Source of the DNA: Polyporus tsugae
Lineage: Eukaryota; Basidiomycota; Agaricomycetes; Polyporales; Polyporaceae
Direction: 5' to 3'
Length of the DNA: 64,000 nt
Assembly: GCA_024305745.1 (NCBI GenBank)
Contig: JAHRBS010000013.1
Span: forward strand, 1,178,001-1,242,000
Under the pieces are notes generated by a model. That model did no database searches. It was not told the DNA's origin and worked only from the letters and a program-made list of their open reading frames with translations. Shown here piece by piece: positions 1-64,000 of the stretch (positions are counted from its first letter, which is position 1; each line of letters starts with the position of its first letter). The position numbers and the translations under genes were made by a program.

Positions 1-3000
1 CGTACATGAGGTAGAACAGCGAGTAACCCGTTGACGAGTGCTGGTGCGAGTTAAAGGCAAACTCTGCAATTGGCAGCCACTTGACCCAGTCATTGTGGCG
101 CCGTGAGCAGAACATACGAAGGTACACCTCTATCTCCTGGTTCCATCGTTCCGATTGCCCATCTGTCTGTGGGTGGTAGGCTGTGGACATTGCACTTTCT
201 ATGCCGAGTCCCTTGAGTACGGCGCGGAAGAGCTTGCTTGAGAACTGGGGCCCACGATCAGAGATGATCTTCCGTGGCAGCCCATGAAGATGAAAATGTT
301 CTCAAATGAAGTCGTCAGCAGCTCCTTCTGCGTTGATCTCCTCAGTGCAAGGAATAAGATGCATCATCTTTCCATGCCATTCAGCGATGAGCTGAAGCGC
401 GTTGTATCCATCCACCTCTGAGAGTCCAGTGATGAAGTCGCACGTCACAATCTGGCCCAGGCCATCAGGGATTTTGTTTGGTTGAAGAGGACCGTGCGGT
501 TTGGCATGCGAACCCTTGCCACGGCGACAGGTGTCGCAGGTCTCAACGTAATCCTTAATGAACTTTGCCATGCCCGGCCACCAGTAGTTTTGCGTGACCA
601 ACTCCAACGTCTTCGACTGCCCAGGGTGTCCAGCGGGCGGGAGGTCGTGGTGGATGCGTATAATCTCAGCGCGCAGCGCGTCGTCCTTGGGGACATAGAC
701 TTTGCCTCGGTACAGTAGCAGGCCTTGCTCACTGTTCCAGTCCACCAGGTCATTCTGAAGACGTGCTGGTCCAAGTTTGTCCAGTTTACTGAGTGCCTCC
801 ACGACCTCCTGCTCATGCTCTCCGCACTCGCGGATGCATCGAAGCAGTGCCTTTTCTGGAACCACCGATAGATGCCCTCTCTTGGCTGCCAGTACCCGGA
901 AACGTTCTGGCTGCAACAAGACTCGACTGAGATTGTCATCTGCATCCTCATGCTGGTGGTCGGGCCGTCTTGACAGTGCATCGGCCCTGCCATTAGACGT
1001 CCCAGGCTTGTGCGAGATGATAAAGTCAAATCGCAACAGATAGAGAGCCCATCGTGCCTGCCTGCGTGTGAGGTTCTGTGCTGTGCGCCAATACTCAAGG
1101 TTCTTGTGGTCTGACTGGATCTTGAACACACTGAGGAGACCCTCGAGATAGTGACACCAAGCCTGCAGGACATGAATGATGGCGAGCATCTCCTTGTCGT
1201 AGATCTCGTAGTTGCATTCAGCGTCGTTCATCGACTCGGAGTGAAAAGTGATGGGGTGCCATTTGCCATCTTCCCTCTCCTGAGACAGAACCGCGCCTGT
1301 AGCGAAGCCAGATGCGTCGACTTTGATGCAGGTGTTGCGGTCTGGATCATAGATTGTCAGGACAGGACTTTTGGTGAAGCAACACTTGAGCGCGTCAAAG
1401 GCAGGCTGCTCTTCATCTCCCCATTGCCATGGCACATTGCCCGTGAGGTGATCCAAGGGTTTGCAGATGGCACTAAGGTCCTTTATGAACCGCCAATAGA
1501 AGTTTGCAAAACCGCGGAACTTCTGTATGTCTGTGGCATTCTGAGGAACAGGCCAATCTGCGATACCCTTCACCTTCACCGGGTCCATCTCTACGCAGTT
1601 CTCCGAGACGAGTACACTGAGGTATTCCACCTTAGGCTGTTCGAACTCGCACTTCTCTGGCTTGCAGAACAGGTCGTTCTCCTTAAGACGTTTCAGGACC
1701 TCGCGCACCAATGTGCGGTGTTCCTCGAGACTGTCGGTGAATATGAGGATGTCGTCGAGGTAGATAGTGACTTTGCCGAGTATGATGAGGTCCTTGAAGA
1801 TGTCGTTCATGAGTGCAGAGAATGTGCTGGGTGAATTGGCTAGCCCAAAGAACATAACATTCGGCTCGAATGGCCCTCGATTGGTCACGAAGGCAGCCTT
1901 CCACTCATCGCCGGCCTTAACCCGCACATTGTTGTACCCCCAGCAAATATCGAGCTTTGTGAAGTACTTGGCCTTCTTGAGTCAATCCATCAGATCCGAT
2001 ACCAACGGTAGTGGGTAACAGTTCTTAATGGTGATCTCGTTGAGTTGCCGATAGTCCTGGACTGGATGTAGGCTACCATCCTTCTTCTTGACAAAGAAGA
2101 ATGGTGACAATATTGGCGACTTTGACTCTTGAATATAGCCTTTGGCCAAGTTCTCAGCGAGAAACTTGTCAAGCTCTCCTTGTTTGCTGGGCGACAGGGG
2201 GTACACATGGGAATGGAACATCTTTGCATTGGGCACGAGCTCTATTGCATGGTCATAGGGTCCGTGTTCTGGCAAACATTTGGATGCCTCTTTCGAGAAC
2301 ACATGCAGGTATTCATGATAGTGCTTGGGTACAATCTCCTCAATGGGGCGGACTTCCTTCTTCTGGTACTCTTGCTCAACGAGTTGTTGTGAATATGTGT
2401 ATGTCGCTGAAGCAAACAGTTGCGGAGCACCATAAAGGTGTTGTCCATCCTTCCATGCATCGAAAAGAGACGTCTCAGTTCCATTCCACCGCGGCAGGAA
2501 TCCTGGCAGCCAGGGCCTATCCTCCTCCTTCTCCTCAGTCATCACGGCCGCACACACCCTTCCAACCTTCCTAACCTTCTTTGCCCATTGAGGACCGCAG
2601 TGCGCCGTAAGCCGTACCTCCGTATCACGCGCTTTGGTCTCGACAGGTTCAGAGGTTCTCTGGTTAGCTGGGCATGTCTCTGGACATCTCGACAGGCGCA
2701 GCGAGCCACGTTCCCAGTCTACTTCAGGGTTGTGCTCGCGTAGCCAGTCCAGGCCAATGATGACATCCTCTTCTCCTATATCCATCACTACAAAGACCAC
2801 CTTCTCCCTGTGGTCTCCAATTGCCATATTCAACACAGCAACCTCTGTGATCGTACCATCACAGTTTCCCAAACTGTCAATGTTCTATGGAGGAATTGGC
2901 CTTGCCAACTTCCTCATCGTAACCCTATTCTGTTCTACAAATTGTCTATGTAGGAACTTAGTAGTAGCACCGCTATCTACCATAGCTACAATGTCCTTAT

Positions 3001-3144
3001 GTCACTGCTTGCCGATTAACCGTACCGGTATATGAAAGTGTTGACCATCATGATTTACTTCATATACAAACAACGAACCCAGTACAGAAAATCAACTATT
3101 ACTACAAGAACCAGCACGTGCAGCGTCCAATGCGGTTCTAATCA
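1..3144 (-). pseudogene. Gypsy-1 copy A pol: protease, reverse transcriptase, RNase H, integrase (partial)
   Basis: The pol polyprotein would make and integrate the element's cDNA. On the minus strand the sequence shows a retropepsin site (V-D-S-G-A, Gly codon 2969-2971), an RT with F-F-V-K-K-K-D-G-S, a V-M-F-F-G-L-A-N-S-P motif and the catalytic Y-L-D-D (second Asp codon 1754-1756), an RNase H with V-D-A-S-G-F-A-T-G and A-D-A-L-S, then an integrase HHCC zinc finger (C-D-T-C) and the start of the DDE core. Premature stops include TGA in the D-L-M-D/L-K-K segment near 1979-1984 (shared by all copies), TGA after I-G-K-Q near 3008 (shared), TAG near 2887 and TGA at 302-304. It cannot make a full-length protein. 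Family assignment rests on motif order and the chromodomain seen in the complete sister copies. Confidence 0.9.
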
Positions 3145-4495
3145 AAAACCCTCTTTCTTATCGACCACCGTAAGGGCAGCAATCTTCTCCTCCATCGCCT
3201 TGAGCTGGGCCTTGAGTGTCGTGAGCTCATCGGTACTGGATGAGGAAGAAGAGGCAGCCCGTTGGCCCTCAACCTTGGGCTTTGGGCAGCAGAACGCGGG
3301 ATGTCCTTTCTCACCGCAGTTCCAGCACTCTCCGTTGAACTTCTTCTTGCCCGAACCGGAGGCGGCTGCTTTTTGCCCTTCTTCTTCCATCCAAATTGCT
3401 TCGGCTGTTCCTCCTCGCGCACGGCAAGTTGCTGGTCCATCTGCAGTGCGACTTTCTGGATCTTGGTGAGGTCCAAGATGTCGTGTGCTGTGGTCGCGAA
3501 GGCGTCCTTGATCTTGTAAGGGAGTGCCGTGCAGTACCGTTTGCGCTTGTCTGCATCACTGAACCTGGTGTGAGCAGCGATGGCATTGAACTGACTGGTA
3601 TAGTCCTTGACAGTGCGAAGCCGATGCGAAGCCTTGCAGAGTTTGGTGAGTTCTGCAACGGCCGCTTCCTCGTCGTTTGCAGCGCAGAAGTGCGCCTTGA
3701 ATGACCCTTCAAAGGCCGCAAAGTCCGATCACGCAACATTGCCGCTGGCCACCATGACAGTGTATGGGTTGGCCCACTCAGCAGCGCCACCGGTCAACTT
3801 GTTGAGGATTGTGATCCAGCGGATCTCGTGCGCGACTCCTTGCACCTCGAGAAGATCATAGTAGATGCGGGCATTAGCTACAAAGTGAAGCCCTTCCTGC
3901 GTGAGTTTTCCATCGTACTCGTGAGGGGCGATTTGAGAGAGGAGTTTGGAAACATCGAAGGGGGTGGGCGTGGCCATGATGGAAGCGGGTGATGAGGGTG
4001 GAGAGGGACTTGGCACGGGTGAGGGACCTGGCACAGGTGAGGGGCTACTCGGGGTGTTAAGAACAATGGTTTGTTGTGGAGGGGTCCCTGCCGGAGAGGG
4101 TGTGGGTGGGGGGTTGGATGTTTGTTGTGCAATACGGTCACTGGCTAGCGTAAGTGCTTGGCCAAGTGGAATGGATCCCAATGAGGGTGATCCGCTGGGA
4201 GTGGGGATACAACTAGGAGCACGGCTAGGGGGACATGTACCTGGTCGGCTGATTGCAGCAGCAGAGGCTGCTCGTGGGAGGTGGTTGGTGGGGACTCTGG
4301 GTCGTGACTGGGTGATGAGATTGTTCTGCTCTGGGGCGGTTGCGACAAAACTGGGATACTGAGACCAGCTTTCCTCGTCCCAGTCAAAGGTGTTTGACCG
4401 GTTGGGGCAGGGTTGTTGTTCGCAGATGTACCACCGTGAGTCTAACTCATGCCAATGCTGGTCTTCGACTGCGACGACGTGGAAGACGTGCCCGT
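3142..4495 (-). pseudogene. Gypsy-1 copy A gag with CCHC zinc knuckle
   Basis: This is the structural capsid/nucleocapsid polyprotein. A Ser/Pro/Thr-rich N-terminal region leads into the gag core (P-F-D-V-S-K-L-L-S-Q through K-I-Q-K-V-A-L-Q-M-D-Q-Q) and a zinc knuckle C-W-N-C-G-E-K-G-H-P-A-F-C (CX2CX4HX4C). It ends in a short coiled-coil-like tail rich in Ser, Lys and Glu and stops at 3142-3144. A methionine giving M-G-S-I-P-L lies at 4181, but the same frame stays open upstream to about 4495 with sequence conserved in all copies, so the true start is further 5' and not certain. Copy A has a Trp-to-stop (TGG to TGA) near 3730 and a frameshift near 3375, just before the zinc knuckle. The frame ends in the heptamer that probably sends ribosomes into pol. 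Confidence 0.85.
3145..3151 (-). other. Candidate -1 frameshift heptamer, copy A
   Basis: Minus-strand GGGTTTT in the gag phase G-GGT-TTT, immediately followed by the gag TGA. Slippage by -1 gives T-TTG-ATT-AGA and enters the pol frame. The same site is found in copies B, C and E; see the copy C entry for the stem. Confidence 0.6.
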
Positions 4496-4928
4496 ATGTA
4501 CTGCAGCTCGCCAGGTTGTTGGAACTCGCTTCCTATCCAAGGAACAGAGACGGCGGGTGCACAATCCAACACTGTCTGCTCAGCCTCCTCGGCCTATTGC
4601 TGTGTCTTAACCACGAGGGACATGAGCCCAGGGGTGTCCTGCCTTGGCTTTGTTTTGCCGCCTTTCTCTAGCCTCCCACGCCGTGAGGCAGACCACTTCT
4701 GTCAGTGCCGGGGTCTTGGGTTAGGAGCTTTCCGCGCACTGTACCACTGAAAGTGGCAAGCCTCGAGTTGAATCAAGACCACGTCTGATGGTGTGACTAG
4801 AGCGCGCACTACGCTAGGCCAACACAGAGGATCTGAGTGCGTACCGTACGAGGGGAAAGGGGAATGATAAACGTGTGTAAACTCCTGGGGAAAGGTGCGC
4901 TGGTGCTCGTGGAGAAGTTTCGACCTAA

Positions 4929-5372
4929 TGTTATGACTGAACGTCGAGTAAGGATCAGGGATACGTACGAGATGAGCAGGAGCGCCGACGAGCACTTGTG
5001 CAGCGAGAGCGGAGCAAGGCTCGACGGTCAGGGCTGGAGACAAGATGTATTGAGTGAGGTAACTAACGAGGGAAATACAGCGAGGCTTACCTGGAGACAA
5101 GAGGTCAAAACTGAGGTCTCCAGGCAGCGAAGTACAGGTCCTTATATACGTATAGAGGACAATGAGAACCCGGGGACAATAGGTAACTATGGACACGGGT
5201 GAACAATGAAAACGGAACAATAGCGATGACGGACAATAAGGAGCTATTGTGCTAAAGAATAAAGGACAAGATACAATGCAACAGAGAACAATAAGTACAA
5301 CGTGAGAAGTAGATCGTCCGAAAAAGGAAACTAAGGTGCTGGTGGCAGGTGCCGAATGGAACATTCATGACA
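4929..5372 (-). repeat. Gypsy-1 5' LTR, copy A
   Basis: 444 bp, starting TGTCATGAAT and ending CATAACA on the minus strand. It contains a TATA-like tatataagg and a cluster of ATTGT motifs. The element interior starts with TTAGGTCGAAAC, the expected primer-binding position, which I cannot assign to a tRNA. Confidence 0.92.
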
Positions 5373-5499
5373 TCATACTTTTTGCAACGGTCACTTACAC
5401 ATTGCTAATCTTCTCTTCCCAAAGCCACCTGATCTCACAGGTAGTGGTGATTTTCCTTACCCACTCACCTCCAAAACACACAAGACCTTTTGTTGAACA

Positions 5500-6307
5500 A
5501 TGCCAATGTCCACGACCCTTGCCCCCACACTGAAGGAGTTCAAGCTGGTCTTTCAAGTGTCGCTTCCTGCTGAAGGGCCGGTATGGGAGATGCTGAATGA
5601 CCAGGTCCTCGCCCATTGCCAAACACATCTCATCGAGATCCCTTGTGCACCTACTCATTCGGAGGCCCTCAGTGAGCTAGGCTTTGTGCTCATCTCCAGG
5701 TCTACTCAGACCAACGTTCCTGAGAAGATATATCACACCTTTGATGAGCTCAATATGCACACGTACACAATTGTGGGACTTCAACAGGGGTCCCTTGGTC
5801 AAATCTCTTACCCTTTGTCTGATGATCTTCATCGGCTGCCGATGATTGTACTGGGTGAGTAGTGATGCCTGCAGCTGTTTAGTATGAGCGTATCTCACTG
5901 TTGGGTTTTTATTGCAGCTGTTTGGTATGAGCATATCTCACTGTTGGGTTTTTATAGCACCCTGCCACCAAAACCTTTGCTCACATCTCCATGACTTGGC
6001 AACACGAGGAGGTTCAGCATGGAGCACTATAGGTGTGCCTGCGACTCTATTGATGCATGCCTGTGGGGTGCCCTGTGTCATGCATACAGTAGAACCCAAC
6101 CTCCTTTGTTTCTGTCAGTGTAGCAGCACATGCCCATCTGAGGAGCCTGACACTGACTCTGACACCAAACTTGACATGGAACCTTGTAGACTCATCACTC
6201 ATTTGATCTTGACATTGCCCAGTTGTCCGTGCATTGCCACATCCTCACCAGCTATATCCACATTGACGCTCATGTCGACTGCAATGCTGTTATGTCTCGA
6301 CCATTGA
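5500..6307 (+). CDS. Unrecognised gene, two-exon model
   Basis: I do not recognise this protein. A 120-codon ORF starts at 5500 (or the Met at 5506) and runs to a stop at about 5862. Just before the stop is a fungal-type donor GTGAGT (5855). Splicing to the AG at about 5957 (tttttatag/cac) removes the stop and joins a second exon that stays open to TGA at 6307, for roughly 235 residues. The second exon is rich in Cys and Thr. The intron contains a 43-bp tandem duplication that doubles its 3' end. It is flanked on the left by Gypsy-1 copy A. No signal peptide or domain is visible. The exon 1 ORF is convincing in composition; the splice and exon 2 are inference. The whole locus could also be a fragment of an older transposon. 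Confidence 0.38.
5871..5956. repeat. 43-bp tandem duplication
   Basis: Two units, 5871-5913 and 5914-5956, both starting gcagctgttt and containing tatctcactgttggg. They differ at a few bases. The repeat falls in the proposed intron of the neighbouring gene and duplicates a possible acceptor. Confidence 0.9.
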
Positions 6308-6501
6308 ACACTTAGTTCAGTAAGTCAGGATGTTTAGACCAAGAACTAGTTGTCGACTAGAGGTTGGATACTAGAACAAGGAGCTCTAGGAGATGTGAGA
6401 TGTATAGGAAGATTGCCACCAGGGCGATCTTATAGAATACACAAGAGACTGAAAACTGGGGGTCACTACTGAGGTGTCGCCCCTTATATACACGAGAGGA
6501 A

Positions 6502-6649
6502 GCTGCGGTCTGTGGGCTGCAGACTATGGACTGCGGGCTGCAGACTATGGACTACGGACTGCGGACTGTGGGCTGTGGACTATAGACTGCGGACTGTGGG
6601 TTGCGGACTATGAACTGTGGGCTGCGGACTGTGGGCTGTGGACTGCAGG
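6502..6649. repeat. Heptanucleotide minisatellite (actgcgg / gctgtgg family)
   Basis: About 21 imperfect copies of a 7-bp unit such as actgcgg, actatgg and gctgtgg, often paired as a 14-bp higher unit. The unit length makes any frame read a 7-residue protein repeat, so the open frame across it is not evidence of a gene. Confidence 0.9.
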
Positions 6650-6683
6650 AGGTAAGTGGGGAGATGTATAGCCTGCTTGCAGG

Positions 6684-6736
6684 TGCACCGGTAAATGGGT
6701 TAGCTTTGAGAATCCATGCACCGGTGAATGGGTTAG
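6684..6736. repeat. Short direct repeat, 20 bp twice
   Basis: tgcaccggtRaatgggttag occurs at 6684-6703 and 6717-6736, separated by 13 bp. No function is visible. Confidence 0.8.
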
Positions 6737-6814
6737 GGTCACTTGGCAAGGCAGGAGCGGTGAGGTAGTAAGATACCTGGGGCCTGGCTGGGTATGCGAT
6801 CATAACATTGCCCT

Positions 6815-8820
6815 CCTCTTCCCCTCCAAGGTTGTCTCGACTGAACGTTGCATTGAGCTCCGCCTGCTATTCCTGTTCATTGTGGGATTCCTGGACAAGA
6901 ATGTCAAATTCTCTGTCAGTGGGGTAGTTGTCGGTGATGTAGTTGAGCTTGTTGATTCAAACACTGGTGGTCAAGGGTAGGAAACCATGCGTGACATCGA
7001 TGATGTCAAATCCACTGACACGGAGCGCGAGGAACTGTCAGTTGGAGTTGCAAATGTACCATATCCCATCGAGGCAGCGAGCAGCGAGTCCCAATGGAAG
7101 GGGTGTAGTCAGGTTCAGTTCGAGTGTGCAGCTATTGAGGTCTGCGGCCGTGCGGTGGAGGCGTTTGTCGCAGTCGGATACGGCAATCTTGTCTTGAGTG
7201 GTGATGACCCACTTCTTGTGACTAGGTGCCAGGCAGTCCTTGGTGAGGCTTCACATTGTGGTTGCCATGGGTTCCATCCTGTGGAGTGTCCTCCAGTTGC
7301 AAACCTCTATGGCTGAGGTTGGGTACATCTGGAAGAATGGTTCGTTGTAGAAACACAAAACTGTACAAGCTGTGCTTTCGTCAATGTTGGTATGATGGAT
7401 AGGAGGAGGGAGTCGATGCGGTCGTGGGACCAGTCCACTGGGAACTGGTCTTCGTGGACAACAATGGTGGAGTCCGGGAGTTGGGCAACATATTGCCAAG
7501 GTCGGGGACCTGTGCCCGTGGTCTGGCCAATGTGTCCTGGAGGAGGTTTGGCGCCATCAATCTGAGGTGCAGGGAAAAAGAGGAAGAGTGGTTTGGCAGG
7601 TGTGAGGTCCTTCAGGGAGAGCACACTCAGTGACTCAGGGATCGGAGGTGTCTCTCTGGGGGAATCAGGGTTGTTGACCCAATGAGAGATATAGTCATTC
7701 CATCCAGTCTGAAGAGATCCCGTGTTGCTGTCAGAGATGTAGCTGTCATCGGAGAATGATGATGTGAGACTGACCAATGGTCTTGGTGACTCGACTGGTT
7801 GGCCTTTGAAGATAGTGAGTAAGGGAGAAGGGGGTTCCTGGTTACGAAAGGGGAACAGAGTCGGTGGATAAGTGGTGATGTTCTGGTAACTGACTGGCGG
7901 GATGTTCTCCTTGTTTGAGTCATTGACAGGCAGGTCGAGGCTGTCGGTTGCAGCTTTAGTTGGTTCCTTGTTGTTGTCAGTCAGAGGGCTTGTGGAGTTG
8001 GCTGGCAGGACTGTGAGGTCCTTGGGTTGACTGTCAGCTGGCCTGCGGGGAGCGTCTGTAGTTTATGTATCAGCGACAGGATGTCTGTGATCTGCTCATG
8101 AGGGATTACTCAAGGGTTATTGTTCAGCGGATGGAGTATCATGGCCTGGTTTGCGAAGTCAAACTCGATATCCCACTTGGTACCATCTTGCTTGGCAAAG
8201 AACTGGGCCTCAGGGATCTTCCTGGTTGAGGAGGGACCCTCATGTGGTTCGATGGTGTCATTGTTAATCCTCAATGGCTGGGAGAAGTACTGTACACTGT
8301 CTTTGTCAATGTGTTGTTGCAGAGTAGGAAGAAGGTCTCGGAGTGCATGGATCATCTGGGTTGTGGACAGAGAGTCTATGAGCAAAGTAGCAGCTCAGAT
8401 GCATTCATTTTGGGCACCTTGCGCTACGGCCAATGCTTTCTCTTTCTTGAGCTTAGGGGCTCCAGATTGAGAAGTGTAGTTGTAGAGGTTGGTGTGATAG
8501 ACAGCCAACTTGGCAAAGGTGCAATACAGGTCGATGAAGATGATGGAGTTGGGAATGTCATGGGTGTGAACACGAACCTGGTCGTGTAGGTCGGGGTGAG
8601 TCAGGACCCAGCCGATGTGGTCGGCAATGGTTGCATTCTCGTCCTGTTCCTGTGAAACCTGTTCACGAGGAAGGTGGTCGTAGTTGATCACTGGTTGGTT
8701 GGTGATGAACTTTGGAGAGGTTGGGAGGATGGGTAGGTTGGTGTTTCGTCCAGCAAGGTGTCGCCCACTTCATCGGATAGGACCTTGAGGGCGATCTCTG
8801 GTATTGCGAGTGCAAGGCAT
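6815..8820 (-). pseudogene. Decayed minus-strand coding region of unknown family
   Basis: I do not recognise the family. Several minus-strand frames read on from one another with protein-like composition but broken by stops and shifts. From about 8820 to 8700 a segment contains A-L-A-I-P-E-I-A-L-K-V-L. At 8691-8110 one frame is open for 194 codons apart from a single TGA at 8395-8397. At 7777-7307 a 156-codon Pro/Ser-rich frame follows, and at about 7320-6815 another frame reads through T-L-E-L-N-L-T-T-P-L with two stops. Together this could be a single gene or transposon ORF of more than 600 codons. No zinc knuckle, protease, RT or transposase motif is visible. The neighbouring LTR-like element at 9572-9953 points the same way, so an old retroelement is possible but unproven. 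Confidence 0.4.
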
Positions 8821-9195
8821 GATGAGTGTGTGCAAGTGTAGTAGACTGGTAAGGCAAGTGAGATGTTGGGGGGTTGAAGGTTGACTGGCCTTGAGCCCTC
8901 TGTTTATATACTAATGTTTCAGCTGCGCACAGCTGCGGACTTCTACAGGTCTGCTCAACTGTGTTCTGCGAAAGGGCTGTGTTTGTTGCTGCACGTTCGC
9001 AGTCACTACAGGGCACTGCACATACATATTACAATTACAACCAAATCGGGAGCTTCCTGTTGGGGAGAACCAGTTCCCAATGAAGTCGGGTTTCACCAGG
9101 GTCCGGGTAGAGTTGGTTTAATTGTGGATGGATCAGAATGGTGGGCAATGAACAAATATGTATCTGTAAGGAATAAAGGTGCCAGTTTGCTCAAA

Positions 9196-9507
9196 TCATT
9201 CATATGTGTGTGGGTATCGCTGCTCAAGTTGGTCGTGGACTTCGTCGCATACCCATTCAGGGTATTTGGCGCGGTCAGTAAGGTTGTTGAGAGTGAGTTC
9301 ATTTGCGAACTCATTGTTGTTGAAGCGTTGATGGGCCTTCAGCCTGTCTGTGTGGGGATCTCGACGCTCACCCACTCTCTTCGCGCGCCGCGCGCGCGGC
9401 TTTCCAGCATACACCGGACCGGCGCTCTGCTCGCACCGTCCTCGCACTACGTCATCTGCCCGCCTTAACGCGCGCGCGTCCACTCCCACAGTCTTAGCTG
9501 TTTCCAT
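9196..9507 (-). CDS. Short ORF with a domain paralogous to 10040-10351
   Basis: 103 codons. The N-terminal half comes from a very GC-rich stretch (9370-9480) full of Arg and Ala and may not be native coding sequence. The C-terminal half contains W-V-C-D-E-V-H-D-Q-L-E-Q-R-Y-P-H-T-Y-E. After the stop the frame continues with a segment ending T-G-T-F-I-P-Y-R-Y-I, so the ORF seems to be cut by a nonsense change. The pattern hydrophobic-x-D-x-[IV]-H-x-x-L-x-Q-x-[FY]-P-x-x-Y, followed about 12 residues later by F-[IV]-P-[FY]-R, is shared with the ORF at 10040-10351. Function unknown. Confidence 0.4.
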   Translation of the reverse strand: METAKTVGVDARALRRADDVVRGRCEQSAGPVYAGKPRARRAKRVGERRDPHTDRLKAHQRFNNNEFANELTLNNLTDRAKYPEWVCDEVHDQLEQRYPHTYE

Positions 9508-9571
9508 CCGGAGAGGGCGCGTTTCGGCGTGACATTCGTCGACAGCCCGAGCTCCACTCCCGCATCTAGTA

Positions 9572-9953
9572 TGTTACTTATTTTAGGGTTCGGTGTATGT
9601 TACATAGGTAGAAGTTGAGGTCCAGCAGGAATCAGACTTGTCTCCCCGCTCTCTCTCTCTCTCTGCGAGCACCGCGCTCGTACCGTCCGTCCGTCCGGCC
9701 GTTCGTCGATTCGCATCGGGCCCTAGAGCCCTCATCAGCTCGCCGTGAGCTTCCCGCACCGTGCGGGTACGTTAGTCACTTGGTGTTCTTTTTGGTACGC
9801 CCGCACTTCGGACTAGGTCCCCTCCCTCTCTCTGTGTATGAGTTTGTTGTCCGATCTTTGCGGCCCCGAGCACCCGACGACTCCCTCCTTCTACCGCGGT
9901 CAGTAGATCTGCGGTTCTCCGCAGGTCTCCCGTACCGTATACATCAGTGTACA
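9572..9953 (-). repeat. LTR-like element (family LTR-3)
   Basis: 382 bp, minus orientation, starting TGTACACTGATGTATACGG and ending AAGTAACA, so TG...CA bounded. Flanks are tagta and gcgta, sharing only three bases, so no clean target duplication. A diverged copy lies near 43470-43855; both share the terminal block gtaccgtaYacatcag and a pyrimidine-rich central block. The CT-rich run at 9645-9666 is internal. Calling it an LTR is inference from termini and copy number. Confidence 0.5.
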
Positions 9954-10039
9954 GCGTAGCTATCGGTTCCATCCGTGACTTGGACTGTAACATAACCGGG
10001 TAGATACACCGCGATGCAGTGAATGTTGTGAGGTGGTTG

Positions 10040-10351
10040 TTAGTGATGGTGTGTGGAGCAAGTGGTTCGGTATTGAATGGAGTGATCAGGAGCGACCTTG
10101 TTGAGGTCTGGATACTCACGGAATGGGACAAAGACGTCTTCTGCTTGTAAGAGGTCATATGCATTGGGGAAGTGTTGTTGTAGGAGGGTGTGTATGACAT
10201 CTCCAACAATGCGAGGTAATCCTGCGATGTGCGAAAGAGTTTTGGCGTTGGCGGGAGCATTGTCACTGAAGAAGTTGAAGTAGTATGTGCGGGTTGTGCG
10301 TGGTGTGAAAGGGACAGCAATGTCGAAGTTGAAGAAGCCAACAATTGCCAT
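10040..10351 (-). CDS. Small ORF of unknown function, paralogous to 9196-9507
   Basis: 103 codons starting M-A-I-V-G-F-F-N-F-D-I. The middle reads I-V-G-D-V-I-H-T-L-L-Q-Q-H-F-P-N-A-Y-D followed by D-V-F-V-P-F-R-E-Y-P. This aligns by eye with the minus-strand ORF 9196-9507 over about 50 residues. The start is the first Met and gives an uncharged, aromatic-rich N-terminus. The tail (T-C-S-T-H-H-H) may be out of frame, since a neighbouring frame reads on. An LTR-like sequence separates the two relatives. I know of no family to assign; a lineage-specific gene family or an ORF of an unrecognised transposon are both possible. Confidence 0.45.
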   Translation of the reverse strand: MAIVGFFNFDIAVPFTPRTTRTYYFNFFSDNAPANAKTLSHIAGLPRIVGDVIHTLLQQHFPNAYDLLQAEDVFVPFREYPDLNKVAPDHSIQYRTTCSTHHH

Positions 10352-10560
10352 AGGGCTATTGGTTGGTTGAGGAGGCCTTGGTCATTGTTTATCCTTTTCT
10401 ATGTTCATTAAATGGGCTCCTTTAACATATCCGGAGTGGCGCGACAATCTGTTTCTTCTAATATCCTTATATGGACAGCCTCAGTGTGGTGGTGTTGAAG
10501 TTCTTGAACTCCCTTGATATTTCCTTATGCGGTCAATCTCGAAGCGCTCTTTATGCGGTA

Positions 10561-10895
10561 CTAAGCGTGTGGTCCATGATTTTTATACATAAATGGAAAC
10601 TTCTTTAATCTAAAGAAGGGGAAGCACCTGTTGAGGCGAGCCTTCGACCAATGACATAGGGAGTCACTAGTCGTTGGATAATTCGCCAGTGGTGCGGTCG
10701 CGGGTGGTTTGGTCGGGTCGCAGTGCTCAATTGTGTGGTACAGTATCATAATAAAGTTATAAATAGAAATGGCGAGGATTGCCAGGTTGAGGAGGTAGGC
10801 GAGGGCGACACCTGGTGGCCATGAGTGGCAGTGTGGGGTGGTACGACAGGGGTCTTACCTACAATGAGCGCAGCAATGGCCGACCGCTCGGTCAT
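10561..10895 (-). CDS. Putative membrane microprotein 2, spliced (two exons)
   Basis: Exon 1 is 10895-10859 and exon 2 is 10811-10561, joined across a 47-bp intron 10858-10812 (GTAAGA donor, CCACCAG acceptor), giving 95 codons. Splicing in phase joins A-A-L-I-V-G to V-A-L-A-Y-L-L-N-L-A-I-L-A-I and produces one uninterrupted hydrophobic span of about 35 residues starting near residue 6; unspliced, the frame loses its hydrophobicity. The tail contains a basic, aromatic segment. Its ATG overlaps the stop of the upstream membrane ORF as ATGA (10895-10892). No homologue is known to me. The splice model is inference; the membrane character follows directly from the composition. Confidence 0.4.
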
Positions 10896-11086
10896 GCTCC
10901 CCATCCCCATCTGGGGGTCTTTGCGAAGACGTGGTCGGGGTGGTCACAGCTGTGGAGCATGTGGTTAACAATGTGCTTGGCGATGTCATTGAGGATGAAG
11001 GCGAGGGCAGTGAGGGTGATTGCTTGCAGGCCGAGGACTGCGAGGACAAAGAGAGCGAGGATGTAGAACATCGCTGCTGAGTCCAT
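10892..11086 (-). CDS. Putative single-pass membrane microprotein 1 (64 aa)
   Basis: The ORF starts M-D-S-A-A-M-F-Y-I-L-A-L-F-V-L-A-V-L-G-L, a strong membrane segment (residues 6-33), followed by a polar tail with three His. The ATG lies one base after the TGA of the chromodomain ORF (stop 11088-11090, ATG 11086-11084), and its own stop overlaps the start of the next membrane ORF. Two small hydrophobic ORFs directly behind a chromodomain pol end resemble the position of an env-like third ORF, but in a eukaryote this spacing does not by itself imply translation. It is too short for homology claims. Confidence 0.42.
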   Translation of the reverse strand: MDSAAMFYILALFVLAVLGLQAITLTALAFILNDIAKHIVNHMLHSCDHPDHVFAKTPRWGWGA

Positions 11087-11087
11087 T

Positions 11088-11321
11088 TCACTTGAGGCGG
11101 TGCATCTTCTTATAGGCTTTGAGAATATCCTTCGCATTTTTGAGGTTTACTTCCGGTTCCCAGGAGTTCTCAAAGGATTCCCATCTCTTCCAGGATACTA
11201 GGTACTGCCTTGTTTCCCTCCAAGCCCTAGAGCAGATGCGGTACATGGAGTTTATGCATTGTTCAGAATAAGTGACACTCACTATTCCGTGGCTAGCTCT
11301 ATATCTGTGCTTGTTTTGCAC
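11088..11321 (-). pseudogene. Chromodomain remnant (C-terminus of a chromovirus integrase)
   Basis: The last 45 residues match a chromodomain: R-Q-Y-L-V-S-W-K-R-W, then N-S-W-E-P-E, then L-K-N-A-K-D-I-L-K-A-Y-K-K. In this fold the aromatic residues read methylated histone tails, and chromoviruses carry it at the integrase C-terminus to target heterochromatin. The sequence is clearly different from the Gypsy-1 chromodomain, so it belongs to another element or a host gene. Upstream, GTGAGT...TCTAG (about 11277-11222) would be a plausible 56-bp intron, so the first 30 codons of the open frame may be intronic. No RT or integrase core is left nearby. Confidence 0.65.
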
Positions 11322-11835
11322 ATCTAAATGTAACCGTCAACCCTGGGGTTCGGAACTTCCTTGCACAGGGCAAGGAACTAGATGGGGAGGACAATGTACT
11401 GCCATCAAGTTCAATGTCTGGTTGCATACTGTCCTTATAGATCCTAAGGATTTCTCCACAGACTAATGATGGCGTCAGTGTCTCTCATGGACTGTTACTA
11501 TGCAGCCTGCAGGGTTGTTTTCTCATCTGGGCTCTGATCGCAAATATACCTGCTGTTACGTTGTCTTTCTTTAGCATCATGTGTACTAGTTCAAAATGAC
11601 ATAGACCTTACTGCTTAGCCAGTCTAATGTTGCAATATACCTCTATGCCATGGTATCTCCCTCAGTCCGTACTTGTCATCAGAATTCACAATTTTAAGAG
11701 TATCTGTCGTTGTCCAGGAGGTGCAACTCACGTGACTACTACATTGGCTTATTGACCACATGAGAATGATCATGACCTCCATTTTTGCCCCTCTGTGACC
11801 TCACTGTCAGCTCTTGTTCGACCTCCTCCCACCTT
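11322..11835. other. No gene seen
   Basis: AT-balanced sequence without a convincing frame, LTR terminus or RNA gene. Confidence 0.5.
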
Positions 11836-13128
11836 ATGGCTGAGCCTCCAGTTGAAGGTCCTCCCCCTGCGACTCTGCCAAGTGTCTCAGACAGCCAAAT
11901 TTAGGCAGAAGCACACCACCTTGAGAGGTTGAATTGTCAGGCAGAAGCACACCTTGAGAGGTTGCATCATCAGACAGCCCGTCGAGAGGAAGGTGGTGCA
12001 CTTCCTCCCATAAGGCGCAGAGGATCATCTCAAAACCAAGCTCAAGCTTCTGTTACTCAGGGTCCTGGTAATTGCATCATCCTGCTTTGATGTTTCCTGT
12101 GGCTGAGTCAACCTATATTGCACAGATGCGTCAATGACAAGCAACACAACAGCTATGCTGGTAAATGACCCATCTCCAAGCTTTTCTTTGTCGCTGCTTC
12201 CATCCCCATCCGTTGCTCAAGAGAATGGGTCTTTGCATCCTACTCTTGACAATGGCATATCTGTGGGATTGCCAGATGCGACCCTCCGGTCCAATGCAAT
12301 GATGGAAGCCCTGGTCATGTTGCAGTCTCATCCAGTTCGCCAATCGCCCTCTCCATCTGAGTTGGAGCGTGCATCATCTTTGGAGTGAGAGGTTATCAAT
12401 TATGAAGGCGGAACTGATCATGGGCAAAATATAGAGGACATCTGAGGTGCGTTCTGTCCTCTCAGCTTCCAAGCCAGGTTTGATGTATTGCTGAGTTGCC
12501 TACTATTGAAGACCACCATTTTGGGCTCTCAAACTCTATCGACAATCTTCAGCTGGTGGTATCATCAGGATCTGCTAGTACTCACCATCGTCTTGGTCTT
12601 TCCTTGCCCGCACCTCCAGAGGATTTGATCATGCAGGCCATGTCTCCTTCCTTCACCTCTACCTATTTCCTCTCAGGTTCCCAGCCAACTGAGTCACCTG
12701 TTCCCTCTCAATCCATTCCCAACGGTATACATCTGCCCAATAGAACTAGTGTGAGTCCCCTCTAGCACGTCGGTACATGGACAGAACTCCTTCAGGATGC
12801 TGACATGATATAGATTGATGCTATGACAGGACGCACCACTCCAAATCATTCTTCTGTCAACTCAGAGGTTCCCAATGTGTCCATGTCTTCCAGTGTTTCA
12901 ACAAGTACTGTCTATGATCTATTCACTGCAGGGCAAGAACCATGGCTTGGAAATCCGCCTTCAGCACATGCAGTCAGGATCAATAACCGTGCACCATCAC
13001 CCAACCAAACTGGCTTGCATGCATCACCTATACTGCACGGCAGTCAGACTGCTGGCGCATCTCTGACTCCTTCAGCGTTGGGAGAAGTTGAGGCCCCGCC
13101 ACTACAGCAATGTTGTGACTCTTACTGA
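11836..13128 (+). pseudogene. Decayed Ser/Pro-rich gene, 5' part
   Basis: Function unknown. A start at 11836 reads M-A-E-P-P-V-E-G-P-P-P-A-T-L-P-S and continues, after a TAG, through A-E-A-H-H-L-E-R-L repeated twice (an internal 12-residue duplication, about 11901-11970). A later Ser/Pro-rich segment at 12134-12388 and another at 12496-13128 follow in other frames. The last one is open over 210 codons except for two TAGs (12763-12765 and about 12814) that both look like CAG-to-TAG changes. The composition suggests a disordered protein or the N-terminal part of a transposon protein. The pieces probably belonged to one gene with 13290-14067. Confidence 0.4.
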
Positions 13129-13289
13129 CAGTTTCACACTTTTCTAGCACAATCCCATCTATACTCCGGGTGTTAAATTGGCCAACATAGGCTGCACTGG
13201 CCCTGGTCACAATGATGGTATGTAACCTTTGCTTGAGTGAGTCAGTTAGGCCCTATGTTGATGTTGTATGGTTATGGATAGCTAATGAC

Positions 13290-14067
13290 ATACCCACACA
13301 GCCCCAGTCTTACACGTTCCCTGATACCCCTCCTCTGAGAAACCGTTATCTGCAACCTCCCATCTCCGCACATGTGCATCTTGAGGATGACATCCAACCA
13401 CCGTCAAACAATGTCAGTTCATTGGAATAGCATGTGTGGACATCTACATCTTACATTACTCGAGAGGCACCCACTGGTCCCCAACATCTGGCAATTCCCT
13501 CCAACAATGAGCAGGATCCGCTCCTCAGTAGGGAGGTTGAGGAGTATCTCAACTCCCACTTTCAGGACAAGGCCCGCAATGCACATATGCTCAGCGACAC
13601 ACCCGAACCATATGGGAGTGCGTACACCCTGATTCTCAGGATTTGTCTTGCCTGTCAAGTGATGGATGCCCTTCATATCTCCACATCATGGAGGAAACCT
13701 CATGAGGTCAGAGTACAGAACGACCTCCACAATTCTATCACGATCTCTTGTGAAGACATTGTCAAGTAGTTGTGGATGAAAGCACAGACATTCTGCACCA
13801 TGTCTGCTTGCACTACCCTCTTTGAGAGGGTGCACAAATGGTTTTTGTGAAACCGAGGTTGGGAAGCAATAGCAGACAAGGATGACAAGCCCCTGTTCCT
13901 CCTCTTACAGAAGTACTATAGGGATGACAAAGGCCGACTTCCAATGAAGCAGGAGAGAGTGGCCACACAGGCAATCAAAATGGCACAAGATGAGAAAGCA
14001 TCTCGTTTAGAGAGTTATTGCAGAGCATTGGAGGAGCAAAGGTGTGGGAAGAAGGGGAGACGGTAAC
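13290..14067 (+). pseudogene. Decayed gene, 3' part, charged C-terminus
   Basis: At 13290-13610 one frame reads through Q-D-P-L-L-S-R-E-V-E-E-Y-L-N-S-H-F with a single TAG at 13428-13430. GTGCGT...TTCTCAG (13618-13639) looks like a remnant splice pair. From 13774 a second frame reads T-T-L-F-E-R-V-H-K-W-F-L, a TGA, then G-W-E-A-I-A-D-K-D-D-K-P-L-F-L-L-L-Q-K-Y and a long Lys/Glu/Arg helix ending G-K-K-G-R-R at TAA 14065-14067. I cannot assign a family. The charged helical tail and upstream Ser/Pro-rich half fit a nuclear or transposon-encoded protein. Confidence 0.4.
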
Positions 14068-14229
14068 ATGTGGCTTTGATTTTATGTGTAGATAAATATA
14101 TTGTGATAAACATAGGCACTCACTCATATATCTAATGTATAATGACTCGCATCTAACATAGGAAACAACAAGTGTCCTGGATATTTTTAATCAGTGCACC
14201 ATACGCAATATATTGACAAAAACTGGAAC

Positions 14230-14590
14230 AGGGAACATACTACGGTTTCAGATAAGTGCGACAGCTTGTTGGGCACCTCAGTCATCCATGAAGTTTGAGT
14301 ACTTGTTTCCATTATTGTCACGCCCTTAGGGATGAGGAAGTTGTGATACTGATCATCATCTGTAAACACGTGTGCAACTGCATGTGGCTTGTTAACATGT
14401 TGTGTCAACTGAAATTAGCAAAAGGCACATACTAAGGTGAGCAATGGAGACCCATCACACAACTTCCTGCACAAGATCGACATTGAAGTATGCTGTATGG
14501 CAGATTCAGGCAGTCAGCCATCATTGGAAGCCTGTTGCCACATAACCTCAGACTGGGCCCCTTCTGGATGTCCCAGTGTGGGGGTGTGAG
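14230..14590 (-). pseudogene. Cytochrome P450 pseudogene fragment (K-helix region)
   Basis: Minus-strand pieces in three frames fall in the order expected for a fungal microsomal P450. First comes H-W-D-I-Q-K then, in another frame, A-Q-S-E-V, then G-N-R-L-P-M-M-A-D-C-L-N-L-P-Y, then V-D-L-V-Q-E-V-V-stop-W-V-S-I-A-H-L. The last is the K-helix ExxR motif with its Arg codon turned from CGA to TGA. A 3' splice site (TTGCTAATTTCAG) leads to the next exon with K-P-H-A-V, T-D-D-D-Q-Y and F-L-I-P-K-G-V-T-I, the conserved stretch that follows ExxR. The haem-binding Cys loop is not present. P450s are haem monooxygenases; this copy is dead. The call rests on the ordered match, not on a search. Confidence 0.68.
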
Positions 14591-14699
14591 AGCCGGACAA
14601 TAGACAGAGACTGGAGTTGAATGGCCAAATTGGCTGAAGTAGGGCTGGGATGACGGTACAAGTACGGTCACCCTACTCCGATAGCGGCCATCCACTGTT

Positions 14700-15380
14700 C
14701 ACACTGTCCATGCAGTCCATGCCATCCATGCAGTGATCATCTGTGTGAGTTGCTTGCTCTTGTGGTCCTCACAAAGGAGATCACATAAATATTGGTCAAC
14801 TACAATGGTCAGGGGGCATGGGGAGATGACACTTGATTGTTTTGAATGGTGTGCCAGAATTGGAAGAGAGATATGGGATACAAGACAATATAATTACTCA
14901 CCTTCATTCAACCTTACCTATGTCAAAATTCCAGATGGCCAACACAACTTCTACACCTGCCCCCCTGCTATAAGACACGGTGCCTGGTGATTTGTTCCAA
15001 TAGTAGAAGAATAGTGCGAGACTTCTGATGAGTGTCAAGCAAAATAACTGCCCCACTTAAGTCTTGCCTGCAGACGTCTCCAAGGAGTGAGTTGATCGAG
15101 CTGGACCTTCCTTATGGCTAGTCACTACAAGGCATTCATTGTGAGCGTGAGCGGTTGTGAGCAGTGGGCAGGAGAGAGGATGTTATCAAGATGTGGGTGG
15201 CAATGCGCAAAATAAAGCTCAAGTGCTGACTCAGCCATGGCGTCAATTGGCATACAAGCACCTTATCTGACAGTCAGTTAGACTCACCAACTGCATCAGC
15301 CAGGCCAAGGTCTGTATAGACCCATTTACCTTCCAATTGATATGCTAATGAGCTAAAACCTTTTCACTCTTAGTTGTATG
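14700..15380. other. No gene seen
   Basis: No frame, RNA or repeat that I can support. An acceptor-like tttcactcttag at about 15374 could belong to an upstream intron of the JmjC gene. Confidence 0.45.
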
Positions 15381-15387
15381 TGTGAGA

Positions 15388-16938
15388 ATGAGGAGTCCTG
15401 TGGTGCAGTCCTCGAGTTGCACAGCAAAGAAAGTTCGCACCCGCTCCAAACCTCCTCCATTGGTCTGCTATATCTGTGCAGTCCAGGATGGTTCAGAGGG
15501 CTCATGCTGGTTCAAGGGTATGGATATATATCATTGGTTATTAGGGGGACATGACTAATATGAAATATATTAGACTTACGGACATTCCAAAAGACATCTC
15601 CAGGGAGTTGTGCAATCGGTTGGATCGAGGAAACTGAGCCACCAAAATTAAGTTACAGACATGTTTTCTATCCAATCCCTAGTCCACAACTCCAGGGAGA
15701 GCTCAAGGTATGCATGGTTGCAAAATGATAACTAGGATGAGAGTGACACTTTATGATTCAGGCTGAGATTGCACCTTGTGTTCAGGGTTTACTCCGAGAC
15801 TTGAAGCACCATGAGAACTTGCCCAATATCATTCGCATCTCTCCAGACAGGGGATCAAGAATCACATGTGGTGAGTCTGAGAGATGATTTAGCCAGTCTA
15901 TAACTGCACTGGCTGAATATAGTTCTAGATCACTGCCTTACATCCGCACCTTCATCCTTGTTCATGTGTACAACGTGTGGCTATGAGCTGTGTGTAGAAT
16001 GTTATGTGGAGGACAACCGTGTGGATGAAATTGTATGCACAGCAGATAGCCAACAGGTATATTTGTTGCTTCTACTTGATTGTTCCTAGCCCTGATCCCT
16101 TACAGCAGCCAGATCATTCCTTCTCCCCCATTTGCTGGACTCAGGGTGGCAGGGTCCAGGATATGATGGCTAAAGTTCAAGTCATGCTGGATAATCAAAA
16201 CACTCATCATTCTCTCACAACAAATGCGACAGGGCCACTGCACGTTCTGGCTCAACTTAGGTGCAAAGTGCCCTCCTTGAGCACCGGACAAGATGTGCTC
16301 TTCCGGTCACTCTGGTCTCAACATATCCCAGTTATTGTGGAGCATGCAACGAGAAAAATACAATGCACTTGGTCTTCCGATGAATTTGTAACCTCTCATA
16401 GCCATGTGTATGTTGATATGATCAAGATGCAGAATCCTCAAGCCATCACGCAGTCTGTGACTGTTGCCCAGTTCTTCGAACTCTTTGAAATGGATGACAG
16501 TGAACGTGGTTTTGCCATCAAGGTCAAAGTAATGCATCGTATTTATCACTTGAGTTATGTGTTAGTTCCTAACGGTGATATGACGATAGGACTGGCCTCT
16601 ATCTTCACTCTTCAAAACCAACTTCAAACAGGACTATGACGCTTTCATAGATACTGTCCCCTTTCCTTGCTACATGCATAATAACGGTTATTTCAACCTT
16701 GCCAGACACTGGCCAGACTGCGGGGCCGGGGTGCCAAGTTTGAAATCTGACTTAGGTATGTCGCTGGGATCAAAAAGATATGGAAGTACTCACCATGCTC
16801 AGGGCCCAAAATGTATGTGGCGACATGTGACCTAGATGAACGGGGTTCAACGCCTGTGCACCTAGATGCCACTGATGCAGTCAACATTCTCGTCTACTCA
16901 GGCGCAAAGGATGCAGATGCCGTTGGAGCTCTGTGGCA
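15388..16938 (+). pseudogene. KDM3-like JmjC histone demethylase, truncated by a Gypsy-1 LTR
   Basis: Seven exons with in-phase GT-AG introns: 15388-15517, 15574-15707, 15762-15870, 15929-16056, 16106-16528, 16590-16755 and 16803-16938. Exon 1 has C-Y-I-C and G-S-C-W-F; exons 3-4 join to give T-C-D-H-C, then F-M-C-T-T-C-G-Y-E-L-C-V-E-C-Y, the Cys-rich zinc finger of KDM3/JMJD1 proteins. Exons 5-7 carry the JmjC fold: D-W-P, Y-F-N-L-A-R-H-W-P, D-L-G-P-K-M-Y-V-A, and the Fe(II) pair as V-H-L-D-A-T-D-A-V-N (HxD). The frame then reads G-A-L-W-H and stops where the LTR begins at 16939. The second half of the JmjC domain, including the distal His ligand, is missing. Such enzymes remove methyl groups from histone H3K9. 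The start Met is tentative; an upstream exon is possible. Confidence 0.8.
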
Positions 16939-17684
16939 TGTTACAACTGGCCATCGAGTAAGGACCAGGGAGACTTTTGAGATGAGCGAGGGCGTCAACG
17001 AGCACTTGTGCAGCGAGAGCGGAGCAAGGCTCAACGGTCAGAGCTGGAGATGAGTTGTATTGAGCTAGGTAACTAACAAGCGAAATACAGCGAGGCTTAC
17101 CTGGAGACAAGAGGTCAAAACTGAGGTCTCCAGGCAGCAAAGTACAGGTCCTTATATACGTATAGAGGACAATGGAAACCCGGGGACAATAGGTAACTAT
17201 GGACACAGGTGAACAATGGAAACGGAACAATAGCGACGACAGACAATAAGGAGCTATTGTGCTGAGGAACAGGGGACGAGATACAATGCAACGGAGAACA
17301 ATAAGTATGACGTGAGAAGTAGATCGTCCGAAAAAGGAAACTAAGGCGCTGGTAGCAGGTGCCGAATGGAACGTTCATGACAATACCCCCCTCCCAAGGG
17401 TCGTGCCTTCACAACTAAGTCTTCTTGAGAGGACCAGGCGCCTCTGCATGCATTGAATGGAATTTTTGCAAGAGTTGCAGCGTGTTTGTAAGGTCCACTG
17501 CATCCTCCCAGCTGTCGTGTTCAGGGCCCCAACCCTTCCAGTGTATGAGGTACTGCAGTTTCTTCCACCACCCATACCGCCGCGACTCCAACACTTCCTC
17601 CACTTCATACTTGGTTGAAAGTGGGCCAATGCTGGCAGGTGACAGTTGATAAGGAATGAGACCAATGAGGTTACTTGTGTTCAT
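16939..17684 (-). mobile_element. Gypsy-1 copy G: 3' end only (chromodomain plus 3' LTR)
   Basis: Minus strand, 3' LTR 17382-16939 (444 bp, TGTCATGAAC...TTGTAACA), preceded by a purine tract and by the pol C-terminus, with the chromodomain Y-E-V-E-E-V-L-E-S-R-R, L-I-H-W-K-G-W and H-D-S-W-E-D. It ends P-G-P-L-K-K-T. Everything 5' of the chromodomain is absent, so the copy is truncated near 17684. The LTR sits directly in the JmjC gene; the five bases next to it are tggca. The other flank of the insertion is not recognisable. Confidence 0.88.
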
Positions 17685-18508
17685 GACTTTTATTGATGAT
17701 AGATTAATAGTAGAAGAGACTATTTATCACTTATTCAGCTTACCTCTTTAACACAAGCATATGACTACTGGCAGGATCAAGCACTTAACTAGTTGCCATA
17801 CAAAGTGCGGCTGACCATATACTTGTGCTGGAGCACTTTTCAATGGCTGGCGTTCATTACAAGGCTATGAACACCTTTCAAATCTGACAGGACATGATCT
17901 GCAACCATTTTCCACAATGCATACTCATAGTCAAGTGAACCAGTCCTAGATCTCCTTGTTTCCTGATCTCACAAGTTTCCAACATGCTGTCCTAGTCCAT
18001 GGGACTAAGATGACGGCCTTCAGTGAGGACTACCAGCAACTGACAGCACATAAAAGATGCACACAGTTGCGGCATATCCCTGAGTGAATAATTGCTAACA
18101 GGTTTGGTCATCAGCAAGTAATCCACATTTTTCAACAGCAAAGATACATATCACAGAAGGATAGTGTCTGACTTGTTGAGAAACCAAATAACTATTCAGT
18201 ACAATCCCAACTATCCCATCTACGAGCTAGTACATCCTGCAGGGTAGACATATCTCTGGCTCAGTCCAGGGACTGCCAGTCATTCCACTTGAATGGGAGC
18301 TTACTCGACTGCACTTTTCGACTTCCATTCTAAACCCAGCTTTGCTTTTCAACATACTGCGGCTGTTCTGTTCGACACTGACAGATGTCAGCTTTCAAAT
18401 TACTTGTTCTCCATCCATTTCCATAACCTACTCAGCCAACCATTTAGCTTACTAAGGGAACCCTGCTCTATCCTGAATTACTGAGAGGTCAACCCATTCA
18501 ACGCCTAC
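17685..18508. other. No gene seen
   Basis: AT-rich unique sequence. I looked for the missing 3' half of the JmjC gene here on both strands and did not find it. Confidence 0.5.
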
Positions 18509-19442
18509 TGTCATGAATATTCCATTCGGCGCCTGCTACCAGCGCCTTAGTTTCCTTTTTCGGACAATCTACTTCTCACGTCGTACTTATTGTTCTCTGT
18601 TGCATTGTATCTCGTCCTTTGTTCTTTAGCACAATAGCTCCTTATTGTCCATAGTCGCTATTGTTCCGTTTCCATTGTTCACCCGTGTCCATGGTTACAT
18701 ATTGTCCCCGGGTTCCCATTATTTTGCCGCCTTTCTCTAGCCTCCCACGCCGTGAGGCGGACCACTTCTGTCAGTGCCGGGGTCTCAGGTTAGGAGCTTT
18801 CCGCACACTGTACCACTGAGAGTGGCAAGCCTCAAGTTGAATCAAGACCACATCTGATGGTGTGACTAGAGCATGTACTACGCTAGGCCAACACAGAGGA
18901 TCTGAGTGCGTACCGTATGAGGGGAAAGGGGAATGATAAATGTGTGTAAACTCCTGGGGGAAAAGTGCGCTGGTGCTCGTGGAGAAGTTTCAACCTAATG
19001 TTACGACTGGACGTCGAGTAAGGATCAGGGATACGTACAAGACAAGCAGGAGCGCCGACAAGCACTTGTGCAGCGAGAGCAGAGCAAGGCTTGAGGGTCA
19101 GGGCTGGAGACAAGATGTATTGAGTGAGGTAACTAACGAGGGAAATACAGCGAGGCTTACCTGGAGACAAGAGGTCAAAACTGAGGTCTCCAGGCAGCGA
19201 AGTACAGGTCCTTATATACGTATAGAGGACAATGAGAACCCGGGGACAATAGGTAACTATGGACACGGGTGAACAATGGAAACGGAACAATAGCGACGAT
19301 GGACAATAAGGAGCTATTGTGCTGAGGAACAAAGGACGAGATACAATGCAACGGAGAACAATAAGTACAATGTGAGAAGTAGATCATCCAAAAAAGGAAA
19401 CTAAGGCGCTGGTAGCAGGTGCCGAATGGAACGTTCATGACA
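18509..19442. mobile_element. Head-to-head Gypsy-1 chimera
   Basis: 18509-18722 is the first 214 bp of a Gypsy-1 LTR in plus orientation (TGTCATGAATATTCC...). At about 18720-18724 it is joined directly to minus-strand Gypsy-1 leader sequence (18723-18998), which runs into a complete 444-bp 5' LTR in minus orientation (19442-18999). No coding region remains. The junction lies in an attatttt stretch, compatible with end joining or template switching between two copies. Confidence 0.85.
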
Positions 19443-20502
19443 GCGATCCTCAGCAGAGTCCACAAGTACGCAGGATATCTGGTCCTGGACTGGGAGATGA
19501 CTGTGCCTCTTGAAGTGGTGATGGGTAACCTCCTGGAGGTCTTGCTCCTCGGAGGGAATGGGGGATGATAAATGTGTATAAAACTCCTAGGGGGAAGAGA
19601 GACAGCTGGCTAGTGACTTGGGCACTGAACCAGGGGCCTAGGTGTGAGATTCTGTCTAATGTTATGTTGAAGTCGGTGCTGTAGCGCGCGCTCCTTTGAC
19701 CGCGCCAAGTCCCGCTTCGTACCATGCATACTGCGTACTGTACCCTACCCTCTGGTACTTTCCACATCACTAGATTCCCCGTTCTCATAGAGATATACCA
19801 TACTCTTACTGAATGACTCGGTTTAGTGTAGATCTGATCCCCTCTCTGGAGTGGACTCTACCTTAGGCACTTCTCGTCCTTTCAGCACCAGAACGGCGCC
19901 AGTTTGTGTAGGATGATGTAAGCTACCTAGCACGTGCTCAGTGCGCTGTCACCTCGCCTCTGTCGAGCTCTGTTGTCCTTAGACTTCTTAGAGCTCGACT
20001 TAGGTGAGTACTTTAGTTGTCCTTAGACTTCTTAGAGCTCGACTTAGGCCATTGTGACCACTCTGAGGCGCACTGCAGCCAACATGTTATAGCCGAACGA
20101 CTGTGCCACAAAACAAACAAAGGTAAGGGCTCACTGATGGAGGCACACAGAGGGTGACAACAGAAGTAGCAGATAGATTGGCCTAGACTAGAAGGCAGAG
20201 GATAGCAGGGGCTGTTAAGCTGCCTACAGATGATGGGGAGCGAACAAGAGACAGAATCTAAGGTCTCTGAGCCCACATCACAGCCCTTATATACTATACA
20301 TGACAGGTGCACAGACTGCCTGGCATTCAGGGCAGGCTTGGGCACTGATGGCAGGTGGGCTAGTCCAAAAGGAGAACAAAGAGGTAAGTACTATTACATA
20401 ACAATGATCAGTGTCCGGTATGGAGTCCGGAAGTGGATGATCCCTGGGTTAGGGTTGATGGCTATGACTGTAGTACCAAGCGTGGCACAAAAAACCGTGA
20501 CA
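19443..20502 (-). mobile_element. LTR-4 (5' LTR plus leader), interrupted by a solo LTR-2
   Basis: Minus strand. LTR-4 runs from 20502 (TGTCACGG) to 20085 (GGCTATAACA), 418 bp, with TATA-like tatataaggg on the minus strand around 20290. Beyond the inserted LTR-2 the leader continues as TTAGACAGAATCTCAC (19659 downwards) and resembles the Gypsy-1 leader: both contain a ...ggagttt..a.acacatttatcat block. LTR-4 therefore looks like a relative of Gypsy-1. It is cut at 19442 by the Gypsy-1 LTR. Confidence 0.6.
19665..20084 (-). repeat. Solo LTR-2 with perfect target duplication TGTTA
   Basis: 420 bp, minus orientation (TGTTGGCTGCAGTG...CTTCAACA). It is flanked by tgtta at 19660-19664 and tgtta at 20085-20089, a clean 5-bp target duplication at the 3' boundary of LTR-4. 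Termini TGTTG/CAACA are typical of Copia LTRs. Confidence 0.9.
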
Positions 20503-20731
20503 TGGACTGAGAGCTGCCCCCAGAAACAATTGTCTCATCATATTATAACATCTCACATCTCATCCAACGTCACATTTCAACTATCTCTAAGCTTGACACC
20601 CACACTTGTTTGAACCCAAGTAGGTAGCACTAGCAACAGTCTTTGCAAGTGCTCTACATAGTTGTTCTTGAAACTACAGAGTCTAGTTTCTCACCAGCTG
20701 TGTAGTGTACGGCTCTCTCTTAGAGAGACAG

Positions 20732-21244
20732 TGTTACGGCGAGGTTCACGGTGTCGAGGTCAGGGATGCGCACTCTCTAAGTGGGCAGAGGATGACGAGG
20801 TAGTTAAGCAGTGTTCATTGTGTCAGAGGTTCGGTGTAGCGACTGGCCAGGGGACAGATGTGCAAGGGTTCAGTGGGGAGTGAGAACCTGAATGGATTCA
20901 AGAGGTCTAACTAGGGGAACGTACATGGGGGACCTGGTCTTTATATACGTAACCAGAACAATAGCAGGACTGAGGTAACGGGTCCCTACGTCAAAGAGAG
21001 AACAAAGGGGTAGTCGAGAGAGAGAGGTCTATTGTACTGAGAAGGACAATAGCACTGGATGGTCCGGGCCGAGGACAATAGCTAACACATGATGTTGTGA
21101 TCACGCGCCTAGTAAGAGTACAATGGGATTGAACCCGAGGGTTATGCAGGGGCAAGAGCGAGATAGAGAGAGCAAAGAGAAAAGGAAGAAACGGTGTACA
21201 AGGTGGTAACAGAAAGAGTAGTACAGCCAAGAAGCCTCTGGGAC
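20732..21244 (-). repeat. Putative LTR-5
   Basis: 513 bp, minus orientation, from TGTCCCAGAGGC (21244) to CGCCGTAACA (20732), with a TATA-like gtatataaag on the minus strand and several ATTGT motifs as in the Gypsy-1 LTR. No target duplication (gacag versus attga). Single copy in the window, so the boundaries are tentative. Confidence 0.5.
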
Positions 21245-21437
21245 AATTGAACTGCACAGGATTGTATTCCTGGAATTTTAATCAATTGTCAGCCGCATAG
21301 AACTAGCTGATAACCAGCTGGGTTATATTAGCTTAGTCAGAATAGGAGTGTCTTCGATAGACACTCACAGCAGCAGGCGTCACCAGTAGATGCACAAGCA
21401 CGGACAGTTGAACTGCATAGGAGCAGACTCCTAGAAG

Positions 21438-21864
21438 TGTTGGCTGCAGTGCGCCTCAGAGCGGTCACAATGGCCTAAGTCGAGCTCTAAGAAGTCTATC
21501 ATTAACAGGAAACTAAACTACTCACCTAAGTCGAGCTCTAAGAAGTCTAAGGACAACAGAGCTCGACTGAGGCGAGGACACAGCGCACTGAGCATGTGCT
21601 AGGTAGCTTACATGATCCTACATGAACTGGCGCCGTTCTGGCGCCGAAAGGACGAGAAATGCCTAAGGTAGAGTCCACTCCAGAGAGGGGATCAGATCTA
21701 CACTAAACCAAGTCATTCAGTAAGAGTATGGTATATCTCTATGAGAATGCAGAATCTAGCGATGTGGGAAATACCAGAGGGTAGGGTACAGTATGCAGTA
21801 TGTATGGTACGAAGCGGGACTTGGCGCGGTCAAAGGAGTGCACGCTACAGCACCGACTTCAACA
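21438..21864 (+). repeat. LTR-2, full length
   Basis: 427 bp, TGTTGGCTGC...CTTCAACA. No target duplication (agaag versus tgcct). It abuts the Copia integrase fragment directly, without a gag or protease, so an internal deletion in a Copia element that owns this LTR would explain the junction. Confidence 0.85.
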
Positions 21865-23292
21865 TGCCTGGCCGTTGTCCACACCGACCTCAAGGGCAAG
21901 CTCCCAGTGCGCACCGCTGAGGGCTACCAGTACTGGATGGTCTTTGTCGACGACGCGACGCGATTCTGGGCCATGGCTTACCTCAAGCTCAAGAGCGACG
22001 CCTTTGCTGCGTTCAAGGCGTTCAAGGCATATGCTGAGAATTGCCTAGGCCTGCGCATCAAGGCCACACGGGATGACAAGGGCGGCGAGTACATGGGCCA
22101 GGAGTTCATCGACTACTGTGCAGAACACGGCATCCACAGGCAGCACACAGAACCAGACGAGCCCCACCAGAATGGCGTCGCAGAGCGAGCTAACAGGACG
22201 ACGTCTGAGGGTGCCACCGCTCTCCTCGCACAGGCCAAGCTGCCTCCTTCGTTCTGGGGCCATGCTGTCTCTACCTTTGTCCACACACGCAACCACATGC
22301 CCGCCTCTGCACTCGATGGTGGCATCCCCTACACCGCGTGGAAGAGCGACGGACGCAAGCCTGACGTGTCCTACTTCCGTGTCTTTGGGTGCCTGGCCTA
22401 TGTCCTTATTTGCAAGAAGGATCACAAAGCGCTGCAGCCACACACAAGGAAGTGCATCTTTATTGGCTACCCGGAGGGCATAAAAGCCTGGCGATTCTGG
22501 GACCCTGCTGCGAAGAAGATCATCATCTCGTCGCATGCTGTGTTTGACGAACAGTGCTTCCCAGGCAACTCGCCCTTCATCAATGTCTTTGGCCTGCCCC
22601 TCGACGATGTGGACGTCCCTGGAGTGCCCTCTGATGCAGCCACACCACCTCAGGATGATGCCCCAGATGTGCCAGAGCTGCATGATCAGGGGGGAGATGA
22701 TGACTGGGATGATCCTGCACCTCCTGCACCTCCTGCGCCGCAAATCGCACCCCCACCAGCTGCACCACCGCGTCAGCAGTCCCCACAGCGTTCACCATCT
22801 CCACCTGCGCCTTTGCCTCCTCGTGCGCAACCTCCTGCGCCTCCACAGGCTCCTCCACGCGCTCCAGCGATCGCTCATGTGCCTCCATCACCGCCTCCTG
22901 CCCCTGCAGTTCGTCCTCAAGCACCATCAATTCACCAGCAGGCCCAAGGCGATGGTGGCTTCAGGCCCTACCCTGCACTCACTCGCAAACAGCTCCCATT
23001 GCGCTCTTCTCGCTACCAGGGTTCCCTCAACAACAGAGAGCTTGAACGCCAGAACCTCGTTCCACAGGGTCTTCGCATTCGCTCTGCATCACCTGCTCCA
23101 CCTGCTGCATCGCCTGAACCACCACAGCACGACTCCTCCTCGCCAGATCCCCTTATTGACGCACCAGTTGACGACCAAGCCCCCCCACCTCGTGCCAATC
23201 CCTTCGCTCCTCGCTCCATGTCGCCCCCACCGAGTCCCACGCCCTCAGAGGTTGCGACGATGGCAGTGACAAAGACGCACTCCATGCAATGA
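21865..23292 (+). pseudogene. Copia pol fragment: integrase core and proline-rich linker
   Basis: The frame reads H-T-D-L-K-G-K-L-P-V, F-V-D-D-A-T-R-F, R-D-D-K-G-G-E-Y and P-H-Q-N-G-V-A-E-R-A-N-R-T, the D, D and E of a Copia integrase core, then the Copia box F-G-C-L-A-Y-V and C-I-F-I-G-Y-P-E-G. A 200-residue linker very rich in Pro, Ala and Asp follows, then a segment with L-P-L-R-S-S-R. The frame ends at a TGA at 23290-23292; one frame over it continues for a short stretch and then breaks off before the RT. Gag, protease and RT are absent. The open frame starts in the LTR at 21793, but that Met is an accident. Integrase would insert cDNA into the genome; this copy is dead. Confidence 0.88.
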
Positions 23293-23307
23293 TGGCTGGC
23301 ATCGAGG

Positions 23308-24679
23308 ATGTCTACTCTGGCCAGCACTGTGTCACAGCCTAAGGCTGTTGCGATGGGTGGTAAGAAGCCTGTTCGCACCAAGACCTCTGCAGTCAAGGCC
23401 CCTAAGTATGTTGCCGTGTTTTGATGATATGAGTTATGTGCTAACCAATATTTTAGCTCTGCATCAGATTTTTTTAACAAATCTCCAGTCAAGTACATCC
23501 GCTTTTCTTTAGCTTATTCAACTACTATTTCTCATGTGATCTATTTATTAGGGTGTCCAAAAAGGGACTGTTCTCCAAAAGAGAGGAGAGGTATGCTTAC
23601 AATTAACACATTTATGTGTTATCACTGCTAACAATGCTCTTTTAGCCTGATGGACGCAGAGGCTGAAGAAAGCGACAGCATGCAGGAGAGGTAAGTTTCC
23701 CTTCACACTTAACCTACTGTTTTGACAACTTACATGCTTGTATCTTAGTGACGACAATTCAACTATGTATGTCGAGGATGATCTGGAGGACTGGATTGTC
23801 AAGCCGTGCGGCCCTCTTCGCACAGAGACACTAGATGAATGTTCTGAGGAAGAAGGATGTGCTGCGTAAGCCTTGCTCGGCTACTCCAGGCATGGACTTG
23901 GACCAAGATGAGGTGGATCCGACCGCCCAGTTGGGTAAGTTTTTTGCTTTCTACATTAGGCACTGGTTGGACTCACCACTCTCTGTGCTAGATGTTATGT
24001 CGCTCCTCACTCCTCCGAAGGGCAAGAGCCATATCCCCAGTGACTAAGATAAGGACATTGAGGACAAGCAAGGTGGGATCTTTTACTCGAAGGATGGTAT
24101 CATCGACCTCTCTAAGCATCCGGAGATGGCCAAGATTCTTCCGTTGTTGCAGTGAGTGTATTTCAGTTTCTTTTCTGTCTCCCTTCTTTATTGATATGCA
24201 AAGGCCGTTTAGCCTAGTCGAGTATGATTTTGGTGGCTATACGTTCTTTACCGTCAATGTCCACAAGACTATACTTGATGTCCCGAACTATCAAATGCAT
24301 CCCATGTATGTCTCCGTTTAAAATTGTGCGCTGGTCAACTCTAACCGCATTTTGTAGCAGCTTGCTCTTGACTCTCGGCTTGAGCCACGACAAGGCTGGC
24401 CAGTTCGCACTCAACCCTTCTCGTGCTGATCCCGAGCTCGCCATCACCATCCAAGGCGCCTCCCCCTCAGAACGTGTTCTCGCCATTCAGACCCGGACTG
24501 GTCCTCATCGTGCAATCCTCTTCTCTCTTGGCATCATTCTGCAGAGTAATGTTTGTTTCCCTACCCAGGCCTATACTAGCAGCGACAGGCTCGTCAAGCA
24601 AATTATGTTCGCACCCTTCCAGCAGGAGTGGCTATGCATGGGCGACTTCATCGGCACTGTCTTTGGGGTCAACTATTAG
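23308..24679 (+). pseudogene. Eight-exon gene of unknown function, probably inactivated
   Basis: Exons 23308-23405, 23457-23492, 23552-23590, 23646-23690, 23749-23934, 23992-24151, 24204-24305 and 24358-24679. All seven introns are 51-59 bp, GT-AG; six of them split a codon after its second base. The first intron has a GTGCTAACC branch site. Exon 1 is basic (K-K-P-V-R-T-K), exons 3-5 are acidic, and exon 8 encodes a well-folded-looking domain with R-T-G-P-H-R-A-I-L-F-S-L and ending F-G-V-N-Y. Two lesions are visible: exon 5 needs a one-base shift near 23850-23865 and exon 6 has an in-frame TAA at 24045-24047 (S-D-stop-D-K-D). I do not recognise the family; it may be a lineage-specific fungal gene. 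The start directly follows Copia sequence, so upstream exons could be lost. Confidence 0.6.
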
Positions 24680-24691
24680 CAGTGGAAAAGT

Positions 24692-24762
24692 GACCAGACC
24701 GGGGATTGAACCCAGGACCTTCTGGTTTGCACCCAGATGCTCTACCACTGAGCTATCTGGTC
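24692..24762 (-). tRNA. tRNA-Cys (GCA)
   Basis: 71 nt on the minus strand with a complete cloverleaf. Acceptor GACCAGA pairs with TCTGGTC; the D arm is GCTC-AGTGGTA-GAGC; the anticodon arm is TCTGG-GTGCAAA-CCAGA with anticodon GCA; the T arm is CTGGG-TTCAATC-CCCGG. No intron. A TTTT polymerase III terminator follows at 24689-24686. It lies 13 bp from the stop of the eight-exon gene and points towards it. Confidence 0.93.
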
Positions 24763-25854
24763 TTGGGTTCAGTAGAGACACCAGTTTATTAGTGTAGATT
24801 AGTGTAACTGTAGCCCCATGTCACTACGGCATGCATGCTATGCACAGTACATTGAGGGGTCTTATGGCAGTTCAGGGACCAACTCCTGAAGGATGAGTAA
24901 GCATGATTACTGCATCCTAACATGCTTTGCTCCTGCTGTCATCTCACAACCAACTTGCAACTACGTACTATGAAGCCTCTGGCATATCTCTCTCTCTTTT
25001 TATCAATAACATGCTGCCTCCTCTGGGAGGCTAATGTGTTTCCATGGAGGATGGACTTGTTACAAACACAACACTTAACTAACAGAGCGAGTTCCATCTG
25101 CAGTGAGTGTACAACCCAATTCTTTGCTGTGTACATTCTGAATATGCATATATAGGCCTCACCTATGAAGGAGTATATATACCTTCTTCTAATCTATTAT
25201 CACATTGGGACAGAGGGTCACCAAACCTTCTCCTGATGAGCCCCAAACATTATGGGGAACCTGTCTTCAGTGAGTAAAGCCATACTTATGTGTATTAATA
25301 TCATCTCACCATTACAATCCAGGGCCCCTCTCCAATGAAGGAGAGATTGCATTTTGTTTTATAACGTCCCGGAGGGGCGGGGGTTTATCGGGCACCCTCT
25401 TGACAAGCACTGAGCCCCTTGTGGGTGGGGTTTTGGGCACCCTCTTGACAAGTTTCCACCTATTTATGTGTAATATATCATCACACACTTTCTGGACAAA
25501 TGTTCGTCGATACTATAAATGCAGTGATAAACTTTATATTTCAACGTGTTCCTCCACCAAGCTCTTGACAAAGTGTGTCTATATAAAGCTCCACCAAAAT
25601 ATAATGACTGCTTCAAATTATAAGGCTGCTATTATTAAACTTTATAGACCATATAAGATCTGTATATCTCATATTGCTCCCTCTTATATATTGAGGGGAG
25701 GGGCACCTCTACTGCAACAAATAAGATGTCCTGGTAATCAGTGCTGGTCTGCTGGCTGTATTCTTCCTTATGTCACTAATGGTCAAGTAAACAGCAACTA
25801 TGAATACAGATATGCTGGCTGTGTGGCTCAAAGTACATCAGTCACAGCATTAGA
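24763..25854. other. Helitron 5' flank, no gene seen
   Basis: No supported gene. An 18-bp direct repeat gggcaccctcttgacaag occurs at 25390-25407 and 25435-25452. The 5' TC terminus of the Helitron should lie in or just before this stretch, but I cannot fix it without a second copy. Confidence 0.5.
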
Positions 25855-28791
25855 TATGATAACTGCTGAGATGCCTTTGCATCAAATTATCCATAGGCTT
25901 CCCAAACTCAGTTTATTGGACATTGCTCAGAAATATAAAATACCAGGTGTATCCACCAGAAGCAGTAAGGATGTATTAATGTCAGTACTCACATTGCACG
26001 TCTGTCAGGATTGTACAAGCTTTGCATATATGTTCCGGACTTTAGATAAGCAGATCAGTACAAAGACACGCAACAAGCAACAACGTGATAGACAAAAGAG
26101 TCCAAAAAATAGTTCCACAATCCCAACACTAAACCTTCAACTACAGAATCTCTTGCTGAAATCATTTGGGGCTTTTCAAATGCCATAGATCCCCAAACTC
26201 ATAAAGAATCAGGTTGTGCTGTATGCGGATTGTTAACTGCAAAGTCTCTGTTGCGCAAGATGGAGGATGTTGAATTTGCTAAAGACATTTTTATTGCTGA
26301 ACAATCAGTCACCCGCAAAGAACGTAAGCATATAACAGAGCCTGTTCACTGCATTCTAGGTCCAGTTATGCTGCCAGACTGTGATGATATTTGTTCAACT
26401 TGTTTATGTGATCTTGCTGATAACAAGTTACCAATAAATAGTTTGGCCAATGGCCTTTGGATCAGTGAAGTACCTGATGCTCTCAAGGACCTTAGTTGGA
26501 CAGAAAAGTTATTGATTTCCAGGGTCAAACATAATATGTGTATAATCAAAGTCCACATGTTTGGTATGTCAAAAATGAAAGCAAATGTTGTGAGCCACTC
26601 CCTTCCAATGCCAAAGATTTATTCTGTGCTACCTCCACTCAAAGAGGATCTTGACAATGTTCTGGCCTTTATTTATGTAGGACCTAATGTACCCACAGAG
26701 AAAGAGTATAGACGTACTCCTATGTTAGTAAGGCGTAACAAAGTCGCCACTGCATTGGAGTGGCTGAAGCTCAATCATGTCAACTATGCAGACTTGCAAA
26801 TTTCATATGACAATCTCAATTTATATCCTGAAGATGAGCCACCTGTAATGGTAAATTTTACCAAGACCACCAGATCTAATCAAGACCCAGAATCTACTGC
26901 TGTGAATAATTTAGATGAAGACAAAGGCACTGAAGAGGGTGAATTTCCATTTATTGTACGTGGTTTGACAGGAAAAACCTTGGAGCATCTAGGAAAAATT
27001 AGACCTTATGAAATTACAGCACACGCAGTAGAGCATTTCAATTCAGGGGGGAAGGTATTGGGCATAGGTCAATATAAACAACCTGAGAGCCTATATAACA
27101 ACCCTACACTTTATCCCCAAATGTTTCCATGGTTATTCCCATACGGTCTTGGTGGGGTTAGAAGCATTCATTCTATTCACAAAGTATCTGAACAAAAGCA
27201 TAAAAAACAGTTGTTGATGTACCATGACAAACATTTTCAGTTAGAACCATTGTTTCCCTTAGTTGCCTTGAACCATGAACAAATCAAAAGCTCAACGACC
27301 GCAGGTTATTTGCTTGCTGACAAGAATAAATTCCATGATGTGGCACAAAGGCTGATGACCATTAATGAATGGATATTGGCCAGTCTTATCGAACACATGA
27401 AGAAGGGCAGCGTTAAGCCTGAGACTAAAGAAGAGAAAAAGTGTTTCCGACTATTATCTGACCTTGATCATGTTAACTATAAAGTGCAAGGCTCTGTGAC
27501 TAGCAAAAAGTACATGCGTAATGAAATTTGGTCACTGGTATCTTATCTCGGTGCACCTTGTTGGTTTGTTACATTTGCACCTGCTGATGGCAAGCATCCA
27601 TTAGCATTGTATTTTGCGGACACTAGTCAGGAATTTATTCCAGAGTTTAGAGATAAAAAAGAGCATATGAATCTGATCGCCAACAATCCTGTTGCTGGTG
27701 CTAGATTTTTCAAAGTGATGGTGGATATGTTTATCAAACATGTTCTTGGAGTTGGATTAGATAGGCCTGGATTATATGGTGAAACATCTGGATATTATGG
27801 CACTGTGGAGCAACAAGGGCGGCTGACATTGCATTTACACATGCTCTTGTGGATTAAAAATTCCCTGAGTCCTCAGGAGATCCACAATAGAATTATGGAT
27901 CCCACATCTGACTTCCAAAAGGCTATGGTGGAGTATCTGGAGGGAGTACATCAGAGAGAGTTTGTCAATGGCACTATGGACACTGTTGCCACAGATATTC
28001 AGAAGAGAAAGGAAAACAACCCCACCCACATATGTCCTACTGAAACCTTGCCCAAGCCTCTGCCTGTTAAATGTCCTACTGAACATACATATCAACAGAA
28101 AATTGACCAATGTCAGGCATGCACAGAACATCATTTATGGTGGAAAAAATATGCTGAGGAGGTGGATGAAATATTGTATCAGTCTAACAGACACGTGTCG
28201 TCAACGGCCTTCTAAATATTGTAAAAAGGGCAAAGGAAAACAGGCAGAGAATATCCCCATAATCAATATAAAAGACAATGGGGAGTTTGATAATTGTGGC
28301 TGTACGGATCCTGAGACAGGGGTCTGTAAAGCCAGATTTCCTCGCAATACTTATCCACACACTGCAGTGGATCCAGAAACAGGGGTTTTGGTCATGAAAA
28401 AGGGCGAAGCCTGGCTTAACACATTTATGCCTCCTGTTTCTTATATGTTACGCTGTAATCATGATGTCACAAGTTTATTGTCTGGCACGGCAATAAAATC
28501 TGTAATTGCATATGTCGCTGATTATATTACCAAGACCCCATTGAAGACACATGTGATGTTCAAGTCCATACAGCAAGTATTTGAATGCAACACTGAACTG
28601 TTGGGGAGCAAGTCGTCTACCAAAGATAAAGCCAGGTCAATTATTACGAAGATTGTTAATGCCCTGACCGCGTCCTGAAATTGGTGGGCCTATGGCTGCA
28701 ATGTATCTATTAAAGCATCCAGACCACTACACTGATCGCAAGTTTAAGACCTGCTTCTGGAAACGTTATGTATCAGAGGTAATGAAGGCCT
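25855..28791 (+). pseudogene. Helitron Rep part: DUF6570-like region and HUH endonuclease
   Basis: The likely start is the Met near 25855-25872. The first segment (L-L-D-I-A-Q-K-Y-K-I-P, then C-Q-D-C) is followed by a frameshift near 26140-26160 and a long frame 26230-28215 with C-A-V-C-G-L-L, a DUF6570-like stretch with L-I-S-R-V-K-H-N and the Helitron_like_N domain. In that domain W-F-V-T-F-A-P and L-T-L-H-L-H-M-L-L-W give the metal-binding HxH (His codons 27832-27834 and 27838-27840). A second frameshift near 28195 leads to C-R-Q-R-P-S-K-Y-C and A-Y-V-A-D-Y-I-T-K, with the catalytic tyrosines at 28511-28513 and 28523-28525. A third shift near 28670 continues E-I-G-G-P-M-A-A-M-Y-L-L. Rep nicks DNA to start rolling-circle transposition; this copy is broken. 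Confidence 0.85.
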
Positions 28792-29218
28792 TGTTAACTG
28801 CAGTGCACCTCAGAGCGGTCACAATGGCCTAAGTCGAGCTCTAAGAAGTCTATCATTAACAGGAAACTAAACTACTCACCTAAGTCGAGCTCTAAGAAGT
28901 CTAAGGACAACAGAGCTCGACAGAGGTGAGGTGACAGCGCACTGAGCATGTGCTAGGTAGCTTACATGATCCTACACAAACTGGCGCCGTTCTGGCACCG
29001 AAAGGACGAGAAATTCCTAAGGTAGAGTCCACTCTAGAGAGAGGATGAGATCTACACTAAACTGAGTCATTGAGTAAGAGTATGGTATATCTCTATGAGA
29101 ACGCAGAATCTAGCGATGTGGAAAATACCAGAGGGTAGGGTATAGTACGCAGTATGTATGGTGCGAAGCGGGACTTGGCGCAGTCAAAGGAGTGCGCGCT
29201 ACAGCGCCGACTTCAACA
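28792..29218 (+). repeat. Solo LTR-2 inserted in the Helitron
   Basis: 427 bp, TGTTAACTGCAG...CTTCAACA, flanked by ggcct (28787-28791) and agcct (29219-29223), a 4-of-5 target duplication. The Helitron frame closes perfectly when the LTR and one duplication are removed, which fixes the insertion order: Helitron first, LTR-2 later. Confidence 0.9.
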
Positions 29219-32208
29219 AGCCTGGGATGATTCAGCAGCTATCGGGGAGGAACAGAAGACAAAAATAATGCTGGGAATGAAATGATCAGGTGAGCAACAA
29301 CAAGTGCTTGCCTTATCACCTATGATTGACTATATGTGGTGACCTACTGAATATGAACATATATCTTTGTATGACTGGATAAGATTGCACGAGAAAACCA
29401 AGATGGCCAAGAGAAGAAAGGGTAAAAGGCCTGATATACCAGCCTCTGTAGATGATGTAGAATGCAACAGCAACTTTGAGAATGATTATGACATTGATGA
29501 TGATATTGATACCATACAACAAAATCAGCAGCTGGCTGAAGAGATCAATTATGAGCATGAGGATGATGAGAATGAGGAGCATGAACTACAGGGAGGAGCA
29601 CATCCACTTGCTGAGGAGGAAGAGGAGGAATCTGACGATGAGCTACTTTTGACAACCAAGTCAAATAAAGTGCTAGCTATAGATATTGAGCAGTTCAAGG
29701 AGGTGCAGCAGCCAAAGTCTAAGTCTAAACATTTCAAGTTCCACCCTAACTATCATCAGTATAATACATATCATGTGATGCTAGTGGATGAGAGCCATGG
29801 ATTAGTTCCCAATTTTGTCAGTGGGGCCATCCCTCGGAGAGATGGCAGTGGGAGTCGTGAAGAATATTGCCTGACTATGTTGACCCTGTTCAAGCCTTGG
29901 CGCTCTGGCCACAATCTAAGGCCAGATAAGGATACCCTATGGCACAATGCATTTACCAGTCATAGCTTCACCCCCCCGGCAGGAGCAGATTATGAACAAC
30001 TTCATGATCAAGTATGAATGCAATGATGCCAGAGATGACTTTTCAGCATAGAGAAAAAAGATGGACAAGGGCCATAAGATGCCTATGAACCTCGACCGTG
30101 AAGATATTGATGACCTAGATACTCAGCATTATGGGGGATATTACGATCAGAATAATGAAGAGTCTGAAGCCCTGATTACTGCCGCTGAGGCTCTGGCAGA
30201 GCCTTCCAGTTGTGAGATAACCAGGTGGTGCCAACAAAAGACCCTTGCAACTACAATCAATGCTGTAGGTTGGCTAGATGAAATGGATATCAAACAACTG
30301 CAAAAGCTGCCCAAAAAGATGAGTTTCAGCCAAGACAAGGCCCCATCTGAATGGAAGCAGCAGGCCCCATCTGAATGGAAGCAGCTGCTGGCAGACAAGA
30401 GGCAGGCTATTTTGGATGCACAAGAAGCTCAGGCTGATGAAAATGAAAAGTCTAAACATTATGAGTCTAGCAACAAGGAAGCTGGGGAGATCAAGGTGGT
30501 AGACCAGAAATATTTTCTCAGTAAAGACTTCAAAGCGAGCAATGCAAAGGTGCAGAAGCTTATTGATGACACAGCTATCAAATTTAGTCTAAATGAAGCC
30601 CAGGAACGTGCATTCAGAATAGTGGCCAATCATGCAGTCGAGTCTAATGGTGAGCAACTCAAGATGTACTTGGGTGGTATGGCAGGCACTGGCAAGTTGC
30701 AGGTAATCAAGGCCCTTAGCCACTTCTTTGCTGAACGCAAGGAGAGTTATAGATTTATGTGTCTTGCACCTACTGGAGCTGCTGCAGCTTTGATTGGTGG
30801 ATCTACCTACCATTCAGTGCTTGGTGTCAATAGATCAGCCAAAAAAGAAGTTTTGGCAACCCTCATCCAGGCTAGAGCCAAGCTGCAGAATGTAGACTAT
30901 ATCTTTATTGATGAGATCAGTATGGTTGATTGTCATGCCTTGTACACCATCTGTTCTAGAATGTGTGCAGCTCTAATAAATGATGGTCAGCCCTCTGGAG
31001 GAATCAACATGATATTCGCAGGAGACTTTGCTCAACTTGCTCCCACAATGGGAGGATCAGCGTTGTATGGCTACAAAGTTGCACATACCGTGCATACCAC
31101 AAGTAGCCACACCAAACAGGAGGGTTCTATTGGCAAGGCAGTTTGGCATCAGTTTACCACTGTTGTTATACTCAGGGAAAATATGCGACAAAGGTCTTTA
31201 TCGCCAGATGATGTCAAGCTGCGAAAATGTTTAGAAAATCTCAGATACAGAGCCTGTACACCAGAGGATATTGCATTGCTAGAATCCAGAATTGCTGGCA
31301 GAGGGCCCAATAGACCAAAGTTGAATCAACCCAGGTTTCGCAATGTCTCTATCATTACAAGCTTCAGTTCTCATCGTGATGAACTTAATCAGCTAGGATC
31401 TGAGCAGTTTGCTCAACACACTAATCAAGAACTGGTCCATTTCTATTCAATGGACAAGTTTGGAGGAGAGGTTGATGATGATGCATCAAAGGCGGTCAAG
31501 AAAAAGGCAGTCAATCCTAGGAGAAAAACTAACTTGATTAATCCTGCATTGCAAGAGCAGCTCTGGGTCTTGGACCACTATTTGACAGACCACAGACTGG
31601 GCAAGTTGTCTCTGTGTGTAGGTATGCCAGTGATGATCAAATACAACGAGGCCACAGAATGCTGTGTGACATATGGTGCAGAGGCAGAGGTGGTGGGCTG
31701 GAAATCACGGCCTATTGATGAAACCAAAAATGCCCTGGAGATATTATTTGTGAGACTGACTTGCCCACCAACTCCAATTAAACTTGAGGGGCTGCCACAA
31801 AATGTAGTGCCTATCACTCCCAGCTCTCAAAAAATAAAATGCAGGATGCCCAATGGCAGCACATTATATGTCAACAGAATGCAAGTCAGCATTGTTCCCA
31901 ACTTTGCCATGACTGACTTTGCATCACAAGGTCAAACAAGACCCAACAATGTTGTTGACTTGCACAGTGCCAACTGTCACCAGTCGATCTATACTGCATT
32001 GTCCAGAGGGTCTACAGTTGAAGGCACAGTTATTGTGCAAGGCTTCAATGACAAATATCTTACTGGAGGGATAACAGGGGACTTGAGACAGGAGTTTAGG
32101 GAGCTGGAGATTATGGATGAGATCACCAGGCTAAGATGCAAGGGAAAATCTTCACCAAAGCTCACAGGCATCACCAGAGGTGAACTTGTGCATTCTTTCA
32201 GACGGTGA
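29219..32208 (+). pseudogene. Helitron helicase part (Pif1 family)
   Basis: After the LTR the frame resumes W-D-D-S-A-A-I and, past a TGA and a TGG-to-TGA change, Y-D-W-I-R-L-H-E-K at 29370. An acidic stretch and E-Y-C-L-T-M-L-T-L-F-K-P-W follow. A frameshift near 29995 and a TAG at 30049-30051 precede the main frame 30061-32208 (715 codons). There the Walker A is G-G-M-A-G-T-G-K-L (residues 205-213), with Leu in place of the usual Ser/Thr; Walker B is I-F-I-D-E-I-S-M-V-D (281-290); later motifs include V-G-M-P-V-M-I-K-Y and the A-L-S-R-G box (646-650). Pif1-type helicases unwind the displaced strand during transposition. The lost Walker A hydroxyl residue and the stops argue that it is inactive. 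Confidence 0.85.
30340..30384 (+). repeat. In-frame 24-bp tandem duplication
   Basis: gccccatctgaatggaag... is present nearly twice, so the protein reads A-P-S-E-W-K-Q-Q then A-P-S-E-W-K-Q. It lies in the linker before the Pif1 core. Confidence 0.85.
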
Positions 32209-32905
32209 TATATTCAGCAAGTGCACCAGACTTGATCCACAGCATACATTGAGAAATGGAAAGGACATCATAAGAGGCCATATTGGCCAGCAAGACCCTG
32301 CACTTGGCTTTAATAGAAGTGAAGGCATTGATGTATATGCCTTGGGACAAAAGCTGTTGGAAACCAGCGAAGATACAGTAAACAAACAATATCTATGCAG
32401 AAGTTGTCATCACAAGGGCCCTAGTATTAGACTAAAGATGGTGATGTGGATGTTTGACAAGTTTATCTGGAAGAATCAACTCAACAAGATGGGGTCTTAC
32501 AAGGACAGGCTAGTTAATCTGTGGCTGAAGGCGTACTTTACTCAGAAGTCAGAGAAAAAATGTCCCAACTGTGCCCGACCTATGATCAAGCAGCTGACTT
32601 ATATGGAGGCTCCTAGTTTTGTAACCTATGTAGTGTATAAGCTGAAAATTGAAGTGGAGAATCAGATCACAATTCCAGAACATCCCCAGTTGTACAGATT
32701 ATGTGGGATAGTGTACTTTGCTCCAAATCACTTTGTAGCCAAAATTGTAGACAAGTCCGGTGAAGTGTGGTATAATGATGGATTTGAAATGGGGGAAGAT
32801 ACAGAGTATATTGGAAACATTGTTAATATGACTTCTACAGATCTTTTGAAGCATAAGAGGTATGCTGCTAGCCTTCTTGTTTACACCAAGCTGGAACAGA
32901 TATAA
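32180..32905 (+). pseudogene. Helitron C-terminal region with ubiquitin-protease-like His box
   Basis: A 241-codon frame overlapping the helicase end by 29 bp in another phase; the natural join is probably a frameshift near 32200. It contains two Cys pairs (Y-L-C-R-S-C-H-H and K-K-C-P-N-C-A-R-P) and then Y-R-L-C-G-I-V-Y-F-A-P-N-H-F-V-A-K-I followed by V-W-Y-N-D-G. The last pattern resembles the catalytic His/Asn-Asp box of USP-type cysteine proteases (Y-x-L-x-G-V...H-x-V-A...W-x-x-x-N-D). Cysteine-protease-like tails are known in fungal Helitron proteins. A clear catalytic Cys box is not seen in the region preceding it here. The protease reading is inference. Confidence 0.55.
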
Positions 32906-33879
32906 TAGATAGAACTACTAGTACATACATTGATATATCAGGTCAGGTGATGTGGAATTACTTGTATTTAAAAGTGTTTGAAAGTGGCTTGGTAGTGTTC
33001 ATGGTATAGATTAAGCACCCAATATGAGGCATTGGTGCATTTTTTTATTTGCCTAATATCTCTGCTAATAGTGACCCTAATTCTATGAAACTACCACTAT
33101 TAAAAAGTGTTCAAAGGGCTCTTTCTAATAGCCACTGCCACTTAGATCTGCACACTTATAAAAAAATCCTTCAAATAGCTTGAAAATAGACAAATAGTGC
33201 TAAACAGGAGTCAAACCCTCAACCTCAAGAAATTCACAAAGGACACATTAACCACTAAGCTATGGAACCCTGATATACAATCTCAGATAAATGTATTTAT
33301 AGGCTACTGCACAAGTAAATCTACTATAAAGAAAATAATAATCATCTTAGGCTATGCATTTAGCATAGCATTATTACAATGCAGTGCATTGCAGAGTTGT
33401 TGACTTACATACTATTAATCTACGGTCAATCAAAGTCATCAATATGAGCAATTTCATGGGTCCCGTTTCTCATCAATCGTCACCTGCCAGAATTGGCCCA
33501 CTTCCATCCAAGTAAAAGTACCAGTGTTAGAAAGCTGTTACACAGCTCTTTGTAATGAGCTATATCACTTGAACAATCATTTCAACAGTGTATGGAAGTG
33601 CACTTATAGTATGCATATGTCTGGCACAACAGAGCACTTATATAGAGTCATATCACATTTAAGTAAGAAAATATCACAAACTTAGCACTGCCACCATTCA
33701 TTTCAGTCTAATAGAAGTAACAAATTCTGACCCTAACCCTAAAGCTGTGCTGATGGAGTAAGTAAATTTGTAGTCCAGCAACTAAATTGTTGCAGTAAAA
33801 GCCTTTCTGAGTATGAAATTTATTCCCACGGCACTGATAAGCATGATATGGATTTGGCAGGAAGTGCATTTCATTATAA
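32906..33879. other. No gene except a tRNA-like sequence
   Basis: AT-rich DNA downstream of the Helitron coding region; the Helitron 3' end should be within it. Holds the tRNA-like sequence at 33200-33271 and an isolated ccctaaccctaa at 33731-33742. Confidence 0.45.
33200..33271 (-). pseudogene. tRNA-like sequence (tRNA pseudogene or SINE head)
   Basis: The minus strand starts GGGTTCC and has a good polymerase III box A, TAGCTTAGTGGTTAATG, and a box B, GGTTTGACTCC, one base from GGTTCGANTCC. The anticodon stem does not pair properly and the acceptor stem is incomplete, so it is not a working tRNA. A tRNA-derived SINE head would look like this. Confidence 0.55.
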
Positions 33880-34307
33880 ACAATTGATTTTATACCTCAT
33901 CAATTGTAATGGTTTATCCTTTTTGGTTAGGCCAGTCATCAGTCATACTATTGTTAAGTAGTTGCGGATGAATTATCAATAGAGATTTCTAAACTTGAAG
34001 AAGGCCTAGACCTGTTTGACTGTTTTGGGGGCTGGCCATTCTCGAATGGCTTTTAGCTTAACGGGGTCTATTGCAACTTCACCTTCTCAGATAATGGCAC
34101 CAAGGAACTCAACTTCTGGGACCTCAAACAGGCACTTTTCTGGTTTGAGGTGGAGGTCGTGTTCCTGGAGTTGTTTCAGTGCTTGCTGTGTTCTAATGTG
34201 GTGTTCTTCCAAGTTGTTCAAGAATATGAGGATATCATCCATGTAGATGATGATCCATCCTTCACACGTGAGATTGTGAAAGATTTCGTTCATCATACGC
34301 TGGAATG
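33880..34307 (-). pseudogene. Gypsy-2 reverse transcriptase fragment (right half)
   Basis: The minus strand reads F-Q-R-M-M-N-E-I-F, then the RT active site I-I-Y-M-D-D-I-L-I-F, L-K-P-E-K-C-L-F-E and V-E-F-L-G-A-I-I, ending in a decayed R-N-L-Y and L-T-K-K-D-K-P. It begins exactly at the end of copy B's 3' LTR after GAATG (34303-34307). The missing left half of the same RT, ending N-A-P-A-T-F, is at 49160-50567 next to copy C's 5' LTR. The catalytic YMDD is intact but the gene is split, and in-frame stops occur near 33990. Confidence 0.88.
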
Positions 34308-34753
34308 TGTTACGACTGGACGTCGAGTAAGGATCAGGGATACGTACGAGACAAGCAGGAGCACCGACAAGCACTTGTGCAGCGAGAGCGGAGCAAGGCT
34401 CAACAGTCAGGGCTGGAGACAAGATGTATTGAGTAAGTAGGTGTCTACGAGTGAAATACAGCAAGACTTACCTAGAGACAAGAGGTCAAAACTGAGGTCT
34501 CCAGGCAGTGAAGTACAGGTCCTTATATATGTATAGAGGATAATGAGAACCCGGGGACAATATGTAACTATGGACATGGGTGAACAATGGAAACAGAACA
34601 ATAGCGACTGTGGACAATAAGGAGCTATTGTGCTAAAGAACAAAGGATGAGATACAATGCAATGGAGAACAATAAGTACGACGCGAGAAGTAGATCGTCC
34701 GGAAAAGGAAACTAAGGTGCTGGTAGCAGGCGCCAAATAAAATGTTCATGACA
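34308..34753 (-). repeat. Gypsy-1 3' LTR, copy B
   Basis: 446 bp. Its first part (TGTCATGAACATTTTATTTGG) matches the 3' LTR of copy C. Its last about 100 bp (ending CGACGTCCAGTCGTAACA) match the 5' LTR of copy C. It is followed by CATTC on the minus strand. Confidence 0.92.
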
Positions 34754-34785
34754 ATACCCCCCTCCTAAGGGTTGTGCCTTCATGA

Positions 34786-37700
34786 CTAAGTCTTCTTGAG
34801 AGGACCAGGTGCCTCTGCGTGTGTTGAATGGAATTTCTGCACGAGTTGCGGCGTATTTGTAAGGTCCACTGCATCCTCCCAGCTGTCGTGTTCAGGGCCC
34901 CAACCCTTCCAGTATACGAGGTACTGCAGTTTCTTCCACCGCCCATACCGCCGCGACTCCAACACTTCCTCCACTTTGTACTCTTCCTCCCCCTCCACCT
35001 CAATTGCCGCTGGCTCTGCCGGGTGATGACCAGGGAGTCGACTCTCCTTGTGTGGAAGCAAGAGAGAAACATGGAATACTGGGTGGACTACAAGGTCCTT
35101 AGGGAGTCTAAGCTTGTAAGCTAGATTGCCCACCCTGTGTACAACCGGATATGGGCCAGCATACCGATCTACCAGTTTCTAAGAGACTCCAGGAACATGG
35201 AAGTTCCTCGTGTCTAGCCACACCTTCTGGCCTTCCTTGAACTCTGGAGTGTCACGGACATGATCATAGTACTCCTTCATCCGCTCACCTGCCAGAGTCA
35301 AGGCCGCGGTTGCATCCTCTCGCACCTGTCGCAACTCCTCTTGACGTTCATCAGCTGCAGGCACTGCCATAGGCAACATCGGAATGTGGAACTGGGGTTC
35401 ATAGCCGTACATGAGGTAGAATGGCGAGTAACCCATTGACAAGTGCTGGTGCGAGTTAAAGGCAAACTCTGCAATCGGCAGCCACTTGACCCAGTCATCG
35501 CGGTGCCGTGAGCAGAACATACGAAGGTACACCTCTATCTCCTGGTTCCATTGTTCCAATTGCCCATCTGTCTGCGGGTGGTAGGCTGTGGACATTGCAC
35601 TTTCTATGCCGAGTCCCTTAAGTACAGTGCGGAAGAGCTTGCTTGAGAACTGGGGCCCATGATCAGAGATGATCTTCCGTGGCAGCCCGTGAAGACGAAA
35701 ATGTTCTCGGATGAAGTTGTCAGCAGCTCCTTCTGTGTCAATCTCCTCGGTGCAAGGAATAAGATGTATCATCTTTCCATGCTGATCAGCGATGAGCTGA
35801 AGCGTGTTGTATCCATCCACCTCTGAGAGTCCAGTGATGAAGTCGCACGTCACAATCTGGCCCGGGCCATCAGGGATTTCATTTGGTTGAAGAGGACCGT
35901 GCGGTTTGGCATGCGAACCCTTGCCGCGGCGACAGGTGTCGCAGGTCTCAACGTAATCCTTGATGAACTTTGCCATGCCCGGCCACCAGTAGTTTTGTGT
36001 GACCAACTCCAACGTCTTCGACTGCCCAGGGTGTCCAGCGGGCGGGAGGTCGTGGTGGATGCGTACAACCTCAGCACACAGCGCGTCGTCCTTGGGGACA
36101 TAGACTTTGCCTCAGTACAGTAGCAGGCCTTGCTCACTGTTCCAGTCCACCAAGTCATTCTGAAGACGTGCTGGTCCAAGTTTGTCCAGTTTAATGAGTG
36201 CCTCCACGACCTCCTGCTCGTGCTCTCCACACTCGCGGATGCGTCGAAGCAGTGCCTTCTCTGGAACCACCAATAGATGCCCTCTCTTGGCTGCCAGTAC
36301 TCGGAAATGTTCTGGCTGCAACAAGACTCGACCGAGATTGTCATCTGCATCCTTGTGCTGGTGGTCGGGCCATCTCGACAGTGCATCGGCCCTGCCATTA
36401 GACGTCCCAGGCTTGTGCGAGATGACAAAGTCAAATCGTGACAGGTAGAGAGCCCATCGTGCCTGCCTGCGTGTGAGGTTCTGTGCTGTGCGCCAATACT
36501 CGAGGTTCTTGTGGTCCAACTGGATCTCAAACACACTGGGGAGACCCTCGAGATAGTGACACCAAGCCTGCAGGGCACAAATGATGGCGAGCATCTCCTT
36601 GTCGTAGATCTCGTAGTTGCATTCAGCGTCGTTCATCGACTCGGAGTGAAAAGCGATGGGGTGCCATTTGCCATCTTCCCTCTCCTGAGACAGAACCGCG
36701 CCTGTAGCGAAGCCAGATGCGTCAACTTCGATGCGGGTGTTGCGGTCTGGATCATAGATTGTCAGGACAGGACTTTTGGTGAAGCAATGCTTGAGCGCGT
36801 CAAAGGCAGGCTGCTCTTCATCTCCCCATTGCCATGGCACATTGCCCGTGAGGTGATCCAAGGGTTTGCAGATGGCACTAAAGTCCTTTATGAACTGCCG
36901 ATAGAAGTTTGCGAAACCACGGAACTTCCGTACATCTGTGGCGTTCTGAGGGACAGGCCAATCCGCAATACCCTTCACCTTCACTGGATCCATCTCTACG
37001 CAGTTCTCCGAGACGAGTACACCGAGGTATTCCACCTTAGGCTGTTCGAACTCGCACTTCTCTGGCTTGCAGAACAGGTCGTTCTCCTTAAGACGTTTCA
37101 GGACCTCGCGCACCAATGTGCGGTGTTCCTCGAGACTGTCGGTGAATATGAGGATGTCGTTGAGGTAGATAGTGACTTTGCCGAGTATGATGAGGTCCTT
37201 GAAGATGTCGTTCATGAGCGCAGAGAATGTGCTGGGTGAATTGGCTAGCCCAAAGAACATAACATTCGGCTCGAACGGCCCTTGATTGGTCACGAAGGCA
37301 GCCTTCCACTCATTGCCGGCCTTAACCCGCACATTGTTGTACCCCCAGCAAATATCGAGCTTTGTGAAGTACTTGGCCTTCTTGAGTCAATCCATCAGAT
37401 CCGATACCAACGGTAGTGGGTAACGGTTCTTAATGGTGATCTCGTTGAGTCACCAATAGTCCTGGACTGGACGTAGGCTACCATCCTTCTTCTTGACAAA
37501 GAAGAACGGCAATGACATTGGTGACTTCGACTCTTGAATATAGCCTTTGGCCAAGTTCTCAGCGAGAAACTTGTCAAGCTCTCCTTGTTTGCTGGGCGAC
37601 AGGGGGTACACACGGGAATGGAACATCTTTGCATTGGGCACGAGCTCTATTGCATGGTCATAGGGTCCGTGTTCTGGCAAACATTTGGACGCCTCTTTCG

Positions 37701-38551
37701 AGAACACATGCAGGTATTCATGATAGTGCTCGGGTACAATCTCTTCGATGGGGCGGACTTCCTTCTTCTGGTACTCTTGCTCAGTGAGTTGTTGCGAATA
37801 TGTGTATGTTGCTGAAGCAAACAGTTGCGGAGCACCATAAAGGTGTTGTCCATCCTCCCATGCATCGAAAAGAGACATCTCAGTTCCATCCCACCACGGC
37901 AGGAATCCTGGCGGCCAGGGCCTATCCTCCTCCTTCTCCTCAGTCATCACGGCCGCACACACCCTTCCAACCTTCCTAACCTTCTTTGCCCGTCGAGGAC
38001 CGCGGTGCACTGTAAGCCGTACTCCGTATCACGCGCTTTGGTCTCAACAGGTTCAGAGGTTCTCTGGTTAGCCAGGCATGTCTCTGGACATCTCGACAGG
38101 TGCAGCGAGCCACGTTCCCAGTCTACTTCAGGGTTGTGCTCGCGTAGCCAGTCCAGGCCAATGATGACATCCTCTTCTCCTATATCCGTCACTACAAAGA
38201 CCACCTTCTCCCTGTGGTCTCCAATTGCCATATCCAACATGGCAACCTCTGTGATCGTACCATCACGGTTTTCTGAACCGTCGATGTTGTACAGAGGAAT
38301 TGGCCTTGCCAACTTCCTCGTTGTAACCCTATTCTGTTCTACGAATCATCTATGTAGGAACTTAGTAGTAGCACTGCTATCTACCATAGCTACAATGTCC
38401 TTATGTCACTGCTTGCCGATTAACCGTACCGGTATATGAAAGTGTTGACCATCGTGATTTACTTCATATACAAATGACGAACCCAGTACAGAAAATCGAC
38501 TATTACTACAAGAACCAGCACGTGCAGCATCCAATGCGGTTCTAATCAAAA
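34786..38551 (-). pseudogene. Gypsy-1 copy B pol with chromodomain
   Basis: In order: retropepsin with D-S-S-A instead of D-S-G-A (codon 38373-38375) and an early stop, RT with Y-L-N-D instead of Y-L-D-D (codon 37159-37161), RNase H (V-D-A-S-G-F, A-D-A-L-S), integrase zinc finger (C-D-T-C-R-R-G-K), DDE core (C-D-F-I-T-G-L, I-I-S-D-H-G-P-Q-F, H-P-Q-T-D-G-Q-L-E) and chromodomain (V-E-E-V-L-E-S-R-R, L-V-Y-W-K-G-W, H-D-S-W-E-D). In-frame stops include D-Y-W-stop near 37450, the shared D-L-M-D stop near 37387, L-L-Y-stop near 36112 and V-S-stop near 35179. A 3-bp deletion near 35265 removes an Arg present in copies C and E. Two catalytic residues are gone, so it could only move if helped in trans. 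Confidence 0.92.
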
Positions 38552-39900
38552 ACCCTCTTTCTTATCGACCACCGTAAGGGCGGCAATCTTCTCTTCCATT
38601 GCCTTGAGCTGGGCCTTGAGTGTCGTGAGCTCATCGGTACTGGATGAGGAAGAAGAGGCAGCTCATTGGCCCTCGACCTTGGGCTTTGGGCAGCAGAACA
38701 CGGGATGTCCTTTCTCACCGCAGTTCCAGCACTCGCCATCAAAGTTCTTCTTGCCCGAACCAGAGGTGGCTACCTGTTTGCCCTTCTTCTTCCATCCAAA
38801 TTGCTTTGGCTGTTCCTCCTCGCGCACGGCAAGTTGCTGGTCCATCTGCAGTGCAACTTTCTGGATCTTGGTGAGGTCCAAGATGTCGTGTGCTGTGGTC
38901 ACGAAGGTGTCCTTGATCTTGTAAGGGAGTGCCGTGCAGTACCGTTCGCGCTTGTCCGCATCACCGAACCTGGTGCGAGCAGCGATGGCATTGAACTGAC
39001 TGGTATAGTCCTTGATGGTGCCAAGCCGATGCGAAGCCTTGCAGAGTTTGGCGAGTTCTGTGACAGCCGCTTCCTTGTTGTTCGCAGCGCAGAAGTGCAC
39101 CTTGAATGGCCCTTCAAAGGCCGCAAAGTCTGACCACGCAACATTGCCGCTGGCCACCGTGACGATGTATGGGCTGGCCCACTCAGCAGCGCCACTGGTC
39201 AACTTGTTGAGGATTGTGATCCAGCGGATCGCATGCACAACACCTTGCGCCTTGAGAAGGTTGTAGTAGATGCGGGCATTAGCTACAAAGTGAAGCCCTT
39301 CCTGCGTGAGTTTTCCATCGTACTCGTGAGGGGTGATTTGAGAGAGGAGTTTGGAAACATCGAAGGGGGTGGGCGTGGCCATGATGGAAGCGGGTGATGA
39401 GGGTGGAGAGGGACTTGGCACGGGTGAGGGACCTGGCACAGGTGAGGGGCTACTCGGGGTGTTAAGAACAACGGTTTGTTGTGGAGGGGTCCCTGCCGGA
39501 GAGGGTGTGGGTGGGGGGTTGGATGTTTGTCGTGCAATACGGTCACTGGCTAGCGTAAGTGCTTGGCCAAGTGGAATGGATCCCAACGAGGGTGATCCGC
39601 TAGGAGTGGGGATACGACTAGGAGCACGGCTAGGGGGACGTGTACCTGGTCGGCTGATTGCAGCAGCAGAGGCTGCTCGTGGGAGGTGGTTGGTGGGGAC
39701 TCTGGGTCGTGACTGGGTGATGAGATTGTTCTGCTCTGGGGCGGTTGCGACAAAACTGGGATACTGAGACCAGCTTTCCTCGTCCCAGTCAAAGGTGTTT
39801 GACCGGTTGGGGCAGGGTTGTTGTTCGCAGATGTACCACCGTGAGTCTAACTCATGCCAATGCTGGTCTTCGACCGCGACAACGTGGAAGACGTGCCCGT
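38549..39900 (-). pseudogene. Gypsy-1 copy B gag
   Basis: Same structure as in copy A: a Pro/Ser-rich N-terminal region, core from P-F-D-V-S-K-L-L-S-Q, and zinc knuckle C-W-N-C-G-E-K-G-H-P-V-F-C. The frame is open to a TGA at 38663-38665, where copy A has an Arg codon. Beyond it the tail (T-L-K-A-Q-L-K-A-M-E-E-K) runs to the regular stop next to the GGGTTTT heptamer at 38555-38549. The 307-residue core is identical to that of copy C as translated. The frame is open 5' of the Met at 39586 to about 39900, so the start is uncertain. Confidence 0.88.
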
Positions 39901-40313
39901 ATGTACTGCAGCTCGCCAGGTTGTTGGAACTCGCTTCCTATCCAAGGAACAGAGACGGCGGGTGCACAATCCAACGCTGTCTGCTCAGCCTCCTCGGCCT
40001 ATTGCTGTGTCTTAACCACGAGGGACATGAGCCCAGGGGTGTCCTGCCTTGGCTTTGTTTTGCCGCCTTTCTCTAGCCTCCCACGCCGTGAGGCGGACCA
40101 CTTCTGTCAGTGCCGGGGTCTCGGGTTAGGAGCTTTCCGCGCACTGTACCACTAAAAGTGGCAAGCCTCGAGTTGAATCAAGACCACATCCGATGGTGTG
40201 ACTAGAGCGCGCACTACGCTAGGCCAACACAGAGGGTCAAGAGTGCGTACCGTACGAGGGGAAAAGGGAAAGGGTGTGGGTACACCGGTGCTCGTGAAGT
40301 AGTTTTGACCTAA

Positions 40314-40759
40314 TGTTACGACTGGCCGTCGAGTAAGGACCAGGGAGACTTACGAGACGAGCAAGGGCGTCAACGAGCACTTGTGCAGCAAGAGCAGAGC
40401 AAGGCTCAATAGTCAGGGCTGGAGACAAGATGTATTGAGTAAGTAGATGTCTATGAGCGAAATACAGCGAGGCTTACGTGGAGACAAGAGGTCGAAACTG
40501 AGGTCTCCAGGCAGCAAAGTACAGGTCCTTATATACGTATAGAGGACAATGAGAACCCGGGGACAATAGGTAACTATGGACACGGCTGAACAATGGGAAC
40601 GGAACAATAGCGACTATGTACAATAAGGAGCTATTGTGCTGAGGAACAAAAGACGAGACACAATGCAACGGAAAACAATAAGTACAACGTGAGAAGTAGA
40701 TCGTCTGGAAAAGGAAACTAAGGTGCTGGTGGCAGGTGCTGAATGAAATGTTCATGACA
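40314..40759 (-). repeat. Gypsy-1 5' LTR, copy B
   Basis: 446 bp, almost identical (one difference noticed in the first 120 bp) to the LTR at 46445-46890 in the opposite orientation. Flank TCTGG on its outer side, as for that LTR. Part of the left palindrome arm. Confidence 0.93.
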
Positions 40760-43199
40760 CCAGACCAATGAACCCAAAGCCAAGTAGTGGTATACTACAA
40801 GGAGACATTCCCTTTGCTAGAAACACCCTTGTCCAGCTCCACATGACCCTGAGTGCTTAAGCCTAGCCCACTTTGATAAGAGCTCAGACTATCGCAAGCC
40901 AAGGAAGACATTGTCTGCAAGTTAGGAATAGTACTCCCCATCAAACAACTAGATTACGGAAGTACCCATTCAACAGAACCAGTCATAGAAGTCAACAGTG
41001 CCACTTCCATGAAAGGCCTCTTTCAATTCAAATAGCAAATACCAGTACATATCTGGGATCTATTCACCATAGTAAGTAGCAACCTCAAGGATATCTGACA
41101 CCACAACCCAGGATACACTCTTACCCTGGTTCAGCATGCACTCAATCACCTTACAGCGACTGAAGCCATATTCCTCTTTTGGCAATTCTGGAACTCGCAG
41201 CCCTATGTTACACTCCCAGATCTATTTACATAGTTTATTGAGAACCAAATTTGATACCTCTAAAACTACATCTTCGACCCAACCAACCTAGTAGACCTGA
41301 CACTCCGACACAACCTCACCACACTCCAGAAGTACCTTGATGCCAGGAGACTTCTAACTCTATCCCAAAGACGAACCCACAAAGGGGCACATGACTAGCA
41401 AGCAACTGTCGTGCATAGGAAAGGTACATGCATACAACAAAACAGGAAACCACGATCAACACAAACAAACTCGAGGGTGGACACCTTGTCACTTTGGACT
41501 CTGCCTAGAAAGATACCAACATATTGTGGACAGCATCAATTATACTGATCACCTTCTTCAGCCAACACTTGACCAGGAAGAAACCATCAAGACCGAGTTC
41601 ACTTATAAGAGATTCCAGACCCTTAAAGTGGCACCAAGGACTCCCACAGGCAGCCTGATCACACCAACGAGCCAGATCCCTTCACTAAGATTCACAACCA
41701 GGACATTACCTCTAGTCACTCTGGAAGTGACAGAGCAGACAACAACACAGGAAGAACAAACACCAGAAACCCCCAAATCAACAACTGTTCCAGGAGAACA
41801 ACAGTCACCAAAACCACTGTCAGTAGTTTCATACAAAGGTAACAGTCCAGAACCAGAACCGACACTGATGGATGCAGGATCAGACCATATCCAAACATGC
41901 ATTGCCAGATACACATTCACGTTCAAAGAGAAAGGCTATACAGGATCTTTTGACCCTGACTGAGAAATCTCCCACCAGGTGGTCACATTCATCAATGACA
42001 ACCCCAGCGATGCTGACAGACAAACAATCAAGCACCTCATCAGCAACACTACTGTGGTATAAGATTGGAAATCACCAGAGTTGGAAGTCACCCCCGCCAG
42101 CAGTGCTAGTGCAGTATATGGATCAACACTTGCCAGATTCTCCCGGCCGGTTTTCAAGGCCAGAGGAACCCCTTTCAACTGGGGCATCAAAGCAATGGCA
42201 GGCAGCAAGTCTGGAAACCCACCCGGACTTTCAGGCAAAGACAAAGACGTAGGAGAAGATCTCAATGATAGACCAGAGGACGATATCCCCCCTGAAGGAT
42301 CGGGGGGAGGGAGACCTTGGAGATCACTGGGAGGAGGAGATCCTGGACCTGGAGGACCAGGATGAGGCCCTGGAGGCCCCGGAAGACCTGGAGGACCTCC
42401 TGGCCTGGGGGATCCTCCAGCCATGGCACCGCATTTCAATGCAATCCCCATTCCCCAAATGGCAGGAGGCAAAGTCAAGATGAAGGCCCCTGATGTCTTT
42501 GCTGGAGATTGACACAAATCCCAAAAATGTTTTGACCAACTCTTCCTTCTCTTTTTGGGCAACCCTGGGAAGTACAACACCGATCACGCCTGGATCACGA
42601 CAGATCTATCCTACATTGGAGGAGATACAGTACAATATTGGGTTTGTTAAGAACAGAACAGCTAGAACCAGCTACACCAAAAGGGTGCAATGTCAAGCTT
42701 GGCTTGACACTTGGCTGGTACTATATATGTAGTTCATAATGTGTTCATGACAGGGTTGAAAACAAGATTGATGAGATCTGAAGACAACTAGGAGCCACCA
42801 CATGGTCAGAATTTCAAGCTGAATTCAGACTGGTTTTTGCGCCACTGCACAAAGCCGACAATGCCCTCCTATCGCTGGACAAACTCAGGCTCTCGGAACA
42901 CCTGACAATCCGTGAGTTCAACGGACATTATAATGAACTCATTAGAAAGGGTCGAGTCACTGACTCCCTGGCCAGACTGGCATGCTACCAAAATGCACTA
43001 CCCTCATGGTTACGACAAAAGATCTCTACCTTGTACCCAGCTCCAAAGACCATCATCGACTGGATCAGACGGGCCACAGATATCTATGAAGCTGACCTCA
43101 TCAATCAATAAATTGATGCAGGCTTTAGAAATTGCTGAACCCAATGCCTGACCATGCAAATGAAAGTACGACAAAATCAGTCGGAGCACACCAAGAAGC
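40760..43199 (+). pseudogene. Gypsy-2 gag region, left palindrome arm
   Basis: Gag-like coding sequence broken by many stops. In order: a segment with D-I-V-C-K-L-G-I-V-L-P-I near 40905, a 190-codon frame at 41391-41963 (T-F-T-F-K-E-K-G-Y-T-G-S), a Gly/Pro-rich stretch (P-G-P-P-G-type, about 42300-42420), then the core of a Retrotrans_gag domain: M-K-A-P-D-V-F-A-G-D, F-L-G-N-P-G-K-Y, D-L-S-Y-I-G-G-D, W-S-E-F-Q-A-E-F-R-L-V-F-A-P and L-P-S-W-L-R-Q-K-I. It ends at E-H-T-K-K where the arm meets the spacer; the zinc knuckle is only present on the other arm. Gag packages element RNA. Family link to the Gypsy-2 pol pieces is inference from location. Confidence 0.75.
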
Positions 43200-43388
43200 T
43201 TCGTGTAGGATCATGTAAGCTACCTAGCACGTGCTCAGTGCACTGTCACCTCGCCTCTGTCGAGCTCTGTTGTCCTTAGACTTCTTAGAGCTCGACTTAG
43301 GTGAGTAGTTTATTTCCCTGTTAATGATAGACTTCTTAGAGCTCGACTTAGGCCATTGTGACCGCTCTGAGGCGCACTGCAGCTAACA
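43200..43388 (-). repeat. Truncated LTR-2 in the palindrome spacer
   Basis: The first 189 bp of LTR-2 in minus orientation (TGTTAGCTGCAGTGCG... to CTACACGAA). It starts at the exact edge of the left arm. Confidence 0.88.
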
Positions 43389-43469
43389 TGGCATCCTGTC
43401 TCTCTATTGGCTCCTCCTGGTTCTGTTGTGGTTTTTTTCTTAGCTATTAGTTAGTTTGTTGGTTTCCAG

Positions 43470-43855
43470 GGTTTTACTGTACAATACATAGACAAGGATC
43501 GAGGTCTCAGAAATACAGACTCGGCTTCCCCCTCTCTCACTCATTCATCCTCTGTGCATGCCATGTGCCTGCACTCTGTCCGGTTTCTATCTGTCTAGCT
43601 CATGTGCATCGTGAGGTACATTCTCGTTGTCCCTGTCTTCCATCTCAGGCTGGGTGCCCTTGGCTGGGTGCTGTTAGCTCTGCATGAGCTTCTCTATATC
43701 ATTGCATACAGTCCGTCGCTGCGTGCGCCCGTATTTCCATTCCATGTCCACTCCCTCCATCCTTGAGCACCTGACCGCTCCTCCATCTTTCAGCAGTCTG
43801 TTGTTTCTGTTGGTTTTTAGCAGATCCCCTGTACCGTACACATCAGCGGTACTTG
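43470..43855 (-). repeat. LTR-3-like sequence in the palindrome spacer
   Basis: Diverged relative of 9572-9953: shared gcagatcccctgtaccgta block near 43823-43842, pyrimidine-rich block near 43530 and a tacatag...gaggtc block. Boundaries uncertain. Confidence 0.45.
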
Positions 43856-46444
43856 TCAGCTGGGTTTCTTTTCTTTGGGTCTGTTGGGACAGTTCCTGGC
43901 CTGATGTCCTGCCTTGTGGCATACAAAACATAAGTTCTGTTGCATATGCCTCAAGCGCTCTTCCACTATCATCTTGTTTATGTCAGCAGAAGTGCTGGTG
44001 TCGGGCTTCTTGGTGTGCTCCGACTGATTTTGTCGTACTTTCATTTGCATGGTCAGGCATTGGGTTCAGCAATTTCTAAAGCCTGCATCAATTTATTGAT
44101 TGATGAGGTCAGCTTCATAGATATCTGTGGCCCGTCTGATCCAGTCGATGATGGTCTTTGGAGCTGGGTACAAGGTAGAGATCTTTTGTCGTAACCATGA
44201 GGGTAGTGCATTTTGGTAGCATGCCAGTCTGGCCAGGGAGTCAGTGACTCGACCCTTTCTAATGAGTTCATTATAATGTCCGTTGAACTCACGGATTGTC
44301 AGGTGTTCCGAGAGCCTGAGTTTGTCCAGCGATAGGAGGGCATTGTCGGCTTTGTGCAGTGGCGCAAAAACCAGTCTGAATTCAGCTTGAAATTCTGACC
44401 ATGTGGTGGCTCCTAGTTGTCTTCAGATCTCATCAATCTTGTTTTCAACCCTGTCATGAACACATTATGAACTACATATATAGTACCAGCCAAGTGTCAA
44501 GCCAAGCTTGACATTGCACCCTTTTGGTGTAGCTGGTTCTAGCTGTTCTGTTCTTAACAAACCCAATATTGTACTGTATCTCCTCCAATGTAGGATAGAT
44601 CTGTCGTGATCCAGGCGTGATCGGTGTTGTACTTCCCAGGGTTGCCCAAAAAGAGAAGGAAGAGTTGGTCAAAACATTTTTGGGATTTGTGTCAATCTCC
44701 AGCAAAGACATCAGGGGCCTTCATCTTGACTTTGCCTCCTGCCATTTGGGGAATGGGGATTGCATTGAAATGCGGTGCCATGGCTGGAGGATCCCCCAGG
44801 CCAGGAGGTCCTCCAGGTCTTCCGGGGCCTCCAGGGCCTCATCCTGGTCCTCCAGGTCCAGGATCTCCTCCTCCCAGTGATCTCCAAGGTCTCCCTCCCC
44901 CCGATCCTTCAGGGGGGATATCGTCCTCTGGTCTATCATTGAGATCTTCTCCTACGTCTTTGTCTTTGCCTGAAAGTCCGGGTGGGTTTCCAGACTTGCT
45001 GCCTGCCATTGCTTTGATGCCCCAGTTGAAAGGGGTTCCTCTGGCCTTGAAAACCGGCCGGGAGAATCTGGCAAGTGTTGATCCATATACTGCACTAGCA
45101 CTGCTGGCGGGGGTGACTTCCAACTCTGGTGATTTCCAATCTTATACCACAGTAGTGTTGCTGATGAGGTGCTTGATTGTTTGTCTGTCAGCATCGCTGG
45201 GGTTGTCATTGATGAATGTGACCACCTGGTGGGAGATTTCTCAGTCAGGGTCAAAAGATCCTGTATAGCCTTTCTCTTTGAACGTGAATGTGTATCTGGC
45301 AATGCATGTTTGGATATGGTCTGATCCTGCATCCATCAGTGTCGGTTCTGGTTCTGGACTGTTACCTTTGTATGAAACTACTGACAGTGGTTTTGGTGAC
45401 TGTTGTTCTCCTGGAACAGTTGTTGATTTGGGGGTTTCTGGTGTTTGTTCTTCCTGTGTTGTTGTCTGCTCTGTCACTTCCAGAGTGACTAGAGGTAATG
45501 TCCTGGTTGTGAATCTTAGTGAAGGGATCTGGCTCGTTGGTGTGATCAGGCTGCCTGTGGGAGTCCTTGGTGCCACTTTAAGGGTCTGGAATCTCTTATA
45601 AGTGAACTCGGTCTTGATGGTTTCTTCCTGGTCAAGTGTTGGCTGAAGAAGGTGATCAGTATAATTGATGCTGTCCACAATATGTTGGTATCTTTCTAGG
45701 CAGAGTCCAAAGTGACAAGGTGTCCACCCTCGAGTTTGTTTGTGTTGATCGTGGTTTCCTGTTTTGTTGTATGCATGTACCTTTCCTATGCACGACAGTT
45801 GCTTGCTAGTCATGTGCCCCTTTGTGGGTTCGTCTTTGGGATAGAGTTAGAAGTCTCCTGGCATCAAGGTACTTCTGGAGTGTGGTGAGGTTGTGTCGGA
45901 GTGTCAGGTCTACTAGGTTGGTTGGGTCGAAGATGTAGTTTTAGAGGTATCAAATTTGGTTCTCAATAAACTATGTAAATAGATCTGGGAGTGTAACATA
46001 GGGCTGCGAGTTCCAGAATTGCCAAAAGAGGAATATGGCTTCAGTCGCTGTAAGGTGATTGAGTGCATGCTGAACCAGGGTAAGAGTGTATCCTGGGTTG
46101 TGGTGTCAGATATCCTTGAGGTTGCTACTTACTATGGTGAATAGATCCCAGATATGTACTGGTATTTGCTATTTGAATTGAAAGAGGCCTTTCATGGAAG
46201 TGGCACTGTTGACTTCTATGACTGGTTCTGTTGAATGGGTACTTCCGTAATCTAGTTGTTTGATGGGGAGTACTATTCCTAACTTGCAGACAATGTCTTC
46301 CTTGGCTTGCGATAGTCTGAGCTCTTATCAAAGTGGGCTAGGCTTAAGCACTCAGGGTCATGTGGAGCTGGACAAGGGTGTTTCTAGCAAAGGGAATGTC
46401 TCCTTGTAGTATACCACTACTTGGCTTTGGGTTCATTGGTCTGG
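43856..46444 (-). pseudogene. Gypsy-2 gag region with zinc knuckle, right palindrome arm
   Basis: Inverted copy of the left arm (44005-46444) with the same gag blocks and the same stops. Unlike the left arm it continues past the symmetry edge into the gag C-terminus: T-S-A-D-I-N-K-M-I-V-E-E-R-L and the zinc knuckle C-F-V-C-H-K-A-G-H-Q-A-R-N-C (CX2CX4HX4C), ending P-K-E-K-K-P-S and a stop at 43856-43858. This arm therefore looks like the original and the left arm like the copy. The outer end joins a Gypsy-1 LTR at 46445. Confidence 0.8.
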
Positions 46445-47942
46445 TGTCATGAACATTTCATTCAGCACCTGCCACCAGCACCTTAGTTTCCTTTTCCAGA
46501 CGATCTACTTCTCACGTTGTACTTATTGTTCTCCGTTGCATTGTGTCTCGTCTTTTGTTCCTCAGCACAATAGCTCCTTATTGTACATAGTCGCTATTGT
46601 TCCGTTCCCATTGTTCAGCCGTGTCCATAGTTACCTATTGTCCCCGGGTTCTCATTGTCCTCTATACGTATATAAGGACCTGTACTTTGCTGCCTGGAGA
46701 CCTCAGTTTCGACCTCTTGTCTCCACGTAAGCCTCGCTGTATTTCGCTCATAGACATCTACTTACTCAATACATCTTGTCTCCAGCCCTGACTATTGAGC
46801 CTTGCTCTGCTCTTGCTGCACAAGTGCTCGTTGACGCCCTTGCTCGTCTCGTAAGTCTCCCTGGTCCTTACTCGACGGCCAGTCGTAACATTAGGTCAAA
46901 ACTACTTCACGAGCACCGGTGTACCCACACCCTTTCCCTTTTCCCCTCGTACGGTACGCACTCTTGACCCTCTGTGTTGGCCTAGCGTAGTGCGCGCTCT
47001 AGTCACACCATCGGATGTGGTCTTGATTCAACTCGAGGCTTGCCACTTTTAGTGGTACAGTGCGCGGAAAGCTCCTAACCCGAGACCCCGGCACTGACAG
47101 AAGTGGTCCGCCTCACGGCGTGGGAGGCTAGAGAAAGGCGGCAAAACAAAGCCAAGGCAGGACACCCCTGGGCTCGTGTCCCTTGAGGTTAAGACACAGC
47201 AATAGGCCGAGGAGGCTGAGCAGACAGTGTTGGGTTGTGCACCTGCCATTTGCATTCCTGGTATAGGAAACAAGACCCTCCACTCTGGCTTGTCAAACCT
47301 TTGGGCACACCTTTCACCTGCATGAGGTTCAGGACAAGCATTGGGATACGGTTAGACAGCGCTGGGCAGTCTGCGAAGATCAACCGTGTCCCAATCGTCG
47401 ACGCACCTTCAGAGCTACTCCAGAAGTAATCAACACTATCGCTCCAAGGCTCATCATCAAAGACAGCCAGGACTCGCAGATCCGCACACGACTCCTCAAT
47501 CCCCCTGTCCCAGAACCTCGAGACCCTGAACACCCTCCCCAATGACAGGCTGCCATCGTTGCTTCCAGAAACCCCTCCTCGCACCCTGCCTTGCACCCAA
47601 CTTTGTGACCTCAAAGTCACATCTCCACACCTGGAGGATCCCCATCTCTAGGACCCATTCCGCTTGGTTGTGCTCTTTCATTAGCAAGTGAACATATTGC
47701 AAGACGCACTTCCAACCCTCTGACACCCACCACACCAAACCCGACAACCCCACCAGTCGGGACTCCACAACGAGAAACTGATGTCCTCAACACCCCGAGT
47801 AGTCCCTCTCCACCCTCATCGCCCACTCCCACCATGACCACATCCACCCCCTTTGATGTCTCCAAACTCCTCTCTCAAGTTGCCCCTCGCGAGTACAATG
47901 GAAAGCTTGCACAGGAAGGGCTCCGCTTTGTAGCCAATGCCC
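46445..47942 (+). mobile_element. Gypsy-1 copy D: 5' LTR, leader and variant gag start
   Basis: 5' LTR 46445-46890 (446 bp), leader, then a gag N-terminal part whose sequence departs from copies A, B and C after 47175. The gag core start reads S-T-P-F-D-V-S-K-L-L-S-Q-V-A-P-R-E-Y near 47847, close to the variant in copy E. The element is cut at 47942 by LTR-2, which shows no target duplication here, and no downstream half of copy D follows. Confidence 0.85.
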
Positions 47943-48799
47943 TGTTGGCTGCAGTGCGCCTCAGAGCGGTCACAATGGCCTAAGTCGAGCTCTAAGAAGT
48001 CTATCATTAACAGGAAACTAAACTACGCACCTAAGTCGAGCTCTAAGAAGTCTAAGGACAACAGAGCTCGACAGAGGCGAGGTGACAGTGCACTGAGCAT
48101 GTGCTAGGTAGCTTACATGATCCTACACGAACTGGCACCGTTCTGGCGCTGAAAGGACGAGAAATGCCTAAGGTAGAGTCCACTCTCTAAACCGAGTCAT
48201 TGAGTAAGAGTATGGTATATCTCTATGAGAACGTAGAATGAAGCGATGTGGAAAGTACCAGAGGGTAGGGTACAGTACGTAGTATATATGGTGCGTGTTA
48301 CGACTGGCCATCGAGTAATGACCAGGGAGACTTATGAGACGAGCAAGGGCGTCGACGAGCACTTGTGCAGCAAGAGCAGAGCAAGGCTCAATAGTCAGGG
48401 CTGGAGACAAGATGTATTGAGTAAGTAGATGTCTATGAGCGAAATACAGCGAGGCTTACGTGGAGACAAGAGGTCGAAACTGAGGTCTCCAGGCAGCAAA
48501 GTACAGGTCCTTATATACGTATAGAGGACAATGAGAACCCGGGGACAATAGGTAACTATGGACACGGCTGAACAATGGGAACGGAACAATAGCGACTATG
48601 TACAATAAGGAGCTATTGTGCTGAGGAACAAAAGACGAGATACAATGCAACGGAGAACAATAAGTACAACGTGAGAAGTAGATTGTCCAAAAAAGGAAAC
48701 TAAGGTGCTGGTGGCAGGCGCCGAATGGAACATTCATGACAGTGCGAAGCGGGACTTGGCGCGGTCAAAGGAACGCACGCTACAGCACCGACTTCAACA
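47943..48799 (+). repeat. LTR-2 interrupted by a nested solo LTR
   Basis: LTR-2 runs 47943-48295 and 48747-48799 (406 bp after removing the insert and one GTGCG). Outer flanks tgccc and gcagc do not match, so it is not a simple solo insertion. Confidence 0.88.
48296..48741 (-). repeat. Solo Gypsy-1 LTR with perfect target duplication GTGCG
   Basis: 446 bp, TGTCATGAAT...CAGTCGTAACA on the minus strand. gtgcg occurs at 48291-48295 and again at 48742-48746. The host sequence is LTR-2, so Gypsy-1 was active after LTR-2 inserted here. Confidence 0.95.
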
Positions 48800-49159
48800 G
48801 CAGCTGCCATTGGAGCAAACTGGGGCCTGCACGCATTTGAACAAGCAGACAGCGGAGACGGGCGAGGACGGCGATAGAGATAGAATGTGGCAAACCCGGG
48901 AGGGAGACATGGGCAGAAAAGGAATGCCAGCACATTGGAATGAGGAGGCAAGGGATAGAAGAGAGGGAGGACTGGAGACCAAGCAAGATGCGCTCGCACG
49001 AAGGCAGAAGGATGACATAGTGTGGGGCTAGAATGCGGGGTAGAAACAGATGGACTATCAGTCCAGCGAGCACATGCATGCTGGGACCAAGATGCTGCTG
49101 CGAGCGCACAGCGCGCAAAGATTCTGGGGGCGGAGAGTGAGAATCCTGGGATAGACAGG
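48800..49159. other. No gene seen
   Basis: Purine-rich on the plus strand. Short frames exist on both strands but nothing recognisable. Confidence 0.45.
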
Positions 49160-50567
49160 CTGTAGACCCATCACCGTGCGAGGGTCAAAAGATCCTCAAG
49201 GAGGATCTGGAGTCATCTACGGAAGAGAGTGCTAAAGAATCTAATACCAAAAGTGAAAAGGAGGACAAGTTCAAAGTGAACGCTATTCAGGCAGACGTGG
49301 ACCCCTACCACACAGATTGTTAGAAGGGCAGGCAGAACCAACACCTGACTTGCCCATGAGTTCAGACTTCATTGTAAACCTAGTAACCAATACAGAAAGG
49401 CGCAAACACGCCCTTCTTATACCCGGTTACATTGAAGTCGAAACTCAAGTCATTGGAGTCAAAGGTCTCATTGACACTGGTGCAGATGCAGTCATCATCA
49501 ACACTCAACTAGTGGAAAAGTGCAATATACTCACAGTCAGACTACCACAACCACTCACCTTCTGAGACGCAGATGACAGCATCAATAAGCACGGAACTAT
49601 TACACACCGAATTGAAGAAAACTTCCCACTGAACAAATGATGCCTACCTACCTGATGGTATGTGGCAGACCTAGGTCAGGACAACATCATTCTGGGCATG
49701 CCATGGATTCACTGATATAACCCTACAATTAATTAGCGGATCGGACAAGTCAAGTTCTGTACAAAAGTCATCAAAGAACAGCAACATGTTCACAAGTATC
49801 AAGAGACCCACGACGCTCCTATCGGAACAATATGGGGCCTCCCCGCACTAGGAGTACTACAGGGAACAGTACTCTCCTATATTGAGTCCACCGATATCGA
49901 CATTGACAATGAACCATTGACCCACAGCCCATCAAGGATCATCAAACACTTATGGGAAACCTCCACAATTCGCAGGATGAACAAGTCCACCAAAATTGTG
50001 ATTGCAGTAGCACAGGGAAAAAAGGACATCCCCTCGAAGAACTTGTACCTGGTTATGCACACAAATTCACAGCCATCTTTGAAAAAAAAAGCAGCTGAAC
50101 AATTTCCCCTAGCAAGATCTTGGGACCACAGAATCAAGATAAAAGAGGAATTTAACCTAAAGGACAGACAATGGGGAAGAATCTACCCTTTAACCCTCCA
50201 TGAACAGGGCAAATTGCATGAATTCATTGACAAAAATCTAGCCAAAGGATTTATCCGTCGATCGGAATCACAGTTTGCATCAACATTCTTCTTTGTATCC
50301 AAAAAAGATGGCAGCCTTTGACCTGTACAGGATTATCGCACACTGAATGATGCCACAGTCAAAGACATGTATCCCCTACCGCTTATTGAAGACCTTTTCA
50401 ATAAACTAGGTCAAGCATTAATTTTCACCAAGTTTGACGTCCGGGCCAGCTACAACAACATCTGGATCAAGAAAGAAGACCAGCACAAAGCAGTGTTCAT
50501 TACCCCACTAGGACTGTACAAACCGACAGTTATGTTCTTTGGATTGTGTAATGCTCCAGCAACATTC
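49160..50567 (+). pseudogene. Gypsy-2 pol: protease and left half of the reverse transcriptase
   Basis: A gag-tail-like frame at 49176-49320 (Ser/Glu/Lys rich) leads, after a frame change, to a retropepsin with G-L-I-D-T-G-A-D-A-V (near 49472). After several stops and shifts the RT begins: F-I-D-K-N-L-A-K-G-F-I, F-F-F-V-S-K-K-D-G-S-L, a TGA at 50320-50322, Y-P-L-P-L-I-E-D-L-F, F-T-K-F-D-V-R-A-S-Y-N and F-F-G-L-C-N-A-P-A-T-F. It breaks off at 50567, inside the RT palm just before the YMDD block, at the 5' LTR of copy C. The rest of the palm is at 33880-34307 in the opposite orientation. Confidence 0.88.
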
Positions 50568-51013
50568 TGTCATGAACGTTCCATTCGGCACCTGCTACCA
50601 GCGCCTTAGTTTCCTTTTTCGGACGATCTACTTCTCACATTGTACTTATTGTTCTCCGTTGCATTGTATCTCGTCCTTTGTTCCTCAGCACAATAGCTCC
50701 TTATTGTCCGTTGTCGCAATTGTTCCGTTTCCATTGTTCACCCGTGTCCATAGTTACCTATTGTCTCTGAGTTCTCATTATCCTCTATACATATATAAGG
50801 ACCTGTACTTCGCTGCCTGGAGACCTCAGTTTTGACCTCTTGTCTCCAGGTAAGTCTTGCTGTATTTCGCTCGTAGACACCTACTTACTCAATACATCTT
50901 GTCTCCAGCCCTGACTGTTGAGCCTTGCTCCGCTCTCGCTGCACAAGTGCTTGTCGGCGCTCCTGCTTGTCTTGTACGTATCCCTGATCCTTACTCGACG
51001 TCCAGTCGTAACA
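50568..51013 (+). repeat. Gypsy-1 5' LTR, copy C
   Basis: 446 bp, TGTCATGAAC...CGTAACA, followed by TTAGGTTGAAAC at the primer-binding position. Confidence 0.95.
50638..50800 (+). promoter_or_regulatory. LTR promoter: ATTGT cluster and TATA box
   Basis: Seven ATTGT motifs, mostly as ATTGTYC, between 50640 and 50766, plus the inverse CACAATAGC, precede the TATA-like atatataagg at 50791-50800 and a CTGTACTT start region. The arrangement is kept in every Gypsy-1 LTR here. ATTGT/ACAAT is the core of HMG-box and of inverted CAAT sites; which factor binds is not known. Confidence 0.55.
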
Positions 51014-51439
51014 TTAGGTTGAAACTTCTCCACGAGCACCAGCGCACCTTTCCTCCAGGAGTTTACACACGTTTATCATTCCCCTTTCCCCTTGTACGGT
51101 ACGCACTCAGATCCTCTGTGTTGGCCTAGCGTAGTGCGCGCTCTAGTCACACCATTGGATGTGGTCTTGATTCAACTCGAGGCTTGCCACTTTTAGTGGT
51201 ACAGTGCGCGGAAAGCTCCTAACCCGAGACCCCGGCACTGACAGAAGTGGTCCGCCTCACGGCGTGGGAGGCTAGAGAAAGGCGGCAAAACAAAGCCAAG
51301 GCAGGACACCCCTGGGCTCATGTCCCTCGTGGTTAAGACACAGCAATAGGCCGAGGAGGCTGAGCAGACAGCGTTGGATTGTGCACCCGCCGTCTCTGTT
51401 CCTTGGATAGGAAGCGAGTTCCAACAACCTGGCGAGCTG

Positions 51440-52802
51440 CAGTACATACGGGCACGTCTTCCACGTTGTCGCGGTCGAAGACCAGCATTGGCATGAGTTA
51501 GACTCACGGTGGTACATCTGCGAACAACAACCCTGCCCCAACCGGTCAAACACCTTTGACTGGGACGAGGAAAGCTGGTCTCAGTATCCCAGTTTTGTCG
51601 CAACCGCCCCAGAGCAGAACAATCTCATCACCCAGTCACGACCCAGAGTCCCCACCAACCACCTCCCACGAGCAGCCTCTGCTGCTGCAATCAGCCGACC
51701 AGGTACACGTCCCCCTAGCCGTGCTCCTAGTCGTATCCCCACTCCTAGCGGATCACCCTCGTTGGGATCCATTCCACTTGGCCAAGCACTTACGCTAGCC
51801 AGTGACCGTATTGCACGACAAACATCCAACCCCCCACCCACACCCTCTCCGGCAGGGACCCCTCCACAACAAACCGTTGTTCTTAACACCCCGAGTAGCC
51901 CCTCACCTGTGCCAGGTCCCTCACCCGTGCCAAGTCCCTCTCCACCCTCATCACCCGCTTCCATCATGGCCACGCCCACCCCCTTCGATGTTTCCAAACT
52001 CCTCTCTCAAATCACCCCTCACGAGTACGATGGAAAACTCACGCAGGAAGGGCTTCACTTTGTAGCTAATGCCCGCATCTACTACAACCTTCTCAAGGCG
52101 CAAGGTGTTGTGCATGCGATCCGCTGGATCACAATCCTCAACAAGTTGACCAGTGGCGCTGCTGAGTGGGCCAGCCCATACATCGTCACGGTGGCCAGCG
52201 GCAATGTTGCGTGGTCAGACTTTGCGGCCTTTGAAGGGCCATTCAAGGTGCACTTCTGCGCTGCGAACAACAAGGAAGCGGCTGTCACAGAACTCGCCAA
52301 ACTCTGCAAGGCTTCGCATCGGCTTGGCACCATCAAGGACTATACCAGTCAGTTCAATGCCATCGCTGCTCGCACCAGGTTCGGTGATGCGGACAAGCGC
52401 GAACGGTACTGCACGGCACTCCCTTACAAGATCAAGGACACCTTCGTGACCACAGCACACGACATCTTGGACCTCACCAAGATCCAGAAAGTTGCACTGC
52501 AGATGGACCAGCAACTTGCCGTGCGCGAGGAGGAACAGCCAAAGCAATTTGGATGGAAGAAGAAGGGCAAACAGGTAGCCACCTCTGGTTCGGGCAAGAA
52601 GAACTTTGATGGCGAGTGCTGGAACTGCGGTGAGAAAGGACATCCCGTGTTCTGCTGCCCAAAGCCCAAGGTCGAGGGCCAATGAGCTGCCTCTTCTTCC
52701 TCATCCAGTACCGATGAGCTCACGACACTCAAGGCCCAGCTCAAGGCAATGGAAGAGAAGATTGCCGCCCTTACGGTGGTCGATAAGAAAGAGGGTTTTT
52801 GA
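51440..52802 (+). pseudogene. Gypsy-1 copy C gag
   Basis: The frame is open from about 51440 (S-T-Y-G-H-V-F-H-V-V-A-V-E-D-Q) through the Pro/Ser-rich region, the Met at 51762 and the core to the zinc knuckle C-W-N-C-G-E-K-G-H-P-V-F-C near 52619-52657. A TGA at 52683-52685 replaces the Arg of copy A; past it the helical tail runs to the natural stop 52800-52802 (K-K-E-G-F). Gag makes the particle and its zinc knuckle binds RNA. I place the start upstream of 51762 because the extra N-terminal sequence is conserved in all copies, although no clear initiator Met was found. Confidence 0.88.
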
Positions 52803-52837
52803 TTAGAACCGCATTGGATGCTGCACGTGCTGGTTCT
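52793..52837 (+). other. Candidate programmed -1 frameshift signal between gag and pol
   Basis: Heptamer GGGTTTT (52793-52799) fits X-XXY-YYZ in the gag frame and is followed at once by the gag TGA. A -1 slip reads TTG-ATT-AGA and opens the pol frame (L-I-R-T-A-L-D-A-A-R-A-G). Five bases later AGAACC (52805-52810) can pair with GGTTCT (52832-52837), enclosing a GCAT-TGG-ATGC hairpin (52811-52821) and the palindrome GCACGTGC. All four gag-pol copies keep heptamer and outer stem. Confidence 0.65.
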
Positions 52838-55800
52838 TGTAGTAATAGTCGATTTTCTGTACTGGGTTCGTCATTTGTATATGAAGTAAATCACGATGGT
52901 CAACACTTTCATATACCGGTACGGTTAATCGGCAAGCAGTGACATAAGGACATTGTAGCTATGGTAGATAGCAGTGCTACTACTAAGTTCCTACATAGAT
53001 GATTCGTAGAACAGAATAGGGTTACAACGAGGAAGTTGGCAAGGCCAATTCCTCTGTACAACATCGACGGTTCAGAAAACCGTGATGGTACGATCACAGA
53101 GGTTGCCATGTTGGATATGGCAATTGGAGACCACAGGGAGAAGGTGGTCTTTGTAGTGACGGATATAGGAGAAGAGGATGTCATCATTGGCCTGGACTGG
53201 CTACGCGAGCACAACCCTGAAGTAGACTGGGAACGTGGCTCGCTGCACCTGTCGAGATGTCCAGAGACATGCCTGGCTAACCAGAGAACCTCTGAACCTG
53301 TTGAGACCAAAGCGCGTGATACGGAGTACGGCTTACAGTGCACCGCGGTCCTCGACGGGCAAAGAAGGTTAGGAAGGTTGGAAGGGTGTGTGCGGCCGTG
53401 ATGACTGAGGAGAAGGAGGAGGATAGGCCCTGGCCGCCAGGATTCCTGCCGTGGTGGGATGGAACTGAGATGTCTCTTTTCGATGCATGGGAGGATGGAC
53501 AACACCTTTATGGTGCTCCGCAACTGTTTGCTTCAGCAACATACACATATTCGCAACAACTCACTGAGCAAGAGTACCAGAAGAAGGAAGTCCGCCCCAT
53601 CGAAGAGATTGTACCCGAGCACTATCATGAATACCTGCATGTGTTCTCGAAAGAGGCGTCCAAATGTTTGCCAGAACACGGACCCTATGACCATGCAATA
53701 GAGCTCGTGCCCAATGCAAAGATGTTCCATTCCCGTGTGTACCCCCTGTCGCCCAGCAAACAAGGAGAGCTTGACAAGTTTCTCGCTGAGAACTTGGCCA
53801 AAGGCTATATTCAAGAGTCGAAGTCACCAATGTCATTGCCGTTCTTCTTTGTCAAGAAGAAGGATGGTAGCCTACGTCCAGTCCAGGACTATTGGTGACT
53901 CAACGAGATCACCATTAAGAACCGTTACCCACTACCGTTGGTATCGGATCTGATGGATTGACTCAAGAAGGCCAAGTACTTCACAAAGCTCGATATTTGC
54001 TGGGGGTACAACAATGTGCGGGTTAAGGCCGGCAATGAGTGGAAGGCTGCCTTCGTGACCAATCAAGGGCCGTTCGAGCCGAATGTTATGTTCTTTGGGC
54101 TAGCCAATTCACCCAGCACATTCTCTGCGCTCATGAACGACATCTTCAAGGACCTCATCATACTCGGCAAAGTCACTATCTACCTCAACGACATCCTCAT
54201 ATTCACCGACAGTCTCGAGGAACACCGCACATTGGTGCGCGAGGTCCTGAAACGTCTTAAGGAGAACGACCTGTTCTGCAAGCCAGAGAAGTGCGAGTTC
54301 GAACAGCCTAAGGTGGAATACCTCGGTGTACTCGTCTCGGAGAACTGCGTAGAGATGGATCCAGTGAAGGTGAAGGGTATTGCGGATTGGCCTGTCCCTC
54401 AGAACGCCACAGATGTACGGAAGTTCCGTGGTTTCGCAAACTTCTATCGGCAGTTCATAAAGGACTTTAGTGCCATCTGCAAACCCTTGGATCACCTCAC
54501 GGGCAATGTGCCATGGCAATGGGGAGATGAAGAGCAGCCTGCCTTTGACGCGCTCAAGCATTGCTTCACCAAAAGTCCTGTCCTGACAATCTATGATCCA
54601 GACCGCAACACCCGCATCGAAGTTGACGCATCTGGCTTCGCTACAGGCGCGGTTCTGTCTCAGGAGAGGGAAGATGGCAAATGGCACCCCATCGCTTTTC
54701 ACTCCGAGTCGATGAACGACGCTGAATGCAACTACGAGATCTACGACAAGGAGATGCTCGCCATCATTTGTGCCCTGCAGGCTTGGTGTCACTATCTCGA
54801 GGGTCTCCCCAGTGTGTTTGAGATCCAGTTGGACCACAAGAACCTCGAGTATTGGCGCACAGCACAGAACCTCACACGCAGGCAGGCACGATGGGCTCTC
54901 TACCTGTCACGATTTGACTTTGTCATCTCGCACAAGCCTGGGACGTCTAATGGCAGGGCCGATGCACTGTCGAGATGGCCCGACCACCAGCACAAGGATG
55001 CAGATGACAATCTCGGTCGAGTCTTGTTGCAGCCAGAACATTTCCGAGTACTGGCAGCCAAGAGAGGGCATCTATTGGTGGTTCCAGAGAAGGCACTGCT
55101 TCGACGCATCCGCGAGTGTGGAGAGCACGAGCAGGAGGTCGTGGAGGCACTCATTAAACTGGACAAACTTGGACCAGCACGTCTTCAGAATGACTTGGTG
55201 GACTGGAACAGTGAGCAAGGCCTGCTACTGTACTGAGGCAAAGTCTATGTCCCCAAGGACGACGCGCTGTGTGCTGAGGTTGTACGCATCCACCACGACC
55301 TCCCGCCCGCTGGACACCCTGGGCAGTCGAAGACGTTGGAGTTGGTCACACAAAACTACTGGTGGCCGGGCATGGCAAAGTTCATCAAGGATTACGTTGA
55401 GACCTGCGACACCTGTCGCCGCGGCAAGGGTTCGCATGCCAAACCGCACGGTCCTCTTCAACCAAATGAAATCCCTGATGGCCCGGGCCAGATTGTGACG
55501 TGCGACTTCATCACTGGACTCTCAGAGGTGGATGGATACAACACGCTTCAGCTCATCGCTGATCAGCATGGAAAGATGATACATCTTATTCCTTGCACCG
55601 AGGAGATTGACACAGAAGGAGCTGCTGACAACTTCATCCGAGAACATTTTCGTCTTCACGGGCTGCCACGGAAGATCATCTCTGATCATGGGCCCCAGTT
55701 CTCAAGCAAGCTCTTCCGCACTGTACTCAAGGGACTCGGCATAGAAAGTGCAATGTCCACAGCCTACCACCCGCAGACAGATGGGCAATTGGAACAATGG

Positions 55801-56565
55801 AACCAGGAGATAGAGGTGTACCTTCGTATGTTCTGCTCACGGCACCGCGATGACTGGGTCAAGTGGCTGCCGATTGCAGAGTTTGCCTTTAACTCGCACC
55901 AGCACTTGTCAATGGGTTACTCGCCATTCTACCTCATGTACGGCTATGAACCCCAGTTCCACATTCCGATGTTGCCTATGGCAGTGCCTGCAGCTGATGA
56001 ACGTCAAGAGGAGTTGTGACAGGTGCGAGAGGATGCAACCGTGGCCTTGACTCTGGCAGGTGAGCGGATGAAGGAGTACTATGATCGGCATGTCCGTGAC
56101 ACTCCAGAGTTCAAGGAAGGCCAGAAGGTGTGGCTAGACACGAGGAACTTCCATGTTCCTGGAGTCTCTTAGAAACTGGTGGATCGGTATGCTGGCCCAT
56201 ATCCGGTTGTACACAGGGTGGGCAATCTAGCTTACAAGCTTAGACTCCCTAAGGACCTTGTAGTCCACCCAGTATTCCATGTTTCTCTCTTGCTTCCACA
56301 CAAGGAGAGTCGACTCCCTGGTCATCACCCGGCAGAGCCAGCGGCAATTGAGGTGGAGGGGGAGGAAGAGTACAAAGTGGAGGAAGTGTTGGAGTCGCGG
56401 CGGTATGGGCGGTGGAAGAAACTGCAGTACCTCGTATACTGGAAGGGTTGGGGCCCTGAACACGACAGCTGGGAGGATGCAGTGGACCTTACAAATGCGC
56501 CGCAACTCGTGCAGAAATTCCATTCAACACACGCAGAGGCACCTGGTCCTCTCAAGAAGACTTAG
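52799..56565 (+). pseudogene. Gypsy-1 copy C pol with chromodomain
   Basis: Entered in the -1 frame from gag. Protease near 52966 (V-D-S-S-A, normally D-S-G) with TGA at about 52998; RT with F-F-V-K-K-K-D-G-S and Y-L-N-D (Asn codon 54187-54189, normally Asp); RNase H near 54620-54970; integrase zinc finger C-D-T-C-R-R-G-K near 55410; D, D and E of the core near 55503, 55684 and 55790; chromodomain near 56370-56480 (V-E-E-V-L-E-S-R-R, Y-W-K-G-W, H-D-S-W-E-D); end P-G-P-L-K-K-T. Stops at 53896-53898, 53957-53959, 55234-55236, 56017-56019 and 56170-56172 all sit where copy A or the family pattern suggests Arg or Gln codons. Inactive, yet nearly identical to copies B and E. Confidence 0.93.
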
Positions 56566-56583
56566 TCATGAAGGCACAACCCT

Positions 56584-56594
56584 TAGGAGGGGGG
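56584..56594 (+). promoter_or_regulatory. Polypurine tract before the 3' LTR
   Basis: aggagggggg three bases before TGTCATGAAC, the expected primer site for plus-strand DNA synthesis. Confidence 0.85.
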
Positions 56595-56597
56595 TAT

Positions 56598-57043
56598 TGT
56601 CATGAACATTTTATTTGGCGCCTGCTACCAGCACCTTAGTTTCCTTTTCCGGACGATCTACTTCTCGCGTCGTACTTATTGTTCTCCATTGCATTGTATC
56701 TCATCCTTTGTTCTTTAGCACAATAGCTCCTTATTGTCCACAGTCGCTATTGTTCTGTTTCCATTGTTCACCCATGTCCATAGTTACATATTGTCCCCGG
56801 GTTCTCATTATCCTCTATACATATATAAGGACCTGTACTTCACTGCCTGGAGACCTCAGTTTTGACCTCTTGTCTCCAGGTAAGTCTTGCTGTATTTCGC
56901 TCGTAGACACCTACTTACTCAATACATCTTGTCTCCAGCCCTGACTGTTGAGCCTTGCTCCGCTCTCGCTGCACAAGTGCTCGTTGACGCCCTTGCTTGT
57001 CTCATAAGTCTCCCTGGTCCTTACTCAATGGCCAGTCATAACA
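56598..57043 (+). repeat. Gypsy-1 3' LTR, copy C
   Basis: 446 bp, TGTCATGAACATTTTATTTGG...CAGTCATAACA. Its first part matches the 3' LTRs of copies B and E. Confidence 0.94.
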
Positions 57044-58043
57044 GACTTCTCAAAGATAGCTCACCCACTCACAGTGCTCACTTGCAAGGACGCACCTTGG
57101 CAGTGGGGAGAGGATCAGGAAAATACCTTCCAGAGCCTCAAGACTGCCTTCACCACTGCTCCAATTCTGCAAATCGCCAATGACACTGCACCATTCCATC
57201 TAGAAACGGGACTCATCTGACTTTGCCACGGGTGCGGTACTGGAACAGCTGGGTGAGGACAAGCTGTGGCACCCAGTAGCATTCTACTCCAAGTCCCTGA
57301 ATGAGCATGAATGCAACTATGAGATCTCTGACAAGGAGTTACTGGCCATCATACGTGCTTTGGAGGAATATCGCCACTACCTGAAGGGACACCCTGAACC
57401 AGTCGAGATCTGGTCGGACCACCTTAACCTCACCTATTTCCGGCAGGCCCAGAAACTCACTTGTCACCAAGCTTGCTGGAGTTTGTTCCTTTTCTGTTTC
57501 AACTTCAAACTACGACACTGACCCAGCAAGACAATGCTTCGTGCCGACCCTCTGTCCAGGAGACCAGATCATGAGGAGGGGGTAAGCAGCGACAACAACA
57601 GTCGAACACTGCTGAAACCGGAGTTTTTTGCCATCAAAGCCATGCAAGCCACCCACACCTCTGAAGTTGATGACAAGCAGCTACTGGACAAGATCAAGAA
57701 GGCGCTCAAAGATGACACAATGACCAAGGATTACAAGGCTCTGCTCAATAGCAGCCCTCGGGAGTTTGGGAAACCACTGCAAGAATGGAACTTCAAGAAT
57801 GGTCTCCTGCTCTATAGGGGAAAGGTCTATGTCCCAAAGGACCAGGAACTACGACTGGAGCTACTCAAACTCCACCATGACACGACACTCGCTGGACACC
57901 CTGGCCGATGGAAGACCCAGGAACTTATCAGCCGCAACTACTGGTGGCCTGGAATGTCAATCAATGTCAAGAAGTATGTCAAGGGGTGTGATACATGCCA
58001 ACAGAACAAGGCCTCACGAAACCCTCCATTTGGCCTGCTGCAA
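57044..58043 (+). pseudogene. Gypsy pol fragment: RT end, RNase H, integrase zinc finger
   Basis: The frames read [50 protein letters not shown] (57543 on), L-L-L-Y-R-G-K-V-Y-V-P and an integrase zinc finger with Y-W-W-P-G-M and G-C-D-T-C-Q-Q-N-K. This is the region that should follow the RT palm. It is more than 50 percent different from Gypsy-1 and probably belongs to Gypsy-2 or a close relative. Two frame breaks (near 57210 and 57525) and stops are present. Copy E is inserted after F-G-L-L-Q at 58043; copy C ends at its left edge. Confidence 0.85.
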
Positions 58044-58489
58044 TGTTACGACTGGACATCGAGTAAGGACCAGGGAGACTTATGAGACAAGCAAGGGCGT
58101 CAACGAGCACTTGTGCAGCGAGAGCGGAGCAAGGCTCAACAGTCAGGGCTGGAGACAAGATGTATTGAGTAAGTAGGTGTCTACGAGCGAAATACAGCAA
58201 GACTTACCTGGAGACAAGAGGTCAAAACTGAGGTCTCCAGGCAGTGAAGTACAGGTCCTTATATATGTATAGAGGATAATGAGAACCCGGGGACAATATG
58301 TAACTATGGACATGGGTGAACAATGGAAACAGAACAATAGCGACTGTGGACAATAAGGAGCTATTGTGCTAAAGAACAAAGGATGAGATACAATGCAATG
58401 GAGAACAATAAGTACGACGCGAGAAGTAGATCGTCCGGAAAAGGAAACTAAGGTGCTGGTAGCAGGCGCCAAATAAAATGTTCATGACA
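58044..58489 (-). repeat. Gypsy-1 3' LTR, copy E
   Basis: 446 bp, same start as the 3' LTR of copy C, but ending TCGATGTCCAGTCGTAACA. Confidence 0.94.
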
Positions 58490-58521
58490 ATACCCCCCTC
58501 CTAAGGGTTGTGCCTTCATGA

Positions 58522-61500
58522 CTAAGTCTTCTTGAGAGGACCAGGTGCCTCTGCGTGTGTTGAATGGAATTTCTGCACGAGTTGCGGCGCATTTGTAAGG
58601 TCCACTGCATCCTCCCAGCTGTCGTGTTCAGGGCCCCAACCCTTCCAGTATACGAGGTACTGCAGTTTCTTCCACCGCCCATACCGCCGCGACTCCAACA
58701 CTTCCTCCACTTTGTACTCTTCCTCCCCCTCCACCTCAATTGCCGCTGGCTCTGCCGGGTGATGACCAGGGAGTCGACTCTCCTTGTGTGGAAGCAAGAG
58801 AGAAACATGGAATACTGGGTGGACTACAAGGTCCTTAGGGAGTCTAAGCTTGTAAGCTAGATTGCCCACCCTGTGTACAACCGGATATGGGCCAGCATAC
58901 CGATCCACCAGTTTCTAAGAGACTCCAGGAACATGGAAGTTCCTCGTGTCTAGCCACACCTTCTGGCCTTCCTTGAACTCTGGAGTGTCACGGACATGCC
59001 GATCATAGTACTCCTTCATCCGCTCACCTGCCAGAGTCAAGGCCACGGTTGCATCCTCTCGCACCTGTCACAACTCCTCTTGACGTTCATCAGCTGCAGG
59101 CACTGCCATAGGCAACATCGGAATGTGGAACTGGGGTTCATAGCCGTACATGAGGTAGAATGGCGAGTAACCCATTGACAAGTGCTGGTGCGAGTTAAAG
59201 GCAAACTCTGCAATCGGCAGCCACTTGACCCAGTCATCGCGGTGCCGTGAGCAGAACATACGAAGGTACACCTCTATCTCCTGGTTCCATTGTTCCAATT
59301 GCCCATCTGTCTGCGGGTGGTAGGCTGTGGACATTGCACTTTCTATGCCGAGTCCCTTGAGTACAGTGCGGAAGAGCTTGCTTGAGAACTGGGGCCCATG
59401 ATCAGAGATGATCTTCCGTGGCAGCCCGTGAAGACGAAAATGTTCTCGGATGAAGTTGTCAGCAGCTCCTTCTGTGTCAATCTCCTCGGTGCAAGGAATA
59501 AGATGTATCATCTTTCCATGCTGATCAGCGATGAGCTGAAGCGTGTTGTATCCATCCACCTCTGAGAGTCCAGTGATGAAGTCGCACGTCACAATCTGGC
59601 CCGGGCCATCAGGGATTTCATTTGGTTGAAGAGGACCGTGCGGTTTGGCATGCGAACCCTTGCCGCGGCGACAGGTGTCGCAGGTCTCAACGTAATCCTT
59701 GATGAACTTTGCCATGCCCGGCCACCAGTAGTTTTGTGTGACCAACTCCAACGTCTTCGACTGCCCAGGGTGTCCAGCGGGCGGGAGGTCGTGGTGGATG
59801 CGTACAACCTCAGCACACAGCGCGTCGTCCTTGGGGACATAGACTTTGCCTCAGTACAGTAGCAGGCCTTGCTCACTGTTCCAGTCCACCAAGTCATTCT
59901 GAAGACGTGCTGGTCCAAGTTTGTCCAGTTTAATGAGTGCCTCCACGACCTCCTGCTCGTGCTCTCCACACTCGCGGATGCGTCAAAGCAGTGCCTTCTC
60001 TGGAACCACCAATAGATGCCCTCTCTTGGCTGCCAGTACTCGGAAATGTTCTGGCTGCAACAAGACTCGACCGAGATTGTCATCTGCATCCTTGTGCTGG
60101 TGGTCGGGCCATCTCGACAGTGCATCGGCCCTGCCATTAGACGTCCCAGGCTTGTGCGAGATGACAAAGTCAAATCGTGACAGGTAGAGAGCCCATCGTG
60201 CCTGCCTGCGTGTGAGGTTCTGTGCTGTGCGCCAATACTCGAGGTTCTTGTGGTCCAACTGGATCTCAAACACACTGGGGAGACCCTCGAGATAGTGACA
60301 CCAAGCCTGCAGGGCACAAATGATGGCGAGCATCTCCTTGTCGTAGATCTCGTAGTTGCATTCAGCGTCGTTCATCGACTCGGAGTGAAAAGCGATGGGG
60401 TGCCATTTGCCATCTTCCCTCTCCTGAGACAGAACCGCGCCTGTAGCGAAGCCAGATGCGTCAACTTCGATGCGGGTGTTGCGGTCTGGATCATAGATTG
60501 TCAGGACAGGACTTTTGGTGAAGCAACGCTTGAGCGCGTCAAAGGCAGGCTGCTCTTCATCTCCCCATTGCCATGGCACATTGCCCGTGAGGTGATCCAA
60601 GGGTTTGCAGATGGCACTAAAGTCCTTTATGAACTGCCGATAGAAGTTTGCGAAACCACGGAACTTCCGTACATCTGTGGCGTTCTGAGGGACAGGCCAA
60701 TCCGCAATACCCTTCACCTTCACTGGATCCATCTCTACGCAGTTCTCCGAGACGAGTACACCGAGGTATTCCACCTTAGGCTGTTCGAACTCGCACTTCT
60801 CTGGCTTGCAGAACAGGTCGTTCTCCTTAAGACGTTTCAGGACCTCGCGCACCAATGTGCGGTGTTCCTCGAGACTGTCGGTGAATATGAGGATGTCGTT
60901 GAGGTAGATAGTGACTTTGCCGAGTATGATGAGGTCCTTGAAGATGTCGTTCATGAGCGCAGAGAATGTGCTGGGTGAATTGGCTAGCCCAAAGAACATA
61001 ACATTCGGCTCGAACGGCCCTTGATTGGTCACGAAGGCAGCCTTCCACTCATTGCCGGCCTTAACCCGCACATTGTTGTACCCCCAGCAAATATCGAGCT
61101 TTGTGAAGTACTTGGCCTTCTTGAGTCAATCCATCAGATCCGATACCAACGGTAGTGGGTAACGGTTCTTAATGGTGATCTCGTTGAGTCACCAATAGTC
61201 CTGGACTGGACGTAGGCTACCATCCTTCTTCTTGACAAAGAAGAACGGCAATGACATTGGCGACTTCGACTCTTGAATATAGCCTTTGGCCAAGTTCTCA
61301 GCGAGAAACTTGTCAAGCTCTCCTTGTTTGCTGGGCGACAGGGGGTACACACGGGAATGGAACATCTTTGCATTGGGCACGAGCTCTATTGCATGGTCAT
61401 AGGGTCCGTGTTCTGGCAAACATTTGGACGCCTCTTTCGAGAACACATGCAGGTATTCATGATAGTGCTCGGGTACAATCTCTTCGATGGGGCGGACTTC

Positions 61501-62290
61501 CTTCTTCTGGTACTCTTGCTCAGTGAGTTGTTGCGAATATGTGTATGTTGCTGAAGCAAACAGTTGCGGAGCACCATAAAGGTGTTGTCCATCCTCCCAT
61601 GCATCGAAAAGAGACATCTCAGTTCCATCCCACCACGGCAGGAATCCTGGCGGCCAGGGCCTATCCTCCTCCTTCTCCTCAGTCATCACGGCCGCACACA
61701 CCCTTCCAACCTTCCTAACCTTCTTTGCCCGTCGAGGACCGCGGTGCACTGTAAGCCGTACTCCGTATCACGCGCTTTGGTCTCAACAGGTTCAGAGGTT
61801 CTCTGGTTAGCCAGGCATGTCTCTGGACATCTCGACAGGTGCAGCGAGCCACGTTCCCAGTCTACTTCAGGGTTGTGCTCGCGTAGCCAGTCCAGGCCAA
61901 TGATGACATCCTCTTCTCCTATATCCGTCACTACAAAGACCACCTTCTCCCTGTGGTCTCCAATTGCCATATCCAACATGGCAACCTCTGTGATCGTACC
62001 ATCACGGTTTTCTGAACCGTCGATGTTGTACAGAGGAATTGGCCTTGCCAACTTCCTCGTTGTAACCCTATTCTGTTCTACGAATCATCTATGTAGGAAC
62101 TTAGTAGTAGCACTGCTATCTACCATAGCTACAATGTCCTTATGTCACTGCTTGCCGATTAACCGTACCGGTATATGAAAGTGTTGACCATCGTGATTTA
62201 CTTCATATACAAATGACGAACCCAGTACAGAAAATCGACTATTACTACAAGAACCAGCACGTGCAGCATCCAATGCGGTTCTAATCAAAA
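58522..62290 (-). pseudogene. Gypsy-1 copy E pol with chromodomain
   Basis: Same domain order and nearly the same lesions as copies B and C, including D-S-S-A in the protease, Y-L-N-D in the RT, D-Y-W-stop and L-L-Y-stop. Private differences include TGA at 59983-59985 (a CGA Arg codon in B and C) and Arg instead of His in D-A-L-K-R-C-F near 60528. The nonsense change at E-E-L-stop is shared with copy C but absent in B. The pattern fits DNA-level duplication followed by C-to-T decay. Confidence 0.92.
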
Positions 62291-63223
62291 ACCCTCTTTC
62301 TTATCGACCACCGTAAGGGCGGCAATCTTCTCTTCCATTGCCTTGAGCTGGGCCTTGAGTGTCGTGAGCTCATCGGTACTGGATGAGGAAGAAGAGGCAG
62401 CTCATTGGCCCTCGACCTTGGGCTTTGGGCAGCAGAACACGGGATGTCCTTTCTCACCGCAGTTCCAGCACTCGCCATCAAAGTTCTTCTTGCCCGAACC
62501 AGAGGTGGCTACCTGTTTGCCCTTCTTCTTCCATCCAAATTGCTTTGGCTGTTCCTCCTCGCGCACGGCAAGTTGCTGGTCCATCTGCAGTGCAACTTTC
62601 TGGATCTTGGTGAGGTCCAAGATGTCGTGTGCTGTGGTCGCGAAGGTGTCCTTGATCTTGTAAGGGAGTGCCGTGCAGTACCGTTCGCGCTTGTCCGCAT
62701 CACCGAACCTGGTGCGAGCAGCGATGGCATTGAACTGACTGGTATAGTCCTTGATGGTGCCAAGCCGATGCGAAGCCTTGCAGAGTTTGGCGAGTTCTGT
62801 GACAGCCGCTTCCTTGTCGTTCGCAGCGCAGAAGTGCACCTTGAATGGCCCTTCAAAGGCCGCAAAGTCTGACCACGCAACATTGCCGCTGGCCACCGTG
62901 ACGATGTATGGGCTGGCCCACTCAGCAGCGCCACTGGTCAACTTGTTGAGGATTGTGATCCAGCGGATCGCATGCACAACACCTTGCGCCTTGAGAAGGT
63001 TGTAGTAGATGCGGGCATTGACTACAAAGTGGAGCCCTTCCTGCGCGAGCTTTCCATCGTACTCACGAGGGGCGACTTGGGAGAGGAGTTTGGAGACATC
63101 AAAGGGGGCGGGTGTGGCCATAGTGGGAGCGGGTGACAGTGCTCGTGATGAGGGTGAAGAGGAAGAGGACGATGAGGGTGGTGAGGATGGAGGTGTCGGG
63201 GTGTTGAGAACTACAGTTTCTCG
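62288..63223 (-). pseudogene. Gypsy-1 copy E gag, mosaic 5' end
   Basis: Zinc knuckle C-W-N-C-G-E-K-G-H-P-V-F-C near 62455 and a core identical to copy C except single residues, followed by the TGA at 62402-62404. Upstream of about 63005 it changes to a variant with a run of Ser and Pro codons (S-P-P-S-S-S-S-S-S-S-P). The heptamer GGGTTTT is at 62294-62288. The frame ends at the LINE junction. Confidence 0.88.
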
Positions 63224-64000
63224 ATGCCTACTCCGTGCCCACGGACTCAACTTTCACAACCGCAATGGTCACCAGGTTGTAAGACATGTTTGTATCAACT
63301 TGGAAATCACTAGCAACCCCCAAACACTTCTGCAGAAAGTCCGCATCTTGGTGGACGCTGCAGCTTACTGCGCTCAAACGAACAACCGCTGCTGCTTCCA
63401 GAGACGCCACCCCCCCATGGCAGCGGAAGCACCATTCCAGATGGCTGTTGAAGAAACAATGCTTCGCACCCGAGTTCATCAACTGATATGCGTATTTTGA
63501 CTGCGAGAAGGCCGCCATTAAGCACAAAGAATGGCAAAGCCTCCTCCACTGCGAAATTTGCAAGACCTAAAACAAACATATGAAGAATCACGTACGCGAG
63601 ATCTCCGAAGACTCCAAATGAGTTTGGGACCTCACCAGTTGGATCGGACCCTGCAGGTCCTCCACAATGACTGAGATCATCCACAATGGACAAAAACTGT
63701 CGAGCCACAAAGAACTGTGGCCGGCCACGAATGAAGTATTTCACACGGCCCTCAACCGACCAGTCAACGAGACCATTGTCGAAGAGCTCCCTGCCCATGA
63801 CGAATGCTCGTGGCCCCCATTCAGCTCTTGGGAGCTGCAGGATGCCATTGAGAAAACCATGATCGCATCTGCCACCGGCTGGGATCACATCCACTGGCAG
63901 CATTTAAAACACCTCATCAACCCAAAAAAGAACCTGAAGACCTCAGACAAAATCCTGCAGGGATTCTGAGCTCTCTTCAATGCATGCGTCGAGTTGGCTG
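63224..64000 (+). pseudogene. LINE (non-LTR retrotransposon) ORF2 fragment
   Basis: Plus-strand frames typical of the stretch between the endonuclease and the reverse transcriptase: W-Q-R-K-H-H-S-R-W, F-D-C-E-K-A-A-I-K-H-K-E-W, then W-P-P-F-S-S-W-E-L-Q-D-A-I-E-K-T, A-T-G-W-D-H-I-H-W-Q-H-L-K and, after a TGA at 63967-63969, A-L-F-N-A-C-V-E-L-A. The last blocks match RT motifs 0 to 1 of LINEs (G-x-D-x-I...L..L-F-N). Stops at 63484-63486, 63568-63570 and 63967-63969 show decay. The copy continues past the window. A LINE would nick target DNA and copy its RNA in place. Confidence 0.72.

Follow-up and report, generated by a model that had tools for sequence, protein, structure and literature searches.

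Here we describe a transposon insertion site whose two flanks have come to lie on two different, inverted copies of one element within a repeat-packed stretch of Polyporus tsugae (hereafter the window, the whole 64,000-nucleotide stretch analysed; Table 1). The insertion interrupts the reverse transcriptase (RT) gene of an older element, Gypsy-2, and its splitting is probably best explained by an inversion of ~9.8 kb (40760-50567) through homologous exchange between the copies that we call B and C. The split site, the pairing of its halves, the opposite orientation of those halves, the order restored by un-flipping and the switch points in B are observed in the letters; from these we infer that the two elements exchanged by homologous recombination.

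Table 1. Features of the window on which the reconstruction draws (positions count from the first letter of the window)
Feature	Positions	Strand	Remarks
Gypsy-2 half 2 (downstream part of split RT)	33908..34307	-	minus strand opens with CATTC
Gypsy copy B	34308..40759	-	3' LTR 34308-34753, 5' LTR 40314-40759; chimeric-looking at both ends
Switch zone, B 3' LTR	34370..34508	-	C3/D3-like to C5-like
Switch zone of B, E-type 5' end to C-type body	40029..40191	-
P1, Gypsy-2 5' region, in palindrome arm 1	40760..43199	+
R1, truncated Copia-type 427-bp LTR in palindrome spacer	43200..43388	-
Z left part, inserted in Gypsy-2	43389..43845	.	76% match in insert of C15 copy
P2, second arm, Gypsy-2 5' region, opposite orientation	43846..46444	-
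E, truncated Gypsy copy, 5' LTR and 5' part	46445..47942	+	5' flank TCTGG, same as that of B
R2, Copia-type LTR, broken by solo LTR 48296-48741	47943..48799	+
Solo LTR, Gypsy family of A-D	48296..48741	-	target duplication GTGCG on both sides
Gypsy-2 half 1 (upstream part of split RT)	49189..50567	+	CATTC end abuts the 5' LTR of C
Gypsy copy C	50568..57043	+	5' LTR 50568-51013, 3' LTR 56598-57043
Gypsy-3 fragment	57044..58043	+	begins GACTT; upstream mate ends GACTT at L055:3868 (window-equivalent 67768)
Gypsy copy D	58044..63222	-	3' LTR 58044-58489 and body; ends at a further inversion breakpoint, 63222
Right part of repeat K	63223..64000	+	LINE-like by a weak match; another genome copy has it contiguous with L055:5252+

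Four copies of the family, A-D, concern us here. Their LTRs have TG...CA ends (TGTCATGA...CGTAACA in coding orientation), with TA in place of TG at two LTR ends (L048, L055), and the polypurine tract AGGAGGGGGGTAT adjoins the 3' LTRs of B, C and D. The minus strand of copy B carries capsid, RT, RNase H and integrase in that order: RVT_1 and RT_RNaseH lie at 37332-36112 and rve at 36012-35179, while the Ty3_capsid match at 39586-38663 scores 19.3 bits, under the Pfam cut-off of 29.1. The RT matches the Ty3 RT structure 4ol8 at 2.1e-51, and by their sequence copies A-D are Ty3/gypsy LTR retrotransposons.

The CATTC at 50563-50567 stands immediately ahead of the 5' LTR of copy C (50568), and its reverse complement, GAATG, occupies 34303-34307, immediately ahead of the copy B LTR (34308). 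Half 1 of the split gene terminates GCA-ACA-TTC, and the minus strand from 34307 reads CATTC-CAG-CGT-ATG. We placed the two halves individually on other Gypsy-2 copies, using no artificial joined sequence, and their placements overlap by exactly 5 bases at 14/14 loci, which comprise 9 distinct copies; match coordinates give an overlap of 5 for two further copies (C6:2420949 and C1:628368). The split RT with its CATTC, as originally predicted, is thereby borne out, the letters being as described and the exact 5-bp overlap recurring in 11/11 further genome copies that are at least 80% identical. At one locus, L025, the placement of half 2 is poor (score 16), apparently owing to a local deletion. 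Matches of lower identity stand outside this count, eight of them to half 1 (64-78%) and two, both fragments, to half 2 (76-78%); one such low-identity pair (C7:1475516-1475863 / 1475859-1475949) likewise overlaps by 5, and a 91-base half-2 fragment (C1:600035-600125) has no half-1 mate among the listed matches. At 80% identity or more, separated halves were found in the window alone, 16 kb apart on inverted copies. Our genome search gave no near-identical second copy of either half, the best other matches of half 1 reaching 87% (on C1, over part of its length) and 86%, and that of half 2 84%. At least 12 Gypsy-2 copies of the stretch exist, the window's own counted. Read from the letters, the CATTC halves are the two sides of one element inserted once, with its flanks now on two inverted copies.

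As had been claimed for them, B and C lack matching flanks of their own (GAATG/CCAGA and CATTC/GACTT, respectively). The 5-bp target duplication of the family is present in 6/8 testable single-piece copies or solo LTRs, namely A, the solo LTR 48296-48741, L014, L017, L029 and L048, with L015 and L016 as exceptions; kept out of these eight were B and C, together with L009 and L013, in which the 5' LTR is truncated, and L018 and L019, whose LTRs are inverted, and the last four named all lack matching flanks. Two of the four full-length copies tested elsewhere (L015, L016) are unmatched, so unmatched flanks by themselves are not rare. The LTR mates of B and C are 89.2% and 91.3% alike, and mates are similarly divergent in A (90.5%) and in L009 and L013 (92.1%), two near-identical members of a repeated LTR pattern that consists of five 5'-truncated-LTR copies (L009-L013). 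We rejected a family rule of unlike 5' and 3' LTRs, as the mates of four full-length copies (L014-L017) are 96.9-98.9% alike. Across seven mate or presumed-mate pairs, CpG transitions account for 14-19 of 26-41 (4/5 in L014) against ~10% of bases, and this concentration at CpG indicates that LTR decay is fast and uneven.

Un-flipping 40760-50567 returns the three Gypsy-2 pieces to one order and orientation, with P1 at g -3763..-1557, the RT at -1373..0 and the downstream part at -4..395 (in the coordinates of copy C8). With B and C in inverse orientation, 98.4% alike overall and without a difference from 40191 to 35621 (4.57 kb), a substrate for exchange is present. In the proposed course of events, a degenerate, older Gypsy-2 would have received a Ty3/gypsy-type element, X, in its RT gene, with duplication of CATTC, while a second copy, Y, lay close by and pointed the other way. 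By homologous exchange the two copies X and Y would then have inverted the ~9.8 kb between them, leaving the 5' end of X and its flank on copy C and the 3' end of X and its flank on copy B, and gene conversion may have homogenised the bodies of both. The original prediction of a roughly 10-kb inversion by element recombination thus survives as the best reading, with the Gypsy-2 order restored, but not as a clean two-element swap, given that the reciprocal flank pair of the exchange is unmatched (TCTGG vs GACTT). That flipping would rebuild one element holds for the CATTC pair, whereas a single reciprocal crossover is insufficient and gene conversion is needed in addition; to call this evidence "direct" was too strong, as near-identical inverted repeats also trip assemblies. 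A plain insertion of Y into Gypsy-2 or into Gypsy-3 was considered and set aside, since in neither case do the flanks match. Gypsy-2 sequence lying upstream of where P1/P2 starts, drawn from L049 and L050, matches short R pieces of the window and otherwise just 6290-6649, which lies ~0.9 kb from A, and Gypsy-3 sequence downstream of 58043 (from L039) matches at 20732-21211.

Copy B looks chimeric at both ends. With C5 and C3 denoting the 5' and 3' LTRs of copy C and D3 the 3' LTR of copy D, the inner part of the B 3' LTR has C3/D3 letters at 25/25 sites and the outer part C5 letters at 13/14, three B-private sites set aside. However, C3 is D3-like throughout, whereas C5-like letters would be expected in the inner 3' LTR of C after a clean crossover, and the body of C equals that of B, so the crossover point in C cannot be located. 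The B 3' LTR mosaic, once a candidate proof of the crossover point, has accordingly been downgraded: copy A has intact TCATA duplications and yet shows the same mixture of two U5 types in its LTRs, and a mosaic that arises there without flank exchange makes the one in B weak support for exchange. The identity of B and C over 4.57 kb means either that gene conversion also acted or that the assembly is at fault.

An assembly artefact, in which the segment between B and C (perhaps also the C-D spacer) is misoriented on account of the near-identity of the inverted repeats B, C and D, and the true chromosome is un-inverted, strikes us as unlikely. The lack of B/C differences over those 4.57 kb and the near-perfect palindrome arms would both fit it, and the tidy order gained by un-flipping is expected of a misassembly too; yet the genome of 43.2 Mb lies in 18 contigs, which suggests long reads, the palindrome arms end sharply on both sides, and a neighbouring inversion at 63223, without a long repeat at its joins as far as the examined letters go, points to a real rearrangement close by. 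Somewhat more doubtful is the coexistence of both orientations, in the nuclei of a dikaryon or in a switching population, of which the assembly shows one: identical inverted arms would ease recurrent flipping, and B equals C over most of the body, but a single order was assembled and both forms are nowhere indicated.

We give about the same small chance to a transfer of the flanks by replication-based template switching, as might apply to the P1/P2 duplication, in place of a crossover. Such copying is favoured by the palindrome, an all but perfect inverted duplication whose inner junction in R is abrupt and which crossover alone would not produce; however, copying would leave duplicates, and the Gypsy-2 halves are not duplicated. 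Far less credible than any of these is a pair of independent insertions that hit one RT position in two Gypsy-2 copies, each having since lost the other flank; the dozen or more copies of the stretch do offer targets, but the scheme demands two same-base hits and complementary losses, and no high-identity missing mate turns up elsewhere, the missing mates being each other.

Palindrome arms at 40029-43199 and 44005-47175 differ by one mismatch in 3.17 kb, and they end sharply on both sides, with an abrupt inner junction inside repeat R; the P1/P2 palindrome would be a recent inverted duplication. The P2 arm reaches g -1385, beside the RT start (-1373), but its orientation is opposite to that of the RT, which leaves the original arm (P1 or P2) ambiguous. 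The right part of Z (48800-49188) has a single weak match (193 positions, 68%), and a search for a copy of it elsewhere gave none outside the R tail; the right flank of R2 is unlike either left flank. The presence of R1, R2 and the Z pieces suggests that the spacer underwent another flip or a template switch.

To the right of copy C, its 3' flank (GACTT) pairs with a 5' LTR 10.7 kb rightward, outside the window (L055), and this GACTT site shows the exact 5-bp overlap in 7/7 Gypsy-3 copies tested. Adjoining it is a balanced 5.9-kb inversion, from 63223 to ~69151, with non-homologous breakpoints. Across the breakpoint pair (63222 / L055:5251) the sequence runs unbroken in L014, L016 and L021 on the element side and in L058 on the repeat K side, and L059 and L060 agree within a few bases. 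The examined letters hold no long repeat at the joins, which points to a real event next door. The split GACTT site implies another inversion besides the CATTC one and the balanced one: an exchange between C and D may have flipped the 1.0-kb piece between them, in addition to the balanced 5.9-kb inversion. The ~9.8-kb inversion is not an isolated event.

A full LTR of repeat R lies at 21438-21864 (TGTT...CAACA, 427 bp), and the ORF beside it at 21793 matches SH3_retrovirus, which we take to be a Copia marker, and rve under the cut-off. All R matches listed (42/42, in 11/18 contigs, with 40/62 candidates scored) fall within 60 kb per contig, and this clustering once per contig suggests that the repeat-packed cluster of the window is a centromere. 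More speculatively, inverted Gypsy copies might recurrently rebuild the centromere through gene conversion and short inversions, at a pace that keeps arms of 3-5 kb identical or almost identical even where the 5' LTRs of those copies are ~10% apart, with segment orientation perhaps varying among nuclei; we regard this as possible but rather doubtful. Crossing over in centromeres is usually thought to be suppressed, and one paper is reportedly titled "Centromeres Convert but Don't Cross". If the cluster is a centromere, it offers a concrete case of inversion plus gene conversion in a fungal centromere, and target-duplication pairs would give the order of events there; if reads were to contradict the inversion, the window would instead be a clear warning on assemblies at near-identical inverted repeats.

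Such an inversion is a known kind of event, and the chain here is unusually clear and readable: target duplications serve as matching torn edges, and with them part of the past rearrangement of a repeat cluster can be reconstructed from one genome at single-base precision. A search of the literature on mismatched flanks came up mostly empty, from which no absence should be concluded. Yeast Ty copies recombine ectopically, and elements with mismatched flanks can result; LTR elements would likewise have recombined here, but with several events apparently nested in one cluster, along with gene conversion and inverted duplication. Ty-mediated yeast rearrangements are also named in the work on the Galileo inversions of Drosophila buzzatii, where ectopic recombination was concluded from oppositely oriented copies, exchanged target duplications and chimeric copies (PMC2775673). 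The likeness extends to the opposite copies that flank the segment, the exchanged CATTC duplication and the chimeric look of B; in contrast, Galileo belongs to the P superfamily of DNA transposons and has 7-bp target duplications, as opposed to a Ty3/gypsy LTR element with 5-bp ones, and here the segment is 9.8 kb, one of two duplication pairs matches and the uninverted chromosome is not seen (PMC2775673). In the basidiomycete Cryptococcus, shared centromeric transposable elements are proposed as recombination substrates for inferred interchromosomal translocations, whereas the events described here fall within one cluster and are traced by target duplications (PMC5568439). As for repeat R, it resembles, by description, the GlCEN427 of Ganoderma leucocontextum in length, Copia type and one-region clustering, GlCEN427 being a ~427-bp Copia LTR that is reported as confined to a single, predicted centromeric region of each chromosome and as absent from G. 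sinense (PMC10817607). The closest named protein matches of the copy B RT are those of G. sinense.

The split CATTC insertion site is real, and it belongs to a larger tangle of rearrangements than first reported. As the original prediction had it, CATTC stands at both split points of the older element Gypsy-2: the first half of its reverse transcriptase (RT) ends at 50567 by the 5' LTR of copy C, and the second starts at 34307 (minus strand) by the 3' LTR of copy B. When the halves were placed separately on other Gypsy-2 copies, with no prior joining, all 14 loci (nine copies) showed an overlap of exactly 5 bases between the placements, the half-2 placement at locus L025 being poor; two more copies give the same overlap by coordinates. 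The overlap is thus found in 11 of 11 Gypsy-2 copies with at least 80% identity; weaker matches, eight for half 1 (64-78%) and two fragments for half 2 (76-78%), stand outside this count. Half 1 has no better match elsewhere than 87% (partial) and 86%, and half 2 none above 84%, so that neither arose as a recent duplicate; sequence comparison indicates that the halves were separated and set in opposed orientations, not duplicated.

Flipping 40760-50567 back does more than the rejoining originally claimed, as it also returns three Gypsy-2 pieces to one order and orientation. A fourth, opposed piece lies in the second arm of a 3.17-kb palindrome (40029-43199 / 44005-47175, spacer 43200-44004; a single mismatch over 3171 bases), so either arm could be the original. 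The palindrome reflects either an inverted duplication of recent date or faulty assembly.

Elements and repeats in the window (g, Gypsy-2 coordinates on the copy in contig C8, with the split site at g 0)
Feature	Position	Orientation	g	Remark
Copy A	1-5372	minus		3' end in L054
Copy B	34308-40759	minus		Ty3/gypsy family
Copy C	50568-57043	plus		Ty3/gypsy family
Copy D	58044-63222	minus		Ty3/gypsy family
Gypsy-2 piece	40764-43186	plus, in pieces	-3763..-1557	
Gypsy-2 piece	49189-50567	plus	-1373..0	
Gypsy-2 piece	34307-33908	minus	-4..395	
Gypsy-2 piece	46440-43846	opposite	-3763..-1385	second palindrome arm
Repeat R	21438-21864, 28792-29218, 19664-20084, 43200-43388, 47943-48799			Copia-type LTR

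Most likely, the inverted copies underwent ectopic homologous recombination that flipped the intervening DNA, a kind of event already known. The strongest rival, that the order stems from misassembly at near-identical inverted repeats, strikes us as improbable. Over 4.57 kb (40191 to 35621 in B) B and C show zero differences, followed by six events up to ~34510. Of 446 aligned positions, 43 differ between the 5' LTRs; between the 3' LTRs only 16 differ, mostly towards the outer end, the last 67 columns being 79% alike. B has a 5' end of the type of the truncated copy E (its LTR is 99.8% identical to that at 46445) and changes to a C-type body inside 40029-40191. Its 3' LTR passes, inside 34370-34508, from resembling the 3' LTRs of C and D (25 of 25 sites) to resembling the 5' LTR of C (13 of 14 sites), three sites private to B being set aside; by its letters, the outer end fits as partner to C's 5' LTR, in line with the putative inserting element.

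Two observations count against a simple crossover. Over its full length, C's 3' LTR is D-like (99.3%), though a clean exchange predicts letters like those of its 5' LTR. Copy A, continued at 8800-10000 of the left flanking stretch L054, keeps intact TCATA duplications, yet its LTRs belong to two U5 types and are 90.5% alike, so that LTR mosaics form without flank exchange; its mixture points to gene conversion or LTR recombination. On this evidence, gene conversion between copies belongs to the history, and copying between arms would keep them alike.

The remaining two flanks, TCTGG 5' of B and GACTT 3' of C, are not a matching pair. Rather, a Gypsy-3 fragment starts with GACTT at 57044, and its upstream mate ends in GACTT next to a 5' LTR at position 3869 of the right flanking stretch L055 (window equivalent ~67.8 kb). 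In each of the 7 Gypsy-3 copies tested (L039-L045, among 41 other Gypsy-3 matches listed, with 40 of 117 candidates scored), the pieces have an overlap of exactly 5 bases. Having the same orientation in swapped order, they are not separable by one inversion. Copy D ends at 63222 and the L055 element at 5251, adjacent positions of the same element (an apparent 5-6-base overlap in L014, L016 and L021 includes bases also matching the neighbour). Beyond both ends lie two parts of repeat K, which adjoin each other in L058; in L059 and L060 their spacing is as expected to within a few bases. A weak Exo_endo_phos_2 match (25.4 bits against a cut-off of 27.4), whose ORF spans the join, suggests that K is LINE-like. 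Judged from these joins, 63223-64000 plus L055 1-5251 form a balanced ~5.9-kb inversion cutting D and K. CG is common to both joins and no long homology was seen there; this nearby inversion would have arisen by end joining. The other change at the GACTT site would be a C-D exchange of the 1.0-kb stretch that separates these copies; the two lie in opposite orientations and agree at 99.5% over 5.1 kb. Undoing these steps leaves the pair TCTGG / TTGCA unmatched; B's original 5' flank may have been replaced by the palindrome event.

For Galileo in Drosophila, ectopic recombination has been argued from opposite orientation, exchanged target duplications and chimeric copies (PMC2775673). B and C likewise lie in opposite orientation; duplications are exchanged for one of two pairs here, and of the two copies it is B that looks chimeric.

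What gives the case its interest is that successive events can be read off in what may be a centromere. The genome comprises 43.2 Mb in 18 contigs, with the window at C2:1178001-1242000. Repeat R (427 bp, TGTT...CAACA) adjoins an ORF with an SH3_retrovirus domain, and its listed matches (42, with 40 of 62 candidates scored) are spread over 11 of the 18 contigs, lying inside 60 kb within each. GlCEN427 of Ganoderma leucocontextum is described as a Copia LTR of ~427 bp found only in predicted centromeres (PMC10817607); judged by that description, R is alike in length, Copia type and clustering. R is a candidate centromere marker resembling GlCEN427, and there are good grounds for inferring the C2 centromere here.

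The A-D family has LTRs of ~446 bp. Among named proteins, those of Ganoderma sinense come nearest to copy B's RT (at best 85%, with 90% of the query covered), and the nearest solved structure is Ty3 RT (4ol8), which makes a polypore or an allied basidiomycete the probable host. Differences between LTR mates of A, B, C and L014 are mostly transitions enriched at CpG, as expected from methylated CpG decay. Elsewhere, five copies (L009-L013) share the same 5'-truncated LTR, four within ~60 kb of a contig end and the fifth interior, an apparent, partly subtelomeric segmental duplication; L018 and L019, inverted LTR pairs (100% and 98.4% alike) flanked on the outside by polypurine tracts, are possibly further rearranged copies. 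ORFs with Helitron-like N-terminal and PIF1-like helicase domains at 26230-28215 and 30061-32208 are probable Helitron remains, and 20732-21211 matches, at 95%, sequence downstream of the Gypsy-3 copy L039.
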